Shown here in pieces: positions 1 through 45,186 of a DNA stretch of 45,186 bases. Numbering within the stretch: the first letter of the stretch is position 1; every line of letters starts with the position of its first letter. The stretch comes from Lachnospiraceae bacterium (lineage in GTDB: Bacteria; Bacillota; Clostridia; Lachnospirales; Lachnospiraceae). The stretch is taken from NCBI GenBank assembly GCA_021769135.1, contig JAETTM010000032.1:1-45186 (forward strand). The letters run 5' to 3'. The notes beneath the pieces are model-generated. The model did not search any database. It was not told the DNA's origin and saw only the letters and a program-made list of their open reading frames with translations. The position numbers and the translations under genes are program-made.

Positions 1-6
1 ATCGCT

Positions 7-1686
7 ATGATACTGCATCTGAAAGAAATCAAATCCGCACTGGAATCAGCTCAAACGCAGGGGATTTCTATGCGCCGTCGCCTTATGCTTTACCTCTTTG
101 CGTTCATGTTCTTCTTTGCGCTCCTGATTACCATGCTGCTGTTTCTGTTTGGTGCAATCGACCCTATCGGCTCTGAGATGGAACAGGCATTAAAAAATCA
201 GCTTGAGAATTCTGCCGATTTTATTGAGGAACAAAGCAACAATCAGGCAGCCTATGCGGTTGCTTTTTCAAAGCAGCTGACGGCGGCGGTCAGGGATGAA
301 CTGACTGATTCCGGGATTACCTTTGACCAGCTGCATAATAACCCGGATGCCTTGACATCTATGCAGGACAGAATATTTGAAATTGTCTATAACAATATGC
401 AGCTTGTACCTTGCAGCGGGGCATTCTGTTTTTTGAACACTACGGTGAATGATACACTGCCCGATGAAAGCTATCAGGGATTATACTTAAAATTTGCGAA
501 CCTGTATGCGGAAAACACAATCCATAATGATGTCTGCCTATACCGCGGTTTTTCCTCGATTGCGAGAGAAAACGACATCAATCTGCACAGCACCTGGCAG
601 CTGGAAACCCGAAAGGGTTTGTTCCCGGAAGTCGATACGTTGATGTCTTCAGGAAGTGACAGCATTTCCAAGGCTTACTTTCTGACATCCGTTTATCGGC
701 TGCCAGACACCTGGGAAAATGTGCGTTTGCTCTGCATTCCTGTTTTTGACTCTCGCGGCACCACCATCGGTGTGTGCGGTTTTGAAATCAGTAATCTGTA
801 TTTCATGCTTTCGCACAAGGCATCGGAAACAGAGCAATCCCATATTTTCTGCGCTCTCCTTGACCGCAGCTCTGATGGATATGTAGGTCAAATTGCTGGA
901 AACCAATCCGGCTATTTCCCGCCGGTGGATAGCGTCTTTACAGTTGAAAATAATCTGAGTTTGACTGTTTTTCACAGTGGCGATATTGAATTCATCGGCA
1001 AAATGCGGGAACTGGCGGTAGGGACAACCACCCATGTTGTCGCTGTAATGCTCCCCGCAGAAGAATATCAGAATCTTGTAAAGACCGTGCAGCTAAAAAT
1101 TGCGGCAATTCTGTTCATCGCAGCCTTTGCTATTTTAGCTGTCGCTCTCTGGGGCAGTAAAAAATATGTTGCCCCAATTTTGAAAGATCTGGAGCGGATC
1201 AAGGACGGCACAGGCCTTGAGCAGGGGAGTTCCCGTGTTTTAGAGATTGGAGATTTATTCGCTTTTCTTGAACAGCAGGACCGAGAGCATGAGGCAGCAT
1301 TATCTACTTTGCATCAAGAAAAACTGGAAGCACAGATCAGACAGGAACGTCTGCAAAATGAACTCCATCAGGCCAACAGTGAGTATGAGTCGGCACAAAC
1401 AGAAATCGCACGGCTTGCATATTCCAGAAAGCAGGAAATCGATCCCGATGACTTTCAATACTTTTTGAAAGGAATTAGTCAACTTACCCCAACAGAACAG
1501 AAAGTCTTCAATTTGTATCTCGAAGGGAAGAACGCGAAAGAAATTATTGCAATTTTAGAAGTCACAGAAAATACGTTAAAGTTTCACAACAAGAATATCT
1601 ATAACAAGCTGGGTGTTTCATCCCGAAAACAACTTCTTCGTTATGCTACTCTAATGAAACAACAGGAAGAAAATGATCCGCAATGA
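7..1686 (+). CDS. Membrane-anchored sensor with C-terminal LuxR-type HTH
   Basis: Predicted one-component transcription regulator at the membrane. A hydrophobic segment at about residues 27-49 and a second at about 364-386 flank a 310-residue region predicted to be outside the cell, where a ligand could bind. A charged stretch at about 425-475 is likely a coiled coil. The C-terminal 60 residues form a LuxR/GerE helix-turn-helix (LTPTEQKVFNLYLEG ... NTLKFHNKNIYNKLGV). Only six bases precede the first ATG and the frame is open to the window edge, so the true start may lie outside; an internal ATG at 70 is another option. No phosphorylation domain is visible, so signalling is probably direct through the membrane. 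The ligand and targets are unknown. The family call is firm for the HTH and inferred for the sensor part. Confidence 0.75.
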   Translation: MILHLKEIKSALESAQTQGISMRRRLMLYLFAFMFFFALLITMLLFLFGAIDPIGSEMEQALKNQLENSADFIEEQSNNQAAYAVAFSKQLTAAVRDELTDSGITFDQLHNNPDALTSMQDRIFEIVYNNMQLVPCSGAFCFLNTTVNDTLPDESYQGLYLKFANLYAENTIHNDVCLYRGFSSIARENDINLHSTWQLETRKGLFPEVDTLMSSGSDSISKAYFLTSVYRLPDTWENVRLLCIPVFDSRGTTIGVCGFEISNLYFMLSHKASETEQSHIFCALLDRSSDGYVGQIAGNQSGYFPPVDSVFTVENNLSLTVFHSGDIEFIGKMRELAVGTTTHVVAVMLPAEEYQNLVKTVQLKIAAILFIAAFAILAVALWGSKKYVAPILKDLERIKDGTGLEQGSSRVLEIGDLFAFLEQQDREHEAALSTLHQEKLEAQIRQERLQNELHQANSEYESAQTEIARLAYSRKQEIDPDDFQYFLKGISQLTPTEQKVFNLYLEGKNAKEIIAILEVTENTLKFHNKNIYNKLGVSSRKQLLRYATLMKQQEENDPQ

Positions 1687-2169
1687 AGCCTTTTGCCCGA
1701 CAACAGCCGTCAAGATGGAAAAACCCCTGACGCAGCAGTTACTCTACTTAGTTATATCAAAACTTGTTTTATACTGAAATCCCTGTAATTAGCTGGTAAT
1801 TCATGGCTGATTGCGGGGATTTTCAGTATAGCTTTATACTGGATCTTATACAGCAGGGAACAAAAAATTTTGCCTCATTTTAGAAATTCGGTATAATTTG
1901 AGAGAGCTTACAGGCCATAGAGCTGCTTTAGAAGTTCCCTATCGTCTATAGCATAATTTAAGCATTCTTCCGGCTTCTCAATCCTGAACTCCATGGAAGG
2001 ACTTCAAATTCTCCAGATCTTGATTCACATAGAATACAGATTTGAAAATAATATTTGCCAACACAAAACAGCTGCTAATTATCCTGTCTGACTGAGATAT
2101 AGGCATCTGAATACTCCTTCCAAAGTATAAATCAATAGATACATTGCATCAAAATAATAATAGAAATAA
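1687..2169. other. Non-coding gap with one imperfect inverted repeat
   Basis: About 480 bases without a convincing gene. The only clear structure is an imperfect inverted repeat, 1771-1790 against 1810-1829 (ATACTGAAATCCC versus GGGATTTTCAGTAT), just after the LuxR-type gene. It has no T-run, so it may be a weak terminator or an operator. A 28-codon minus-strand frame (1908-1994) is too short to support. Confidence 0.45.
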
Positions 2170-2505
2170 TTATAGTGTATCTGTGTATTTATTCCATTTA
2201 AGTTGTGTATTCTCTTTCAGTAGCCCCATATGGTACAGCACCTGCACACAGTCCACATAGCCCTGGATGTAGGCACGCTTCTCCTGGGCGGATGAAAAAT
2301 CCTCCAGACACTCCTTCATTTCCTCTGCCTTTTCCTGTTCGTCTGCAGGCAGGCTTTTCAGAAATACTTCCCATTCCTGCTCTGTCTCCTTCCATGCCTC
2401 CAGCGCCGCTTCAAACTCCGGGGTGCGCACATAGCTCTCCCTTTTCACATTCTCCCCATTCAGAGTGCCTAAAAACTGGGCAAACTTTAACCATACGTCA
2501 CTCAT
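2170..2505 (-). CDS. Small acidic protein of unknown function
   Basis: Not recognised. With the ATG at 2505 the product is 111 residues, starting MSDVWLKFAQFLG. A good ribosome binding site (AAGGAG, about nine bases upstream) supports this start over upstream in-frame ATGs at 2526 and 2631. The protein is soluble, rich in Glu, Lys and Trp, and looks mostly helical, with a final YVDCVQVLYHMGLL segment. It is transcribed divergently from the XRE-type regulator gene, and the spacer carries two copies of a 15-bp repeat, so that regulator may control it. Such small acidic proteins are common cargo of integrative elements, but no function can be given. Confidence 0.6.
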   Translation of the reverse strand: MSDVWLKFAQFLGTLNGENVKRESYVRTPEFEAALEAWKETEQEWEVFLKSLPADEQEKAEEMKECLEDFSSAQEKRAYIQGYVDCVQVLYHMGLLKENTQLKWNKYTDTL

Positions 2506-2586
2506 TGTAAAAATCTCCTTTGCCATATCTTTCTTATCTCCCAGTATTCCCCAATCCCGCCAATATCTCTCCCTTGTTCTTCTATA

Positions 2587-2654
2587 CTTCATCTTTAGAA
2601 GTATATTATCACGCCATTTCGGTAAAATCAATTCATATGCTTCATCTTTAGAAG
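2587..2654. promoter_or_regulatory. Two identical 15-bp repeats, candidate operator
   Basis: CTTCATCTTTAGAAG occurs at 2587-2601 and again at 2640-2654, 53 bp apart, or about five helical turns. Each copy has CTTC/GAAG ends and so is partly palindromic. They lie in the spacer between the divergent unknown gene and the XRE regulator, the usual place for an autoregulatory operator. The second copy abuts the regulator's apparent ribosome binding site. Binding is inferred. Confidence 0.5.
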
Positions 2655-2666
2655 GGAAGGCTGTAT

Positions 2667-2920
2667 ATGAAAATTACTGGAACGGTACATCCAAAAACAT
2701 CATAGGCCCGAAAGTGAAGCAGCACCGCACTGCCCAGGGGCTTTCCCAGGCCGCCCTCGCAGGCAGGCTCCAGCTCCTGGGCATGGAATGCAGCGACCTG
2801 ACCATCCTGCGGATCGAACAGGGCAGCCGCTTCGTCCCGGACTATGAGGTGGCGATCCTCTCCGAATATTTTAACATATCCACAGACGAGCTGCTTGGGA
2901 AAAGGGAGCCGGGACAATGA
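2667..2920 (+). pseudogene. XRE-family HTH regulator, start apparently frameshifted
   Basis: The C-terminal 80 residues are a Cro/CI-type HTH (GPKVKQHRTAQGLSQAALAG ... LRIEQGSRFVPDYEVAILSE, then a DELLG-like end), a family with many small Clostridial regulators. The only ATG after a plausible ribosome binding site (AGAAGGGAAGG) is at 2667, but that frame stops after 12 codons. The HTH frame passes the same point one base off as VYENYWNGTSKN and has no ATG, GTG or TTG nearby; its only upstream ATG, at 2465, would run through the antisense gene. One extra A in the AAAA run at 2670 would give M-K-N-Y-W-N-G and restore a normal protein. This is either a one-base deletion, a sequencing error in a homopolymer, or an unusual start. 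The body of the gene looks intact. Confidence 0.55.
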
Positions 2921-2946
2921 ACAATGTCCGACAGGCTCCCTTTCCC

Positions 2947-3321
2947 TTACCTCTTGAACGCCTCCAGTGATGACATGATGCCGTTCAGGGCATCCTCGTC
3001 AAACCCGAAAGAAGCTCCCTCCCTTTCCTCTGCAGCGTCCGGCCTGGCCGGCTCTTCCGCCATATCTGTGTAAGGAGCCTCCTGCCGTTCATGCTCCCTG
3101 ATCACCTGCAGCACAAACTGCCGTATCCTCTCATAGTCCACCGCCTGCCCTGCATGGGGCATATCCCCGGCCTGTGCCCCGTTCTGGTATGCCAGCACCG
3201 CATTGACGATGTACTGCGCCTTCCCCCGCTCCATGCTGTTTAAAAACTCCGCCACCTGCACATGGGCGGGATCGTTTTTGTTGAACCCTATGGTGGTCAC
3301 AAATGCGTTCTTTTTCCCCAT
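2947..3321 (-). CDS. ParR-like partner of actin-type segregation protein
   Basis: A 124-residue protein starting MGKKNAFVTTIGFNK. Five bases separate it from the upstream ParM-like gene, so the two form an operon. The N-terminal half (NDPAHVQVAEFLNSMERGKAQYIVNAVLAY) resembles the short DNA-binding domain of ParR/StbB-type adaptors from Clostridial plasmids and integrative elements, and the acidic C-terminal half would contact the filament. In this system ParR binds a centromere and couples it to ParM filaments to segregate low-copy DNA. The assignment leans mainly on the neighbour and the size. The gene is markedly more G+C-rich than the chromosome on the other side of the tRNA, a sign of transfer. 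Confidence 0.65.
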   Translation of the reverse strand: MGKKNAFVTTIGFNKNDPAHVQVAEFLNSMERGKAQYIVNAVLAYQNGAQAGDMPHAGQAVDYERIRQFVLQVIREHERQEAPYTDMAEEPARPDAAEEREGASFGFDEDALNGIMSSLEAFKR

Positions 3322-3326
3322 GGCAG

Positions 3327-4070
3327 TTACCTGCCTTTCCTCTGTATCTGGTAGAGCAGGCCGTAGCCTTTCGCGTTGGCGCAGATGTCCTCCATGAAGA
3401 TGCTGCGCCCGATTTTGTCCGAGCTTTCCAGGTATTTCCTGAGCAGCATCGCCCCGCCGCCGATGAACACCATGCAGCTGGTCTTCAGGTCAAACCCCCG
3501 CTCCCTGAGCGTCCCCAGGATGTCGTCCACGAAGGTCCTGGTCATGTCCCCCACGATGCGCAGGACCTCCCCGTCATAATCCGTCCGTTCTCCCCGGATG
3601 ATCCGGTCGATGTCCGTGTCATCCAGCAGGATGTCCTTCTCGGAGTTGATGCGGGAAGCCACGTCGTTGTAGAGCTTGATGACGCCCTTCTCCAGCGAGT
3701 CGCATACCCCTAAGTCCGGCCTGCCGCCCCGGATCAGGAGGTAGTCCAGCGTGAAGCCCCCGATATCTACCGTGACGACCTTGTTGAACTCCGCTATCCT
3801 CTGGTAGACGGTCATGGCTGCGGCATAATCCTGCGGGAAGGCAGCCGCATCGGTAATCTCCACCTTATAGGGGATGCCCTTGTAGGTGAACTTCTGGATG
3901 CCCCTGCCCCTGAAATAATCCTCGAACTTCCGGTACAGTGCGCCGTAATGCTTCGGAGGCAGCCCCACCGGCAGCGCTGCCTGAAGGATGGTGCTTTCTG
4001 TGTCAAGCATCTGCTTCTCCGCCTCCATCGCCACCGCGAACAGCGTCAGGATGAAGAAACGGTCATCCAC
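3327..4070 (-). pseudogene. ParM/StbA-like actin ATPase, N-terminally truncated
   Basis: Actin-fold plasmid segregation ATPase. The phosphate-2 loop (VTVDIGGFTLDYLL, about residues 98-111) and the adenosine loop (FIGGGAMLLRKYLE) are present. The usual first strand with the phosphate-1 loop (IDxGNxxxK) is missing: the frame opens at a GTG at 4070 with DDRFFILTLFAVAMEAE, which normally sits about 80 residues into the protein. The reading frame continues a dozen codons upstream without family resemblance, so the 5' end has been cut off near 4075-4100. The protein is 247 residues instead of about 320-330 and should not bind ATP normally. High G+C and the paired ParR-like gene indicate plasmid or integrative-element origin. 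The break lies 230 bp from a tRNA gene. Confidence 0.75.
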
Positions 4071-4110
4071 AGTCTTGCCATGCTGACAAAGGCACTGAAA
4101 GGAAATGCTA

Positions 4111-4200
4111 TTAGCAGCTAATTCCTGCTAATTCTGCAATTAGCAGATTATTAGCAACGGCTCTGAAAGTGCAGTTTTATGTTCGATTCCCTGTTAGCAA
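4111..4200. repeat. Cluster of TTAGCA(G/A) motifs next to tRNA-Arg
   Basis: TTAGCAG or TTAGCAA occurs at 4111-4117, 4140-4146, 4151-4157 and 4194-4200, and in reverse as CTGCTAA at 4125-4131. A further reverse copy (TTGCTAA) is at 4396-4402, on the other side of the tRNA. Neighbouring copies form hairpins, for example an 8-bp stem with 6-base loop at 4125-4146. Multiple short sites in both orientations beside a tRNA 3' end recall integrase or excisionase arm sites, but no integrase is in the window. Apart from this, 4071-4260 holds nothing I recognise. Confidence 0.4.
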
Positions 4201-4261
4201 CATGGGTGATAACAAATATCCAAAAAACCGAGTCCTCTGACTTTTGGTTTTCTCTTGAGAC

Positions 4262-4305
4262 AAAAAAGGAAAAGCATTGAAAAATCCAGTGTTTTCAATG
4301 CTTTC
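4262..4305 (-). terminator. Rho-independent terminator of tRNA-Arg
   Basis: On the minus strand, GGAAAGCATTGAAAA, a short loop, then TTTTTCAATGCTTTTCC form a long stem followed by a T-run. It begins just after the tRNA-Arg 3' end. Confidence 0.8.
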
Positions 4306-4308
4306 CAG

Positions 4309-4382
<74 letters not shown>

Positions 4383-4389
4383 TTGTATG

Positions 4390-4411
4390 AAAAACTTGCT
4401 AATAGGCAAGT
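4390..4411 (-). terminator. Small hairpin terminator between tRNA copies
   Basis: On the minus strand ACTTGC-CTATTA-GCAAGT is followed by TTTTT. It sits between the decayed tRNA copy and the intact tRNA-Arg, so transcription from the former would stop before the latter. Confidence 0.5.
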
Positions 4412-4440
4412 CATTCAGCTATGAAATTGTTGATTCTACG

Positions 4441-4507
4441 TTGCTCCGGCAATCGAACACCTACCACTTAGGAGGCGGTCGCTCTATCCATCTGAGCTAC
4501 GGAAACA
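4441..4507 (-). pseudogene. Decayed tRNA-Arg (CCT) copy
   Basis: The 5' half matches the neighbouring tRNA-Arg almost base for base: CGTAGCTCAG, GGATAGAGCG and the anticodon loop CTCCTAA with a paired stem ACCGC/GTGGT. Beyond the anticodon arm the variable region is about four bases short, the sequence flanking the T-loop word GTTCGATT cannot form a T stem, and no 3' strand pairs with the acceptor TTTCCGT. I read it as a degenerate duplicate, possibly left by integration or recombination, rather than a working tRNA. Confidence 0.6.
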
Positions 4508-4593
4508 CATTTTTAATTATAACTGTTACCGCAAATTATTTTAACACAAATTCAAAACAATATCAACAAAATATTTATATTAATTTCCATCTT

Positions 4594-5481
4594 TTAATTT
4601 CCATCTGGAAAATTAATATATCCCTGCATCCAAATCAAACCCTTAAAGCGCCTTCCCACTTGAGGTTCTCCATACAAATCTTCTGCATTTATACATACAT
4701 CAAAAACCAAATCATTACAACTAATTGTCATTTGATATATATCTTCTGAAGTTAACTGGTTTGTAACTTTATTGCAATCCAAAATTTCCCCCAGTATAGA
4801 ATAATGATCGCATTCCACCCCATAAGGCATAAAATAAGTATCTACAAGAGTAAAAACATCTTCCTTCTGGATTTTTTTAGATATGGCAGTATAAGTATCC
4901 ATATCCTCCAATGTAAGGCTTTCGATGGCATCTTCATCGCCCCTTCTAGCCGCATCGATTAATGAATTCCTATTTTTAGATACTTTATTTATCATCTTTT
5001 TATCTTTTTCATTTTTTATAATTGGCATCATTACTTTTCCCTGTAAGGAAAGGGCGGATAAAGTAAGTGTGGTTCCCCTTACAGGAAGCCTTTTGCTATC
5101 CCGTGCTTTTATATACGGAATCCTATTTTGTAAATAAAAAATCAGAGATACGCCAACCTTTACATCATCACATACTCCTGCAAAAGACTCCGTTCCAGCA
5201 TGGCGTTCTACGGATACATCCTCTTCCGAACTGATTCCCGTTCCCCGTAAATACGGATAATAATAATCAAAAGAAAACTTATCCTCGGAATCAAATTCCC
5301 CACAAACAGCTATCCCTATATTTTCAGCAAAATCTTTACAAAATTCTGCTAAAATAATATCATCCTCATTTGAAACATATGCCCGCTCATCCGCATTTAC
5401 AATAGAATCTACGATAATTTTTTGAAGTTCGTTCCTTTTTTTCAGCTTGCTAAAACCAATCGCCCTCATATATTTATGCAA
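4594..5481 (-). CDS. DUF3881 family protein
   Basis: A soluble protein of about 295 residues, recognised as the DUF3881 family typical of Lachnospiraceae. Characteristic stretches are HKYMRAIGFSK at the N-terminus, VERHAGTESFAGVCDD and VGVSLIFYLQNRIPYIKA in the middle, MDTYTAISKKI and VDTYFMPYGVECDHYSILGEI, and VGRRFKGLIWMQGYINFP at the end. The function is unknown. The frame can start at a GTG (5490), but the family begins at HKY and the AGAGGTGA ribosome binding site fits a TTG at 5481, which I prefer. No signal peptide or membrane segment is present. It lies downstream of serS on the same strand, separated by a terminator-like hairpin. Confidence 0.85.
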   Translation of the reverse strand: MHKYMRAIGFSKLKKRNELQKIIVDSIVNADERAYVSNEDDIILAEFCKDFAENIGIAVCGEFDSEDKFSFDYYYPYLRGTGISSEEDVSVERHAGTESFAGVCDDVKVGVSLIFYLQNRIPYIKARDSKRLPVRGTTLTLSALSLQGKVMMPIIKNEKDKKMINKVSKNRNSLIDAARRGDEDAIESLTLEDMDTYTAISKKIQKEDVFTLVDTYFMPYGVECDHYSILGEILDCNKVTNQLTSEDIYQMTISCNDLVFDVCINAEDLYGEPQVGRRFKGLIWMQGYINFPDGN

Positions 5482-5532
5482 AGATTTCACCTCTTTTCCT
5501 TTTATACATTTTCTAAAAAATATTCAAATGCC

Positions 5533-5559
5533 AAAAACCTTCCAAAGAGCAAGGTTTTT
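5533..5559 (-). terminator. Terminator after serS
   Basis: AAAAACCTT (5533-5541) pairs with AAGGTTTTT (5551-5559), a 9-bp stem with a 9-base loop and T-rich ends on both strands. It is placed 25 bases past the serS stop and before the DUF3881 gene. Confidence 0.75.
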
Positions 5560-5583
5560 GACACTCAAATTTTATACAACAGT

Positions 5584-6861
5584 TTATTTGATCAGTTCCT
5601 GTCCTCCCATATATGGCCGGAGCACTTCCGGAATTCTTACGCTTCCGTCCGCTTGAAGATTATTTTCCAAAAATGCAATAAGCATCCTGGGAGGTGCCAC
5701 CACTGTATTATTTAGTGTATGCGCAAAATACTTTCCCTTCTCCCCATTCACACGGATTTTCAACCTTCTTGCCTGAGCATCGCCCAGATTGGAGCAGCTT
5801 CCTACTTCAAAATATTTTTTCTGCCTTGGGGACCAAGCTTCTACATCATAGGATTTCACCTTTAAATCTGCCAAATCTCCGGAACAGCATTCTATTGTTC
5901 GAACGGGAATATCCATTGACCTGAACAAATCCACCGTATTCTGCCACAATTTATCAAACCACATAGGGGATTCTTCCGGCTTGCAGACAACAATCATTTC
6001 CTGCTTTTCAAACTGATGGATACGATAAACTCCCCTTTCTTCCAACCCGTGTGCCCCCTTTTCTTTTCTAAAGCACGGGGAATAGCTGGTAAGCGTCTTT
6101 GGAAGTTCTTCTTCCTGAATAATTGTATCAATAAATTTTCCTATCATGGAATGTTCAGACGTACCGATTAAGTACAAATCTTCCCCTTCAATCTTATACA
6201 TCATTGCATCCATTTCCGCAAAGCTCATAACGCCGGTAACCACATTGCTGCGAATCATAAATGGTGGTATACAATAAGTAAAACCTCTGTTTATCATAAA
6301 ATCCCTTGCATAGGAAATTACAGCAGAATGCAGCCTGGCAATATCCCCCATTAAATAGTAAAAACCATTACCTGCCACTTTTCTTGCGCTGTCTAAATCA
6401 ATGCCTCGTAACCTTTCCATAATATCCGTATGGTACGGCACCTCAAAATCCGGAACAACAGGCTCCCCGTATTTTTTGATTTCAACATTTTCCGTATCAT
6501 CTTTTCCGATGGGTACGCTTGGATCAATGATATTAGGTATCACCATCATTTTTTTACTGATTTCTTCTTCCAGCTGTTTTTCCTTTTCTTCCAACTCGGC
6601 CAGACGCTTTGCCCCTGCTGCTACTTCCGCCTTTTTTGCCTCTGCTTCTTCTTTCTTTCCCTGGGCCATCAATCCGCCGATTTCTTTGGATATTTTATTT
6701 CTATTGGCGCGCAGATCATCCGCCTCCTGTTTTGCCTTTCTGCTTTCCAAATCCAATGCAATTACTTCATCAACCAAACATAATTTATTTTCCTGGAACT
6801 TTTTTCTAATATTTTCTTTCACTGCTTCCGGGTTCTCTCTCAAAAATTTAATGTCAATCAT
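5584..6861 (-). CDS. serS: Seryl-tRNA synthetase
   Basis: Class II aminoacyl-tRNA synthetase that charges tRNA-Ser with serine in the cytosol; 425 residues, the normal length. The N-terminal MIDIKFLRENPEAVKENIRK and the long Lys/Glu coiled-coil arm (about 30-105) bind tRNA. Motif 2 is CFRKEKGAHGLEERGVYRIHQFEK, and SYDVEAWSPRQKKYFEVGSCSN follows. Motif 3 reads LNNTVVAPPRMLIAFLEN rather than the common LNGSGLAVGRTLVAILEN; the catalytic Arg is kept. The ribosome binding site AAGGAGAAAGG supports the start. No T-box leader is visible in the short upstream gap. serS next to the parAB region is a usual Clostridial arrangement. Confidence 0.97.
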   Translation of the reverse strand: MIDIKFLRENPEAVKENIRKKFQENKLCLVDEVIALDLESRKAKQEADDLRANRNKISKEIGGLMAQGKKEEAEAKKAEVAAGAKRLAELEEKEKQLEEEISKKMMVIPNIIDPSVPIGKDDTENVEIKKYGEPVVPDFEVPYHTDIMERLRGIDLDSARKVAGNGFYYLMGDIARLHSAVISYARDFMINRGFTYCIPPFMIRSNVVTGVMSFAEMDAMMYKIEGEDLYLIGTSEHSMIGKFIDTIIQEEELPKTLTSYSPCFRKEKGAHGLEERGVYRIHQFEKQEMIVVCKPEESPMWFDKLWQNTVDLFRSMDIPVRTIECCSGDLADLKVKSYDVEAWSPRQKKYFEVGSCSNLGDAQARRLKIRVNGEKGKYFAHTLNNTVVAPPRMLIAFLENNLQADGSVRIPEVLRPYMGGQELIK

Positions 6862-6952
6862 AATTCTATTCCTTTCTCCTTATTTAATATTGCAATATTA
6901 AATTTATCAATACTTTTAAATATTTTCAATTACTTTTTTAATAAAAATTTTA

Positions 6953-7972
6953 TCATCTGTCAATAGGTTTTTTTTCCAAATCATAAGGAATTTTTTTTCC
7001 GTATTTATCATAAATAATTTTAATTATCGGCCTGTCCGAATGACTTTTATTCTGCTTTAAAACAATTCCGATTTCACCTTCGTTTGTAAGTACATAAGAG
7101 CCTGCAGGATAAACAGCGGCAAAATCTAAAAATATATCTAAAATTGTTCCATCATAATAGATATTCCTGTATTTTTTCAAATACTGGATTGCATCATATA
7201 CTTTTAAACGCTTATAACCGATTCCGCATATCATTTCATCAAACTGTTCACATATATTAACTATTTTTACTTCAAATGGCAAACTGGTGATTTTAAGAGG
7301 ATAACCAGATCCATCATTATGCTCATGATGATACAAAATAATATTTTTGCTCAAACTCGATATCCATGATTCCTTCTCCAATGCCGAATAACCGTATATA
7401 GGATGCTTCTTATACTCCATCAGTTCGTCCTTGGAAAATTCATCAATATTTCTATCAGTATAGTTTACCATAATGTATCTAAGCCCTAAATCATGCAGTA
7501 AACATGCAACCCCTATGTCATGGATTCTTTCCATAGGAATTTTCATTTTCAGGCCCACCAATATAGCTAAATAGCAGACGCTGATGGAATGTTCATATAT
7601 ATCGGAACTCCTTTCCTTTATGTCATAAATTTTTTCAAGTACCCCTTCCTTTTCTAAAAGATTATTTATAATATTATCTGCCGTCCTACTAAGTTCAATC
7701 AATTCTTTGCTATGGCCAAAAGTATGTTTTTCAATAATCCTTTTTATTTTATTTTTGAAATCTATACCTGTTTCGTCTTTTACGATTTCAACTTCCTCTG
7801 TACCTATTTCTTCTTCGACAAATACTTCCTTAATATCAAGTTCTCCTAATTTTTCAATATATTCTTTTCTCAGTACAATCCCCTTAGACAATAATATTTC
7901 ATAATCAGAAGTCATCACAGTCCTGGCAAGTATTTCCCCTCCAATCAAGTCGGAAATTTTCCTTATTTTCAT
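6953..7972 (-). CDS. HD-GYP domain protein, probable c-di-GMP phosphodiesterase
   Basis: A 339-residue cytosolic protein. The N-terminal 60 residues (ISDLIGGEILARTVMTSDYEILLSKGIVL) resemble the leader found in front of many Clostridial HD-GYP domains. The HD-GYP core spans about residues 115-285: YEHSISVCYLAILVG, LLHDLGL with the HD pair, HPIYGY, and HHEHNDGSGYP with the signature GYP. These metal-binding motifs are complete, so c-di-GMP hydrolysis is plausible. No sensory domain or membrane segment is seen. It lies between DUF4446 and serS on the same strand with short gaps, so co-transcription with the parAB group is possible. It starts after a GGGGAA ribosome binding site. Confidence 0.88.
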   Translation of the reverse strand: MKIRKISDLIGGEILARTVMTSDYEILLSKGIVLRKEYIEKLGELDIKEVFVEEEIGTEEVEIVKDETGIDFKNKIKRIIEKHTFGHSKELIELSRTADNIINNLLEKEGVLEKIYDIKERSSDIYEHSISVCYLAILVGLKMKIPMERIHDIGVACLLHDLGLRYIMVNYTDRNIDEFSKDELMEYKKHPIYGYSALEKESWISSLSKNIILYHHEHNDGSGYPLKITSLPFEVKIVNICEQFDEMICGIGYKRLKVYDAIQYLKKYRNIYYDGTILDIFLDFAAVYPAGSYVLTNEGEIGIVLKQNKSHSDRPIIKIIYDKYGKKIPYDLEKKPIDR

Positions 7973-8005
7973 ATAATACTTCCCCTGCCTTCTATAAAGA
8001 GATAG

Positions 8006-8515
8006 TTAATCTCCCATTGCCATATCCAATGCCTGTTTTTCTTCCTCTCCCAGCAATATATCGCATTGTCCATTTCTTATTTCTTTCGAATAGGAATAAC
8101 ATCCATCTGTACTATGTACAGAGTTGATTATAAATCCGTTGTCATTTTCATCCAAAAGCGCTAAACTAAAACTCAGCTGACCTCCCATCTGCTTGAATGC
8201 ATCATATTTAACAATTCCCATTTTTTGAAAGGAAGATTCCAGTTTTCTATACAGTTCATTGATATCCTTCTTATTTTTTTCTACGGACACTTTAATAAAT
8301 TTATTATCTTCATATAAACCGATTACATCCTGTTCCATACTTTTTGCATCTTTTCCCTGCATAAAAACAGAATATTTCTTTTTTAATTTTGATATTTTCA
8401 TCATTTGGATAACCGTCAATATACAGAAAATCAATATTAAAACTGCCATGCCTATTAAGATATATCCAATATCAATGTTGCCTAATCCAATGTAATTTAA
8501 TATTTGACTATTCAT
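8006..8515 (-). CDS. DUF4446 family membrane protein
   Basis: A 169-residue protein with one transmembrane segment at about residues 15-37 (IDIGYILIGMAVLILIFCILTVI), a short coiled coil, and a conserved C-terminal domain (MGIVKYDAFKQMGGQLSFSLALLDENDNGFIINSVHS ... CYSYSKEI). This is the DUF4446 family, commonly found beside parB in Clostridia. The function is unknown; synteny suggests a link to chromosome segregation or the cell envelope. It follows parB by about 90 bases on the same strand. Confidence 0.85.
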   Translation of the reverse strand: MNSQILNYIGLGNIDIGYILIGMAVLILIFCILTVIQMMKISKLKKKYSVFMQGKDAKSMEQDVIGLYEDNKFIKVSVEKNKKDINELYRKLESSFQKMGIVKYDAFKQMGGQLSFSLALLDENDNGFIINSVHSTDGCYSYSKEIRNGQCDILLGEEEKQALDMAMGD

Positions 8516-8603
8516 CTTTTCATTTTTCTCCCAATGTAAGTTAAATTATATAGTAAAACGTGTAAACGCTTAATAATAAAGTGGTCTCGAGTGAATATCA
8601 TTT

Positions 8604-9494
8604 TTAATTGGTAAGCTTGTCCGCAATTTTTTCCAAATCATCATGGCTATAAAATTCTATTTCAACTTTTCCAGAACCGTTCCCTTTCGATGAAATAACT
8701 ACTTTAGTTCCTAATGATTGCTTTAGTTTTTCTTCTATTTCATCATAAATAACTTCCAGTTTTTCATTCTTTTTAGGTTCTTTAACTTCTTTTACGGGTT
8801 TATTCAGCTCCTTCATTAATTTTTCTACATCTCTGACACTTAGCTTTTCATCAAATATTTTTTGTGCAATCATATATTGCTTTTCCGGGTCTTCGATAGA
8901 TATAAGAGCCCTTGCATGTCCTGTAGTAATCATATCATCTATAATCATCTGCTGAACTTCATCGCAAAGTTTCAGAAGCCGGATTGAATTTGTAACTGCA
9001 GTTCTGCTTTTAGAAACCCTTTCGGCGACTTCATCCTGCTTCAAATTGAATTCGGTTAAAAGCCTTTTGTACGCCATAGCCTCTTCGATTGGATTCAAGT
9101 CTTCCCTTTGGATATTTTCTATTAGGGAAATTTCAACGATTTCCTGTTCCGTTAAATTTCTTATAATCACGGGAACTTCTTTTATGCCTGCCAGCTTTGC
9201 CGCACGCCATCTTCTTTCTCCAGCAATTATTTCATAATATGTTCCTTTATCCTGAACTAAAATAGGCTGGAGAAGGCCAAACTGTTTAATTGATTCCGCT
9301 AGTTCCAACAAAGCATCCTCGTCAAAATTCTTTCTAGGTTGTTCCCTGTTAGGCTCTATCATTGTTATTTTTACCAGCTTATCGCCTTCATTTTTTTCGC
9401 TATTCTTATTATTACCTTTAGATTTTAAATTTGTGTTTTCAATTGTATTCGGTATTAATGCATCAAGTCCTTTTCCCAGTCCTCTGGCTGCCAT
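8604..9494 (-). CDS. parB: Chromosome-partitioning protein ParB (Spo0J)
   Basis: Centromere-binding CTPase of the chromosomal ParABS system; 296 residues. It begins MAARGLGKGLDALIPN, the typical ParB N-terminus that stimulates ParA. The CTP-binding region contains GERRWRAAKLAG (GERRxRA box), followed by IENIQREDLNPIEEA and the HTH that reads parS (QDEVAERVSKSRTAVTNSIRLLKL). The C-terminal 50 residues are the dimerisation domain. parA lies 47 bases upstream and the parS sites lie just beyond parA, so the whole segregation cassette is together about 25 kb left of the origin. Relationship to Noc is possible, but the adjacent parA and parS consensus favour ParB. Confidence 0.96.
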   Translation of the reverse strand: MAARGLGKGLDALIPNTIENTNLKSKGNNKNSEKNEGDKLVKITMIEPNREQPRKNFDEDALLELAESIKQFGLLQPILVQDKGTYYEIIAGERRWRAAKLAGIKEVPVIIRNLTEQEIVEISLIENIQREDLNPIEEAMAYKRLLTEFNLKQDEVAERVSKSRTAVTNSIRLLKLCDEVQQMIIDDMITTGHARALISIEDPEKQYMIAQKIFDEKLSVRDVEKLMKELNKPVKEVKEPKKNEKLEVIYDEIEEKLKQSLGTKVVISSKGNGSGKVEIEFYSHDDLEKIADKLTN

Positions 9495-9541
9495 TTCAAT
9501 ATTATCCTTTCTTTTAATATTTTTTCCTTAATTTGCTTATC

Positions 9542-10300
9542 TTACTTTTCGATAATTTCTTCTGCCAGCGTCATATATGCTTCAGATCCAGCTGATTTTG
9601 GATCATACATATTTATAGGCAACCCATAGCTTGGAGCCTCAGCTAAACGGATATTTCGCGGAATAACTGTTTTATATATTTTTTGGTTCAAATGACTCTT
9701 TACATTTTCTACAACTTGGGCAGATAGGTTTGTTCTGGAATCATACATTGTAAAAACAATTCCTTCCATCTCCAATTCCGGATTTAACCTTTCTTTTACC
9801 AGGTTTACAGTATGTATCAATTGGCTCAATCCCTCCAAGGCATAATATTCGCATTGTATCGGAACCAATACTGAATCAGCAGTTGTCATAGAATTTATTG
9901 TCAACATATTCAAAGATGGAGGACAATCAATAATAATATAATCGTATCGATCCTTAATCCAATCCACTTCATTCCGTAATATAAATTCTTTTTTATCTAC
10001 CCCTATTAATTCAATTTCTGTAGCTGCTAAATTGACATTGGAAGGAATTAATGAAACCCCATTTATTACATTTTTAATGATACATTCTTCTATAGAACAT
10101 TCTCCAAGAAACAATTCATATATTGTATTGTCCAAATTATTTTTGTCCACACCAAACCCACTGGTAGTGTTTCCTTGGGGATCGGTATCAATAACCAGAA
10201 TATTTTTATTTTTAGCGGCTAATGCGGCAGATAAATTGATTGAAGTAGTAGTTTTTCCTACCCCTCCTTTTTGATTTGCTATTGCAATTACTTTTCCCAT
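9542..10300 (-). CDS. parA: Chromosome-partitioning ATPase ParA (Soj)
   Basis: Deviant Walker-type ATPase that works with ParB in origin segregation and, in relatives, modulates DnaA. The protein has 252 residues with the ATG at 10300, chosen because GGAGGG lies seven bases upstream; an earlier ATG at 10312 contains that ribosome binding site. The Walker A motif KGGVGKTTTSINL is near the N-terminus, then IDTDPQGNTTSGFG, and IIDCPPSLNMLT is the Walker B region. IPRNIRLAEAPSYG near the C-terminus is characteristic of chromosomal Soj proteins. It has the short form without an N-terminal regulatory HTH. It forms an operon with parB. Confidence 0.96.
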   Translation of the reverse strand: MGKVIAIANQKGGVGKTTTSINLSAALAAKNKNILVIDTDPQGNTTSGFGVDKNNLDNTIYELFLGECSIEECIIKNVINGVSLIPSNVNLAATEIELIGVDKKEFILRNEVDWIKDRYDYIIIDCPPSLNMLTINSMTTADSVLVPIQCEYYALEGLSQLIHTVNLVKERLNPELEMEGIVFTMYDSRTNLSAQVVENVKSHLNQKIYKTVIPRNIRLAEAPSYGLPINMYDPKSAGSEAYMTLAEEIIEK

Positions 10301-10438
10301 AAATCCCTCCATAAATCAATAATTCAAAAATTCCATTTTTTTGTAAAACTATCGACTTTTTAGTCCATATTTTTTGTATCTATCAAATTATAACATTAAA
10401 TATCTTCATAATCCATTGTGTTTTTAATCAAAATAATA

Positions 10439-10485
10439 TGGTTTCACACTGAAAAATTATACAAAAAAATGTTTCACGCTTTATA
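10439..10485. promoter_or_regulatory. Two degenerate parS-like sites
   Basis: TGGTTTCACACTGAAA at 10439-10454 and TGTTTCACGCTTTATA at 10470-10485 each match only part of the 16-bp parS consensus, mainly the left half TTTCAC. Their placement beside two perfect sites suggests decayed or weak ParB sites. Confidence 0.5.
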
Positions 10486-10506
10486 TTACAATATCTAGGG
10501 TTGCTA

Positions 10507-10522
10507 TGTTTCACGTGAAACA
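10507..10522. promoter_or_regulatory. parS site 1
   Basis: TGTTTCACGTGAAACA, a perfect palindrome matching the known bacterial parS consensus. It lies upstream of parA. Confidence 0.97.
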
Positions 10523-10554
10523 TTATCTAGTATTTTTCATTTTAAAAAATTCCA

Positions 10555-10570
10555 TGTTTCACGTGAAACA
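10555..10570. promoter_or_regulatory. parS site 2, inside a longer palindrome
   Basis: A second perfect TGTTTCACGTGAAACA, centred 48 bp from site 1. The symmetry extends outward to a perfect 28-bp palindrome (10549-10576), which may also act as a transcription terminator for the response-regulator gene ending at 10590. Confidence 0.97.
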
Positions 10571-10589
10571 TGGAATCCATATAAAAAGT

Positions 10590-11234
10590 TCAATATAATT
10601 GTACTAAATTATTCTTAATTGCAAAAATGGCAGCCTGTGTTCTATCATTTACATCTATCTTTTTAAATATATTTGATATATGATTTTTAACAGTCCGTTC
10701 ACTAATACTTAAAGTGTTTGCTATTTCCTTATTATACATTCCATATGCTAGCTGAATCAAAACCTCAAGTTCCCTTTTCGTCAAGGAATCAATTTTTTCC
10801 TTATCCATATTTCTATTCATTAACCTGGAATTTAAAACAGGAATTAAACTAGGTTGAATATAATTCTCACCATTATAAATATAATTGATTGCCTTCTTTA
10901 ATTCTGCAGACTCGCTATCCTTTAAAATATATCCATCAACTCCAATATCTACTGCTTTAATTAAATACTCGATTTCATTATGAACAGTCAAAATCAAAAT
11001 CTTAATGTCTATATCGCTTTTTTTAATTTCCTCCAAAACTTCTATACCATTTTTATTTGGCATATTAATATCCAATAATAAAATATCAGGCTTTAAAGTT
11101 TCCAGATTTTTTAAACATTCTACTCCATCCGCAGCTTCAGAAATAACTTTAATTGTTCCATCATATTCTAAAAGCTGTCTCACCCCTTCTCTCATTAAGA
11201 CATGGTCATCCGCTATCATTACCTTAATACTCAT
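10590..11234 (-). CDS. NarL/DegU-type response regulator
   Basis: A 214-residue two-component response regulator. The receiver domain (1-120) has the acidic pair in MIADDHVLMREGV, the phospho-acceptor Asp in DILLLDINMPNKNG (about residue 55) and the Lys in GYILKDSE. The C-terminal LuxR-type HTH reads LTKRELEVLIQLAYGMYNKEIANTLSISERTVKNHISNIFKKI. It lies 13 bases after the cognate histidine kinase, with a clear GGGAG ribosome binding site, so the two are translated from one message. DegU is the closest familiar relative by layout, but target genes cannot be read from the sequence. The gene ends only about 20 bases from parS site 2. Confidence 0.93.
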   Translation of the reverse strand: MSIKVMIADDHVLMREGVRQLLEYDGTIKVISEAADGVECLKNLETLKPDILLLDINMPNKNGIEVLEEIKKSDIDIKILILTVHNEIEYLIKAVDIGVDGYILKDSESAELKKAINYIYNGENYIQPSLIPVLNSRLMNRNMDKEKIDSLTKRELEVLIQLAYGMYNKEIANTLSISERTVKNHISNIFKKIDVNDRTQAAIFAIKNNLVQLY

Positions 11235-11247
11235 GTTAATTTCTCCC

Positions 11248-12156
11248 TTATTCTAGTAAAGGAACTATAATCTTAATAATAGTTCCGTGCTCAGGCTTAG
11301 AATTGATTTCCATGGTACCCGATAAAAGTTCAACCCGTTCTTTTAATATGCATAACCCAAAATGTCTGTCCTCAGAAAATAAAACATCGTCGCAATTAAA
11401 ACTAATTCCATTATCCGAGACTACAATTAAACAATCTTTATCAGTATTTTTTTTCAGTTCAAAATATATATGGGTTCCCTTCGAATGCTTAACAGCATTA
11501 TCTAAACACTCCTCTATAATCCTAAATATAGTCATTAAAATTAAGGAATTACTGCAATTGATATCTTCAACATAATACGAAATATTCAACTTAGAAGATT
11601 CCCTTAATTTATATACCAACCTTTCAAAAGCTTCCTTTAAACCTAAATCGTCGAAAGTCATAGGACGCAAATCGAAAATGGTATCCCTTATTTCCTGAAT
11701 AATAGTTTTTAACCTGTTATTTACCACTGCTAATTCAAGTTTCGCCTTAATTGGATCTTCATCCACATACATAGAACTTAATTCCACATTATGAACCAAA
11801 TGTGATAAATTCTGTAAAGAAGAATCATGAAGATTCCTGGCTATACGCTGACGTTCTTTCTCCTGAATATCCAAAATCTGCAGCCTTTGATCTATCACCT
11901 TCTTTTTGTTTATTCTTTCTAAACTGTCCATTTTGCCATAAGAATCCGTTTTATCCTCAGATAAAAAACAATTCTCTAACACTTTTAAGACGCCGCTTAA
12001 AGTATATATTCTCAAATCAAGAAGGCCAATATAATCAATATAAAATTGATAATCATATTGGCTATTTCTTCTTTCTAATTTTTCCCTTATATTTTCCTTC
12101 TCAGCAAAATAACTCTTATATATTTCCCTTAAACTCTCATATAGTACATTTAACAT
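11248..12156 (-). CDS. DegS-like cytosolic sensor histidine kinase
   Basis: A 302-residue kinase with no transmembrane segment. The N-terminal 110 residues are helical and charged. Then comes a HisKA_3 dimerisation and phosphotransfer domain (EKERQRIARNLHDSSLQNLSHLVH; the His in NLHD is phosphorylated), and a HATPase_c domain with the N box RIIEECLDNAVKHSKG and the G boxes VSDNGISF and FGLCILKERVELLSG. This is the DegS layout. I start at the ATG at 12156, seven bases after GGGG; the frame also opens at a TTG at 12177. It forms an operon with the downstream response regulator. The signal is unknown. Confidence 0.9.
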   Translation of the reverse strand: MLNVLYESLREIYKSYFAEKENIREKLERRNSQYDYQFYIDYIGLLDLRIYTLSGVLKVLENCFLSEDKTDSYGKMDSLERINKKKVIDQRLQILDIQEKERQRIARNLHDSSLQNLSHLVHNVELSSMYVDEDPIKAKLELAVVNNRLKTIIQEIRDTIFDLRPMTFDDLGLKEAFERLVYKLRESSKLNISYYVEDINCSNSLILMTIFRIIEECLDNAVKHSKGTHIYFELKKNTDKDCLIVVSDNGISFNCDDVLFSEDRHFGLCILKERVELLSGTMEINSKPEHGTIIKIIVPLLE

Positions 12157-12311
12157 GAAATAACCCCATAAATACAAAAAGACCCTTAATACATCCTTAA
12201 CACCCCTATTTAGCAGATTAAAAAAATTTATAGATAATTACATTATAACATATTCTAAAAAAAACATCAAAAAAATTTTTATAATAAGTTAACACTATCC
12301 TATAAATAATA

Positions 12312-12320
12312 TGATATAAT
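12312..12320 (+). promoter_or_regulatory. Extended -10 promoter element
   Basis: TGATATAAT fits the extended -10 consensus TGnTATAAT. A TTAACA at 12289 is 20 bp upstream, too far for a good -35. It would drive the alpha/beta hydrolase gene, which starts at 12366 after a GGAG ribosome binding site. Confidence 0.5.
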
Positions 12321-12365
12321 AGTAAAAGCATCTAAGCATAAATTAAAATGAAAATGGAGTAAAAA

Positions 12366-13313
12366 ATGAAACGAAAACTACAAACATTAGTTATATTTTC
12401 AGGATTCACCGCTGGAATTATCCATATTATTAATAGAATCGAAAATTCACTATACACTTCAAATAAATATTTAATATATTCTGAAAATAATTATTATGAA
12501 TGGCGTTTTGGAAAAATAAGATATATAAAGAAAGGAACTGGCTCACCAGTTCTTCTTATTCATGATTTATCATTGGGAAGTTCAGTTTATGAATTTAACC
12601 GTATCATTGACAAACTGTCCGAAAACCATGAAGTATATGCCATTGATTTATTAGGTTATGGCCTGTCGGATAAACCTAATATTACTTATACTAATTTTCT
12701 TTATGTACAGCTTGTCATTGATTTTATTAAAAATGTTATCGGGAAAAAAGCAGATATTATTGTCACGGGCGATTCCGTCCAGATAGCAATTATGGCCTGC
12801 CATAATGACCCCGAGGTCATCAGGCATATGGTTTTTATTAACCCTCAAAATATATATGAATCAAATAAGATTCCATCTAAGCAGACCAAACTATTTAAAC
12901 TCTTACTGGATACACCCATATTAGGAACTTTTATCTACAATTTATTTAGCAAAAAAGAATTAATAGAAAAGAAATTTAAAAATAAATATTTCTGCGATTC
13001 CAGCAAAATAGAGGAAAAAGATATTTTATCTTATATGAAAGCCGCCCATTTTCCTGACTATAGTTCAAAATACGCATTTTCAAGCTATATAGGGAAATAC
13101 ATGAACGCAAATATTGTTCATGCACTAAAGGAAATCAACCACAGCATCTCTATCATTGCAGGGGAAGAGGAAAAAAATATCCACAATACCATTGACAATT
13201 ATATTTATTATAACAGTTCTATCGAAACTATATTTATAAAAAATTCAAAACATTTGCCTCATATGGAAATGGGGGATAAGACAATTGAATATATAAAAAT
13301 ATTTATTGATTAA
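12366..13313 (+). CDS. Alpha/beta-hydrolase fold protein
   Basis: A 315-residue alpha/beta hydrolase, probably membrane-tethered by its hydrophobic N-terminus (LVIFSGFTAGIIHII). The core shows GSPVLLIHDLSLGSSVYEF (oxyanion region), YAIDLLGYGLSDKP, the nucleophile elbow VTGDSVQIAI, and a C-terminal His in NSKHLPHMEMG. The elbow has Gln where the usual GxSxG ends in Gly, so activity is plausible but not certain. The substrate is unknown; lipid or ester hydrolysis is typical of the fold. It is transcribed divergently from the DegS-like kinase and convergently with the GLUG/LysM gene, alone on the plus strand. It is very AT-rich. Confidence 0.85.
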   Translation: MKRKLQTLVIFSGFTAGIIHIINRIENSLYTSNKYLIYSENNYYEWRFGKIRYIKKGTGSPVLLIHDLSLGSSVYEFNRIIDKLSENHEVYAIDLLGYGLSDKPNITYTNFLYVQLVIDFIKNVIGKKADIIVTGDSVQIAIMACHNDPEVIRHMVFINPQNIYESNKIPSKQTKLFKLLLDTPILGTFIYNLFSKKELIEKKFKNKYFCDSSKIEEKDILSYMKAAHFPDYSSKYAFSSYIGKYMNANIVHALKEINHSISIIAGEEEKNIHNTIDNYIYYNSSIETIFIKNSKHLPHMEMGDKTIEYIKIFID

Positions 13314-13332
13314 TTCTAATCTTATAGTAACA

Positions 13333-13543
13333 GTTCAGCACAAATGTCATTGGGTTAATGGCGGCGGACACCGCGAGAATAATAAAATCCTCCGTCACCA
13401 CGCTCTCGCTCTGGGAAAAACGCAGCGGACACATAAGGCGCTAAAACACAGCGCCTAAGTGCCGGCGTTTTTCAAAGGGTTCCTTGAGGATTTTATCATT
13501 CTCGCGGCTGGCTATGGTATTAACTAAATGACATTGGTTCAGC
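13333..13543. repeat. Long imperfect palindromic repeat element, MITE-like
   Basis: About 195 bp of nested inverted repeat in the gap between two convergent genes. Matching arms from outside in: AATGTCATT 13343-13351 with 13527-13535; a 22-bp arm 13371-13392 with 13486-13507, one mismatch; GAAAAACGC 13415-13423 with 13465-13473; AGGCGC 13436-13441 with 13451-13456 around a 9-base loop. GTTCAGC occurs directly outside both ends (13333-13339 and 13537-13543), a possible 7-bp target duplication. It is more G+C-rich than the flanks and has no open frame. I infer a non-autonomous mobile element or a structured intergenic RNA. Confidence 0.75.
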
Positions 13544-13576
13544 CCACAACCATTAGCAAACCGCACAAGAAATTAT

Positions 13577-15793
13577 TTACTGGGCTCCTGTAAAGAGCAT
13601 GTAAGAACTGCAATCCGCTTTCCTGTCATATGCCAATGCGATGGCAAATGGATTATGCAGAAGAGGAAAATCCCACCCTTCCTTACCGTAAAATTCATCG
13701 CATTCACTCTCTACTTCCAAAGAAGACACTTCATTATCAATCGCAGCGGCGAAATAACGCACCCGCTCCAAAACATTTTCATTTTCCGTAGTCGGCGCAA
13801 CTCCGATATATTCCGCCAAAAAGCCATCTTTCACACGATAAAAGGCCGCGCATTCCAAAGAATCTGTCCGACGGTGTATCCGAAAGGAAAATCCGTAAAG
13901 ATTATCGCCGCTATCCAATGCATAGCGATAAAAATGAAAATTATCCAGAGCATCGACACAATATATATCAGCGGTTCGCCTGATGCGGCCCATGGCATCG
14001 TTCCAATCGGAAAAAAAATCTCCTTCAGGATTGCCGTCAAAGCGATATAAAATACGAATATCCGAAGCAGCCGCATCGTGGCCTTTTTCTCTATCCTTTG
14101 GCCACATGGCATCCAATTCCCCGCCTGCTTCAAAATCCATATAACCGTAATACCAGTTAACAGGCTTGACAGCAATGAAATGTGTAGGACAAGTTTCCCC
14201 CGATGGAAGTATACAATAAGACCAACCCAGTCCTTCCAGATCATTGGCACATAATAAATAATAATCTTTATGGGGAACTCTAACCTGTTCTCCAGGAATA
14301 AGCGGCTGATAAGAATCCATTTGCCCTTCCCCTTCCAAAAGGCTATACAGGCAACCCTCTCCATAAAATTTTTCCGCAATATTCCAAAGGCTGTCTCCAG
14401 GCTCCACTACATAATTCATATCAAAAGCAGGACCCAATCCCAAATGAATATAATCGTCAACATCCGTTCCAGAATAATCAGGCAAAGAAGTTAAAAGACT
14501 CCATGTATCTGTATCCGAAATTTTTCTATATCCCGAAAAATAAGCAAACAAATCCAGTCCAGTATAATCGGGCAATTTATATACACCCGACTGCCTGTAA
14601 TCCTGCACTGTCCTTTCAGGCAAATAATAGCAGTTCGAAATCGTGCCTTTCGAAGGATTCACAGTATTACATGCAATTCCATAAACAGGGGCATAAAAAC
14701 TTACGGAATGCTGATTAATAGAAGCAGAACCCAAATTCAGACAAGTATCTACCGTACCCCCATTGGAGGCACAAATACCGGCGGAAATCAAAGAAGATGT
14801 ATATTCCCAATCCGCCTGCTCCACATGAACAGGTCCGCCGTTAATACATTGCCTGATAATACCCCAATTTGCACCTGCAATACCGCCCGATAACTGGACG
14901 CATTCCACTCTTCCAATATTCCCGCAATTCTCAATAATCCCATCATCCGAAATCCGTCCGGCAATTCCTCCCGCAGCATAATCCATATAAAAAGGCTCAG
15001 GCAAAGAGGAAAGGGTTACACTCCCCTCATTCATACAGCCGCTGACAACACCGTAGTTAGAACGGCAAATTCCTCCAACATATAACGCATCAACACCTAA
15101 CCTATTCTCCGGCTTCTCGGCATCTTCCTCCATTCCCCCTTCCACACTTCCTCTAAAATGACAATCCTTTATCTGACCATAATTTACCCCCACAATACCG
15201 CCGGCACTCCATGCCCCTATAACCTTTACATCGATATCGCAGCCTTCAATAATACCATCATTGGAAAAGCAAAGAGGGGCAGCGGTAACAACATCTATCG
15301 ATTCATCATCATCTTCATACCATGCATCCTCAAAAGTGGTACGAAAAAAAGAATTACGAATCTTAAGATTTGTAATCTTCGCATTCTCCTCTAACACCGT
15401 AAATATAGAAGCTTGCCATGTACTTGAAGTATCGGCATAATATCCCTCCAATGCATATCCTTGCCCGTCGAAGTGGCCATTATAATATACAATAGGATAA
15501 TATCCATTTTCAGGAGCCTCATTTTCCCAATTTTCCCAGTCAGAAGTATCATTTAAAATCAAATCATTCATCAAACGGACATTTAGTTCCATATTTCCTT
15601 TTCTGACTGTAGAAATAAACCACCTGAAATCTTCTTTGGTGGACAACAAATAATAGCCCTCATTATCCTGTTTCGGCCCCTTATCATCCCGAGTCTGATA
15701 TTGATATACAAAAAATACTGCTATACATATCGCGCCAGCACAAAGGCCAATGAAAAAAAGGATACGCTTTCGGTGCTTATTTTTGATGTCCAA
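13577..15793 (-). CDS. Membrane-anchored GLUG-repeat and LysM surface protein
   Basis: A 738-residue protein anchored by one N-terminal hydrophobic segment (ILFFIGLCAGAICIAVFFVY, about residues 10-30), the rest predicted outside the cell. Residues about 180-390 hold roughly six GLUG-type beta-helix repeats with the pattern GGI-G-N-G-I--C-N-G-V, for example GGIAGANWGIIRQCINGGPV. A LysM domain follows at about 460-507 (NYVVEPGDSLWNIAEKFYGEG ... LIPGEQVRVP), expected to bind peptidoglycan. The last 220 residues match no family I recognise. I start at the TTG at 15793, nine bases after GGAGG; an earlier TTG at 15826 overlaps rsmG but has no ribosome binding site. It follows rsmG on the same strand. 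A cell-wall or surface-binding role is inferred. Confidence 0.8.
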   Translation of the reverse strand: MDIKNKHRKRILFFIGLCAGAICIAVFFVYQYQTRDDKGPKQDNEGYYLLSTKEDFRWFISTVRKGNMELNVRLMNDLILNDTSDWENWENEAPENGYYPIVYYNGHFDGQGYALEGYYADTSSTWQASIFTVLEENAKITNLKIRNSFFRTTFEDAWYEDDDESIDVVTAAPLCFSNDGIIEGCDIDVKVIGAWSAGGIVGVNYGQIKDCHFRGSVEGGMEEDAEKPENRLGVDALYVGGICRSNYGVVSGCMNEGSVTLSSLPEPFYMDYAAGGIAGRISDDGIIENCGNIGRVECVQLSGGIAGANWGIIRQCINGGPVHVEQADWEYTSSLISAGICASNGGTVDTCLNLGSASINQHSVSFYAPVYGIACNTVNPSKGTISNCYYLPERTVQDYRQSGVYKLPDYTGLDLFAYFSGYRKISDTDTWSLLTSLPDYSGTDVDDYIHLGLGPAFDMNYVVEPGDSLWNIAEKFYGEGCLYSLLEGEGQMDSYQPLIPGEQVRVPHKDYYLLCANDLEGLGWSYCILPSGETCPTHFIAVKPVNWYYGYMDFEAGGELDAMWPKDREKGHDAAASDIRILYRFDGNPEGDFFSDWNDAMGRIRRTADIYCVDALDNFHFYRYALDSGDNLYGFSFRIHRRTDSLECAAFYRVKDGFLAEYIGVAPTTENENVLERVRYFAAAIDNEVSSLEVESECDEFYGKEGWDFPLLHNPFAIALAYDRKADCSSYMLFTGAQ

Positions 15794-15822
15794 TATATGC
15801 TCCCTCCCCAAAAACAAAAGAT

Positions 15823-16569
15823 TCAATATATAGGCTCTTTAGAAGGAATCCCGGCCTTCCTTGGAAAACCCGTAGGGGTGTTCTTTACTTTACGGATTAC
15901 AATTAAATTCCTATAAATATCCGAAAAAGGCAAAGTATAGTCAACTTTTCCCTCTATTTTTCCACCTAAAACAGCGATTGCATTTTCAGCTTTCACCAAT
16001 TCATCCGAAACCTTTTCCGATTTATAACAAATAAACTTGCCTCCTTTTTTTACAAAAGGAATACAATATTCAGAAAGCGTAGCCAGATTAGCTACTGCTC
16101 TGGAAACTGCCAAATCATATTTTTCCCTTAATTTATCCGGCTTTGCGTAATCTTCCGCCCTTCCATGAACCGTTTCTATTCCGTTAAGCCCAAATTTCTC
16201 TATTACCTCATCCAAAAATTTCACTCTTTTCTGCAAAGAATCCAATAAAGTAACTTTTAAATGGGGAAATGCAATTTTCAAAGGAATACCCGGAAATCCT
16301 GCGCCCGTTCCTATATCTATGAGCTTAATTTCCCCATCCTGATATTTTCTTTCATCTGAAAAGTTATAAGCTTTCACAAGGGATAAACTATCTATGAAAT
16401 GTTTTTTTAAAACCCCGTCCAAATCAGTTATAGCTGTGAGATTCATAAACGAATTCCATTCAATGAGCAATTCATAATATTTTATAAACAATGATATTTG
16501 GTTCTCATCCAATATCACGCCCAATTCATGCAAATCATTATTAAATTGACGCAAATCATAATCTTTCAT
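15823..16569 (-). CDS. rsmG: 16S rRNA (guanine-527-N7)-methyltransferase RsmG
   Basis: SAM-dependent methyltransferase (GidB) that makes m7G527 in 16S rRNA; 248 residues. The SAM-binding motif is LIDIGTGAGFPGIPLKIAFP, followed by VTLLDSLQKRVKFLDEV, and FMNLTAITDLDGVLKKHFIDSL is the typical N-terminal region. YDLAVSRAVANL and GGKFICYKS complete the family pattern. It normally sits right after mnmG in this operon; here an 11.7-kb opposite-strand locus lies between them. Confidence 0.96.
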   Translation of the reverse strand: MKDYDLRQFNNDLHELGVILDENQISLFIKYYELLIEWNSFMNLTAITDLDGVLKKHFIDSLSLVKAYNFSDERKYQDGEIKLIDIGTGAGFPGIPLKIAFPHLKVTLLDSLQKRVKFLDEVIEKFGLNGIETVHGRAEDYAKPDKLREKYDLAVSRAVANLATLSEYCIPFVKKGGKFICYKSEKVSDELVKAENAIAVLGGKIEGKVDYTLPFSDIYRNLIVIRKVKNTPTGFPRKAGIPSKEPIY

Positions 16570-16677
16570 ACCATTTAACCCTAACCCCTGTTTTTGATAA
16601 AAATATTATACTCCTGTCTTCTGGAATCAACAAGAGAAACCGCAAAAAAGCTTGACTGGCTTAGTCCGGATAAAATA

Positions 16678-16707
16678 TGATATACTATAAAATAGGAGGC
16701 AGGGGTA
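16678..16707 (+). promoter_or_regulatory. Candidate -10 element and strong ribosome binding site
   Basis: TGATATACT (16678-16686) fits an extended -10, and AGGAGG (16694-16699) precedes the response-regulator ATG. The leader would be very short. A TTGACT at 16652 is 23 bp from the -10, too far for a standard -35. Confidence 0.45.
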
Positions 16708-17493
16708 ATGTACAGTATTTTAGTAGCAGATGACGAACGATGGATTAGAAAAGGAATCATAAAGATGATTGATGCCGAAAAACTGGAAATCGGAGAAATC
16801 TATGAAGCCGACAACATTACGTCAGCGCTTTCCCAATTCGAACTCCATAAACCGGATATCATTCTATCAGACGTAATATTTCCCACAGAAAACGGATGCG
16901 ATTTTTGCGAGCAGGTTTTTTCCATAAAACCGGAAACAAGAATCGTCATGATTTCAGCCTTCGATAACTTTGAATTTGCCAGAAGAAGCATTAAATACCA
17001 GGCCGTAGATTATCTGCTAAAACCTGTCAGCAAAGAACAGCTGAATCAAGTAATTTCTCAATGCATAGAACAAATAAAAAGACAGAGCGAAAAGGATAAC
17101 CATGCCGTTTCACAATATCTTAAAAACTCAATGGAAGAGGAAACGGAAAAAACTTCCGAAGAAGAAATAGAAAACATTATGAAACGGATGAAATCCAATC
17201 TGACAGAAAAATATACGCTCACGGAGCTTGCAGCTGAATGTTGTCTTTCCGAAGTGTATTTCTCCAGTCTGTTTAAAAAAGTATCGGGAATGTCGCCAAT
17301 GAATTATCTGGCCCATATTCGGATTGAGAAAGCATGTGAACTTATAAGCTCCACCAACTGGAGAATGGTTAAAATTGCCAACTATGTAGGATATGCGGAT
17401 TATCAGTATTTTACAAAAGTATTTAAAAAAGAAACTGGTAAAACGCCTGGGGAATACAAAGAAACTATACGGAAGGAATTTGATAATGATTAA
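16708..17493 (+). CDS. YesN-type response regulator with AraC HTH
   Basis: A 261-residue response regulator. The receiver domain (1-125) has ILVADDERWIRKG, the phospho-acceptor Asp55 in DIILSDVIFP, Ser/Thr in MISAFD, and Lys in DYLLKPVSKEQL. The C-terminal AraC/XylS domain has two HTHs: YTLTELAAECCLSEVYFSSLFKKVSG and WRMVKIANYVGYADYQYFTKVFKKETGKTPGEYK. It overlaps the next gene, the histidine kinase, by 8 bases, so the two form a YesMN-type pair. Such pairs usually activate adjacent sugar ABC transporter operons, here the one starting at 19587. The probable binding site is the tandem repeat at 19428-19470. Confidence 0.94.
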   Translation: MYSILVADDERWIRKGIIKMIDAEKLEIGEIYEADNITSALSQFELHKPDIILSDVIFPTENGCDFCEQVFSIKPETRIVMISAFDNFEFARRSIKYQAVDYLLKPVSKEQLNQVISQCIEQIKRQSEKDNHAVSQYLKNSMEEETEKTSEEEIENIMKRMKSNLTEKYTLTELAAECCLSEVYFSSLFKKVSGMSPMNYLAHIRIEKACELISSTNWRMVKIANYVGYADYQYFTKVFKKETGKTPGEYKETIRKEFDND

Positions 17494-19306
17494 AAAAATT
17501 ATAAATTTCTTTAAAAACATTTCTATCCGATATAAGCTGCTTCTTACCTTTTTCTTATTGCTTTTCGTTATCGCTGCAGGGGTTACTTTTGCCATTAATT
17601 ATTATAACCAACGTTTTATCAGCAACATGACACAAGAAAGCAACAAACAAATTATGAAGGAGATGAATGCGGAACTCGACAGCATCTACGGCCAAATCAA
17701 CCAATTATATACTACCTTCAATAACCAGGATTTATACAAAATATTTTTAAATGAAGACAATAATTCGAATTTTGAAAATGTATATAAGGAATTGCAATAT
17801 GAGAGCCTTATTAAAAATATTATCAATGCGAACAATCTACAGGAACATATCTCCGGTATATTGCTCTATGCAAACCATGACGCCAATAGTTATATAGGAA
17901 CAGGGGCTATCAATCCGGATTTTAAAATTGAAGAGTCCGACTGGTATAAAAAATTTATTAAAGTTCAAACCGGACGGCTCCTTTACGGCCCCTTGAATGA
18001 AGACTTTAAATCGGAGAACAGCAAAAGGAATAATGTCATATATTTTATCCGGAACTGGAACATCCCTATAAGCAGCGGCATTTCCCGAGGCGAATACCCA
18101 TTCATCCTTTTTAATATCAATTCTTCCATATTTATGGATATTTTTAGAAAATATTCCGGCAATACAAAAGTAGTTCTTGTAACCGATTACTATCATCAAC
18201 CCCTATTTACAGTAAATATGGGAAAAGAGGAAGAAGAGCAGATTACAGGCATTATAAAGGAACAAATGTTAGACTTTAAGGAACGGGAAACTTATTTTAA
18301 TAAGAAATGGTCCATTACCCGGACTTTTAATAATAATTTCGGATGGATTATTTACTCCGCAGAATCTACCAGAGATGTTTTTCGGGATATGAACCAACTG
18401 ATTCGAAATATATACCTGATTATCTTATCAGCCGGCGGGGCCGCTATTCTTCTGGCTTTATATATGACCAGAAAAATTATCATGCCTTTAACTATTTTAA
18501 ACCAGATGATAAATAAAATAGAAGAAAAAGATGTATTTTTAGATATTCAAAGCCAGGATGAGCTGGGACAGATTGGAGAACGATTCAATCAGATGAAAAG
18601 GCGCATGCAGGATATGGCTGAAAAGATGTACTTAAGCAAAATGCAGGAAAAAGAAGCCCAGCTAAGCGCCTTGCAGGCCCAAATAAATCCCCATTTCCTT
18701 TATAATACCCTGGATAATATCTATTGTATTGCCCAAGTAGAAGGAAGCGAACATATCATCAGCTTAACGGACAATCTGTCCAAAATGATGCGCTACAGTA
18801 TGAGTATGAAAAATCATTATGTACCGTTGGCCAAGGAATTGGAGCATGTGAAAAGCTATGTAAATATAATAAATGTACGTTTCGATGACTCTATCCTCCT
18901 TGAATTTCAAGTGGAAGATGCCTGGGATGTTGAAATTCCAAAACTATCCATGCAGCCTCTGGCAGAAAATGCATGGAATCATGGCATTCTTCCAAAGCAA
19001 GGCCACCACGGAACCATCCAATTTCATATCTCCGTAGAAGAAGATACTTGCATCATACAAGTATTGGATGATGGAGTGGGTATTTCTTTGGAACAAAGCC
19101 AGGAAATCAATAAAAGCTTAGAGCAGATAAACTATGATAACAGCACGTCCAGCTCCGGCTCCGGCATTGCCCTTAAAAACGTAAATAACCGGATTATGCT
19201 TGAAGACGGAGAAGGCTACGGAGTCCGTCTCTATCCAAGAGACGAGGGAGGCTGCCGTGTTATTGTACGGATGAAACTGCACAAGCAAAAGGAAAAGACA
19301 TTCTAA
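17486..19306 (+). CDS. YesM-type sensor histidine kinase
   Basis: A 606-residue membrane kinase. TM1 is at about 18-39 and TM2 at about 307-327, with a 265-residue extracytoplasmic sensor region between them that probably folds as a Cache-like domain. HAMP follows at about 328-380 and a His_kinase domain with the phospho-acceptor His403 in QINPHFLYNTLDNIY. The ATPase domain has the N box PLAENAWNHGI and the G boxes LDDGVGI and SGSGIALKNVNNRI. The start is the ATG at 17486 after GGAAGGAA; the frame opens earlier, inside the regulator gene, without support. It should sense an extracellular glycan or a bound binding protein and phosphorylate the upstream AraC-type regulator. Confidence 0.94.
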   Translation: MIKKIINFFKNISIRYKLLLTFFLLLFVIAAGVTFAINYYNQRFISNMTQESNKQIMKEMNAELDSIYGQINQLYTTFNNQDLYKIFLNEDNNSNFENVYKELQYESLIKNIINANNLQEHISGILLYANHDANSYIGTGAINPDFKIEESDWYKKFIKVQTGRLLYGPLNEDFKSENSKRNNVIYFIRNWNIPISSGISRGEYPFILFNINSSIFMDIFRKYSGNTKVVLVTDYYHQPLFTVNMGKEEEEQITGIIKEQMLDFKERETYFNKKWSITRTFNNNFGWIIYSAESTRDVFRDMNQLIRNIYLIILSAGGAAILLALYMTRKIIMPLTILNQMINKIEEKDVFLDIQSQDELGQIGERFNQMKRRMQDMAEKMYLSKMQEKEAQLSALQAQINPHFLYNTLDNIYCIAQVEGSEHIISLTDNLSKMMRYSMSMKNHYVPLAKELEHVKSYVNIINVRFDDSILLEFQVEDAWDVEIPKLSMQPLAENAWNHGILPKQGHHGTIQFHISVEEDTCIIQVLDDGVGISLEQSQEINKSLEQINYDNSTSSSGSGIALKNVNNRIMLEDGEGYGVRLYPRDEGGCRVIVRMKLHKQKEKTF

Positions 19307-19340
19307 TTTATTAAAAACCGCTTAGAAATATAATGATATG

Positions 19341-19396
19341 ATACCTCTAAAGTAGACAGATTAAATATAGAAATCTGTTGCTTTGGAGGTATTTTT
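19341..19396 (+). terminator. Terminator after the two-component operon
   Basis: ATACCTC-TAAAG-TAGACAGATT pairs with AATCTGTTGCTTTGGAGGTAT in a long, slightly bulged stem around an A-rich loop, followed by TTTTTC. It separates the regulator operon from the transporter operon. Confidence 0.75.
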
Positions 19397-19427
19397 CATG
19401 CAAATTATAAAAAATCTATAATTAAAG

Positions 19428-19470
19428 TTAAAATAATACACTGTTTTTATTAAAATAGTACACTGTTTTT
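19428..19470 (+). promoter_or_regulatory. Tandem 21-bp direct repeat, likely AraC-type activator site
   Basis: Two 21-base copies (19428-19448 and 19450-19470) differ at one position and share the core TACACTGTTTTT. Their 22-bp spacing is two helical turns, the geometry AraC-type activators use. TTGAAA at 19470-19475 touches the second copy and could be a -35, with AT-rich -10 candidates (TAATAA, 19491-19499) downstream. The first permease gene begins at 19587. Binding by the adjacent YesN-type regulator is inferred from position and spacing. Confidence 0.7.
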
Positions 19471-19586
19471 TGAAATTAAATCCACTATATTAATAATAAG
19501 GAAATAAAACTAAATAGGACTAAATAAAAAAATGCACAAAATCAACAAAACGCCAAAAGGAAAACCACGCAGAAATGAGGTGAAAT

Positions 19587-20495
19587 ATGCGTAAAAAAAG
19601 AACACCATGGCAGTATATAAAACCCTATCTTTTTTTACTGCCAATCTATCTATTAATGATAACCTTTAAATATATTCCCTTTGGAATAGCGATTGAGAAA
19701 TCCTTTTTCAACTGGAACGGCGCCAATATCAATCAGTTTATCGGATTTGACAATTATATTCAGGCGCTTAAAGACCCGACTTTTATGATTGGCCTGAAAA
19801 ACGTAGGTGTAATTTCCATCGCATATATTGTAATTGTTTTGACCATGCCGCTCCTAGCAGCTGAATTGCTCTACGCGGTACATTCCAGGAAAAAACAGTA
19901 TATCATACGGACCGCTTTTACCTTTCCTATGGTTGTACCCACTGTAGTCATTATACTTTTGTGGAAATGGATATTAGCCGGAGACAATGGCGTATTAAAC
20001 AATATACTAACCAATATGGGGCTGGAAAGCCTGACTGCACCATGGCTCGGCAGCACGAAAACAGCCCTTGGCTCCATTATAGCCATAGGATTTCCATGGC
20101 TTGGCAGCGCATCCCTTGGCGGGCTTCAATTCCTTCTTTATTACGGGGCGCTGCAAGGCACATCGCAAGATATGTTTGAAGCTGCAGAAATCGACGGGGC
20201 AAATATTTTACAACGGTTTTTTAAAATCGATGTTCCTATGCTTGCCAGCCAGATGAAACTTACCGTAACCCTGGCAATCATCAATGCGGTACAGGTTTTC
20301 GATTCGGTATATATTCTCACAAAGGGAGGGCCGGGAACAGCAACCATCACGCCGTCCGTGGTCCTGTATGAGCAAGGCTTTACCTACAAAAAAATGGGAT
20401 ATTCATCCGCCATCGGCGTTATCATGTTTGCAATTATTATGGTTCTCACTATTATCAACCAGATGATGATGAAGAATACGGAGAAAATGGATTAA
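19587..20495 (+). CDS. Sugar ABC transporter permease (MalF/UgpA type)
   Basis: A 302-residue inner-membrane permease with six hydrophobic segments. The cytoplasmic EAA loop is near residue 200 (MFEAAEIDGANILQRFFKIDVPML), the contact point for the ATPase. The C-terminal VFDSVYILTKGGPGTATITPSVVLYEQGF is typical of CUT1 family permeases that take up oligosaccharides. GAGGTGA lies just before the ATG. It is the first gene of the transporter operon. No ATP-binding subunit is encoded in the cluster, so an MsmX-like shared ATPase elsewhere in the genome is expected. Confidence 0.95.
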   Translation: MRKKRTPWQYIKPYLFLLPIYLLMITFKYIPFGIAIEKSFFNWNGANINQFIGFDNYIQALKDPTFMIGLKNVGVISIAYIVIVLTMPLLAAELLYAVHSRKKQYIIRTAFTFPMVVPTVVIILLWKWILAGDNGVLNNILTNMGLESLTAPWLGSTKTALGSIIAIGFPWLGSASLGGLQFLLYYGALQGTSQDMFEAAEIDGANILQRFFKIDVPMLASQMKLTVTLAIINAVQVFDSVYILTKGGPGTATITPSVVLYEQGFTYKKMGYSSAIGVIMFAIIMVLTIINQMMMKNTEKMD

Positions 20496-20507
20496 AAGGA
20501 GGATTTC

Positions 20508-21326
20508 ATGAGTAAAATAATCAGTTTTTTAAGCCGCATACTATTAGGAATCCTGTTAGTTCTTACCCTGCTGCCCTTTTATCTGTTAGTTATCAATGCA
20601 TTTAAAAGCCAAAGCGAAATCATACTAAACCCATTCCAATGGGCGGACAGCTGGCAGTTCCAGAATTTTGCAAAAGCTGCTCCTCAGATAATACGCCCTA
20701 TGGTCAATACACTTTTTGTAACGGCGGCCATTATCATAATAACCATTATTGTATCGCTGCTGGCCAGCTATGCATTCGTTCGATATGATAGGTTTTTTGG
20801 GAAAGAAGTGCTTTATTTTGGCATCATCGCTCTTCTTATGATACCCGGATTTGTAATGCTCATACCTCAATTTGTACAAATTACCAACCTGGGCATGTAC
20901 AATACCTTTCTGGGGTTAATTTTGCCGCCGGCCGCTTATCAGGTAGCCATGGGAACTTTTTTGACCAGGTCTTCCATGGAATCTATTTCCAAAAGCCTTT
21001 TTGAAGCGGCGGAAATTGAAGGAGCCAACGATATGGATATCCTGGTAAAGGTAGTGCTTCCTCTATCGAAACCTATCCTTTCCACGGTAACTATTATGAC
21101 TGGACTTAATGCCTGGAATAACTACATTTGGCCCCTTGTATCCACTACTGGAGAAAAGACTCAGCAAATAGCAGTGGCTCTGACCAAAATTATCGTTTCC
21201 GTATCCGATGGGCAGGGCGTGAAATTTGCAGCTTATATCATCGCTTCCCTGCCGTTGATTATACTGTTCTGCTTTGCAAGCAAATATTTTGTAGAAGGGC
21301 TGACTTCCGGCGCCGTAAAAGGTTAA
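20508..21326 (+). CDS. Sugar ABC transporter permease (MalG/UgpE type)
   Basis: A 272-residue CUT1 permease and partner of the gene 12 bases upstream. It has six membrane segments, the EAA loop LFEAAEIEGANDMDILVKVVLPLSKP, and the C-terminal YFVEGLTSGAVKG ending that is nearly diagnostic of MalG-type subunits. An AGGAGG ribosome binding site is present. The two permeases together would form the translocation channel for an oligosaccharide or glycopeptide. Confidence 0.95.
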   Translation: MSKIISFLSRILLGILLVLTLLPFYLLVINAFKSQSEIILNPFQWADSWQFQNFAKAAPQIIRPMVNTLFVTAAIIIITIIVSLLASYAFVRYDRFFGKEVLYFGIIALLMIPGFVMLIPQFVQITNLGMYNTFLGLILPPAAYQVAMGTFLTRSSMESISKSLFEAAEIEGANDMDILVKVVLPLSKPILSTVTIMTGLNAWNNYIWPLVSTTGEKTQQIAVALTKIIVSVSDGQGVKFAAYIIASLPLIILFCFASKYFVEGLTSGAVKG

Positions 21327-21411
21327 CATACCGTCCGCACAATTACAGAAAAAGTTAAACTATTATAATACCAATTAACTTATTAAAATTTAAAATTAAG
21401 GAGGAAATACT

Positions 21412-22905
21412 ATGAAAAGAAAAATGCTAAACTCGCTGTTATGCGCCACCATCACAGTATCTATGCTGCTTACCGGATGCGGAAATGGAAACGGGAATGG
21501 GGAAACCAGCACTCCGGACAATACCCAGGCCGAAGCACCGGATAATACAAAAGAAGAAAGCGGAAATGAGCAGGCAGCAGAAGAAACTCAAAATTCAGAT
21601 ATTACCCTTATATTCGCACAGGACCTTGGAATCGATGAAACGGCTAATAATATAACCAATGAAATCCTTCAAGCTTATCAGGAAAAAACAGGCGTAACCA
21701 TTCAGTTTGAAAACCAGCCTACTGACTACAGAACCTGGTTAACTACCCAGTTTACAGCCAAACAGGGGCCCGATGTATACAGCGGCATCCTTTATGACAT
21801 GTCCAGCGATTATGAAGCAGGCTATCTGTATAATTTTGCAGAGCTTTACCAGCAGGAGAGCGCCTATGACCCCGGAAAGCCATGGAAAGATACACTTCCG
21901 GAATCCATTTCCGAAAGGATGTACATTACTGAAAATGACGTGCCAGGCTATCCATCATCCACGTCGGTAGTCCGCATTTTCTATAACAAAACTTTATTTG
22001 ATGCGGCAGGGGCAGCCATTCCCACTACATGGGCCGAATTTATGGATGCCTGTGCAAAGCTGAAAGAGGCGGGAACTACGCCTTTTGGATTCCCCAATGC
22101 TTCCAAAGATGACCTTTCCTGGTTATGGTTCAACAATTCCATATGCAGCCAGTTAAACGGAGATATGACTAGTAAACTGGATATATCAGGGAATGGCTAT
22201 GCGGAATTGAATGAAATTGTAAAAGGCTTTGACGACGGAACATTGAACTTTACTTCCGACCAGATGAAACAATCGTATGAACTGATGAAAGAATTTTCCG
22301 AATATTGGACCTCTGATTATAACGGACTTGACCAGGCATCCGCTATCGATATGTTCATCCGCGGGGAAGTTGCCATGGTACAGGCTATGTCCACCAACCT
22401 TACGAGCATTGCGGCAAACGTAGGAGACAGTTTTGAATACGGCGTAATGCCCATTCCGGTTATTACCGATGAAACTTCCGAATATGCAATGGGCCAGTCT
22501 GTAATCTTAGGCGGGCAGCCGGATATTATCTATGGAGCAAATAAAGCGCTGGAATCCGACCCTGCAAAGCTGGCGGCAGCTATTGATTTCGTACAATATA
22601 TGTCTTCTCCTGAAGTACAGACCCAATATATGGAAGCTATCAACCGTATCCCGTTAGCAACCAGCACAGAACTTCCTGAACGTCTCTCAGGTTTCATTAT
22701 TACCGAAGACGCTTTAAGGGTTCCTTATTATACCGGCATCAGCGGCGAACTTCGCGACTTCTTCTGCCGCGGCGGCCAGCTTTACCTGGAAGGCAGCTAC
22801 AGCACCGATGAATTTGCACAATATGTACAGGAATCTTTTGTAACTGTCCTTGATAAAATCAAAATCGAAAATGACTGGAACGCAGAAAATAACTACGGCC
22901 TATAA
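21412..22905 (+). CDS. Sugar ABC transporter substrate-binding lipoprotein
   Basis: A 497-residue extracellular solute-binding protein (family 1). The signal peptide ends in the lipobox LLTGC, with lipidated Cys23, followed by a Gly/Asn/Glu-rich linker to about residue 60. The mature part shows LIFAQDLGIDETANNI, a YNKTLFDAAGAAIPTTWAEFMDACAKLKEAGTTPFGF hinge typical of CUT1 binding proteins, and GEVAMVQAMSTNLTSI. It has a strong AAGGAGG ribosome binding site and lies 85 bases after the second permease. The specificity should decide what the locus imports; a sulfated or fucosylated glycan is inferred from the enzymes downstream. Confidence 0.95.
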   Translation: MKRKMLNSLLCATITVSMLLTGCGNGNGNGETSTPDNTQAEAPDNTKEESGNEQAAEETQNSDITLIFAQDLGIDETANNITNEILQAYQEKTGVTIQFENQPTDYRTWLTTQFTAKQGPDVYSGILYDMSSDYEAGYLYNFAELYQQESAYDPGKPWKDTLPESISERMYITENDVPGYPSSTSVVRIFYNKTLFDAAGAAIPTTWAEFMDACAKLKEAGTTPFGFPNASKDDLSWLWFNNSICSQLNGDMTSKLDISGNGYAELNEIVKGFDDGTLNFTSDQMKQSYELMKEFSEYWTSDYNGLDQASAIDMFIRGEVAMVQAMSTNLTSIAANVGDSFEYGVMPIPVITDETSEYAMGQSVILGGQPDIIYGANKALESDPAKLAAAIDFVQYMSSPEVQTQYMEAINRIPLATSTELPERLSGFIITEDALRVPYYTGISGELRDFFCRGGQLYLEGSYSTDEFAQYVQESFVTVLDKIKIENDWNAENNYGL

Positions 22906-22940
22906 TCATTAATCTTATATCTGAAATACCTAAATGTATT

Positions 22941-22973
22941 ATAGTACGGCGGTCAAATCGGCCGCCGTATTAT
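22941..22973 (+). terminator. Intercistronic hairpin between binding protein and sulfatase
   Basis: TACGGCGG (22945-22952) pairs perfectly with CCGCCGTA (22962-22969), with extra A-T pairs outside. No T-run follows, so it more likely stabilises the 3' end of the binding-protein message or terminates partially, leaving less message for the enzymes. Confidence 0.65.
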
Positions 22974-22994
22974 AAAATGGAGGAAAAAAGAAAA

Positions 22995-24461
22995 ATGAAT
23001 AAACCAAATTTAATTTATATTTTGGCAGATGATATGGGATATGGGGATATTTCCGCATTGAACGAAAACTGCGGGTTTAAAACGCCTAATCTGGATAAAA
23101 TGGCCGAACAGGGAATGTGTTTTACAGATGCACATTCCACTTCTGCTGTCTGCACCCCATCCAGATACGGTATCTTAACAGGACGTTACAATTGGCGTTC
23201 CCGTTTAAAATCTTATGTAATGGGAGGTTATTCAGAAGCGCTGATTGAAGAAGGAAGAAAAACGATTGCCGATTTTTTAAAGGCCGATGGATATCATACG
23301 GCTATGATTGGAAAATGGCACCTGGGCATGAATTTTGCAAAAGAGCCGGGATTTGAAGAGAAGCCTGATTTTGCCGCTTGCGATTATGTGGATTATAGCG
23401 GAAAAATCGAACGCTCCCCTATCTCCAACGGCTTCGATTACTTTTACGGTATCAGCGGTTCCCTGGATATGCCTCCTTATATTTATATTGAAAATGACCA
23501 TTTTACAGCATTGCCTGACCATATGACAAAAGGAACCGGAAAAGGATTTTTCCGGGAAGGCCCTACTGCCCCCGGCTTTATCCATGAAAAAGTATTGGAT
23601 GAATTGACGGAAAAAGTATTGGAACAAATAGAAAAAAATAAAGAAAATCCATTTTTTATTTATTTTCCTATGCCCGCTCCGCACACACCTATTCTTCCCT
23701 CCAAACAATTCCAGGGAAAATCGGGAACGAACGAATATGGGGATTTTGTCCTTCACGTAGACCATGTAGTCGGACAAATTAACCAAAAATTAAATGAAGA
23801 AGGCTTGCTTGAAAATACCATTGTAATATATACTTCGGATAATGGATGCTCTCCTATGGCCGACTACCCTGAATTATTGCAAAAAGGACACAACCCAAGC
23901 TATATCTTTAGGGGAACCAAGGCAGATATTTATGAAGGAGGGCACAGAATTCCATTGATTGTCCAATGGCCCAGGGAAATACCCGGCGGAACTACTTGTA
24001 AAAAAATAGTATGTTTAAGCGACATTATGGCCACTATGTGCGATATACTGGAAATAGATATGGGAGAAAGGGATGGGGTTGACAGTGTCAGCAATCTTCC
24101 TTTGTGGAAAAACCCCGAAGGGGAAGACGTAAGGGAAGATTTGATTCATCAAAGTATCGACGGCTCCCTATCCATTCGAAAAGGTAAATGGAAACTTGAA
24201 ATGTGTCCTGGCTCCGGAGGCTGGTCGGACCCAAAACCGGGAGAAGAAGACCCTGCAGCGCCCAGGTTCCAGCTATATGACCTATCCATGGATATTGGCG
24301 AAAAAAACAATATCATTAACCAATATCCCGAAAAAGCTTCCGAACTTAAGAAAATACTTAAAAATCATATTTTCCGGGGAAGAAGCACGCCGGGACCCAT
24401 ACAAAAAAATAACGGACAGGCCATTTGGGAAACAATCAAATGGGCGGAAGAGGAGGATTAA
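22995..24461 (+). CDS. Type I sulfatase (formylglycine-dependent), cytosolic
   Basis: A 488-residue sulfatase of the arylsulfatase/GalNAc-6-sulfatase type. Metal ligands are in YILADDMGYGD (Asp12, Asp13). The active-site signature SAVCTPSRYGILTGR contains Cys53, which must be converted to formylglycine. Further catalytic residues are in GKWHLGM and YTSDNGCSP. No signal peptide precedes the catalytic domain, so it should act in the cytosol on imported sugar. The start at 22995 follows GGAGG by 11 bases; an ATG at 22977 overlaps that site. Cys-type sulfatases need a maturase (anaerobic radical-SAM enzyme in such bacteria), which is not in the window. The exact sulfate position cannot be told from sequence. 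Confidence 0.93.
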   Translation: MNKPNLIYILADDMGYGDISALNENCGFKTPNLDKMAEQGMCFTDAHSTSAVCTPSRYGILTGRYNWRSRLKSYVMGGYSEALIEEGRKTIADFLKADGYHTAMIGKWHLGMNFAKEPGFEEKPDFAACDYVDYSGKIERSPISNGFDYFYGISGSLDMPPYIYIENDHFTALPDHMTKGTGKGFFREGPTAPGFIHEKVLDELTEKVLEQIEKNKENPFFIYFPMPAPHTPILPSKQFQGKSGTNEYGDFVLHVDHVVGQINQKLNEEGLLENTIVIYTSDNGCSPMADYPELLQKGHNPSYIFRGTKADIYEGGHRIPLIVQWPREIPGGTTCKKIVCLSDIMATMCDILEIDMGERDGVDSVSNLPLWKNPEGEDVREDLIHQSIDGSLSIRKGKWKLEMCPGSGGWSDPKPGEEDPAAPRFQLYDLSMDIGEKNNIINQYPEKASELKKILKNHIFRGRSTPGPIQKNNGQAIWETIKWAEEED

Positions 24462-24466
24462 ACAAT

Positions 24467-25774
24467 ATGTATCAATTTAATCGGGAAGAATACAATAAAC
24501 GCATGGAATGGTATCAGGATGCCAGGTTCGGCATGTTCATCCATTGGGGATTATACTCCATTCCCGCCAGAGGCGAGTGGATTCGCAGCACGGAAGAAAT
24601 GACAAAAGAAGAATATATGAAATATTTCTATGAATTCGATGCCCGTGATTATGACCCGAAAAAATGGGCAAAAGCGGCAAAAGAAGCCGGCATGAAATAT
24701 ATGGTATTTACAGCAAAACATCATGATGGATTTTGCCTTTTTGACAGTAAGTATACGGATTTTAAGTCCACCAATACGAAATGTAAAAGAGATTTGGTTG
24801 CGGAATATGTGGAAGCCGTCCGCGGGGAAGGGTTAAAAGTAGGTTTATATTTTACCTTGCTCGACTGGTATGACGAAAACTATCCCCATTACAAAGACAG
24901 AAACCATCCTATGCGCAACCATCCGGAATACAGCAACGAACATCGGGATTTCAGCAAATATATAGATTATCTCCATAAGCAGGTAGAAGAAATCTGTACT
25001 AACTATGGAAAATTGGATATACTTTGGTTCGATTTCTCTTATGATGATATGAGGGGCGAAAAATGGGAAGCTGCCAAACTCATCAATATGGTAAGAAAAC
25101 TTCAGCCTGGAGTTATCATTGACAATAGGCTTGAAGTAAGCGGCGAAGGGAGAGGTTCTTTGGCAGAATGCAATCCTTCCCCTTATCATGGCGACTTCGT
25201 CAGCCCGGAACAAATCATTCCGCCCGAAGGGCTTAAGGACATCGAAGGAAACCCCCTCGCCTGGGAAGCCTGTGTAACAATGAACAATAACTGGGGCTAC
25301 CACGGAACAGATAAATTCTTTAAGCCCGCTCCTATGTTGATTAAAAAACTGGTAGAATGCGTTTCAAAAGGAGGCAATCTCCTGCTCAACGTAGGACCGG
25401 ATGCTTATGGGAATTTTCCTCCGGAATCCACTGCTATTTTAAAGGAAATTGGAAAATGGATGGATAAAAATTATGAAAGTATTTACGGATGTGGCATGGC
25501 TAATGTACCCAAGCCGGATTATGGCCGCGTAACAAAAAAAGGGAATACATATTATTTTCATATGTATGAAAATACCATCGGCCCGGTACCTCTTTTAGGA
25601 CTGGATAAATCCAAGGTAAAAAAAATACGGGCATTGGCTTCAGGTTATGAAATTCCCATATCTACAAACTGGGTTCATAGCGATTACCCGGATATCGTAT
25701 TTGCAGATTTAGGGCCGAATCCTGTTTTGCCGGATGACATTGATTATGTATTAGCAGTGGAAATGGAAGATTAA
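24467..25774 (+). CDS. GH29 alpha-L-fucosidase, cytosolic
   Basis: A 435-residue exo-fucosidase that releases L-fucose from glycans. Family GH29 marks: RFGMFIHWGLYSIPARGEW (residues 20-38), MVFTAKHHDGFCLFDSKYTDF (79-99), and the catalytic nucleophile Asp189 in KLDILWFDFSYDD. VSKGGNLLLNVGPDAYGNFP is also typical. No signal peptide is present. The start at 24467 follows GGAGGA by about nine bases; it lies five bases after the sulfatase stop, so the two are co-translated. Intracellular location implies that the substrate is an imported small oligosaccharide. The C-terminal 90 residues look like a beta-sandwich. Confidence 0.95.
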   Translation: MYQFNREEYNKRMEWYQDARFGMFIHWGLYSIPARGEWIRSTEEMTKEEYMKYFYEFDARDYDPKKWAKAAKEAGMKYMVFTAKHHDGFCLFDSKYTDFKSTNTKCKRDLVAEYVEAVRGEGLKVGLYFTLLDWYDENYPHYKDRNHPMRNHPEYSNEHRDFSKYIDYLHKQVEEICTNYGKLDILWFDFSYDDMRGEKWEAAKLINMVRKLQPGVIIDNRLEVSGEGRGSLAECNPSPYHGDFVSPEQIIPPEGLKDIEGNPLAWEACVTMNNNWGYHGTDKFFKPAPMLIKKLVECVSKGGNLLLNVGPDAYGNFPPESTAILKEIGKWMDKNYESIYGCGMANVPKPDYGRVTKKGNTYYFHMYENTIGPVPLLGLDKSKVKKIRALASGYEIPISTNWVHSDYPDIVFADLGPNPVLPDDIDYVLAVEMED

Positions 25775-25789
25775 ATATTGGGAGGGATT

Positions 25790-28438
25790 ATGTTTTCTGA
25801 AGAATTCAAAAAATACGCGGAAGAAAAATATAATGCAAGGCTGCCCCTTTTTGGAGGCATGAATAAAGAAATAACAGAAAAAATAAAGGAATTATCAGAA
25901 TTTGAAAGAGCCTTATTAATGAAATTCCTATATGGTACGATGCCTCTTCGGGATGCAGGGGAATACGATTTTTCCATATTTTTATCCTATGTGGACCATG
26001 CCCTGAAGCTTCGTAAAGCTCTGCCATGGTGCAGGGAGCTTCCTGAAGATTTATTCTTGCATTATGTATTATATTATCGTATCAATACGGAAAACATTAG
26101 TCCCTGCCGGACATTCTTTTACCAACACCTAGAAGAACGTATTTCAGGAAAAACAATGGAGGAAGCGATTCTGGAAGTAAATTACTGGTGCGCTGAGCAA
26201 GCCAGCTATGCAGCTTCGGACGAAAGAACCATTTCTCCCATAGGCGTTTACTTTTCAGGCACAGGGCGCTGTGGGGAAGAGTCCACTTTCACCGTATCCG
26301 CCCTTCGCAGCGTGGGAATTCCTGCAAGACAAGTCTACGCTCCCTGGTGGGCTCACTGCGATGATAACCATGCCTGGGTAGAAACGTATGTAGATGGACA
26401 TTGGCGCTTTCTAGGAGCATGCGAACCGGAAGAAGTATTGAATAAAGGATGGTTTTTGGGGGCTGCTTCCAGAGCCCTCCTTATAAACAGCAGGACTTTT
26501 TTCGATTATTGGACGGAAAAATCGACACCTCCAATGCAAAAAGATTATATTGGCAAAGAAGGAAGCATTTATTATTATAACAGTACATCTCTGTACGCTG
26601 AAACATGCCGTTTTCATATTCAAGTCATCGACCAGGAAGGAATTTTGCAAGATAATGCGGAAATAATTCTGCAAGTAATGAATATGGCGGAATATAAAAA
26701 GCTGGCTAAACTTATAACGGATAAAAATGGATGTGCTTCCATTACCATAGGCTTTGGGGATATCCGTATTCTGGCGTATAAAGGCGGATGGATGGGAGAA
26801 TTAAATTGCTCAACAAAAGAACAGGACAAGGTCTGCATAAAACTGAATTGGAACATAGAGAGGGATTTTAAAAATATTTTAACTCATAATGCCTCAAATG
26901 AATCCAAATATCAGGCGATTATAAAAGCGCCCACGGAATCATACAAAAATCAAGTATCTTTAAGTAAAATACAACAGGAAAGGGGCAGAAAAAGGAGACA
27001 GGAAGCGGAAGAAAAACGGGCAAAAAAACTGATAAATTATTTCGATGGGGAAAAAGCTTTGGAATTTCCGGAAGAAAAAGAAATATTGGAAATATCAAAA
27101 GGAAATTTTCATGAAATTTTACAATTTTTATCCGCCGATTCCAACCCTGACAGGAAAGCTATATTGCACAGCCTTTCCAAAAAAGATTATAAAGATGTAA
27201 CGGCGGAAACTCTGGAAGCTTTTTTAAACAATCCTTTTGTTAATAAAGAAACCCTATCCCATATAGGAGAAAATAATTATATAAATTATATATTATGTCC
27301 AAGAATTTATAATGAAGAGCTGACCCCGTATCCTCCCTTTATCCGCAGTTATTTTTCGGAAAAACAATTGGAGTCTTTTCGTAAGAATCCTTTTAGCGTT
27401 TGGGATTATATTGAAAAAAATATCGAAGATATGGCTGGGGAAACCTATGAAATGATTTATTCTACCCCAATCGGCTGCTTAAAATTAAAAAAAGGAACAT
27501 ATATAAGCAAAAAAATCCTTTTTGCAGCTATTTTAAGAAGCATCGGTATTCCTGCAAGATTATGTCAAAAGGATATGGAATTAGAAATATATATGGAAGA
27601 AAAGCAAGGGCAGCCATCATGGAAAAAAGTCAATAACCCCGCTGAAAGCACGGCACTTGGCTCATTGCTCGCGGAAATGAAATCCGGGAAAAAATGTACT
27701 TTGCTTTTATCCGTACAAGACGGAACAAAATGGATTTACCATCAAACATGGACCATCGGCAGATTTCAGGGCATTCGGTTTGAGACTTTAAACTATGACG
27801 GTATTTCTTTTGACAATAATGCGCTATCTCTGGAATTAGAAGAAGGTATTTATCAAATAATCTCCGCTAACCGTATTTCAAACGGAAATCAGCATGTATT
27901 AATTTATCGATTTACAATGGAAGAAGGTACAACAAAAAAACTTTTCTTATCCATGTTTGAAAGTAAGACAGAAGATTTATTATGCAGCCATCAATTATCC
28001 GATTTTGAAATTACTGCTATAACTGGAAGCGTAAATTATTTATCAGATTTAATTAATAATGATATAAATCATAATAAAAAAGCTATCCTTGCTTTTCTGG
28101 AAGTAGGACAGGAACCAACGGAACATGTATTAAATGAAATGTTAAGCCAGAAAGAACTTTTGAAAGCTCTTTCTCCCGAAATCCTGTTTATTCTCCGGGA
28201 AACGGAAGATGTTGATAATCCTGCATTAAAAGCGGTATTAAAAGAATTTCCAAATATTCGCGTGTTTTTTGATGAAGATTTTAATAACAGAGAAACGATA
28301 GCAAGATGCATGTATGTGGACCCGGAGAAGCTCCCTCTTCTTATCGTAGCAAAACAAGGGATGACAGGAATATATGGATGCAGCGGTTACAACGTAGGAA
28401 GCATAAATTTAATTTGCAAAATTATAAGTTTAAATTAA
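25790..28438 (+). CDS. Large transglutaminase-like protein, two TG-fold copies
   Basis: An 882-residue cytosolic protein starting at the ATG at 25790 after GGGAGG; no signal peptide. Residues about 1-235 form an N-terminal helical part plus a transglutaminase/peptidase-like core: GRCGEESTFTVSALRSVGIPAR with Cys161 and CDDNHAWVETYVDG with His194; the third position region reads FLGACEPE. A beta-rich segment follows (about 260-350), then a charged helix (about 390-415). Around residues 545-600 a second copy (KKGTYISKKILFAAILRSIGIPAR) aligns with the first at identical spacing but has Tyr571 for the Cys, so it should be inactive. The last 130 residues resemble a thioredoxin fold without CxxC. 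It is the final gene of the operon. The reaction is unknown; amide cleavage or transfer on a glycopeptide is inferred. Confidence 0.85.
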   Translation: MFSEEFKKYAEEKYNARLPLFGGMNKEITEKIKELSEFERALLMKFLYGTMPLRDAGEYDFSIFLSYVDHALKLRKALPWCRELPEDLFLHYVLYYRINTENISPCRTFFYQHLEERISGKTMEEAILEVNYWCAEQASYAASDERTISPIGVYFSGTGRCGEESTFTVSALRSVGIPARQVYAPWWAHCDDNHAWVETYVDGHWRFLGACEPEEVLNKGWFLGAASRALLINSRTFFDYWTEKSTPPMQKDYIGKEGSIYYYNSTSLYAETCRFHIQVIDQEGILQDNAEIILQVMNMAEYKKLAKLITDKNGCASITIGFGDIRILAYKGGWMGELNCSTKEQDKVCIKLNWNIERDFKNILTHNASNESKYQAIIKAPTESYKNQVSLSKIQQERGRKRRQEAEEKRAKKLINYFDGEKALEFPEEKEILEISKGNFHEILQFLSADSNPDRKAILHSLSKKDYKDVTAETLEAFLNNPFVNKETLSHIGENNYINYILCPRIYNEELTPYPPFIRSYFSEKQLESFRKNPFSVWDYIEKNIEDMAGETYEMIYSTPIGCLKLKKGTYISKKILFAAILRSIGIPARLCQKDMELEIYMEEKQGQPSWKKVNNPAESTALGSLLAEMKSGKKCTLLLSVQDGTKWIYHQTWTIGRFQGIRFETLNYDGISFDNNALSLELEEGIYQIISANRISNGNQHVLIYRFTMEEGTTKKLFLSMFESKTEDLLCSHQLSDFEITAITGSVNYLSDLINNDINHNKKAILAFLEVGQEPTEHVLNEMLSQKELLKALSPEILFILRETEDVDNPALKAVLKEFPNIRVFFDEDFNNRETIARCMYVDPEKLPLLIVAKQGMTGIYGCSGYNVGSINLICKIISLN

Positions 28439-28453
28439 ATTCAAGATATTTGC

Positions 28454-28484
28454 AGCACCGGCCGGAATCGCTCCGGACGGTGCT
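28454..28484. terminator. Terminator between convergent operon and mnmG
   Basis: AGCACCG-G-CCGGA (28454-28466) pairs with TCCGG-A-CGGTGCT (28472-28484) around a 5-base loop, followed by TATTTCC on the plus strand. It ends the glycan operon and touches the mnmG stop codon. Confidence 0.75.
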
Positions 28485-30369
28485 ATTTCCTGTTATACTG
28501 CTCCAGATAAACAAGCAACACAGAAATATCCGCCGGGGAAACGCCGGAAATCCGCGAAGCCTGGCCCACCGATACCGGCTTAAAATCAATTAACTTCTGC
28601 CTTGCCTCCAGACGGAGGCTTCCAATATCATTATAATCCAGATTATCCGGTATCCTCTTCTTCTCCATTTTTTTAAATTGGGCCACCTGCCTCAACTGCC
28701 TTGTTATATAACCTTCGTATTTTATCTCAATTTCCACCTGATCTATCACATCTTTCGGCAGAGGCTTCCTGCCTTCATCAATTTCGGAAAGCATCTCATA
28801 GGACAATTCAGGGCGGCACATGAGCTCTGCCATATTTGTGCCCGTTTTTAATTCCGTGCTTCCTTTTGAAATGAGAAACTCCTGTATTTTTTTTGAACCG
28901 CCCACAGGAGAATTTTTCAAGCGCTCCACTTCTTCTTCTATCATTTTCTTTTTTAACAAAGTAGCCTGATAAACTTCTTCGGATACAAGCCCTGCCCGAT
29001 ACCCTTTCTCCCTCAAACGCAAATCCGCGTTATCCTGCCGCAGCAAAAGCCGGTATTCCGCCCTGGAAGTCATCATCCGGTAAGGTTCAAAATTATCCTT
29101 AGTGACCAAATCATCAATCAGCACTCCTATATAAGCTTCGGAACGGTCTAAGGTAATCTGCTCCTTTCCCTGAATAGAAAGGGACGCATTTATCCCCGCA
29201 ATCAACCCCTGGGCGGCCGCCTCTTCATATCCGCTGCTTCCGTTAAACTGGCCCCCGCTGAAAAGTCCCTTTATCTTTTTAAATTCCAAAGTGGGATACA
29301 ATTGCTTCGGATTAATACAATCATATTCAATGGCATAAGCATTCCTAACGATTTTGCAATGTTCCAATCCCGGCACTGTCCGGTACATGGCAAGCTGCAC
29401 GTCTTCCGGAAGAGAGGAAGACATTCCCCCCACATACATTTCATTTGTATGTAAGCCCTCAGGCTCTATAAATACCTGATGCCTTTCCTTATCCGCAAAT
29501 TTAACCACTTTATCTTCTATAGAAGGACAATACCTAGGCCCTGTACCTTCAATAACTCCTGCATATATAGGGGAACGGTCTAAATTTTCCCTTATAATAT
29601 TATGGGTTTTTTCATTAGTATAAGTCAGCCAGCAGGAAACCTGGTCTATCTGTACATCCTCCGGATTGGTAGAAAAAGAAAAAGGAACTATTTTTTCATC
29701 CCCAAACTGTTCTTCCATTTTAGAATAATCAATGCTTCTCCCATCCATTCTGGCAGGAGTTCCTGTTTTAAACCTTCTCATCTCAATTCCAAGGCTCTTT
29801 AAGGAATCCGTCAAATGGTTTGCCGCCTGCAATCCGTTAGGCCCGGTATAAGTAATGGCTTCCCCGCAAAGGCATCTGGCCTTCAAATAAGTTCCGGTAC
29901 AAAGAATCACCGCTTTACATTCATAAACAGCGCCTGTAAATGTTTTTACCCCTGCTATCCTGTTTCCTTCCGTTAAACATTCACAGACCTCCGCCTGTTT
30001 TATAGTGAGCCTTTCCTGATTTTCAAGTACCTTTCGCATAGCCCTGGAATATTCCGCTTTATCGGCCTGTGCCCGAAGCGAATGAACAGCGGGGCCTTTG
30101 GACTGGTTCAGCATTTTAGACTGAATAAAAGTCCTGTCTATCACTTTCCCCATTTCTCCCCCAAGGGCATCCACCTCCCTTACAAGATGTCCTTTGGAAG
30201 AACCTCCTATATTTGGGTTACAGGGCATTAAAGCAATACTATCCACACTGACGGTGAAAATAACCGTCTCCATCCCCATCCTTGCGCAGGCGAGGGCCGC
30301 TTCACATCCCGCATGGCCTGCCCCCACTACACAAACATCCACTTTTTCCCTTATTTCCAATCCAGGCAT
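28483..30369 (-). CDS. mnmG: tRNA modification enzyme MnmG (GidA)
   Basis: FAD-dependent subunit of the MnmEG complex that installs cmnm5 on wobble uridine 34 of several tRNAs; 628 residues, the normal length. FAD-binding [21 protein letters not shown] is at the N-terminus, then [27 protein letters not shown] and [53 protein letters not shown] and the C-terminal [27 protein letters not shown] complete the family pattern. AAAGGA precedes the ATG. mnmE lies 70 bases upstream on the same strand. Confidence 0.97.
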
Positions 30370-30439
30370 TTATCCTTTTTCCTTCCTGTATATAAAACTA
30401 TGAGTCAATTCATATACCAATTATGAACCAATTTATATA

Positions 30440-31888
30440 TCATTTTCCCATGCAGAATTTAGAAAAAATCTCATTTACCAAATCTTCTTCCACTTCTTCC
30501 CCTATGATTTTTCCCAAAGATGCATAGCTGCTCATCAAATCAATGGAATAAAAATCTTCAGGCATATGGTTTTCAAGGCTTTTCTTCACCTGAAGCATAC
30601 TTTCATAAGCATCCATAAGCGCTTCCTTATGGCGCATATTTGTAATAACAACTTCATTATCAAAAGAAATTTCCCCCTGGAAAAACATATCCTTTATCGT
30701 ATCTTCAAATATATTCATCCCTATATTTTCTTTCATAGAAGCTTTAATCATATGAATATGGGAAACCAAATCCTTTTCCCACCGGCCGGACATTTTCTCC
30801 CATACCATATCCTCCGTGACAAAAGCATCCAAATCCGTTTTATTCAAAAGTACAATAGTCTTTTTTCCGGCTATCATATCGATAATTTCATCATCATTTT
30901 CATCCAAAGGTATGGAAGCATCTATCACATAAACAACCAAATCCGCTTCACAGGCATATTTTTTTGCCCTTTCCACTCCTATTTTTTCCACTACATCTTC
31001 TGTAAATCTAATGCCCGCAGTATCTATGACATTGAGGCAGATACCGTTTAAGTTAATGCTTTCCTCCAAAGCATCCCTGGTAGTTCCCGCAATATCGGTG
31101 ACAATAGCCTTTTCTTCCCCAACAAGCAAATTCAAAAAAGAAGATTTTCCGGCATTCGGTTTTCCTACAATTACCGTATGGATACCTTCCTTTAATATTT
31201 TCCCATTATCCGCCGAATCCAACATTTTCTTCAAATGATATAAAATATCATCTGTTTTTTTTGAAAGTTTATCGCCGTATCCTTCCAGGCTGATATGTTC
31301 CGGGTCATCCAATGCCGATTCTATAAATGCGATTTCATATATAATCTCATTCCTCAGTTTCCTTATCTCATCAAACACAGAGCCCCTCAATTGCCTGACG
31401 GAATTTTTCAAGGCGAATTTATTCTTCGAATGGATAATATCCATTACTGCTTCCGCCCTGGATAAATCTATCCTTCCATTTAGAAAAGCCCTCTTTGTAA
31501 ATTCTCCCGGCTCCGCCAGCCTGGCCCCATTTCGGATAACGGTCTCCAATATCTTATTTACCATTAAAACGCCGCCATGGCAATTTATTTCAACCGTATC
31601 CTCTGCAGTATAGCTGTTAGGGGCCTTCATCAGGCTTACCATCACTTCATCTACAATATCCGATTCATCAAACGGCATATTTTCTTCCGTACATTTCCCC
31701 TCTTTCTTTTCCACAATATACCCATAATGAATCGTATGGGATTTAAAATCATGAAAATGATATTTTCCAGATTTTGAACGATAAATCTTATCCACGATAT
31801 TGATTGAATCGTTCCCGCTTATCCTCACAATGCCAATGCCTGAATCCGTCATCCCGGTAGCCACAGCTGCAATCGTATCGCTTTTCAT
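30440..31888 (-). CDS. mnmE: tRNA modification GTPase MnmE (TrmE)
   Basis: Partner of MnmG. The protein has 482 residues with the ATG at 31888, which matches the usual MKxDTIAA start; a GTG at 31900 is the other choice. The N-terminal folate-binding domain has DSGIGIVRISG and EFTKRAFLNGRIDLSRAEAVMDII. The GTPase domain has G1 GKPNAGKSSFLN, G2/G3 DIAGTTRD and DTAGIRFTED, and G4 NKTD. The C-terminal CMGK carries the invariant Cys. All catalytic elements are present. It is in the conserved jag-mnmE-mnmG order, separated from jag by a structured terminator-like element. Confidence 0.97.
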   Translation of the reverse strand: MKSDTIAAVATGMTDSGIGIVRISGNDSINIVDKIYRSKSGKYHFHDFKSHTIHYGYIVEKKEGKCTEENMPFDESDIVDEVMVSLMKAPNSYTAEDTVEINCHGGVLMVNKILETVIRNGARLAEPGEFTKRAFLNGRIDLSRAEAVMDIIHSKNKFALKNSVRQLRGSVFDEIRKLRNEIIYEIAFIESALDDPEHISLEGYGDKLSKKTDDILYHLKKMLDSADNGKILKEGIHTVIVGKPNAGKSSFLNLLVGEEKAIVTDIAGTTRDALEESINLNGICLNVIDTAGIRFTEDVVEKIGVERAKKYACEADLVVYVIDASIPLDENDDEIIDMIAGKKTIVLLNKTDLDAFVTEDMVWEKMSGRWEKDLVSHIHMIKASMKENIGMNIFEDTIKDMFFQGEISFDNEVVITNMRHKEALMDAYESMLQVKKSLENHMPEDFYSIDLMSSYASLGKIIGEEVEEDLVNEIFSKFCMGK

Positions 31889-31910
31889 ATAACAACTCAC
31901 TCTTTCCTAA

Positions 31911-31993
31911 AAAAAGCTGCTGCAAAGTCAAATACCCCGCTGCAAGCAACGGGGCATCAAATTTGCAGCGCAAAAAGTTATTCTGCAACAGCT
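31911..31993 (-). terminator. Branched terminator-like structure between jag and mnmE
   Basis: Read on the minus strand, an outer 10-bp stem (31984-31993 with 31915-31924, one G-U) encloses two further hairpins: TTTGC/GCAAA around 31962-31973 and CCCCG/CGGGG at 31935-31939 with 31950-31954. A run of T follows. It would form a three-way junction and can terminate or attenuate transcription from jag into mnmE. Confidence 0.65.
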
Positions 31994-32013
31994 ACTTTTA
32001 AAATTTACTTTAT

Positions 32014-32637
32014 CTATCTCTTCAAGGTAACGACAACTCTCCGGAAAGGCTCTTCCCCTTCACTGTGGGTTGTAACATATTTATCCCCCTGCAGCGCCGA
32101 ATGGATAATCCTTCTTTCATAAGGATTCATAGGCTCAAGGGAAACCGGCCGTTTTGTCCTCTTTACTTTATAAGCGATATTCTTTGCAAGGTTTTCAAGG
32201 GTCTCTTTTCTTCTCTGGCGATAATTTTCCGTATCCACTTTTACCCTGATATAATTTTCCGAATCTTTATTTACCACCAAAGATACTAAGTACTGCAAAG
32301 AATCCAAAGTCTGCCCTCTTTTACCTATTAAGACGCCCATTTCATCCCCGCTTAAATCGATATTCATATAATTGTCCAGCTCATCATATTTAATATCAAT
32401 TGCCACAATGAGGTTCATCGCTTCAAAGACTTTATCCAGAAAATCCTTGGCATTATCTGTAACGGAAGACTTTACCCTTGCCTTAATAACGGCAGGTTTC
32501 GAACCAAGTCCGAGAAAACCTGAGGAACCTTCTTCTACAACGATATAATCTAATTTATCACTTGTCACAAGCAGCTTCTGGCATGCTTCCGTAATCGCAT
32601 CGTTAACTGTTTTTGCTGATATTTCCATATATTCCAT
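32014..32637 (-). CDS. jag: Jag/KhpB RNA-binding protein
   Basis: A 207-residue RNA-binding protein with the three Jag parts in order: Jag-N (EISAKTVNDAITEACQKLL ... EEGSSGFLGLGSKPAVIKAR, 1-55), a KH domain (MNIDLSGDEMGVLIGKRGQTLDSLQYLVSLVVN, about 110-145) and R3H (RPVSLEPMNPYERRIIHSALQGDKYVTTHSEGEEPFRRVVV, to the end). Relatives bind small RNAs and mRNAs and influence cell division and elongation. GGAGGG lies eight bases before the ATG. It is 15 bases after yidC on the same strand, the usual order. Confidence 0.95.
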   Translation of the reverse strand: MEYMEISAKTVNDAITEACQKLLVTSDKLDYIVVEEGSSGFLGLGSKPAVIKARVKSSVTDNAKDFLDKVFEAMNLIVAIDIKYDELDNYMNIDLSGDEMGVLIGKRGQTLDSLQYLVSLVVNKDSENYIRVKVDTENYRQRRKETLENLAKNIAYKVKRTKRPVSLEPMNPYERRIIHSALQGDKYVTTHSEGEEPFRRVVVTLKR

Positions 32638-32652
32638 TACAGCGCCCTCCTT

Positions 32653-33951
32653 TTACTTTCTATTATTTTTTTCATTATACTGTTTCACCATATTCGCTTT
32701 CGATGCAAGGCTTCCCGGCTTGGCATTTTTATTATAATATTCCGTAGAATTCTTTACCGCTGCATCTTTTTGTGCCTGAGTCATCTGGGATGTAGAAGAA
32801 TTGGCCTTGGAAGCGATATTTCTTGTGCTCATATTGGCATAGCTGTTAATTTTATTCGGATCAATGCCGGCTTTTGCAAGCTTTTTATTTCTTTTCTCTA
32901 CATTTTTCTTAATGACTTCATCCAAATCCATCTTATCAATATGCTTATTGATAACAACCTGCTGGATACTTCTCACTACAGCACCCGCTACCCAGTAAAG
33001 CCCCATACCTGCAGGAAGGGTATAGCAGAAAATGGCCGACATGATAGGCATCATATAATTCATCGTTTTCATGGAAGAAGCCATTGCATTTTCCTGTGAA
33101 TTATTGTTTTCCGGCTGCGGCATCAGCTTCGTATTAATCCATTGGGTCACTGCCGCCAAAAGGGGAACAGCGATTGCAGCCGCCACCATCAGGTAAGCCC
33201 CGGATGCAAGGGATTCCTTTACTATAAAAGAAGGGGAATTACCTATATTCAATCCTAAAAAGTTATTATATTTTTCCAATGTTTCCACTGTGTTTGTCAC
33301 ATCGGCGGACAAAGAAGGGAATTTTTCGGCTATGCTGTGCCATTCCAAGGTGGATGCCCTGTTCAAAACATCAATATAAGTATTCCTTATATAATCCATA
33401 TTGCCGCCTGTAAAGGCTTCATTGGTAAACTGCCTTGCAAACATTCCCGCATCTTTAAAAGTCTGAATAAAATCAGCGCTTCCTGTCTGGGAAATCAGCT
33501 CGTCCACCAATGGGAAAAAGGCATCCTTAATTTTTCCTACATAAGCGGGCATGGAATAAATAACCCGGTAAAGGGCAAATAAAATAGGCATCTGAATTAA
33601 AAGCTGTAAGCAGCTTCCCGTAGGGGAAACCCCATATTTCGCATATACCGCCTGAGTTTCTTCATTCATCCTCATCATGGATTCATTATCTTTTTTGTTC
33701 TTATACCTCGCCTGAATAGCCTGAAGCTCAGGGTTCATCTTCGCGGAAAGTTTTGAAAATTTCTGCTGCTTAATGGTAAGCGGCATCATAAGAAGATAAA
33801 TTACAATTGTAAATAAAATAATGGATAAACCTATATTAGGAATTCCAATCTTGTCCAAACAGAAAAAGATTCCTTCCATAATATAACCGAGAAGCTTTGC
33901 CACCGGCCCTATTAAAAAAGTCCTATTCTGCGTTAAAATTATACCCGGCAA
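32653..33951 (-). CDS. yidC: Membrane protein insertase YidC/OxaA
   Basis: Inserts and folds membrane proteins, alone or with SecYEG. It has 432 residues with five predicted membrane segments: near the N-terminus, IGLSIILFTIVIYLLMMPLT, LQLLIQMPILFALYRVIY, AYLMVAAAIAVPLLAAV, and MMPIMSAIFCYTLPAGMGLYWVAGAVV. KQQKFSKLSAKMNPELQAIQ is the cytosolic loop, and its membrane end carries the functional Arg region. The start is a TTG at 33951, seven bases after a perfect AGGAGG. No lipobox Cys is seen, unlike SpoIIIJ lipoproteins. The C-terminal 110 residues are a basic, Asn-rich cytosolic tail. Confidence 0.96.
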   Translation of the reverse strand: MPGIILTQNRTFLIGPVAKLLGYIMEGIFFCLDKIGIPNIGLSIILFTIVIYLLMMPLTIKQQKFSKLSAKMNPELQAIQARYKNKKDNESMMRMNEETQAVYAKYGVSPTGSCLQLLIQMPILFALYRVIYSMPAYVGKIKDAFFPLVDELISQTGSADFIQTFKDAGMFARQFTNEAFTGGNMDYIRNTYIDVLNRASTLEWHSIAEKFPSLSADVTNTVETLEKYNNFLGLNIGNSPSFIVKESLASGAYLMVAAAIAVPLLAAVTQWINTKLMPQPENNNSQENAMASSMKTMNYMMPIMSAIFCYTLPAGMGLYWVAGAVVRSIQQVVINKHIDKMDLDEVIKKNVEKRNKKLAKAGIDPNKINSYANMSTRNIASKANSSTSQMTQAQKDAAVKNSTEYYNKNAKPGSLASKANMVKQYNEKNNRK

Positions 33952-33975
33952 TTTCTTTCCTCCTAATTTTTGATT

Positions 33976-34185
33976 CTACGGAACAGGGTCATATCCTCCC
34001 TTAGAAAAAGGATTACATCTTAATATTCTCCAAACTGTCAAAAGCCCGCCCTTCAAAGCCCCATACTTTGTCACCGCTTCCAGGCCATATGCCGAACAGG
34101 TAGGTATATATGGACATTTTGTCGATTTCATAGGAGATATATACTTTCTATAGAATTTAATCATGTAAATAAGTAATTTTTTCAT
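33976..34185 (-). CDS. yidD: Membrane protein insertion efficiency factor YidD
   Basis: Small (69 residues with the preferred start) YidD family protein: [41 protein letters not shown], then [24 protein letters not shown], with the conserved CP-x-x-PTCS box. It assists YidC-dependent insertion. The family normally begins MKKLL, at 34185; an ATG at 34209 overlaps the end of rnpA by 11 bases. Neither has a good ribosome binding site, so translation is probably coupled to rnpA. Confidence 0.93.
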
Positions 34186-34198
34186 AGCTATTTTCAAA

Positions 34199-34552
34199 TC
34201 AAACTTCATAAAAAAACGTCTTAATAATATGATGAAGTTTTCCAAGATGTAATAATGCGCTTTCTATTTCGGCATAACCCGCCGATTTCGCATTGTTCCT
34301 TGCAACGACTACTATATCTAAACCACTATTAAATATATTTTCATGTAGCCTGTAGCTTTCTCTCACCAGCCTTGTCACCCTATGGCGCACAACGCTGTTT
34401 CCCACCTTTTTGCTCACTGATATTCCAATCCTGTTTATCTCCATGCTATTTTTCAATACATACATTACAAGATATTTGTTGGCATAAGACTTTCCTTCTT
34501 TATAAACATTCCTGAAATCATCATTCTTTTTTAAGGAATCCGAGAATTTCAT
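34199..34552 (-). CDS. rnpA: Ribonuclease P protein component
   Basis: A basic protein of 117 residues that helps RNase P RNA bind precursor tRNA. Family marks are [61 protein letters not shown] (the RNR-like RNA-binding helix) and [11 protein letters not shown]. The ATG at 34552 is preferred because the conserved N-terminus starts there and AAAGGGG precedes it; the frame opens earlier at 34594 inside a terminator hairpin. It sits between rpmH and yidD as in most bacteria. Confidence 0.95.
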
Positions 34553-34581
34553 ATTATATGCCCCTTTTTTCCCTATAAGGT

Positions 34582-34605
34582 AAAAAGGCCACAAAACTGC
34601 GGCCT
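34582..34605 (-). terminator. Hairpin between rpmH and rnpA
   Basis: On the minus strand AGGCCGC-AGTTTT-GTGGCCT is followed by TTTT. It begins at the rpmH stop codon and probably attenuates read-through, so that L34 is made in excess of RNase P protein. Confidence 0.7.
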
Positions 34606-34738
34606 ATGCTGATAATCTCTTTCTTCCTTTTGCTCTTCTGGCAGCTAACACTTTTCTTCCGCCTTTAGTACTCATTCTGGCTCTGAAACCATGAACTTTT
34701 TTTCTCTTCCTGTTATTCGGCTGAAATGTCATTTTCAT
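34604..34738 (-). CDS. rpmH: 50S ribosomal protein L34
   Basis: A 44-residue, very basic ribosomal protein. It reads [18 protein letters not shown] and continues with [18 protein letters not shown] to KGRKRLSA, the full L34 pattern. GGAGGTG lies nine bases before the ATG. It has its own promoter at 34827-34855 and is the first gene left of the origin. Confidence 0.97.
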
Positions 34739-34826
34739 AATCGATGCACCTCCTTTTCCAGCCTTTCATCTATATTACGTGAAAAGCAATTATATTTAAA
34801 CAAATGTATTGAAAAATATCGTTACA

Positions 34827-34855
34827 ATTATAAAGGATAAAAACCGTTCCGTCAA
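34827..34855 (-). promoter_or_regulatory. rpmH promoter
   Basis: On the minus strand TTGACG (34850-34855) and TATAAT (34827-34832) are separated by exactly 17 bp, a near-consensus sigma-A promoter about 90 bases before rpmH. Confidence 0.85.
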
Positions 34856-34980
34856 GTAAATAAAGCCAATTTCCGTAAAATAAAAATACCCAAAAAAAGC
34901 CGGAAAAATCGTGATTTTTACTAACCCAACATATAGATATAAATGGCAGGATAAAACCACAAAATATAGAACTGAAAAAG

Positions 34981-35212
34981 TTATCCACAATATTCTTTTC
35001 TATTTTTTTATTCTTTAAAATTATACACAATATGTGTATAATTTGTGGATAAGTCAAATATAAGATGTGAAAAATAAATGTTTTATTTTCGAAAACCCCC
35101 TGTTCATCAAATTTTTAGCTGTTTATATCTTTTTGTCTTTATACACATACTTTCCTTTAACTTAATATTCGTTATAAATCCGCCTACATTATTATCCACA
35201 AAATGTGTATAA
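34981..35212. other. oriC, DnaA-box cluster upstream of dnaA
   Basis: Seven matches to the DnaA box TTATnCACA lie in the 560-bp rpmH-dnaA spacer: 34981-34989, 35021-35029, 35139-35147 and 35192-35200 on the plus strand, and 35033-35041, 35044-35052 and 35204-35212 on the minus strand. Two of the forward-reverse pairs are only 3 bp apart (35021/35033 and 35192/35204). The surroundings are very AT-rich. Gene strands diverge from this point, which supports it as the replication origin. Confidence 0.92.
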
Positions 35213-35234
35213 TTCTGTTAATAAAATTAATTAT

Positions 35235-35263
35235 TTGAAATTTTATTGCATTTATATTAAGAT
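35235..35263 (+). promoter_or_regulatory. Candidate dnaA promoter
   Basis: TTGAAA (35235-35240) and TAAGAT (35258-35263) lie 17 bp apart, about 30 bases before the dnaA start. DnaA boxes just upstream suggest autoregulation. Confidence 0.55.
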
Positions 35264-35299
35264 AAATATACATGGTACGGAAAGGGAACGGTTGACTTT

Positions 35300-36652
35300 A
35301 TGGATTTCATTGAAAAAAATTGGGAATTAATCAAACAGACAATTAAAAAAGAATATGAATTATCTAATATATCCTACAATACCTGGATTGAAAAGCTTAA
35401 ATTCCATAGCTGTGAAAACGATATTATTACTATCACCATACCTTCCGAGCAGGCGCACGCCTTAAGTTATATTGCCAATAAATATAACAGCTATTTTAAA
35501 GTTACCATTTCAGAAATGATGGAACACGATTACGAAATAAATTTTATATTGGAAAAAGACATAAACGAAAACGAAGATTCCATGGCTCTAAAGCCTTATT
35601 ACAATATTAATTATGAAAAGGCGAACCTGAACCCTAAATACCGGTTTGACACTTTTGTCGTGGGAAGCAACAATAAATTTGCCCATTCCGCTTCCCTGGC
35701 CGTGGCGGAATCCCCCGGCAATACCTATAACCCCCTTTATTTATATGGAGGGGCCGGGTTGGGGAAAACCCATCTTATGCACTCCATTGGCCATTTTATT
35801 TTGAAACAGACGCCAAACAAAAAAGTCCTTTATGTGACTTCCGAGCAATTTACCAATGAAGTTATCAGTTCCATCCGGAGCGGTAATGCTGCGGACATGA
35901 CAAAGCTGAGGGAAAAATACAGGACGGTGGATGTGCTGTTAATCGACGATATCCAATTTATTATAGGAAAAGAAAGCACACAGGAAGAATTTTTCCATAC
36001 CTTCAATGTGCTTCATGCCGCGGAAAAGCAAATTATTATATCCTCCGATAAACCGCCGAAGGAAATGGAAACATTGGAAGAACGTTTCCGCTCAAGGTTT
36101 GAATGGGGGCTTATCGCTGATATACAGCCGCCGGATTATGAAACAAGGATGGCTATTCTGCAGAAAAATGCGGAGAACTTCAGCAAAAAAATAGACGACC
36201 AGGTTTTCAGCTACGTGGCTTCCAACATTAAATCGAATATAAGGGAGCTGGAAGGGGCTTTCAATAAAATTATAGCTTTCTCTAAATTAAATAACATAGA
36301 AATAGACCTTGAAATGGCGCAGGAGGCTTTAAAGGATATTATTTATCCGGACAAGCCAAAGGAAATAAGCCCTTCCATCATTATCAATGTGGTAGCGGAG
36401 CATTTCGGCGTCAGGCCCGAAGACATTACTTCCAAAAAACGCAACTCTGAATTTGTGGAACCAAGACAAGTGGTTATGTACCTTTGCCGTTCCATGACGG
36501 ACACTTCCTATCAAAGCATAGGGAAAATCCTTGGAAAAAAAGACCATACCACAATTATCCACGGAGTTAACAAAATAACCGATGAATTAAAAACAAACGA
36601 TGACCTGAAAAACAAAATTGAGATAATAAAAAAGAAAATAAGCCCATCGTAA
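35300..36652 (+). CDS. dnaA: Chromosomal replication initiator DnaA
   Basis: AAA+ initiator of 450 residues that binds DnaA boxes and opens the origin. The N-terminal domain I (1-90) recruits helicase; a short variable linker follows. The AAA+ core has YRFDTFVVGSNNKFAHSASLAVAE, Walker A GGAGLGKTHLMHSIG, Walker B VDVLLIDDIQFI and the arginine-finger region LEERFRSRFEWGL. The C-terminal domain IV carries the DNA-binding signature QSIGKILGKKDHTTIIHGV. All parts are intact. It lies between the two DnaA-box clusters. Confidence 0.98.
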   Translation: MDFIEKNWELIKQTIKKEYELSNISYNTWIEKLKFHSCENDIITITIPSEQAHALSYIANKYNSYFKVTISEMMEHDYEINFILEKDINENEDSMALKPYYNINYEKANLNPKYRFDTFVVGSNNKFAHSASLAVAESPGNTYNPLYLYGGAGLGKTHLMHSIGHFILKQTPNKKVLYVTSEQFTNEVISSIRSGNAADMTKLREKYRTVDVLLIDDIQFIIGKESTQEEFFHTFNVLHAAEKQIIISSDKPPKEMETLEERFRSRFEWGLIADIQPPDYETRMAILQKNAENFSKKIDDQVFSYVASNIKSNIRELEGAFNKIIAFSKLNNIEIDLEMAQEALKDIIYPDKPKEISPSIIINVVAEHFGVRPEDITSKKRNSEFVEPRQVVMYLCRSMTDTSYQSIGKILGKKDHTTIIHGVNKITDELKTNDDLKNKIEIIKKKISPS

Positions 36653-36671
36653 ATGATAAAAAAAGGATAGA

Positions 36672-36773
36672 TGTGAATAACTTAGGAAAAAAACAGAAGT
36701 TATATTTAGTTTTTCACATAGATAATGATTCCTTTTTTCCTTGAAAAATAGTATAATATTAATGTTATACACA
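36672..36773. other. Second DnaA-box cluster between dnaA and dnaN
   Basis: TTATTCACA on the minus strand (36672-36680) and TTATACACA on the plus strand (36765-36773) fit the DnaA-box consensus. With the cluster before dnaA this gives a bipartite origin like that of Bacillus subtilis. The AT-rich stretch at 36778-36830 is a candidate unwinding element. Confidence 0.7.
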
Positions 36774-36853
36774 TATCAACAGCCTTTAATATATATATTA
36801 ATAAATTCTTTCTTAATTTATTTCAAGCCTTTCGGGAAGGGAGCAGGGAAATT

Positions 36854-37963
36854 ATGAAATTAATTTTATCGAAAGCCAACTTGTTAAACGGGGTACAGAT
36901 TGTATCGAAAGCCGTTCCAAATAAAACTACAATGTCTATTTTAGAATGCATCTTAGTGGATGCACGGGGTGCCGACATTAAATTAATAGCCAACGATATG
37001 GAGTTGGGGATAGAAACGGTAATTGAAGGTAAGATTGAAGAAAAGGGAATTATAGCCCTGGATGCGAAAATATTCCTTGAGATTGTGAGAAAACTGCCGG
37101 ACAACGATATTACCATTGTTACCGATGAGAATTTTAAAACTACGATTACATGTGAAAAATCGAAGTTTAATATTATAGGCAAATCGGGGGAGGATTTCTC
37201 TTATCTGCCTGTTATCGAAAAAATCGATTCCATTATTGTTTCTCAGTTCACTTTAAAGGAAGTGGTAAGGCAGACGATTTTTTCCATTTCGGATAACGAC
37301 AATAATAAACTGATGACAGGGGAACTTTTTGAAATCAATGAAGATATTTTAAAAGTAGTTTCCTTGGATGGTCATAGGATATCTATCCGCAAGATAAGGC
37401 TGAAAAATTTTTATATGCCTAAGAAAGTAGTAGTTCCGGGAAAAACTTTGAACGAAATAAGCAAAATTTTATCCGGAGATATGGATAAGGATGTACATAT
37501 TTTCTTTACGGATAAGCATATCGTTTTCGAATTTGACAATACGACGGTAGTTTCACGCCTGATTGAAGGGGATTATTTTAAAATCGATCAGATGTTGTCC
37601 AGTGATTACGAGACGAAAGTAAGGATTAATAAAAAGGAATTCCTCAATTGTATCGACAGGGCGACCCTTCTCGTAAAAGAAGGGGATAAAAAGCCTATTA
37701 TTATCAATATAACCGACGGAATGATGGAACTTAAAATAAATTCCGCCGTGGGAAGTATGAATGAGGAAATAGATATTGATAAAAAAGGGAAAGACATTAT
37801 GATTGGATTCAATCCGAAATTCCTTATCGACGCTTTGAGGGTAATCGACGACGAAGAAGTTGATATTTATTTGGTGAATCCAAAAGCCCCTTGCTTTATC
37901 AGGGATTCCGATGAAAAATATATTTATCTTATTTTGCCGGTGAACTTTACAACCGTAAATTAG
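36854..37963 (+). CDS. dnaN: DNA polymerase III beta subunit (sliding clamp)
   Basis: A 369-residue ring-forming processivity clamp. It starts MKLILSKANLLNGVQIVSKAVPNKTTMSILECILVDA, typical of Firmicute DnaN, and ends IRDSDEKYIYLILPVNF, the LPV/M-x-x pocket region. Three similar clamp domains of about 120 residues fill the length. An AAGGGAGCAGGG ribosome binding site precedes the ATG. It lies downstream of dnaA in the canonical order. Confidence 0.97.
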   Translation: MKLILSKANLLNGVQIVSKAVPNKTTMSILECILVDARGADIKLIANDMELGIETVIEGKIEEKGIIALDAKIFLEIVRKLPDNDITIVTDENFKTTITCEKSKFNIIGKSGEDFSYLPVIEKIDSIIVSQFTLKEVVRQTIFSISDNDNNKLMTGELFEINEDILKVVSLDGHRISIRKIRLKNFYMPKKVVVPGKTLNEISKILSGDMDKDVHIFFTDKHIVFEFDNTTVVSRLIEGDYFKIDQMLSSDYETKVRINKKEFLNCIDRATLLVKEGDKKPIIINITDGMMELKINSAVGSMNEEIDIDKKGKDIMIGFNPKFLIDALRVIDDEEVDIYLVNPKAPCFIRDSDEKYIYLILPVNFTTVN

Positions 37964-38032
37964 CGTACCGATATTTTAAAATTTTATCTGATTAGAAAAT
38001 GGCATATAAGGGAAAGATTAAAAAGGGAAAAT

Positions 38033-38242
38033 ATGGAAATAATAAAAATTAAGGATGATTTTATAAAGCTTGGACAGGTTCTTAAATTAGCGGGTTGGGT
38101 CGGAAGCGGCGTAGATGCCAAAACGGTTATTTTAGATGGACAAGTAAAAGTAAATGGGGAATGTGTGCTTCAAAGAGGTAAAAAAATATATCATGGGGAT
38201 ATTGTGGAATTCGATGGAAATTCATTGAAAGTGGAGAATTAA
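38033..38242 (+). CDS. yaaA: S4-domain RNA-binding protein YaaA/RlbA
   Basis: A 69-residue S4 domain: IKIKDDFIKLGQVLKLAGWVGSGVDAKTVILDGQVKVNGECVLQRGKKIYHGDIVEFDG. This small protein always sits between dnaN and recF in Firmicutes and has been linked to ribosome assembly. AAAGGG precedes the ATG. The spacing to recF is 26 bases, so it is probably co-transcribed. Confidence 0.93.
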   Translation: MEIIKIKDDFIKLGQVLKLAGWVGSGVDAKTVILDGQVKVNGECVLQRGKKIYHGDIVEFDGNSLKVEN

Positions 38243-38268
38243 TTCCAATTTGACAAAAGGTGTAATAT

Positions 38269-39348
38269 ATGATTATAAAATCGTTGGAACTGATGAATTT
38301 CAGGAATTATGAGTTTTTGGATTTGAAGTTCAGTGGAGGAACCAATATTCTGTATGGTGATAACGCGCAGGGAAAGACGAATGTGCTGGAAGCGATTTAT
38401 CTGTCTGCTACTACGAAATCACATAAAGGAAGCAAAGATAGGGATATTGTAAGTTTTGGTAAAGAAGAAGCCCATATAAGGGCTTATCTTGAAAAAGAAG
38501 GAAATGAATATAAGATAGACATGCATCTTCGTAAAAACAAGTCTAAAGGAGTTGCTGTTGACGGGCAAAAATTAAAAAAGGCGGCAGAACTTTTAGGTTT
38601 ATTGAATGTTGTCTTTTTTTCCCCTGAAGATTTGAGCATAATTAAAAATGGTCCTGCTGAAAGAAGAAGATTTGTGGATATGGAACTTTGCCAGCTGGAT
38701 AATTTTTATCTGTATAATCTGAATCATTATAATAAAATTGTCAATCAGAGAAATAAACTATTAAAAGATATGTATTTCAATCCCCAGCTGAAAGATACCT
38801 TGAATATATGGGATTCCCAATTAGTCTCTTTTGGGAGCAAGATTATAGAAAGACGGCGTGTTTTCATAAACCAGCTGAATGAAATCATATATGGGATACA
38901 TAAAAAATTATCGGGGGATAAAGAGGAACTTGTGATTCATTATGAGCCGGATGTGGAAATTGAAAATTTTGAGGATACTTTGAAAAACAGCCAGGAAAAG
39001 GATATAAAGTTGAAACAGACCCATGTAGGCCCTCATAGGGACGATTTTTCCTTTATAGCTGATAATATAGATATCCGTAAGTTTGGTTCCCAGGGACAGC
39101 AGAGGACAGCCGCTTTATCTTTAAAGCTTTCGGAAATAGAGCTGGTAAAGAAAATAACAAAAGATACTCCGGTACTGTTGCTGGATGATGTCTTGTCGGA
39201 GTTGGATAGCAGCAGGCAGAATTATCTTTTGAACAGTATAGGGGATATACAAACCATTATAACTTGTACCGGTTTGGACGAGTTCGTCAATAACCGGTTT
39301 GAAATAGATAAAGTATTTAAAGTGGTGGAAGGAACGATACAGGAGTAA
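38269..39348 (+). CDS. recF: DNA replication and repair protein RecF
   Basis: SMC-like ATPase of 359 residues that loads RecA at gaps. Walker A is YGDNAQGKTNVLEAI (residues about 30-44), the signature is FGSQGQQRTAALSLKLSE, and Walker B is PVLLLDDVLSELD. IKSLELMNFRNYEFLDLKF at the start is typical. AAAGGTG precedes the ATG. Upstream is yaaA and downstream gyrB, the conserved order. Confidence 0.97.
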   Translation: MIIKSLELMNFRNYEFLDLKFSGGTNILYGDNAQGKTNVLEAIYLSATTKSHKGSKDRDIVSFGKEEAHIRAYLEKEGNEYKIDMHLRKNKSKGVAVDGQKLKKAAELLGLLNVVFFSPEDLSIIKNGPAERRRFVDMELCQLDNFYLYNLNHYNKIVNQRNKLLKDMYFNPQLKDTLNIWDSQLVSFGSKIIERRRVFINQLNEIIYGIHKKLSGDKEELVIHYEPDVEIENFEDTLKNSQEKDIKLKQTHVGPHRDDFSFIADNIDIRKFGSQGQQRTAALSLKLSEIELVKKITKDTPVLLLDDVLSELDSSRQNYLLNSIGDIQTIITCTGLDEFVNNRFEIDKVFKVVEGTIQE

Positions 39349-39377
39349 AATGGCTTTTGGCCAAAATACCCCTATAA

Positions 39378-41354
<1,977 letters not shown>

Positions 41355-41418
41355 TGACTATATATAATTTAAACATAAAAGTGAGATGCATAAAAACCGC
41401 ACAGAAGTGGAGTAATTG

Positions 41419-43995
41419 ATGGAAGATAATATTTTTGATAAAATCCATGAAGTGGATTTGAAAAAAACGATGGAAAACTCTTATATAGATTATGCTATGA
41501 GCGTTATCGCTTCCAGGGCATTGCCTGATGTAAGGGATGGGTTAAAGCCGGTACAGAGAAGAGTTCTGTATTCCATGATAGAATTAAATAACGGCCCCGA
41601 TAAGCCCCATAGGAAATGCGCCCGTATCGTAGGTGATACAATGGGTAAATATCATCCCCACGGAGACAGTTCCATTTATGGTGCGCTTGTTAATATGGCG
41701 CAGCCCTGGTCCACCCATTATCCTTTGGTGGACGGCCATGGAAATTTTGGTTCTGTGGATGGAGATGGAGCCGCTGCTATGCGTTATACGGAAGCAAGGC
41801 TGTCAAAAATCTCCATGGAAATGCTTGCCGATATCAATAAAGATACAGTAGATTTCGTTCCTAACTTTGACGAAACGGAAAAAGAGCCTTCTGTCCTTCC
41901 CAGCCGTTTTCCTAACCTTCTTGTTAACGGCACGACCGGCATTGCCGTTGGTATGGCTACAAATATACCCCCTCATAATTTAAGGGAGGTTATAAGCGCT
42001 GTCGTTAAAATTATAGATAACCGGATAGAAGAGGACAGGGATACGGAAATAGAAGAAATCCTTTCTATAGTAAAGGCGCCTGATTTTCCTACCGGAGGAA
42101 TCATATTAGGAACAAGGGGCAGCGAAGAGGCGTATAGGACCGGAAGAGGAAAAGTAAGGGTACGCGCCGTAACGGATATAGAAACCATGCCTAACGGAAA
42201 AAGCCGTATTATAGTAACAGAACTGCCTTATATGGTAAATAAGGCCAACCTTATACTTAAGATTGCCGAATTGGTAAAATTAAAGAAAATAGATGGGATT
42301 ACCGACCTTCGGGATGAATCCGACAGGGAAGGCATGAGGATTGTAATTGAACTCAGGCGGGATGCCAATGCCAATGTTATTATAAACCAGCTTTATAAGC
42401 ATACCCAGATGCAGGATACCTTCGGCATTATAATGCTTGCATTGGTCAACAATGAGCCAAAGGTTATGAATCTTCTCGATATGCTTACGAATTATCTTGC
42501 CCATCAAGAAGAAGTGGTAACGAGAAGGACAAAATATGATTTAAATAAAGCGGAAGAAAGAGACCATATTTTACAGGGGTTGTTGATTGCCCTTGACCAC
42601 ATCGATGAAGTAATCCAGATAATAAGGAGCAGCGAAAACGTACAAACGGCGAAGGAAAGGCTGATTGAACGTTTTGGTTTCAGCGATGCCCAGGCGCAGG
42701 CTATTGTGGATATGAGGCTGCGCACCCTGACCGGATTGGAAAGGGATAAAATTGAAAATGAACATAAGGAACTGTTGGCTAAAATAGCGGAATTGAAGGC
42801 GATTCTGGCCGACAGGAAGCTGCTGCTTGGGGTAATCAAGGACGAAATATCCATTATTTCCGATAAATATGGCGATGACAGGAAAAGTACAATTGGTTTC
42901 GATGCCTATGATATTTCCATGGAAGATTTAATACCGAAAGACAATACGGTAATCGCCATGACCAGCCTTGGTTATATAAAAAGGATGACTATCGATAACT
43001 TTAAGAGCCAGAATAGGGGCGGTAAAGGAATAAAGGGGATGCAGACCATAGATGAGGATTATATTGAAGACTTGCTTATGACTACAACCCATCATTATAT
43101 TATGTTTTTTACGAATTACGGAAGGGTTTACAGGCTGAAAGCTTATGAAATACCGGAAGCCAGCAGGACCGCCAGAGGAACGGCTATTATAAATCTTCTG
43201 CAGCTCAACCCTGGGGAAAAGATATCCGCTATTATTCCCATTAAGGATTATGAAAACAATAAGAATCTTTTCATGGCAACAAAAAAAGGTATCGTAAAGA
43301 AGACCCATATCATTGAATATAGTAATGTAAGGAAAAATGGGCTGGCAGCTATTAATCTTCGTGAAGACGATGAATTAATTGAAGTTAAAATAACCGATCA
43401 AAATACTGATATTTTCCTTGTGACGAAACATGGGGTATGTATCCGGTTTAAAGAAACGGATGTAAGGTCTACAGGAAGAATGTCCATGGGCGTAATTGGA
43501 ATGAACCTGAATGACGGGGATGAAGTGGTAGGCATGCAGCTGGACCACCAAGGGGATTCCCTGCTTATCGTATCGGAAAACGGTATGGGCAAGAGGACCT
43601 ATCTGGAAGAATTTTCGGTTCAAAAAAGGGGAGGAAAAGGCGTTAAATGCTATAAAATTACAGAAAAGACAGGATATGTAGTGGGAGTAAAGGGAGTTAA
43701 CGATGACCATGAAATTATGATGATTACCAATTTAGGTACTATCATACAATTGAGGATGGAGGATATTTCCACTCTTGGCAGAGTTACCTCCGGCGTTAAA
43801 ATGATAAATCTCGATGAGGGATCAAAGGTAGCTAAAATAGCTAAAGTAAGGGAAAAGGTATCGGATGGGGATCATGAATTCGATAATTTTGAAGATGCCT
43901 TGGAAGATATACCTGAAAACGAAAAACATCCTGAGATTCCTGATGGCGAAGAAGAGGTTACCTTGCCAAAGGAAGAAAAGGAAGAGAATGAATGA
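41419..43995 (+). CDS. gyrA: DNA gyrase subunit A
   Basis: DNA-cleaving subunit of gyrase, 858 residues from the ATG at 41419 (a TTG lies one codon earlier). Catalytic Tyr123 is in [12 protein letters not shown]. The quinolone pocket reads [17 protein letters not shown]: Ser84 corresponds to Escherichia coli Ser83, while position 88, equivalent to Asp87, is Gly. The C-terminal pinwheel has six blades, with QKRGGKG as the GyrA box. The final 45 residues are highly acidic. A strong hairpin follows the gene. Confidence 0.98.
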
Positions 43996-44024
43996 TATTT
44001 GAATAAAGTATCGGAACAGTAATG

Positions 44025-44072
44025 GGGCGGCGGCAAAACAGTAAATGAAAATACTGAATTTTGCCGCCGCCC
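44025..44072. terminator. Strong terminator after gyrA
   Basis: A perfect 14-bp stem GGGCGGCGGCAAAA (44025-44038) with TTTTGCCGCCGCCC (44059-44072) encloses a smaller CAGTA/TACTG stem. It is symmetric, so it could work in both directions. The rest of the 226-base gap to the next gene shows nothing else. Confidence 0.8.
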
Positions 44073-44221
44073 TATCAAATACATTTTTAAATTAAAAAAT
44101 GTCCTTTTATTTTTCTTTATAATAGGCTACAATAATCAAAGAATCAAAAGCAAAAAAGTTCAATGCTTACAGATATTAAAAATGTAAAAATTTGTGTAAA
44201 AAGCACGGAAACGGGGATAAA

Positions 44222-45184
44222 ATGGAAGTAATTATTCAATTTGGGTTATTGGCTGTAGGTTTTTTATTATTAATAAAAGGCGCGGACTGGTTTGTAGGAG
44301 GGGCTTCTAAAATTGCGGACAAGTTTGGGATTCCCCAGTTGATTATCGGCCTGACAATAGTGGCAATGGGAACCAGCGCGCCGGAAGCGGCTGTAAGCAT
44401 ATCGGCAGCAGTAAAAAATACAGCGGAAAATAATAGCGCGGCGATTGCTATCGGGAATATCCTTGGAAGCAATATTTTGAATGTGCTGCTTATTCTTGGC
44501 GTTACTGCGGTAATTGTTTCCATTCCGGTGCAATTATCGACGGTAAAATATGAAATTCCTTTTATGATAATTATTACTTGCCTTTTGGCCGGAATAGGGT
44601 ACTTTAAAGGGTATCTTGGAAAGATAGACGGGATTATTTTATGGATTTTTATGATTATTTATTTTGTTTATTTGATTTTAATGGCAAAGAAGGGGCAAAT
44701 CAGCGTTGGATTAGAGGAAGGGGAAATAAAGGTAAATGAGAATATCTTTATGCTTTTGGTCCTTCTGGTAATAGGGATTATTGCAATTGTAGCCGGGAGC
44801 AATATTGCGGTGGATGCAGCTACGGCATTAGCCAGGATATTTGGAATGAATGAGCGCCTGATTGGGCTGACTATTGTAGCGTTCGGCACATCTCTTCCGG
44901 AATTGATTACTTCCATTACCGCTGCCATGAAGAAGAAGGCGGATATTGCAGTTGGGAATATTGTAGGCAGCAATATTTTTAATATATTGTTTGTAATAGG
45001 TACTACATCATTAATTACCGATGTACCATATAATTACTCTTTTAATTTTGATAGTGTCGTTTGTATTATCACTTCGGTTGTCTTGTTTATTTGCGTATTT
45101 AAAAATAAGAAATTAAACCGCGCCCATGGTGCAATATTGCTGTGCATGCTTTTTGCTTATTATGGGAAGCTGATTTTCTTTTGA
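44222..45184 (+). CDS. CaCA-family sodium/calcium antiporter
   Basis: A 320-residue integral membrane exchanger of the YrbG type with about ten hydrophobic segments. The two inverted alpha repeats are clear: GLTIVAMGTSAPEAAVSI with IGNILGSNILNVLLILG, and GLTIVAFGTSLPELITSI with VGNIVGSNIFNILFVIG. The paired acidic residues in the GTSxPE motifs bind the cation. I start at the ATG at 44222 after GGGGAT; the frame opens at a GTG at 44192. The stop codon falls two bases before the window end. Calcium or sodium export is expected; the ion is inferred from the family. Confidence 0.93.
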   Translation: MEVIIQFGLLAVGFLLLIKGADWFVGGASKIADKFGIPQLIIGLTIVAMGTSAPEAAVSISAAVKNTAENNSAAIAIGNILGSNILNVLLILGVTAVIVSIPVQLSTVKYEIPFMIIITCLLAGIGYFKGYLGKIDGIILWIFMIIYFVYLILMAKKGQISVGLEEGEIKVNENIFMLLVLLVIGIIAIVAGSNIAVDAATALARIFGMNERLIGLTIVAFGTSLPELITSITAAMKKKADIAVGNIVGSNIFNILFVIGTTSLITDVPYNYSFNFDSVVCIITSVVLFICVFKNKKLNRAHGAILLCMLFAYYGKLIFF

Positions 45185-45186
45185 TT

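Follow-up and report, generated by a model that had tools for sequence, protein, structure and literature searches.

A candidate operon for regulated uptake and cytosolic degradation of a sulfated, fucosylated glycoconjugate in a Lachnospiraceae genome

Genes and features of the locus

Eight genes lie on one strand between rsmG and mnmG in the window, by which we mean the whole stretch of 45,186 nucleotides that was analysed. Their place and strand were verified, confirming the eight-gene locus described in an earlier note on this DNA, and each of the eight carries a Pfam domain above the gathering cut-off. Gaps within the run are short, the largest being ~280 bp. A YesN-type response regulator (16708..17493, + strand, as are all features given here), with Response_reg and HTH_AraC over the Pfam cut-off, is followed by a YesM-type sensor kinase (17486..19306), for which His_kinase and HATPase_c exceeded the cut-off and the HAMP and dCache matches fell slightly below it. 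The kinase reading frame is listed from 17393; its likely start at ~17486 was set by reading, without a check for a ribosome-binding sequence. Next come two CUT1-type ABC permeases with BPD_transp_1 domains (19587..20495 and 20508..21326) and a solute-binding lipoprotein (21412..22905) with SBP_bac_8/SBP_bac_1 matches and the lipobox LLTGC. The run ends with a Cys-type S1 sulfatase (22977..24461; Sulfatase domain; likely start ~22995), a GH29 alpha-L-fucosidase (24425..25774; Alpha_L_fucos domain; likely start ~24467) and a transglutaminase (TG)-fold protein (25778..28438; Transglut_core; likely start ~25790).

The binding protein and both permeases of a CUT1 importer are thus encoded at the locus, and no ABC ATPase gene is present among the eight. 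The earlier note had described a complete system for sensing, import and degradation; gene content, strand and Pfam domains agree with that description, except that the locus is incomplete because it lacks the ATPase gene. Solved relatives of the binding protein are distant (48 bits at best) and do not name its ligand. CUT1-type permeases were also found at 7 of the 9 other sulfatase loci examined in the same genome.

The gap between the binding protein and sulfatase genes holds a hairpin (22939..22975) with a 16-bp stem, two G-U pairs and a z of -5.7. A different 13-bp stem occupies the corresponding gap of a related locus, L204, and folding of that gap in L205 and L207 gave no notable hairpin. 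Promoter-like sites (44 vs 38.3 +/- 5.5) and terminator-like sites (10 vs 12.3 +/- 4.3) were about as frequent as in shuffled sequence.

Export of the enzymes was assessed with a Kyte-Doolittle scan for a hydrophobic N-terminal segment, a measure of hydropathy rather than a SignalP prediction. Such a segment was absent from the sulfatase (0.94), GH29 (0.80) and TG (0.32), compared with a value of 2.19 for the binding protein. A signal peptide at alternative starts was considered and rejected, as upstream in-frame extensions reached 1.70, 0.80 and 1.06, respectively. Ribosome-binding-like sequences (GGAGG/AGGAGG, found by eye) set the starts of all three enzymes slightly inside the listed ones, rendering signal peptides still less likely. 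The view that the enzymes lack signal peptides and that the binding protein bears a lipobox therefore held. It does not set the locus apart, however: all 11 other sulfatases tested (from 12 other strong matches, with a further 55-bit match and one below the cut-off set aside, and with L103 having a doubtful start) and both other GH29s likewise lacked a hydrophobic N-terminal segment, so the absence of a leader is the norm in this genome. The gene content gives good support to import followed by breakdown in the cytosol.

Relatives of the sulfatase and fucosidase

The sulfatase motif CTPSR conforms to C-x-P-x-R of the Cys-type formylglycine class, and contig C28 of the genome encodes an anaerobic sulfatase-maturating enzyme (379 bits; cut-off 349.45), both in keeping with the Cys-type assignment made earlier. 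The nearest solved relatives were 6s20 (257 bits), which we take to be BT3333, together with 9bas and 9bau (named S1_15A and S1_15B). According to PMC6994673, the galacto-recognition dyad of BT3333 consists of D173 and R174. When R174 was placed on the window sulfatase via an alignment with solved relatives, matched by reading, the Asp of this galacto-recognition/O4-binding dyad was found to be kept and the Arg replaced by Met, as it is in the L055 and L056 sulfatases. With chains named S1_15A and S1_15B among its top solved matches, the enzyme may be related to the S1_15 sulfatases; it shares the dyad Asp with BT3333 and differs from it in the Met. Its lack of a signal peptide also distinguishes it from the B. 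thetaiotaomicron enzymes, which are assigned to the periplasm or surface, mostly by prediction, in the part of PMC10154612 that treats them.

The Alpha_L_fucos domain of GH29 scored 317 bits against a cut-off of 25.2. Its nearest solved relative was 6gn6, presumably aLfuk1, at 550 bits, with the next best at 233. On the basis of this one match, the enzyme is likened to GH29 cluster 3 (P. thiaminolyticus aLfuk1, R. gnavus ATCC_03833). PMC11189522 describes the natural substrate of cluster 3 as unsettled, and its discussion states that relatives in the cluster were not significantly active towards the fucosylated compounds assayed. The genomic setting of the window enzyme suggests a glycopeptide or a sulfated glycan. 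Three fucose isomerase matches over the cut-off were present in the genome.

The TG family and its neighbours

TG relatives were present in 48 of the 397 genomes of the family. Fifty TG loci, window included, were obtained from 47 of these 48 genomes, three of which gave two, with a G161 fragment left out. Genes within 6 kb of TG in these 50 loci included CutC (25), GH29 (21), CUT1-type permeases (15), M17 (11) and M28 (6) peptidases, and ABC ATPases with an oligopeptide-type representative (11); the neighbours were labelled by phmmer from a single representative apiece, and the Pfam check covered the representatives and some picked cases. A second set comprised the best 80 of at least 592 matches, of which L132 gave no TG reading frame, leaving 79. 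Since some contigs are common to both, the two sets, 129 listed loci in all, are not additive as independent samples. Hydrophobic N-termini were seen in 5 of 129 TG and 1 of 58 GH29 proteins across both sets, and in 0 of 27 CutC and 0 of 19 GH18 proteins in the second.

CutC lay within 6 kb of TG in 27 of 43 CutC-bearing TG genomes, two of them as fusions, compared with 0.21 expected under a model that presumes random placement and ignores shared ancestry. The CutC-TG fusion reading frames occur in two species (L098 and L099), the former confirmed by Pfam. In the window genome CutC is on a different contig from TG, and neither M17 nor GH85 was found. Enzymes of N-glycan breakdown adjoined TG in a few of the 129 listed loci (GH38 in five, GH85 in one, GH92 in one): a GH85 with SLH repeats lies 300 bp from TG in L118, GH38 and GH92 flank TG in L179, and GH38 is also nearby in L177, L088, L147 and L061. 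GH85 matches were found in 7 of the 48 TG genomes, one strong (G003) and six near the cut-off. These diagnostic neighbours point to N-glycans, and the sulfatase lacks the dyad Arg; the link to sulfated mucin drawn in the earlier note was accordingly not established.

A search of gene neighbourhoods, as that note had proposed, did recover TG with GH29 repeatedly, and a sulfatase joins them in L055 and L056/L192, which represent two species of one genus and hold the only linkages of this particular sulfatase to TG apart from the window. In L055 and L192, GH29, TG, CutC, M28 and sulfatase occur together. Orthologues sharing 70% identity or more with the sulfatase were present in 7 of 397 genomes, all seven among the 48 with TG; this cut was picked after viewing the list, and at E 1e-100 TG is present in 7 of 10 genomes. 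Three remoter sulfatase relatives (48, 52 and 60%) sit in genomes without TG. The YesMN pair, permeases, binding protein and sulfatase remain together in L204, L206 and L207, with GH29 and TG absent from the fetched stretches, and L205 ends with its contig after the sulfatase and binding protein.

The TG protein (886 aa) contains a PNGase-like Transglut_core domain with Cys165 and His198, an Ig-like domain at residues ~281-352 and a thioredoxin-like fold that probably lies near the C-terminus. Peptide:N-glycanases (PNGases) release N-glycans from glycoproteins in animals and yeast. Pfam recognized two Transglut_core stretches, the second of which we read as a degenerate repeat. When a profile was compared with all solved structures, four matches were significant, and three of these were PNGases, namely 2f4m (mouse PNGase, 1.5e-4) and 3esw (1.3e-3) and 1x3w (1.9e-3), the latter two being, we assume, yeast PNGases. 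The fourth was 3isr, a putative cysteine protease, whose score (2.2e-4) is close to that of the mouse enzyme and counts against a PNGase-specific reading; the next match was at 0.07. GRCGE, H-x-W-x-E and CE (ACE/SCE) stretches are common to TG and PNGases. The position aligned with what we take to be the catalytic Asp of PNGases is Gly213, and Gly was found in 128 of 128 listed TG copies covering the column. The PNGase triad is given as Cys-His-Asp in a passage of PMC9102325. Cys165, Glu167, Asn197, His198, Glu202 and Glu216 were invariant in 127-128 listed copies, a conservation that is partly by selection in the second set, because its search patterns included the GRCGEES and GACEP motifs; the same six residues were invariant in a 44-row alignment from a search without motif selection. 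A structural search identified no close relative (TM-scores ~0.3-0.4 on the query), and PNGase appeared at rank 15 (E 2.1e-3), below 3isr, CPR-C4 and LapG. Judged by these sequence comparisons, TG is best read as a PNGase-like but triad-deviant enzyme. It is apparently uncharacterised, as no assay was found in the open PMC literature.

Proposed pathway and known systems

Taken together, these findings lead us to favor, with somewhat better than even confidence, the view that the eight genes constitute a regulated operon for taking up and degrading a conjugate that carries sulfate and fucose. The YesMN pair would sense the ligand, and the lipoprotein and CUT1 permeases, presumably with an ATPase from elsewhere, would import a small sulfated, fucosylated conjugate, most likely the glycopeptide or glycoamino acid left once other enzymes have cleaved a glycoprotein. 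Inside the cell, the sulfatase would remove sulfate and GH29 would remove fucose, and TG may use Cys165/His198 to hydrolyse an amide bond. The bond most likely to be cut is the one between sugar and Asn, as in PNGase, and otherwise a peptide bond. The transported substrate, step order, bond cut by TG, co-transcription and ATPase are what we infer. The importer at the locus is of the CUT1 sugar type and not a peptide type, which counts against the glycopeptide reading. Also weighing against the proposed pathway are the separate contig of CutC and the missing M17, GH85 and glycosylasparaginase matches in the window genome, the scarcity of N-glycan-diagnostic neighbours among the 129 listed loci, the low TM-scores of the structural search, the three sulfatase relatives in genomes without TG, the narrow spread of the sulfatase-TG linkage and the poor activity described for GH29 cluster relatives. 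As a whole, the earlier interpretation was partly supported: salvage of glycopeptides with a PNGase-like step, its most tentative idea, is the one that gained most support, from neighbourhoods and the PNGase profile match, with the absence of the aligned PNGase Asp standing against it.

Alternatively, the operon might import peptide-free sulfated, fucosylated oligosaccharides, mucin-type or other, with TG acting elsewhere, for example on another amide. Such a role would suit the CUT1 importer, the YesMN-CUT1-sulfatase grouping lacking GH29 and TG in the fetched L204, L206 and L207 stretches, and the CUT1-type permeases at most other sulfatase loci examined in the genome (seven of nine). We consider it rather unlikely, given that TG repeatedly adjoins peptidases and peptide importers, lies near N-glycan enzymes in a few listed loci and is present in every one of the seven genomes with a close sulfatase orthologue. 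A chance composite of unrelated genes lying together near the origin appears the least probable explanation, and a very improbable one: the YesMN-CUT1-sulfatase and GH29-TG parts do occur separately elsewhere, but the genes form a same-strand run with short gaps, GH29-TG recurs, all three enzymes recur together in another genus, and sulfatase and TG co-occur across genomes.

Two further alternatives concern TG itself. It could be a cysteine peptidase trimming the peptide of imported glycopeptides rather than a deglycosylating amidase, a possibility that we regard as unlikely yet the most credible of the alternatives. The structural ranking of 3isr, CPR-C4 and LapG above PNGase and the proximity of 3isr in profile score would fit a peptidase, whereas the predominance of PNGases among significant profile matches, the common GRCGE and ACE/SCE stretches, and the separate M17/M28 peptidases adjoining TG in other genomes argue against it. 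Loss of catalysis, leaving TG a binding-only relative, seems improbable: the uniform Gly at the PNGase-Asp position, the degenerate second Transglut_core stretch and the thioredoxin-like fold are consistent with a dead enzyme, but the six residues from Cys165 to Glu216 are invariant, also in the 44-row alignment.

Building on the PNGase-like reading, we tentatively propose, as a possibility less likely than not, that TG represents an unrecognised bacterial, mostly cytosolic NGLY1-like amidase branch without the Asp, that CutC, currently filed under copper homeostasis, is its partner in glycopeptide breakdown, and that the sulfatase-importer module admits sulfated glycopeptides. No paper joining TG, CutC, fucosidase and glycopeptides was found in the open PMC literature, the scope of the search. 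PMC5700972, which deals with N-glycan enzymes too, names CutC as a predicted VirK partner, and the main text of an N-glycan review (PMC10154615) mentions neither transglutaminase nor CutC. If the proposal is correct, many gut and soil bacteria would complete glycoprotein breakdown intracellularly with a PNGase-like enzyme, and sulfated glycopeptides would be eaten without surface desulfation. The question of CutC function would gain a concrete test, and a substrate class would become available for a group of GH29 enzymes that, as far as assayed, act poorly on the usual fucosylated oligosaccharides.

Compared with NGLY1/Png1-type PNGases, TG keeps the Cys and His, finds its best profile match among solved structures there and is probably likewise cytosolic. 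It differs in having Gly213 for Asp and other accessory domains, in being bacterial and in adjoining glycosidases and importers. The closest precedent for the pathway is the alf-2 system of Lactobacillus casei, in which, as sections of PMC6960285 describe, Fuc-alpha1,6-GlcNAc-Asn is imported by the permease AlfH, an intracellular fucosidase takes off the fucose, and the GlcNAc-Asn bond is then broken in the cytosol by the glycosylasparaginase AsnA2; larger glycopeptides and a peptidase were also proposed. Unlike L. casei, the window genome has no Asparaginase_2 (glycosylasparaginase) match, and such a match turned up in just 1 of the 48 genomes with TG. The window locus resembles alf-2 in its proposed import and cytosolic breakdown of a fucosylated glycoconjugate, and differs from it in employing a CUT1 ABC importer, an additional sulfatase and a TG-fold amidase candidate.

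Locus content and enzyme location

Eight co-directional ORFs lie between rsmG (15823-16569) and mnmG/mnmE (28483-31900), both recognized by reading of translations, on the strand opposite to theirs. Pfam assigns them to a response regulator with an AraC HTH, a YesM-type kinase, two ABC permeases, a solute-binding protein, a sulfatase, an alpha-L-fucosidase and a Transglut_core protein, hereafter TG (886 aa; 25778-28438). ORF positions, direction and domains bear out the locus described in the earlier note; its description as complete does not hold, as the locus has no ATPase gene. Since the window carries rsmG, mnmG/mnmE and ParA/ParB-like genes (8604-10312; Pfam), it is probably near the replication origin. 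Adjoining rsmG, 13577-15826 encodes a 749-aa protein with GLUG repeats, a LysM match just under the cut-off and a hydrophobic N-terminal segment.

The host genome (4.43 Mb, 152 contigs, 97% complete) contains one TG copy, 13 strong sulfatase matches including the window's own, three GH29 genes and, over the cut-off, one sulfatase maturase and three fucose isomerase matches. N-terminal hydropathy revealed no signal peptide in the sulfatase, GH29 or TG, upstream in-frame extensions included, while the binding protein was positive as expected. The same test, applied to 11 of the genome's 12 other strong sulfatases and to both other GH29s, found no signal peptide in any of them; these 11 sulfatases are also Cys-type. 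Thus, the proposal that all three enzymes lack leaders stands by hydropathy, but not as a special trait, and cytosolic desulfation looks general in this bacterium. CUT1-type permeases were detected by phmmer in 7, and a kinase and regulator of the window's type in 6, of the 9 other sulfatase loci examined in it (L100-L108), whose gene content is that of a putative import-then-desulfate habit.

The sulfatase and fucosidase

Sulfatase orthologues of ≥70% identity occur in 7 of 397 Lachnospiraceae genomes, all 7 with TG (hypergeometric 2.5e-7, ignoring shared ancestry and with the 70% cut picked afterwards); with one genome per genus and the window's own left out, the figure is 5 of 5 (1.9e-5, kinship likewise ignored and cut picked afterwards). 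Three relatives at 48-60% identity sit in genomes without TG. In three related loci (L204, L206 and L207) the sulfatase lies beside a window-type importer and YesMN pair, and no GH29 or TG was found in the fetched stretches; in genome G179, a GH29 match begins about 9 kb further along. The combination of sulfatase, GH29 and TG, for which a neighbourhood check had been suggested, recurs in L055 and L192, where TG, GH29, CutC and M28 adjoin the sulfatase. Judged from these arrangements, the sulfatase is tied to import, and its tie to TG is one of co-occurrence more than position.

The nearest solved relatives of the sulfatase are of the S1_15 type. An excerpt of PMC6994673 gives D173/R174 as the galacto-reading dyad of BT3333; by alignment, the Arg is replaced by Met in the window, L055 and L056 sulfatases. 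A 16-bp hairpin with two G-U pairs (22939-22975) separates the binding-protein and sulfatase genes and perhaps raises the level of the binding protein; the equivalent gap in L204 holds a different, 13-bp hairpin. In another genus, the genes for TG and the sulfatase have close to them one for a PALP-family enzyme (L055:13041-13988, Pfam; L192:2716-3651), which by eye resembles cysteine synthase and might use the sulfur set free.

Among solved structures, the window GH29 best matches 6gn6 (550 bits; runner-up 233), which we take to be P. thiaminolyticus isoenzyme 1. It is 53-78% identical to four TG-adjacent GH29 relatives from other genomes. Excerpts of a sequence-network study place the 6gn6 enzyme in a cluster active on aryl-fucosides; for that cluster, the discussion reports no significant activity on the tested alpha1,2/3/4/6 substrates, and the results describe two members with broad alpha1,2/6 specificity (PMC11189522).

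The TG family and its neighbours

Whole-protein search found TG relatives in 48 of the 397 genomes, and a scan of one genome per species (84,980 species) found at least 592, the best 80 of which include Lachnospiraceae, Oscillospiraceae, Paenibacillus, Bifidobacterium, Olsenella and Bacteroidales. The N-terminus is lipoprotein-like in 4 of 5 Bacteroidetes loci and elsewhere hydrophobic only in L155. An AlphaFold model from 44 sequences was confident (mean pLDDT 89); Foldseek linked it with a thioredoxin-like fold, with fragment 3e8v of B. fragilis and with a putative cysteine protease. Modelled alone (pLDDT 90), the N-terminal domain weakly matched several cysteine hydrolases (TM about 0.3-0.4), peptide:N-glycanase (PNGase) ranking 15th. 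A profile of this N-terminal domain run against all solved-structure sequences, the more telling search, retrieved mouse PNGase (1.5e-4), a putative cysteine protease (2.2e-4) and two further PNGase chains, presumably yeast (1.3e-3 and 1.9e-3); remaining matches were no better than 0.07. The alignment pairs GRCGE, H-x-W-x-E and an ACE/SCE end, and sets what we assume is the catalytic PNGase Asp against Gly. Among 129 TG sequences, Cys165 is invariant in the 127 that cover it and His198 in the 128 that do, and the Asp-aligned position is Gly in all 128 sequences with coverage there. Given these matches and motifs, the domain looks PNGase-like but deviates from the PNGase triad. The C-terminal part of TG (25778-28438) has a thioredoxin-like fold, with an invariant E-P at residues 779-780 and H783 in 126 of 127.

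Neighbours within 6 kb were compiled for 50 TG loci from 47 genomes, window included, with Pfam run on representatives: CutC (25), GH29 (21), CUT1-type permeases (15), M17 aminopeptidase (11), oligopeptide-type ABC ATPases (11), M28 (6), GH18 (5) and GH20 (5). Among 79 of the best-matching loci, on contigs partly shared with the first set, GH29 (29), CutC (27), GH18 (18) and M17 (12) were again near TG. Of 43 TG genomes that carry CutC, usually annotated for copper homeostasis, 27 have it no more than 6 kb from TG, two of them as fusions, where random placement predicts 0.21; the corresponding GH29 expectation is 0.73 genomes. In two species of one genus, a single ORF encodes CutC and TG (L098:7866-11015, Pfam; L099:8926-12099). 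Adjacency and fusion thus suggest CutC as a candidate partner of TG; in the host genome it is on a different contig from the TG locus. Despite the copper label, CutC accompanies glycan and peptide genes in TG loci.

Proposed pathway

Passages of PMC10154615 assign N-glycan release to three enzyme families (GH18, GH85 and PNGase), describe a B. longum GH38 that takes off core mannose, and also place chitinases in GH18, so GH18 beside TG is no proof of an N-glycan role. Neighbours diagnostic of N-glycans (GH85, GH38 or GH92) occur in 6 of 129 TG loci: a GH85 protein with SLH repeats follows TG by 300 bp in Paenibacillus brevis (L118), GH38 and GH92 flank TG, one each side, in a Bacteroidales locus (L179), and GH38 lies within 3 kb in L177, L088, L147 and L061. 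The interpretation in the earlier note has partial support: for the TG module, glycopeptide salvage is now the reading with the most backing, and mucin as the source is not established. The ABC importer would bring the substrate into the cell for desulfation and then defucosylation, after which TG would cleave the amide, standing in for glycosylasparaginase, which was not found in the host genome or in 47 of the 48 TG-bearing genomes. The nearest described pathway is that of L. casei, which, according to an excerpt of PMC6960285, takes up Fuc-GlcNAc-Asn and breaks it down in the cytosol; we propose the same logic for the window, although the parts differ.
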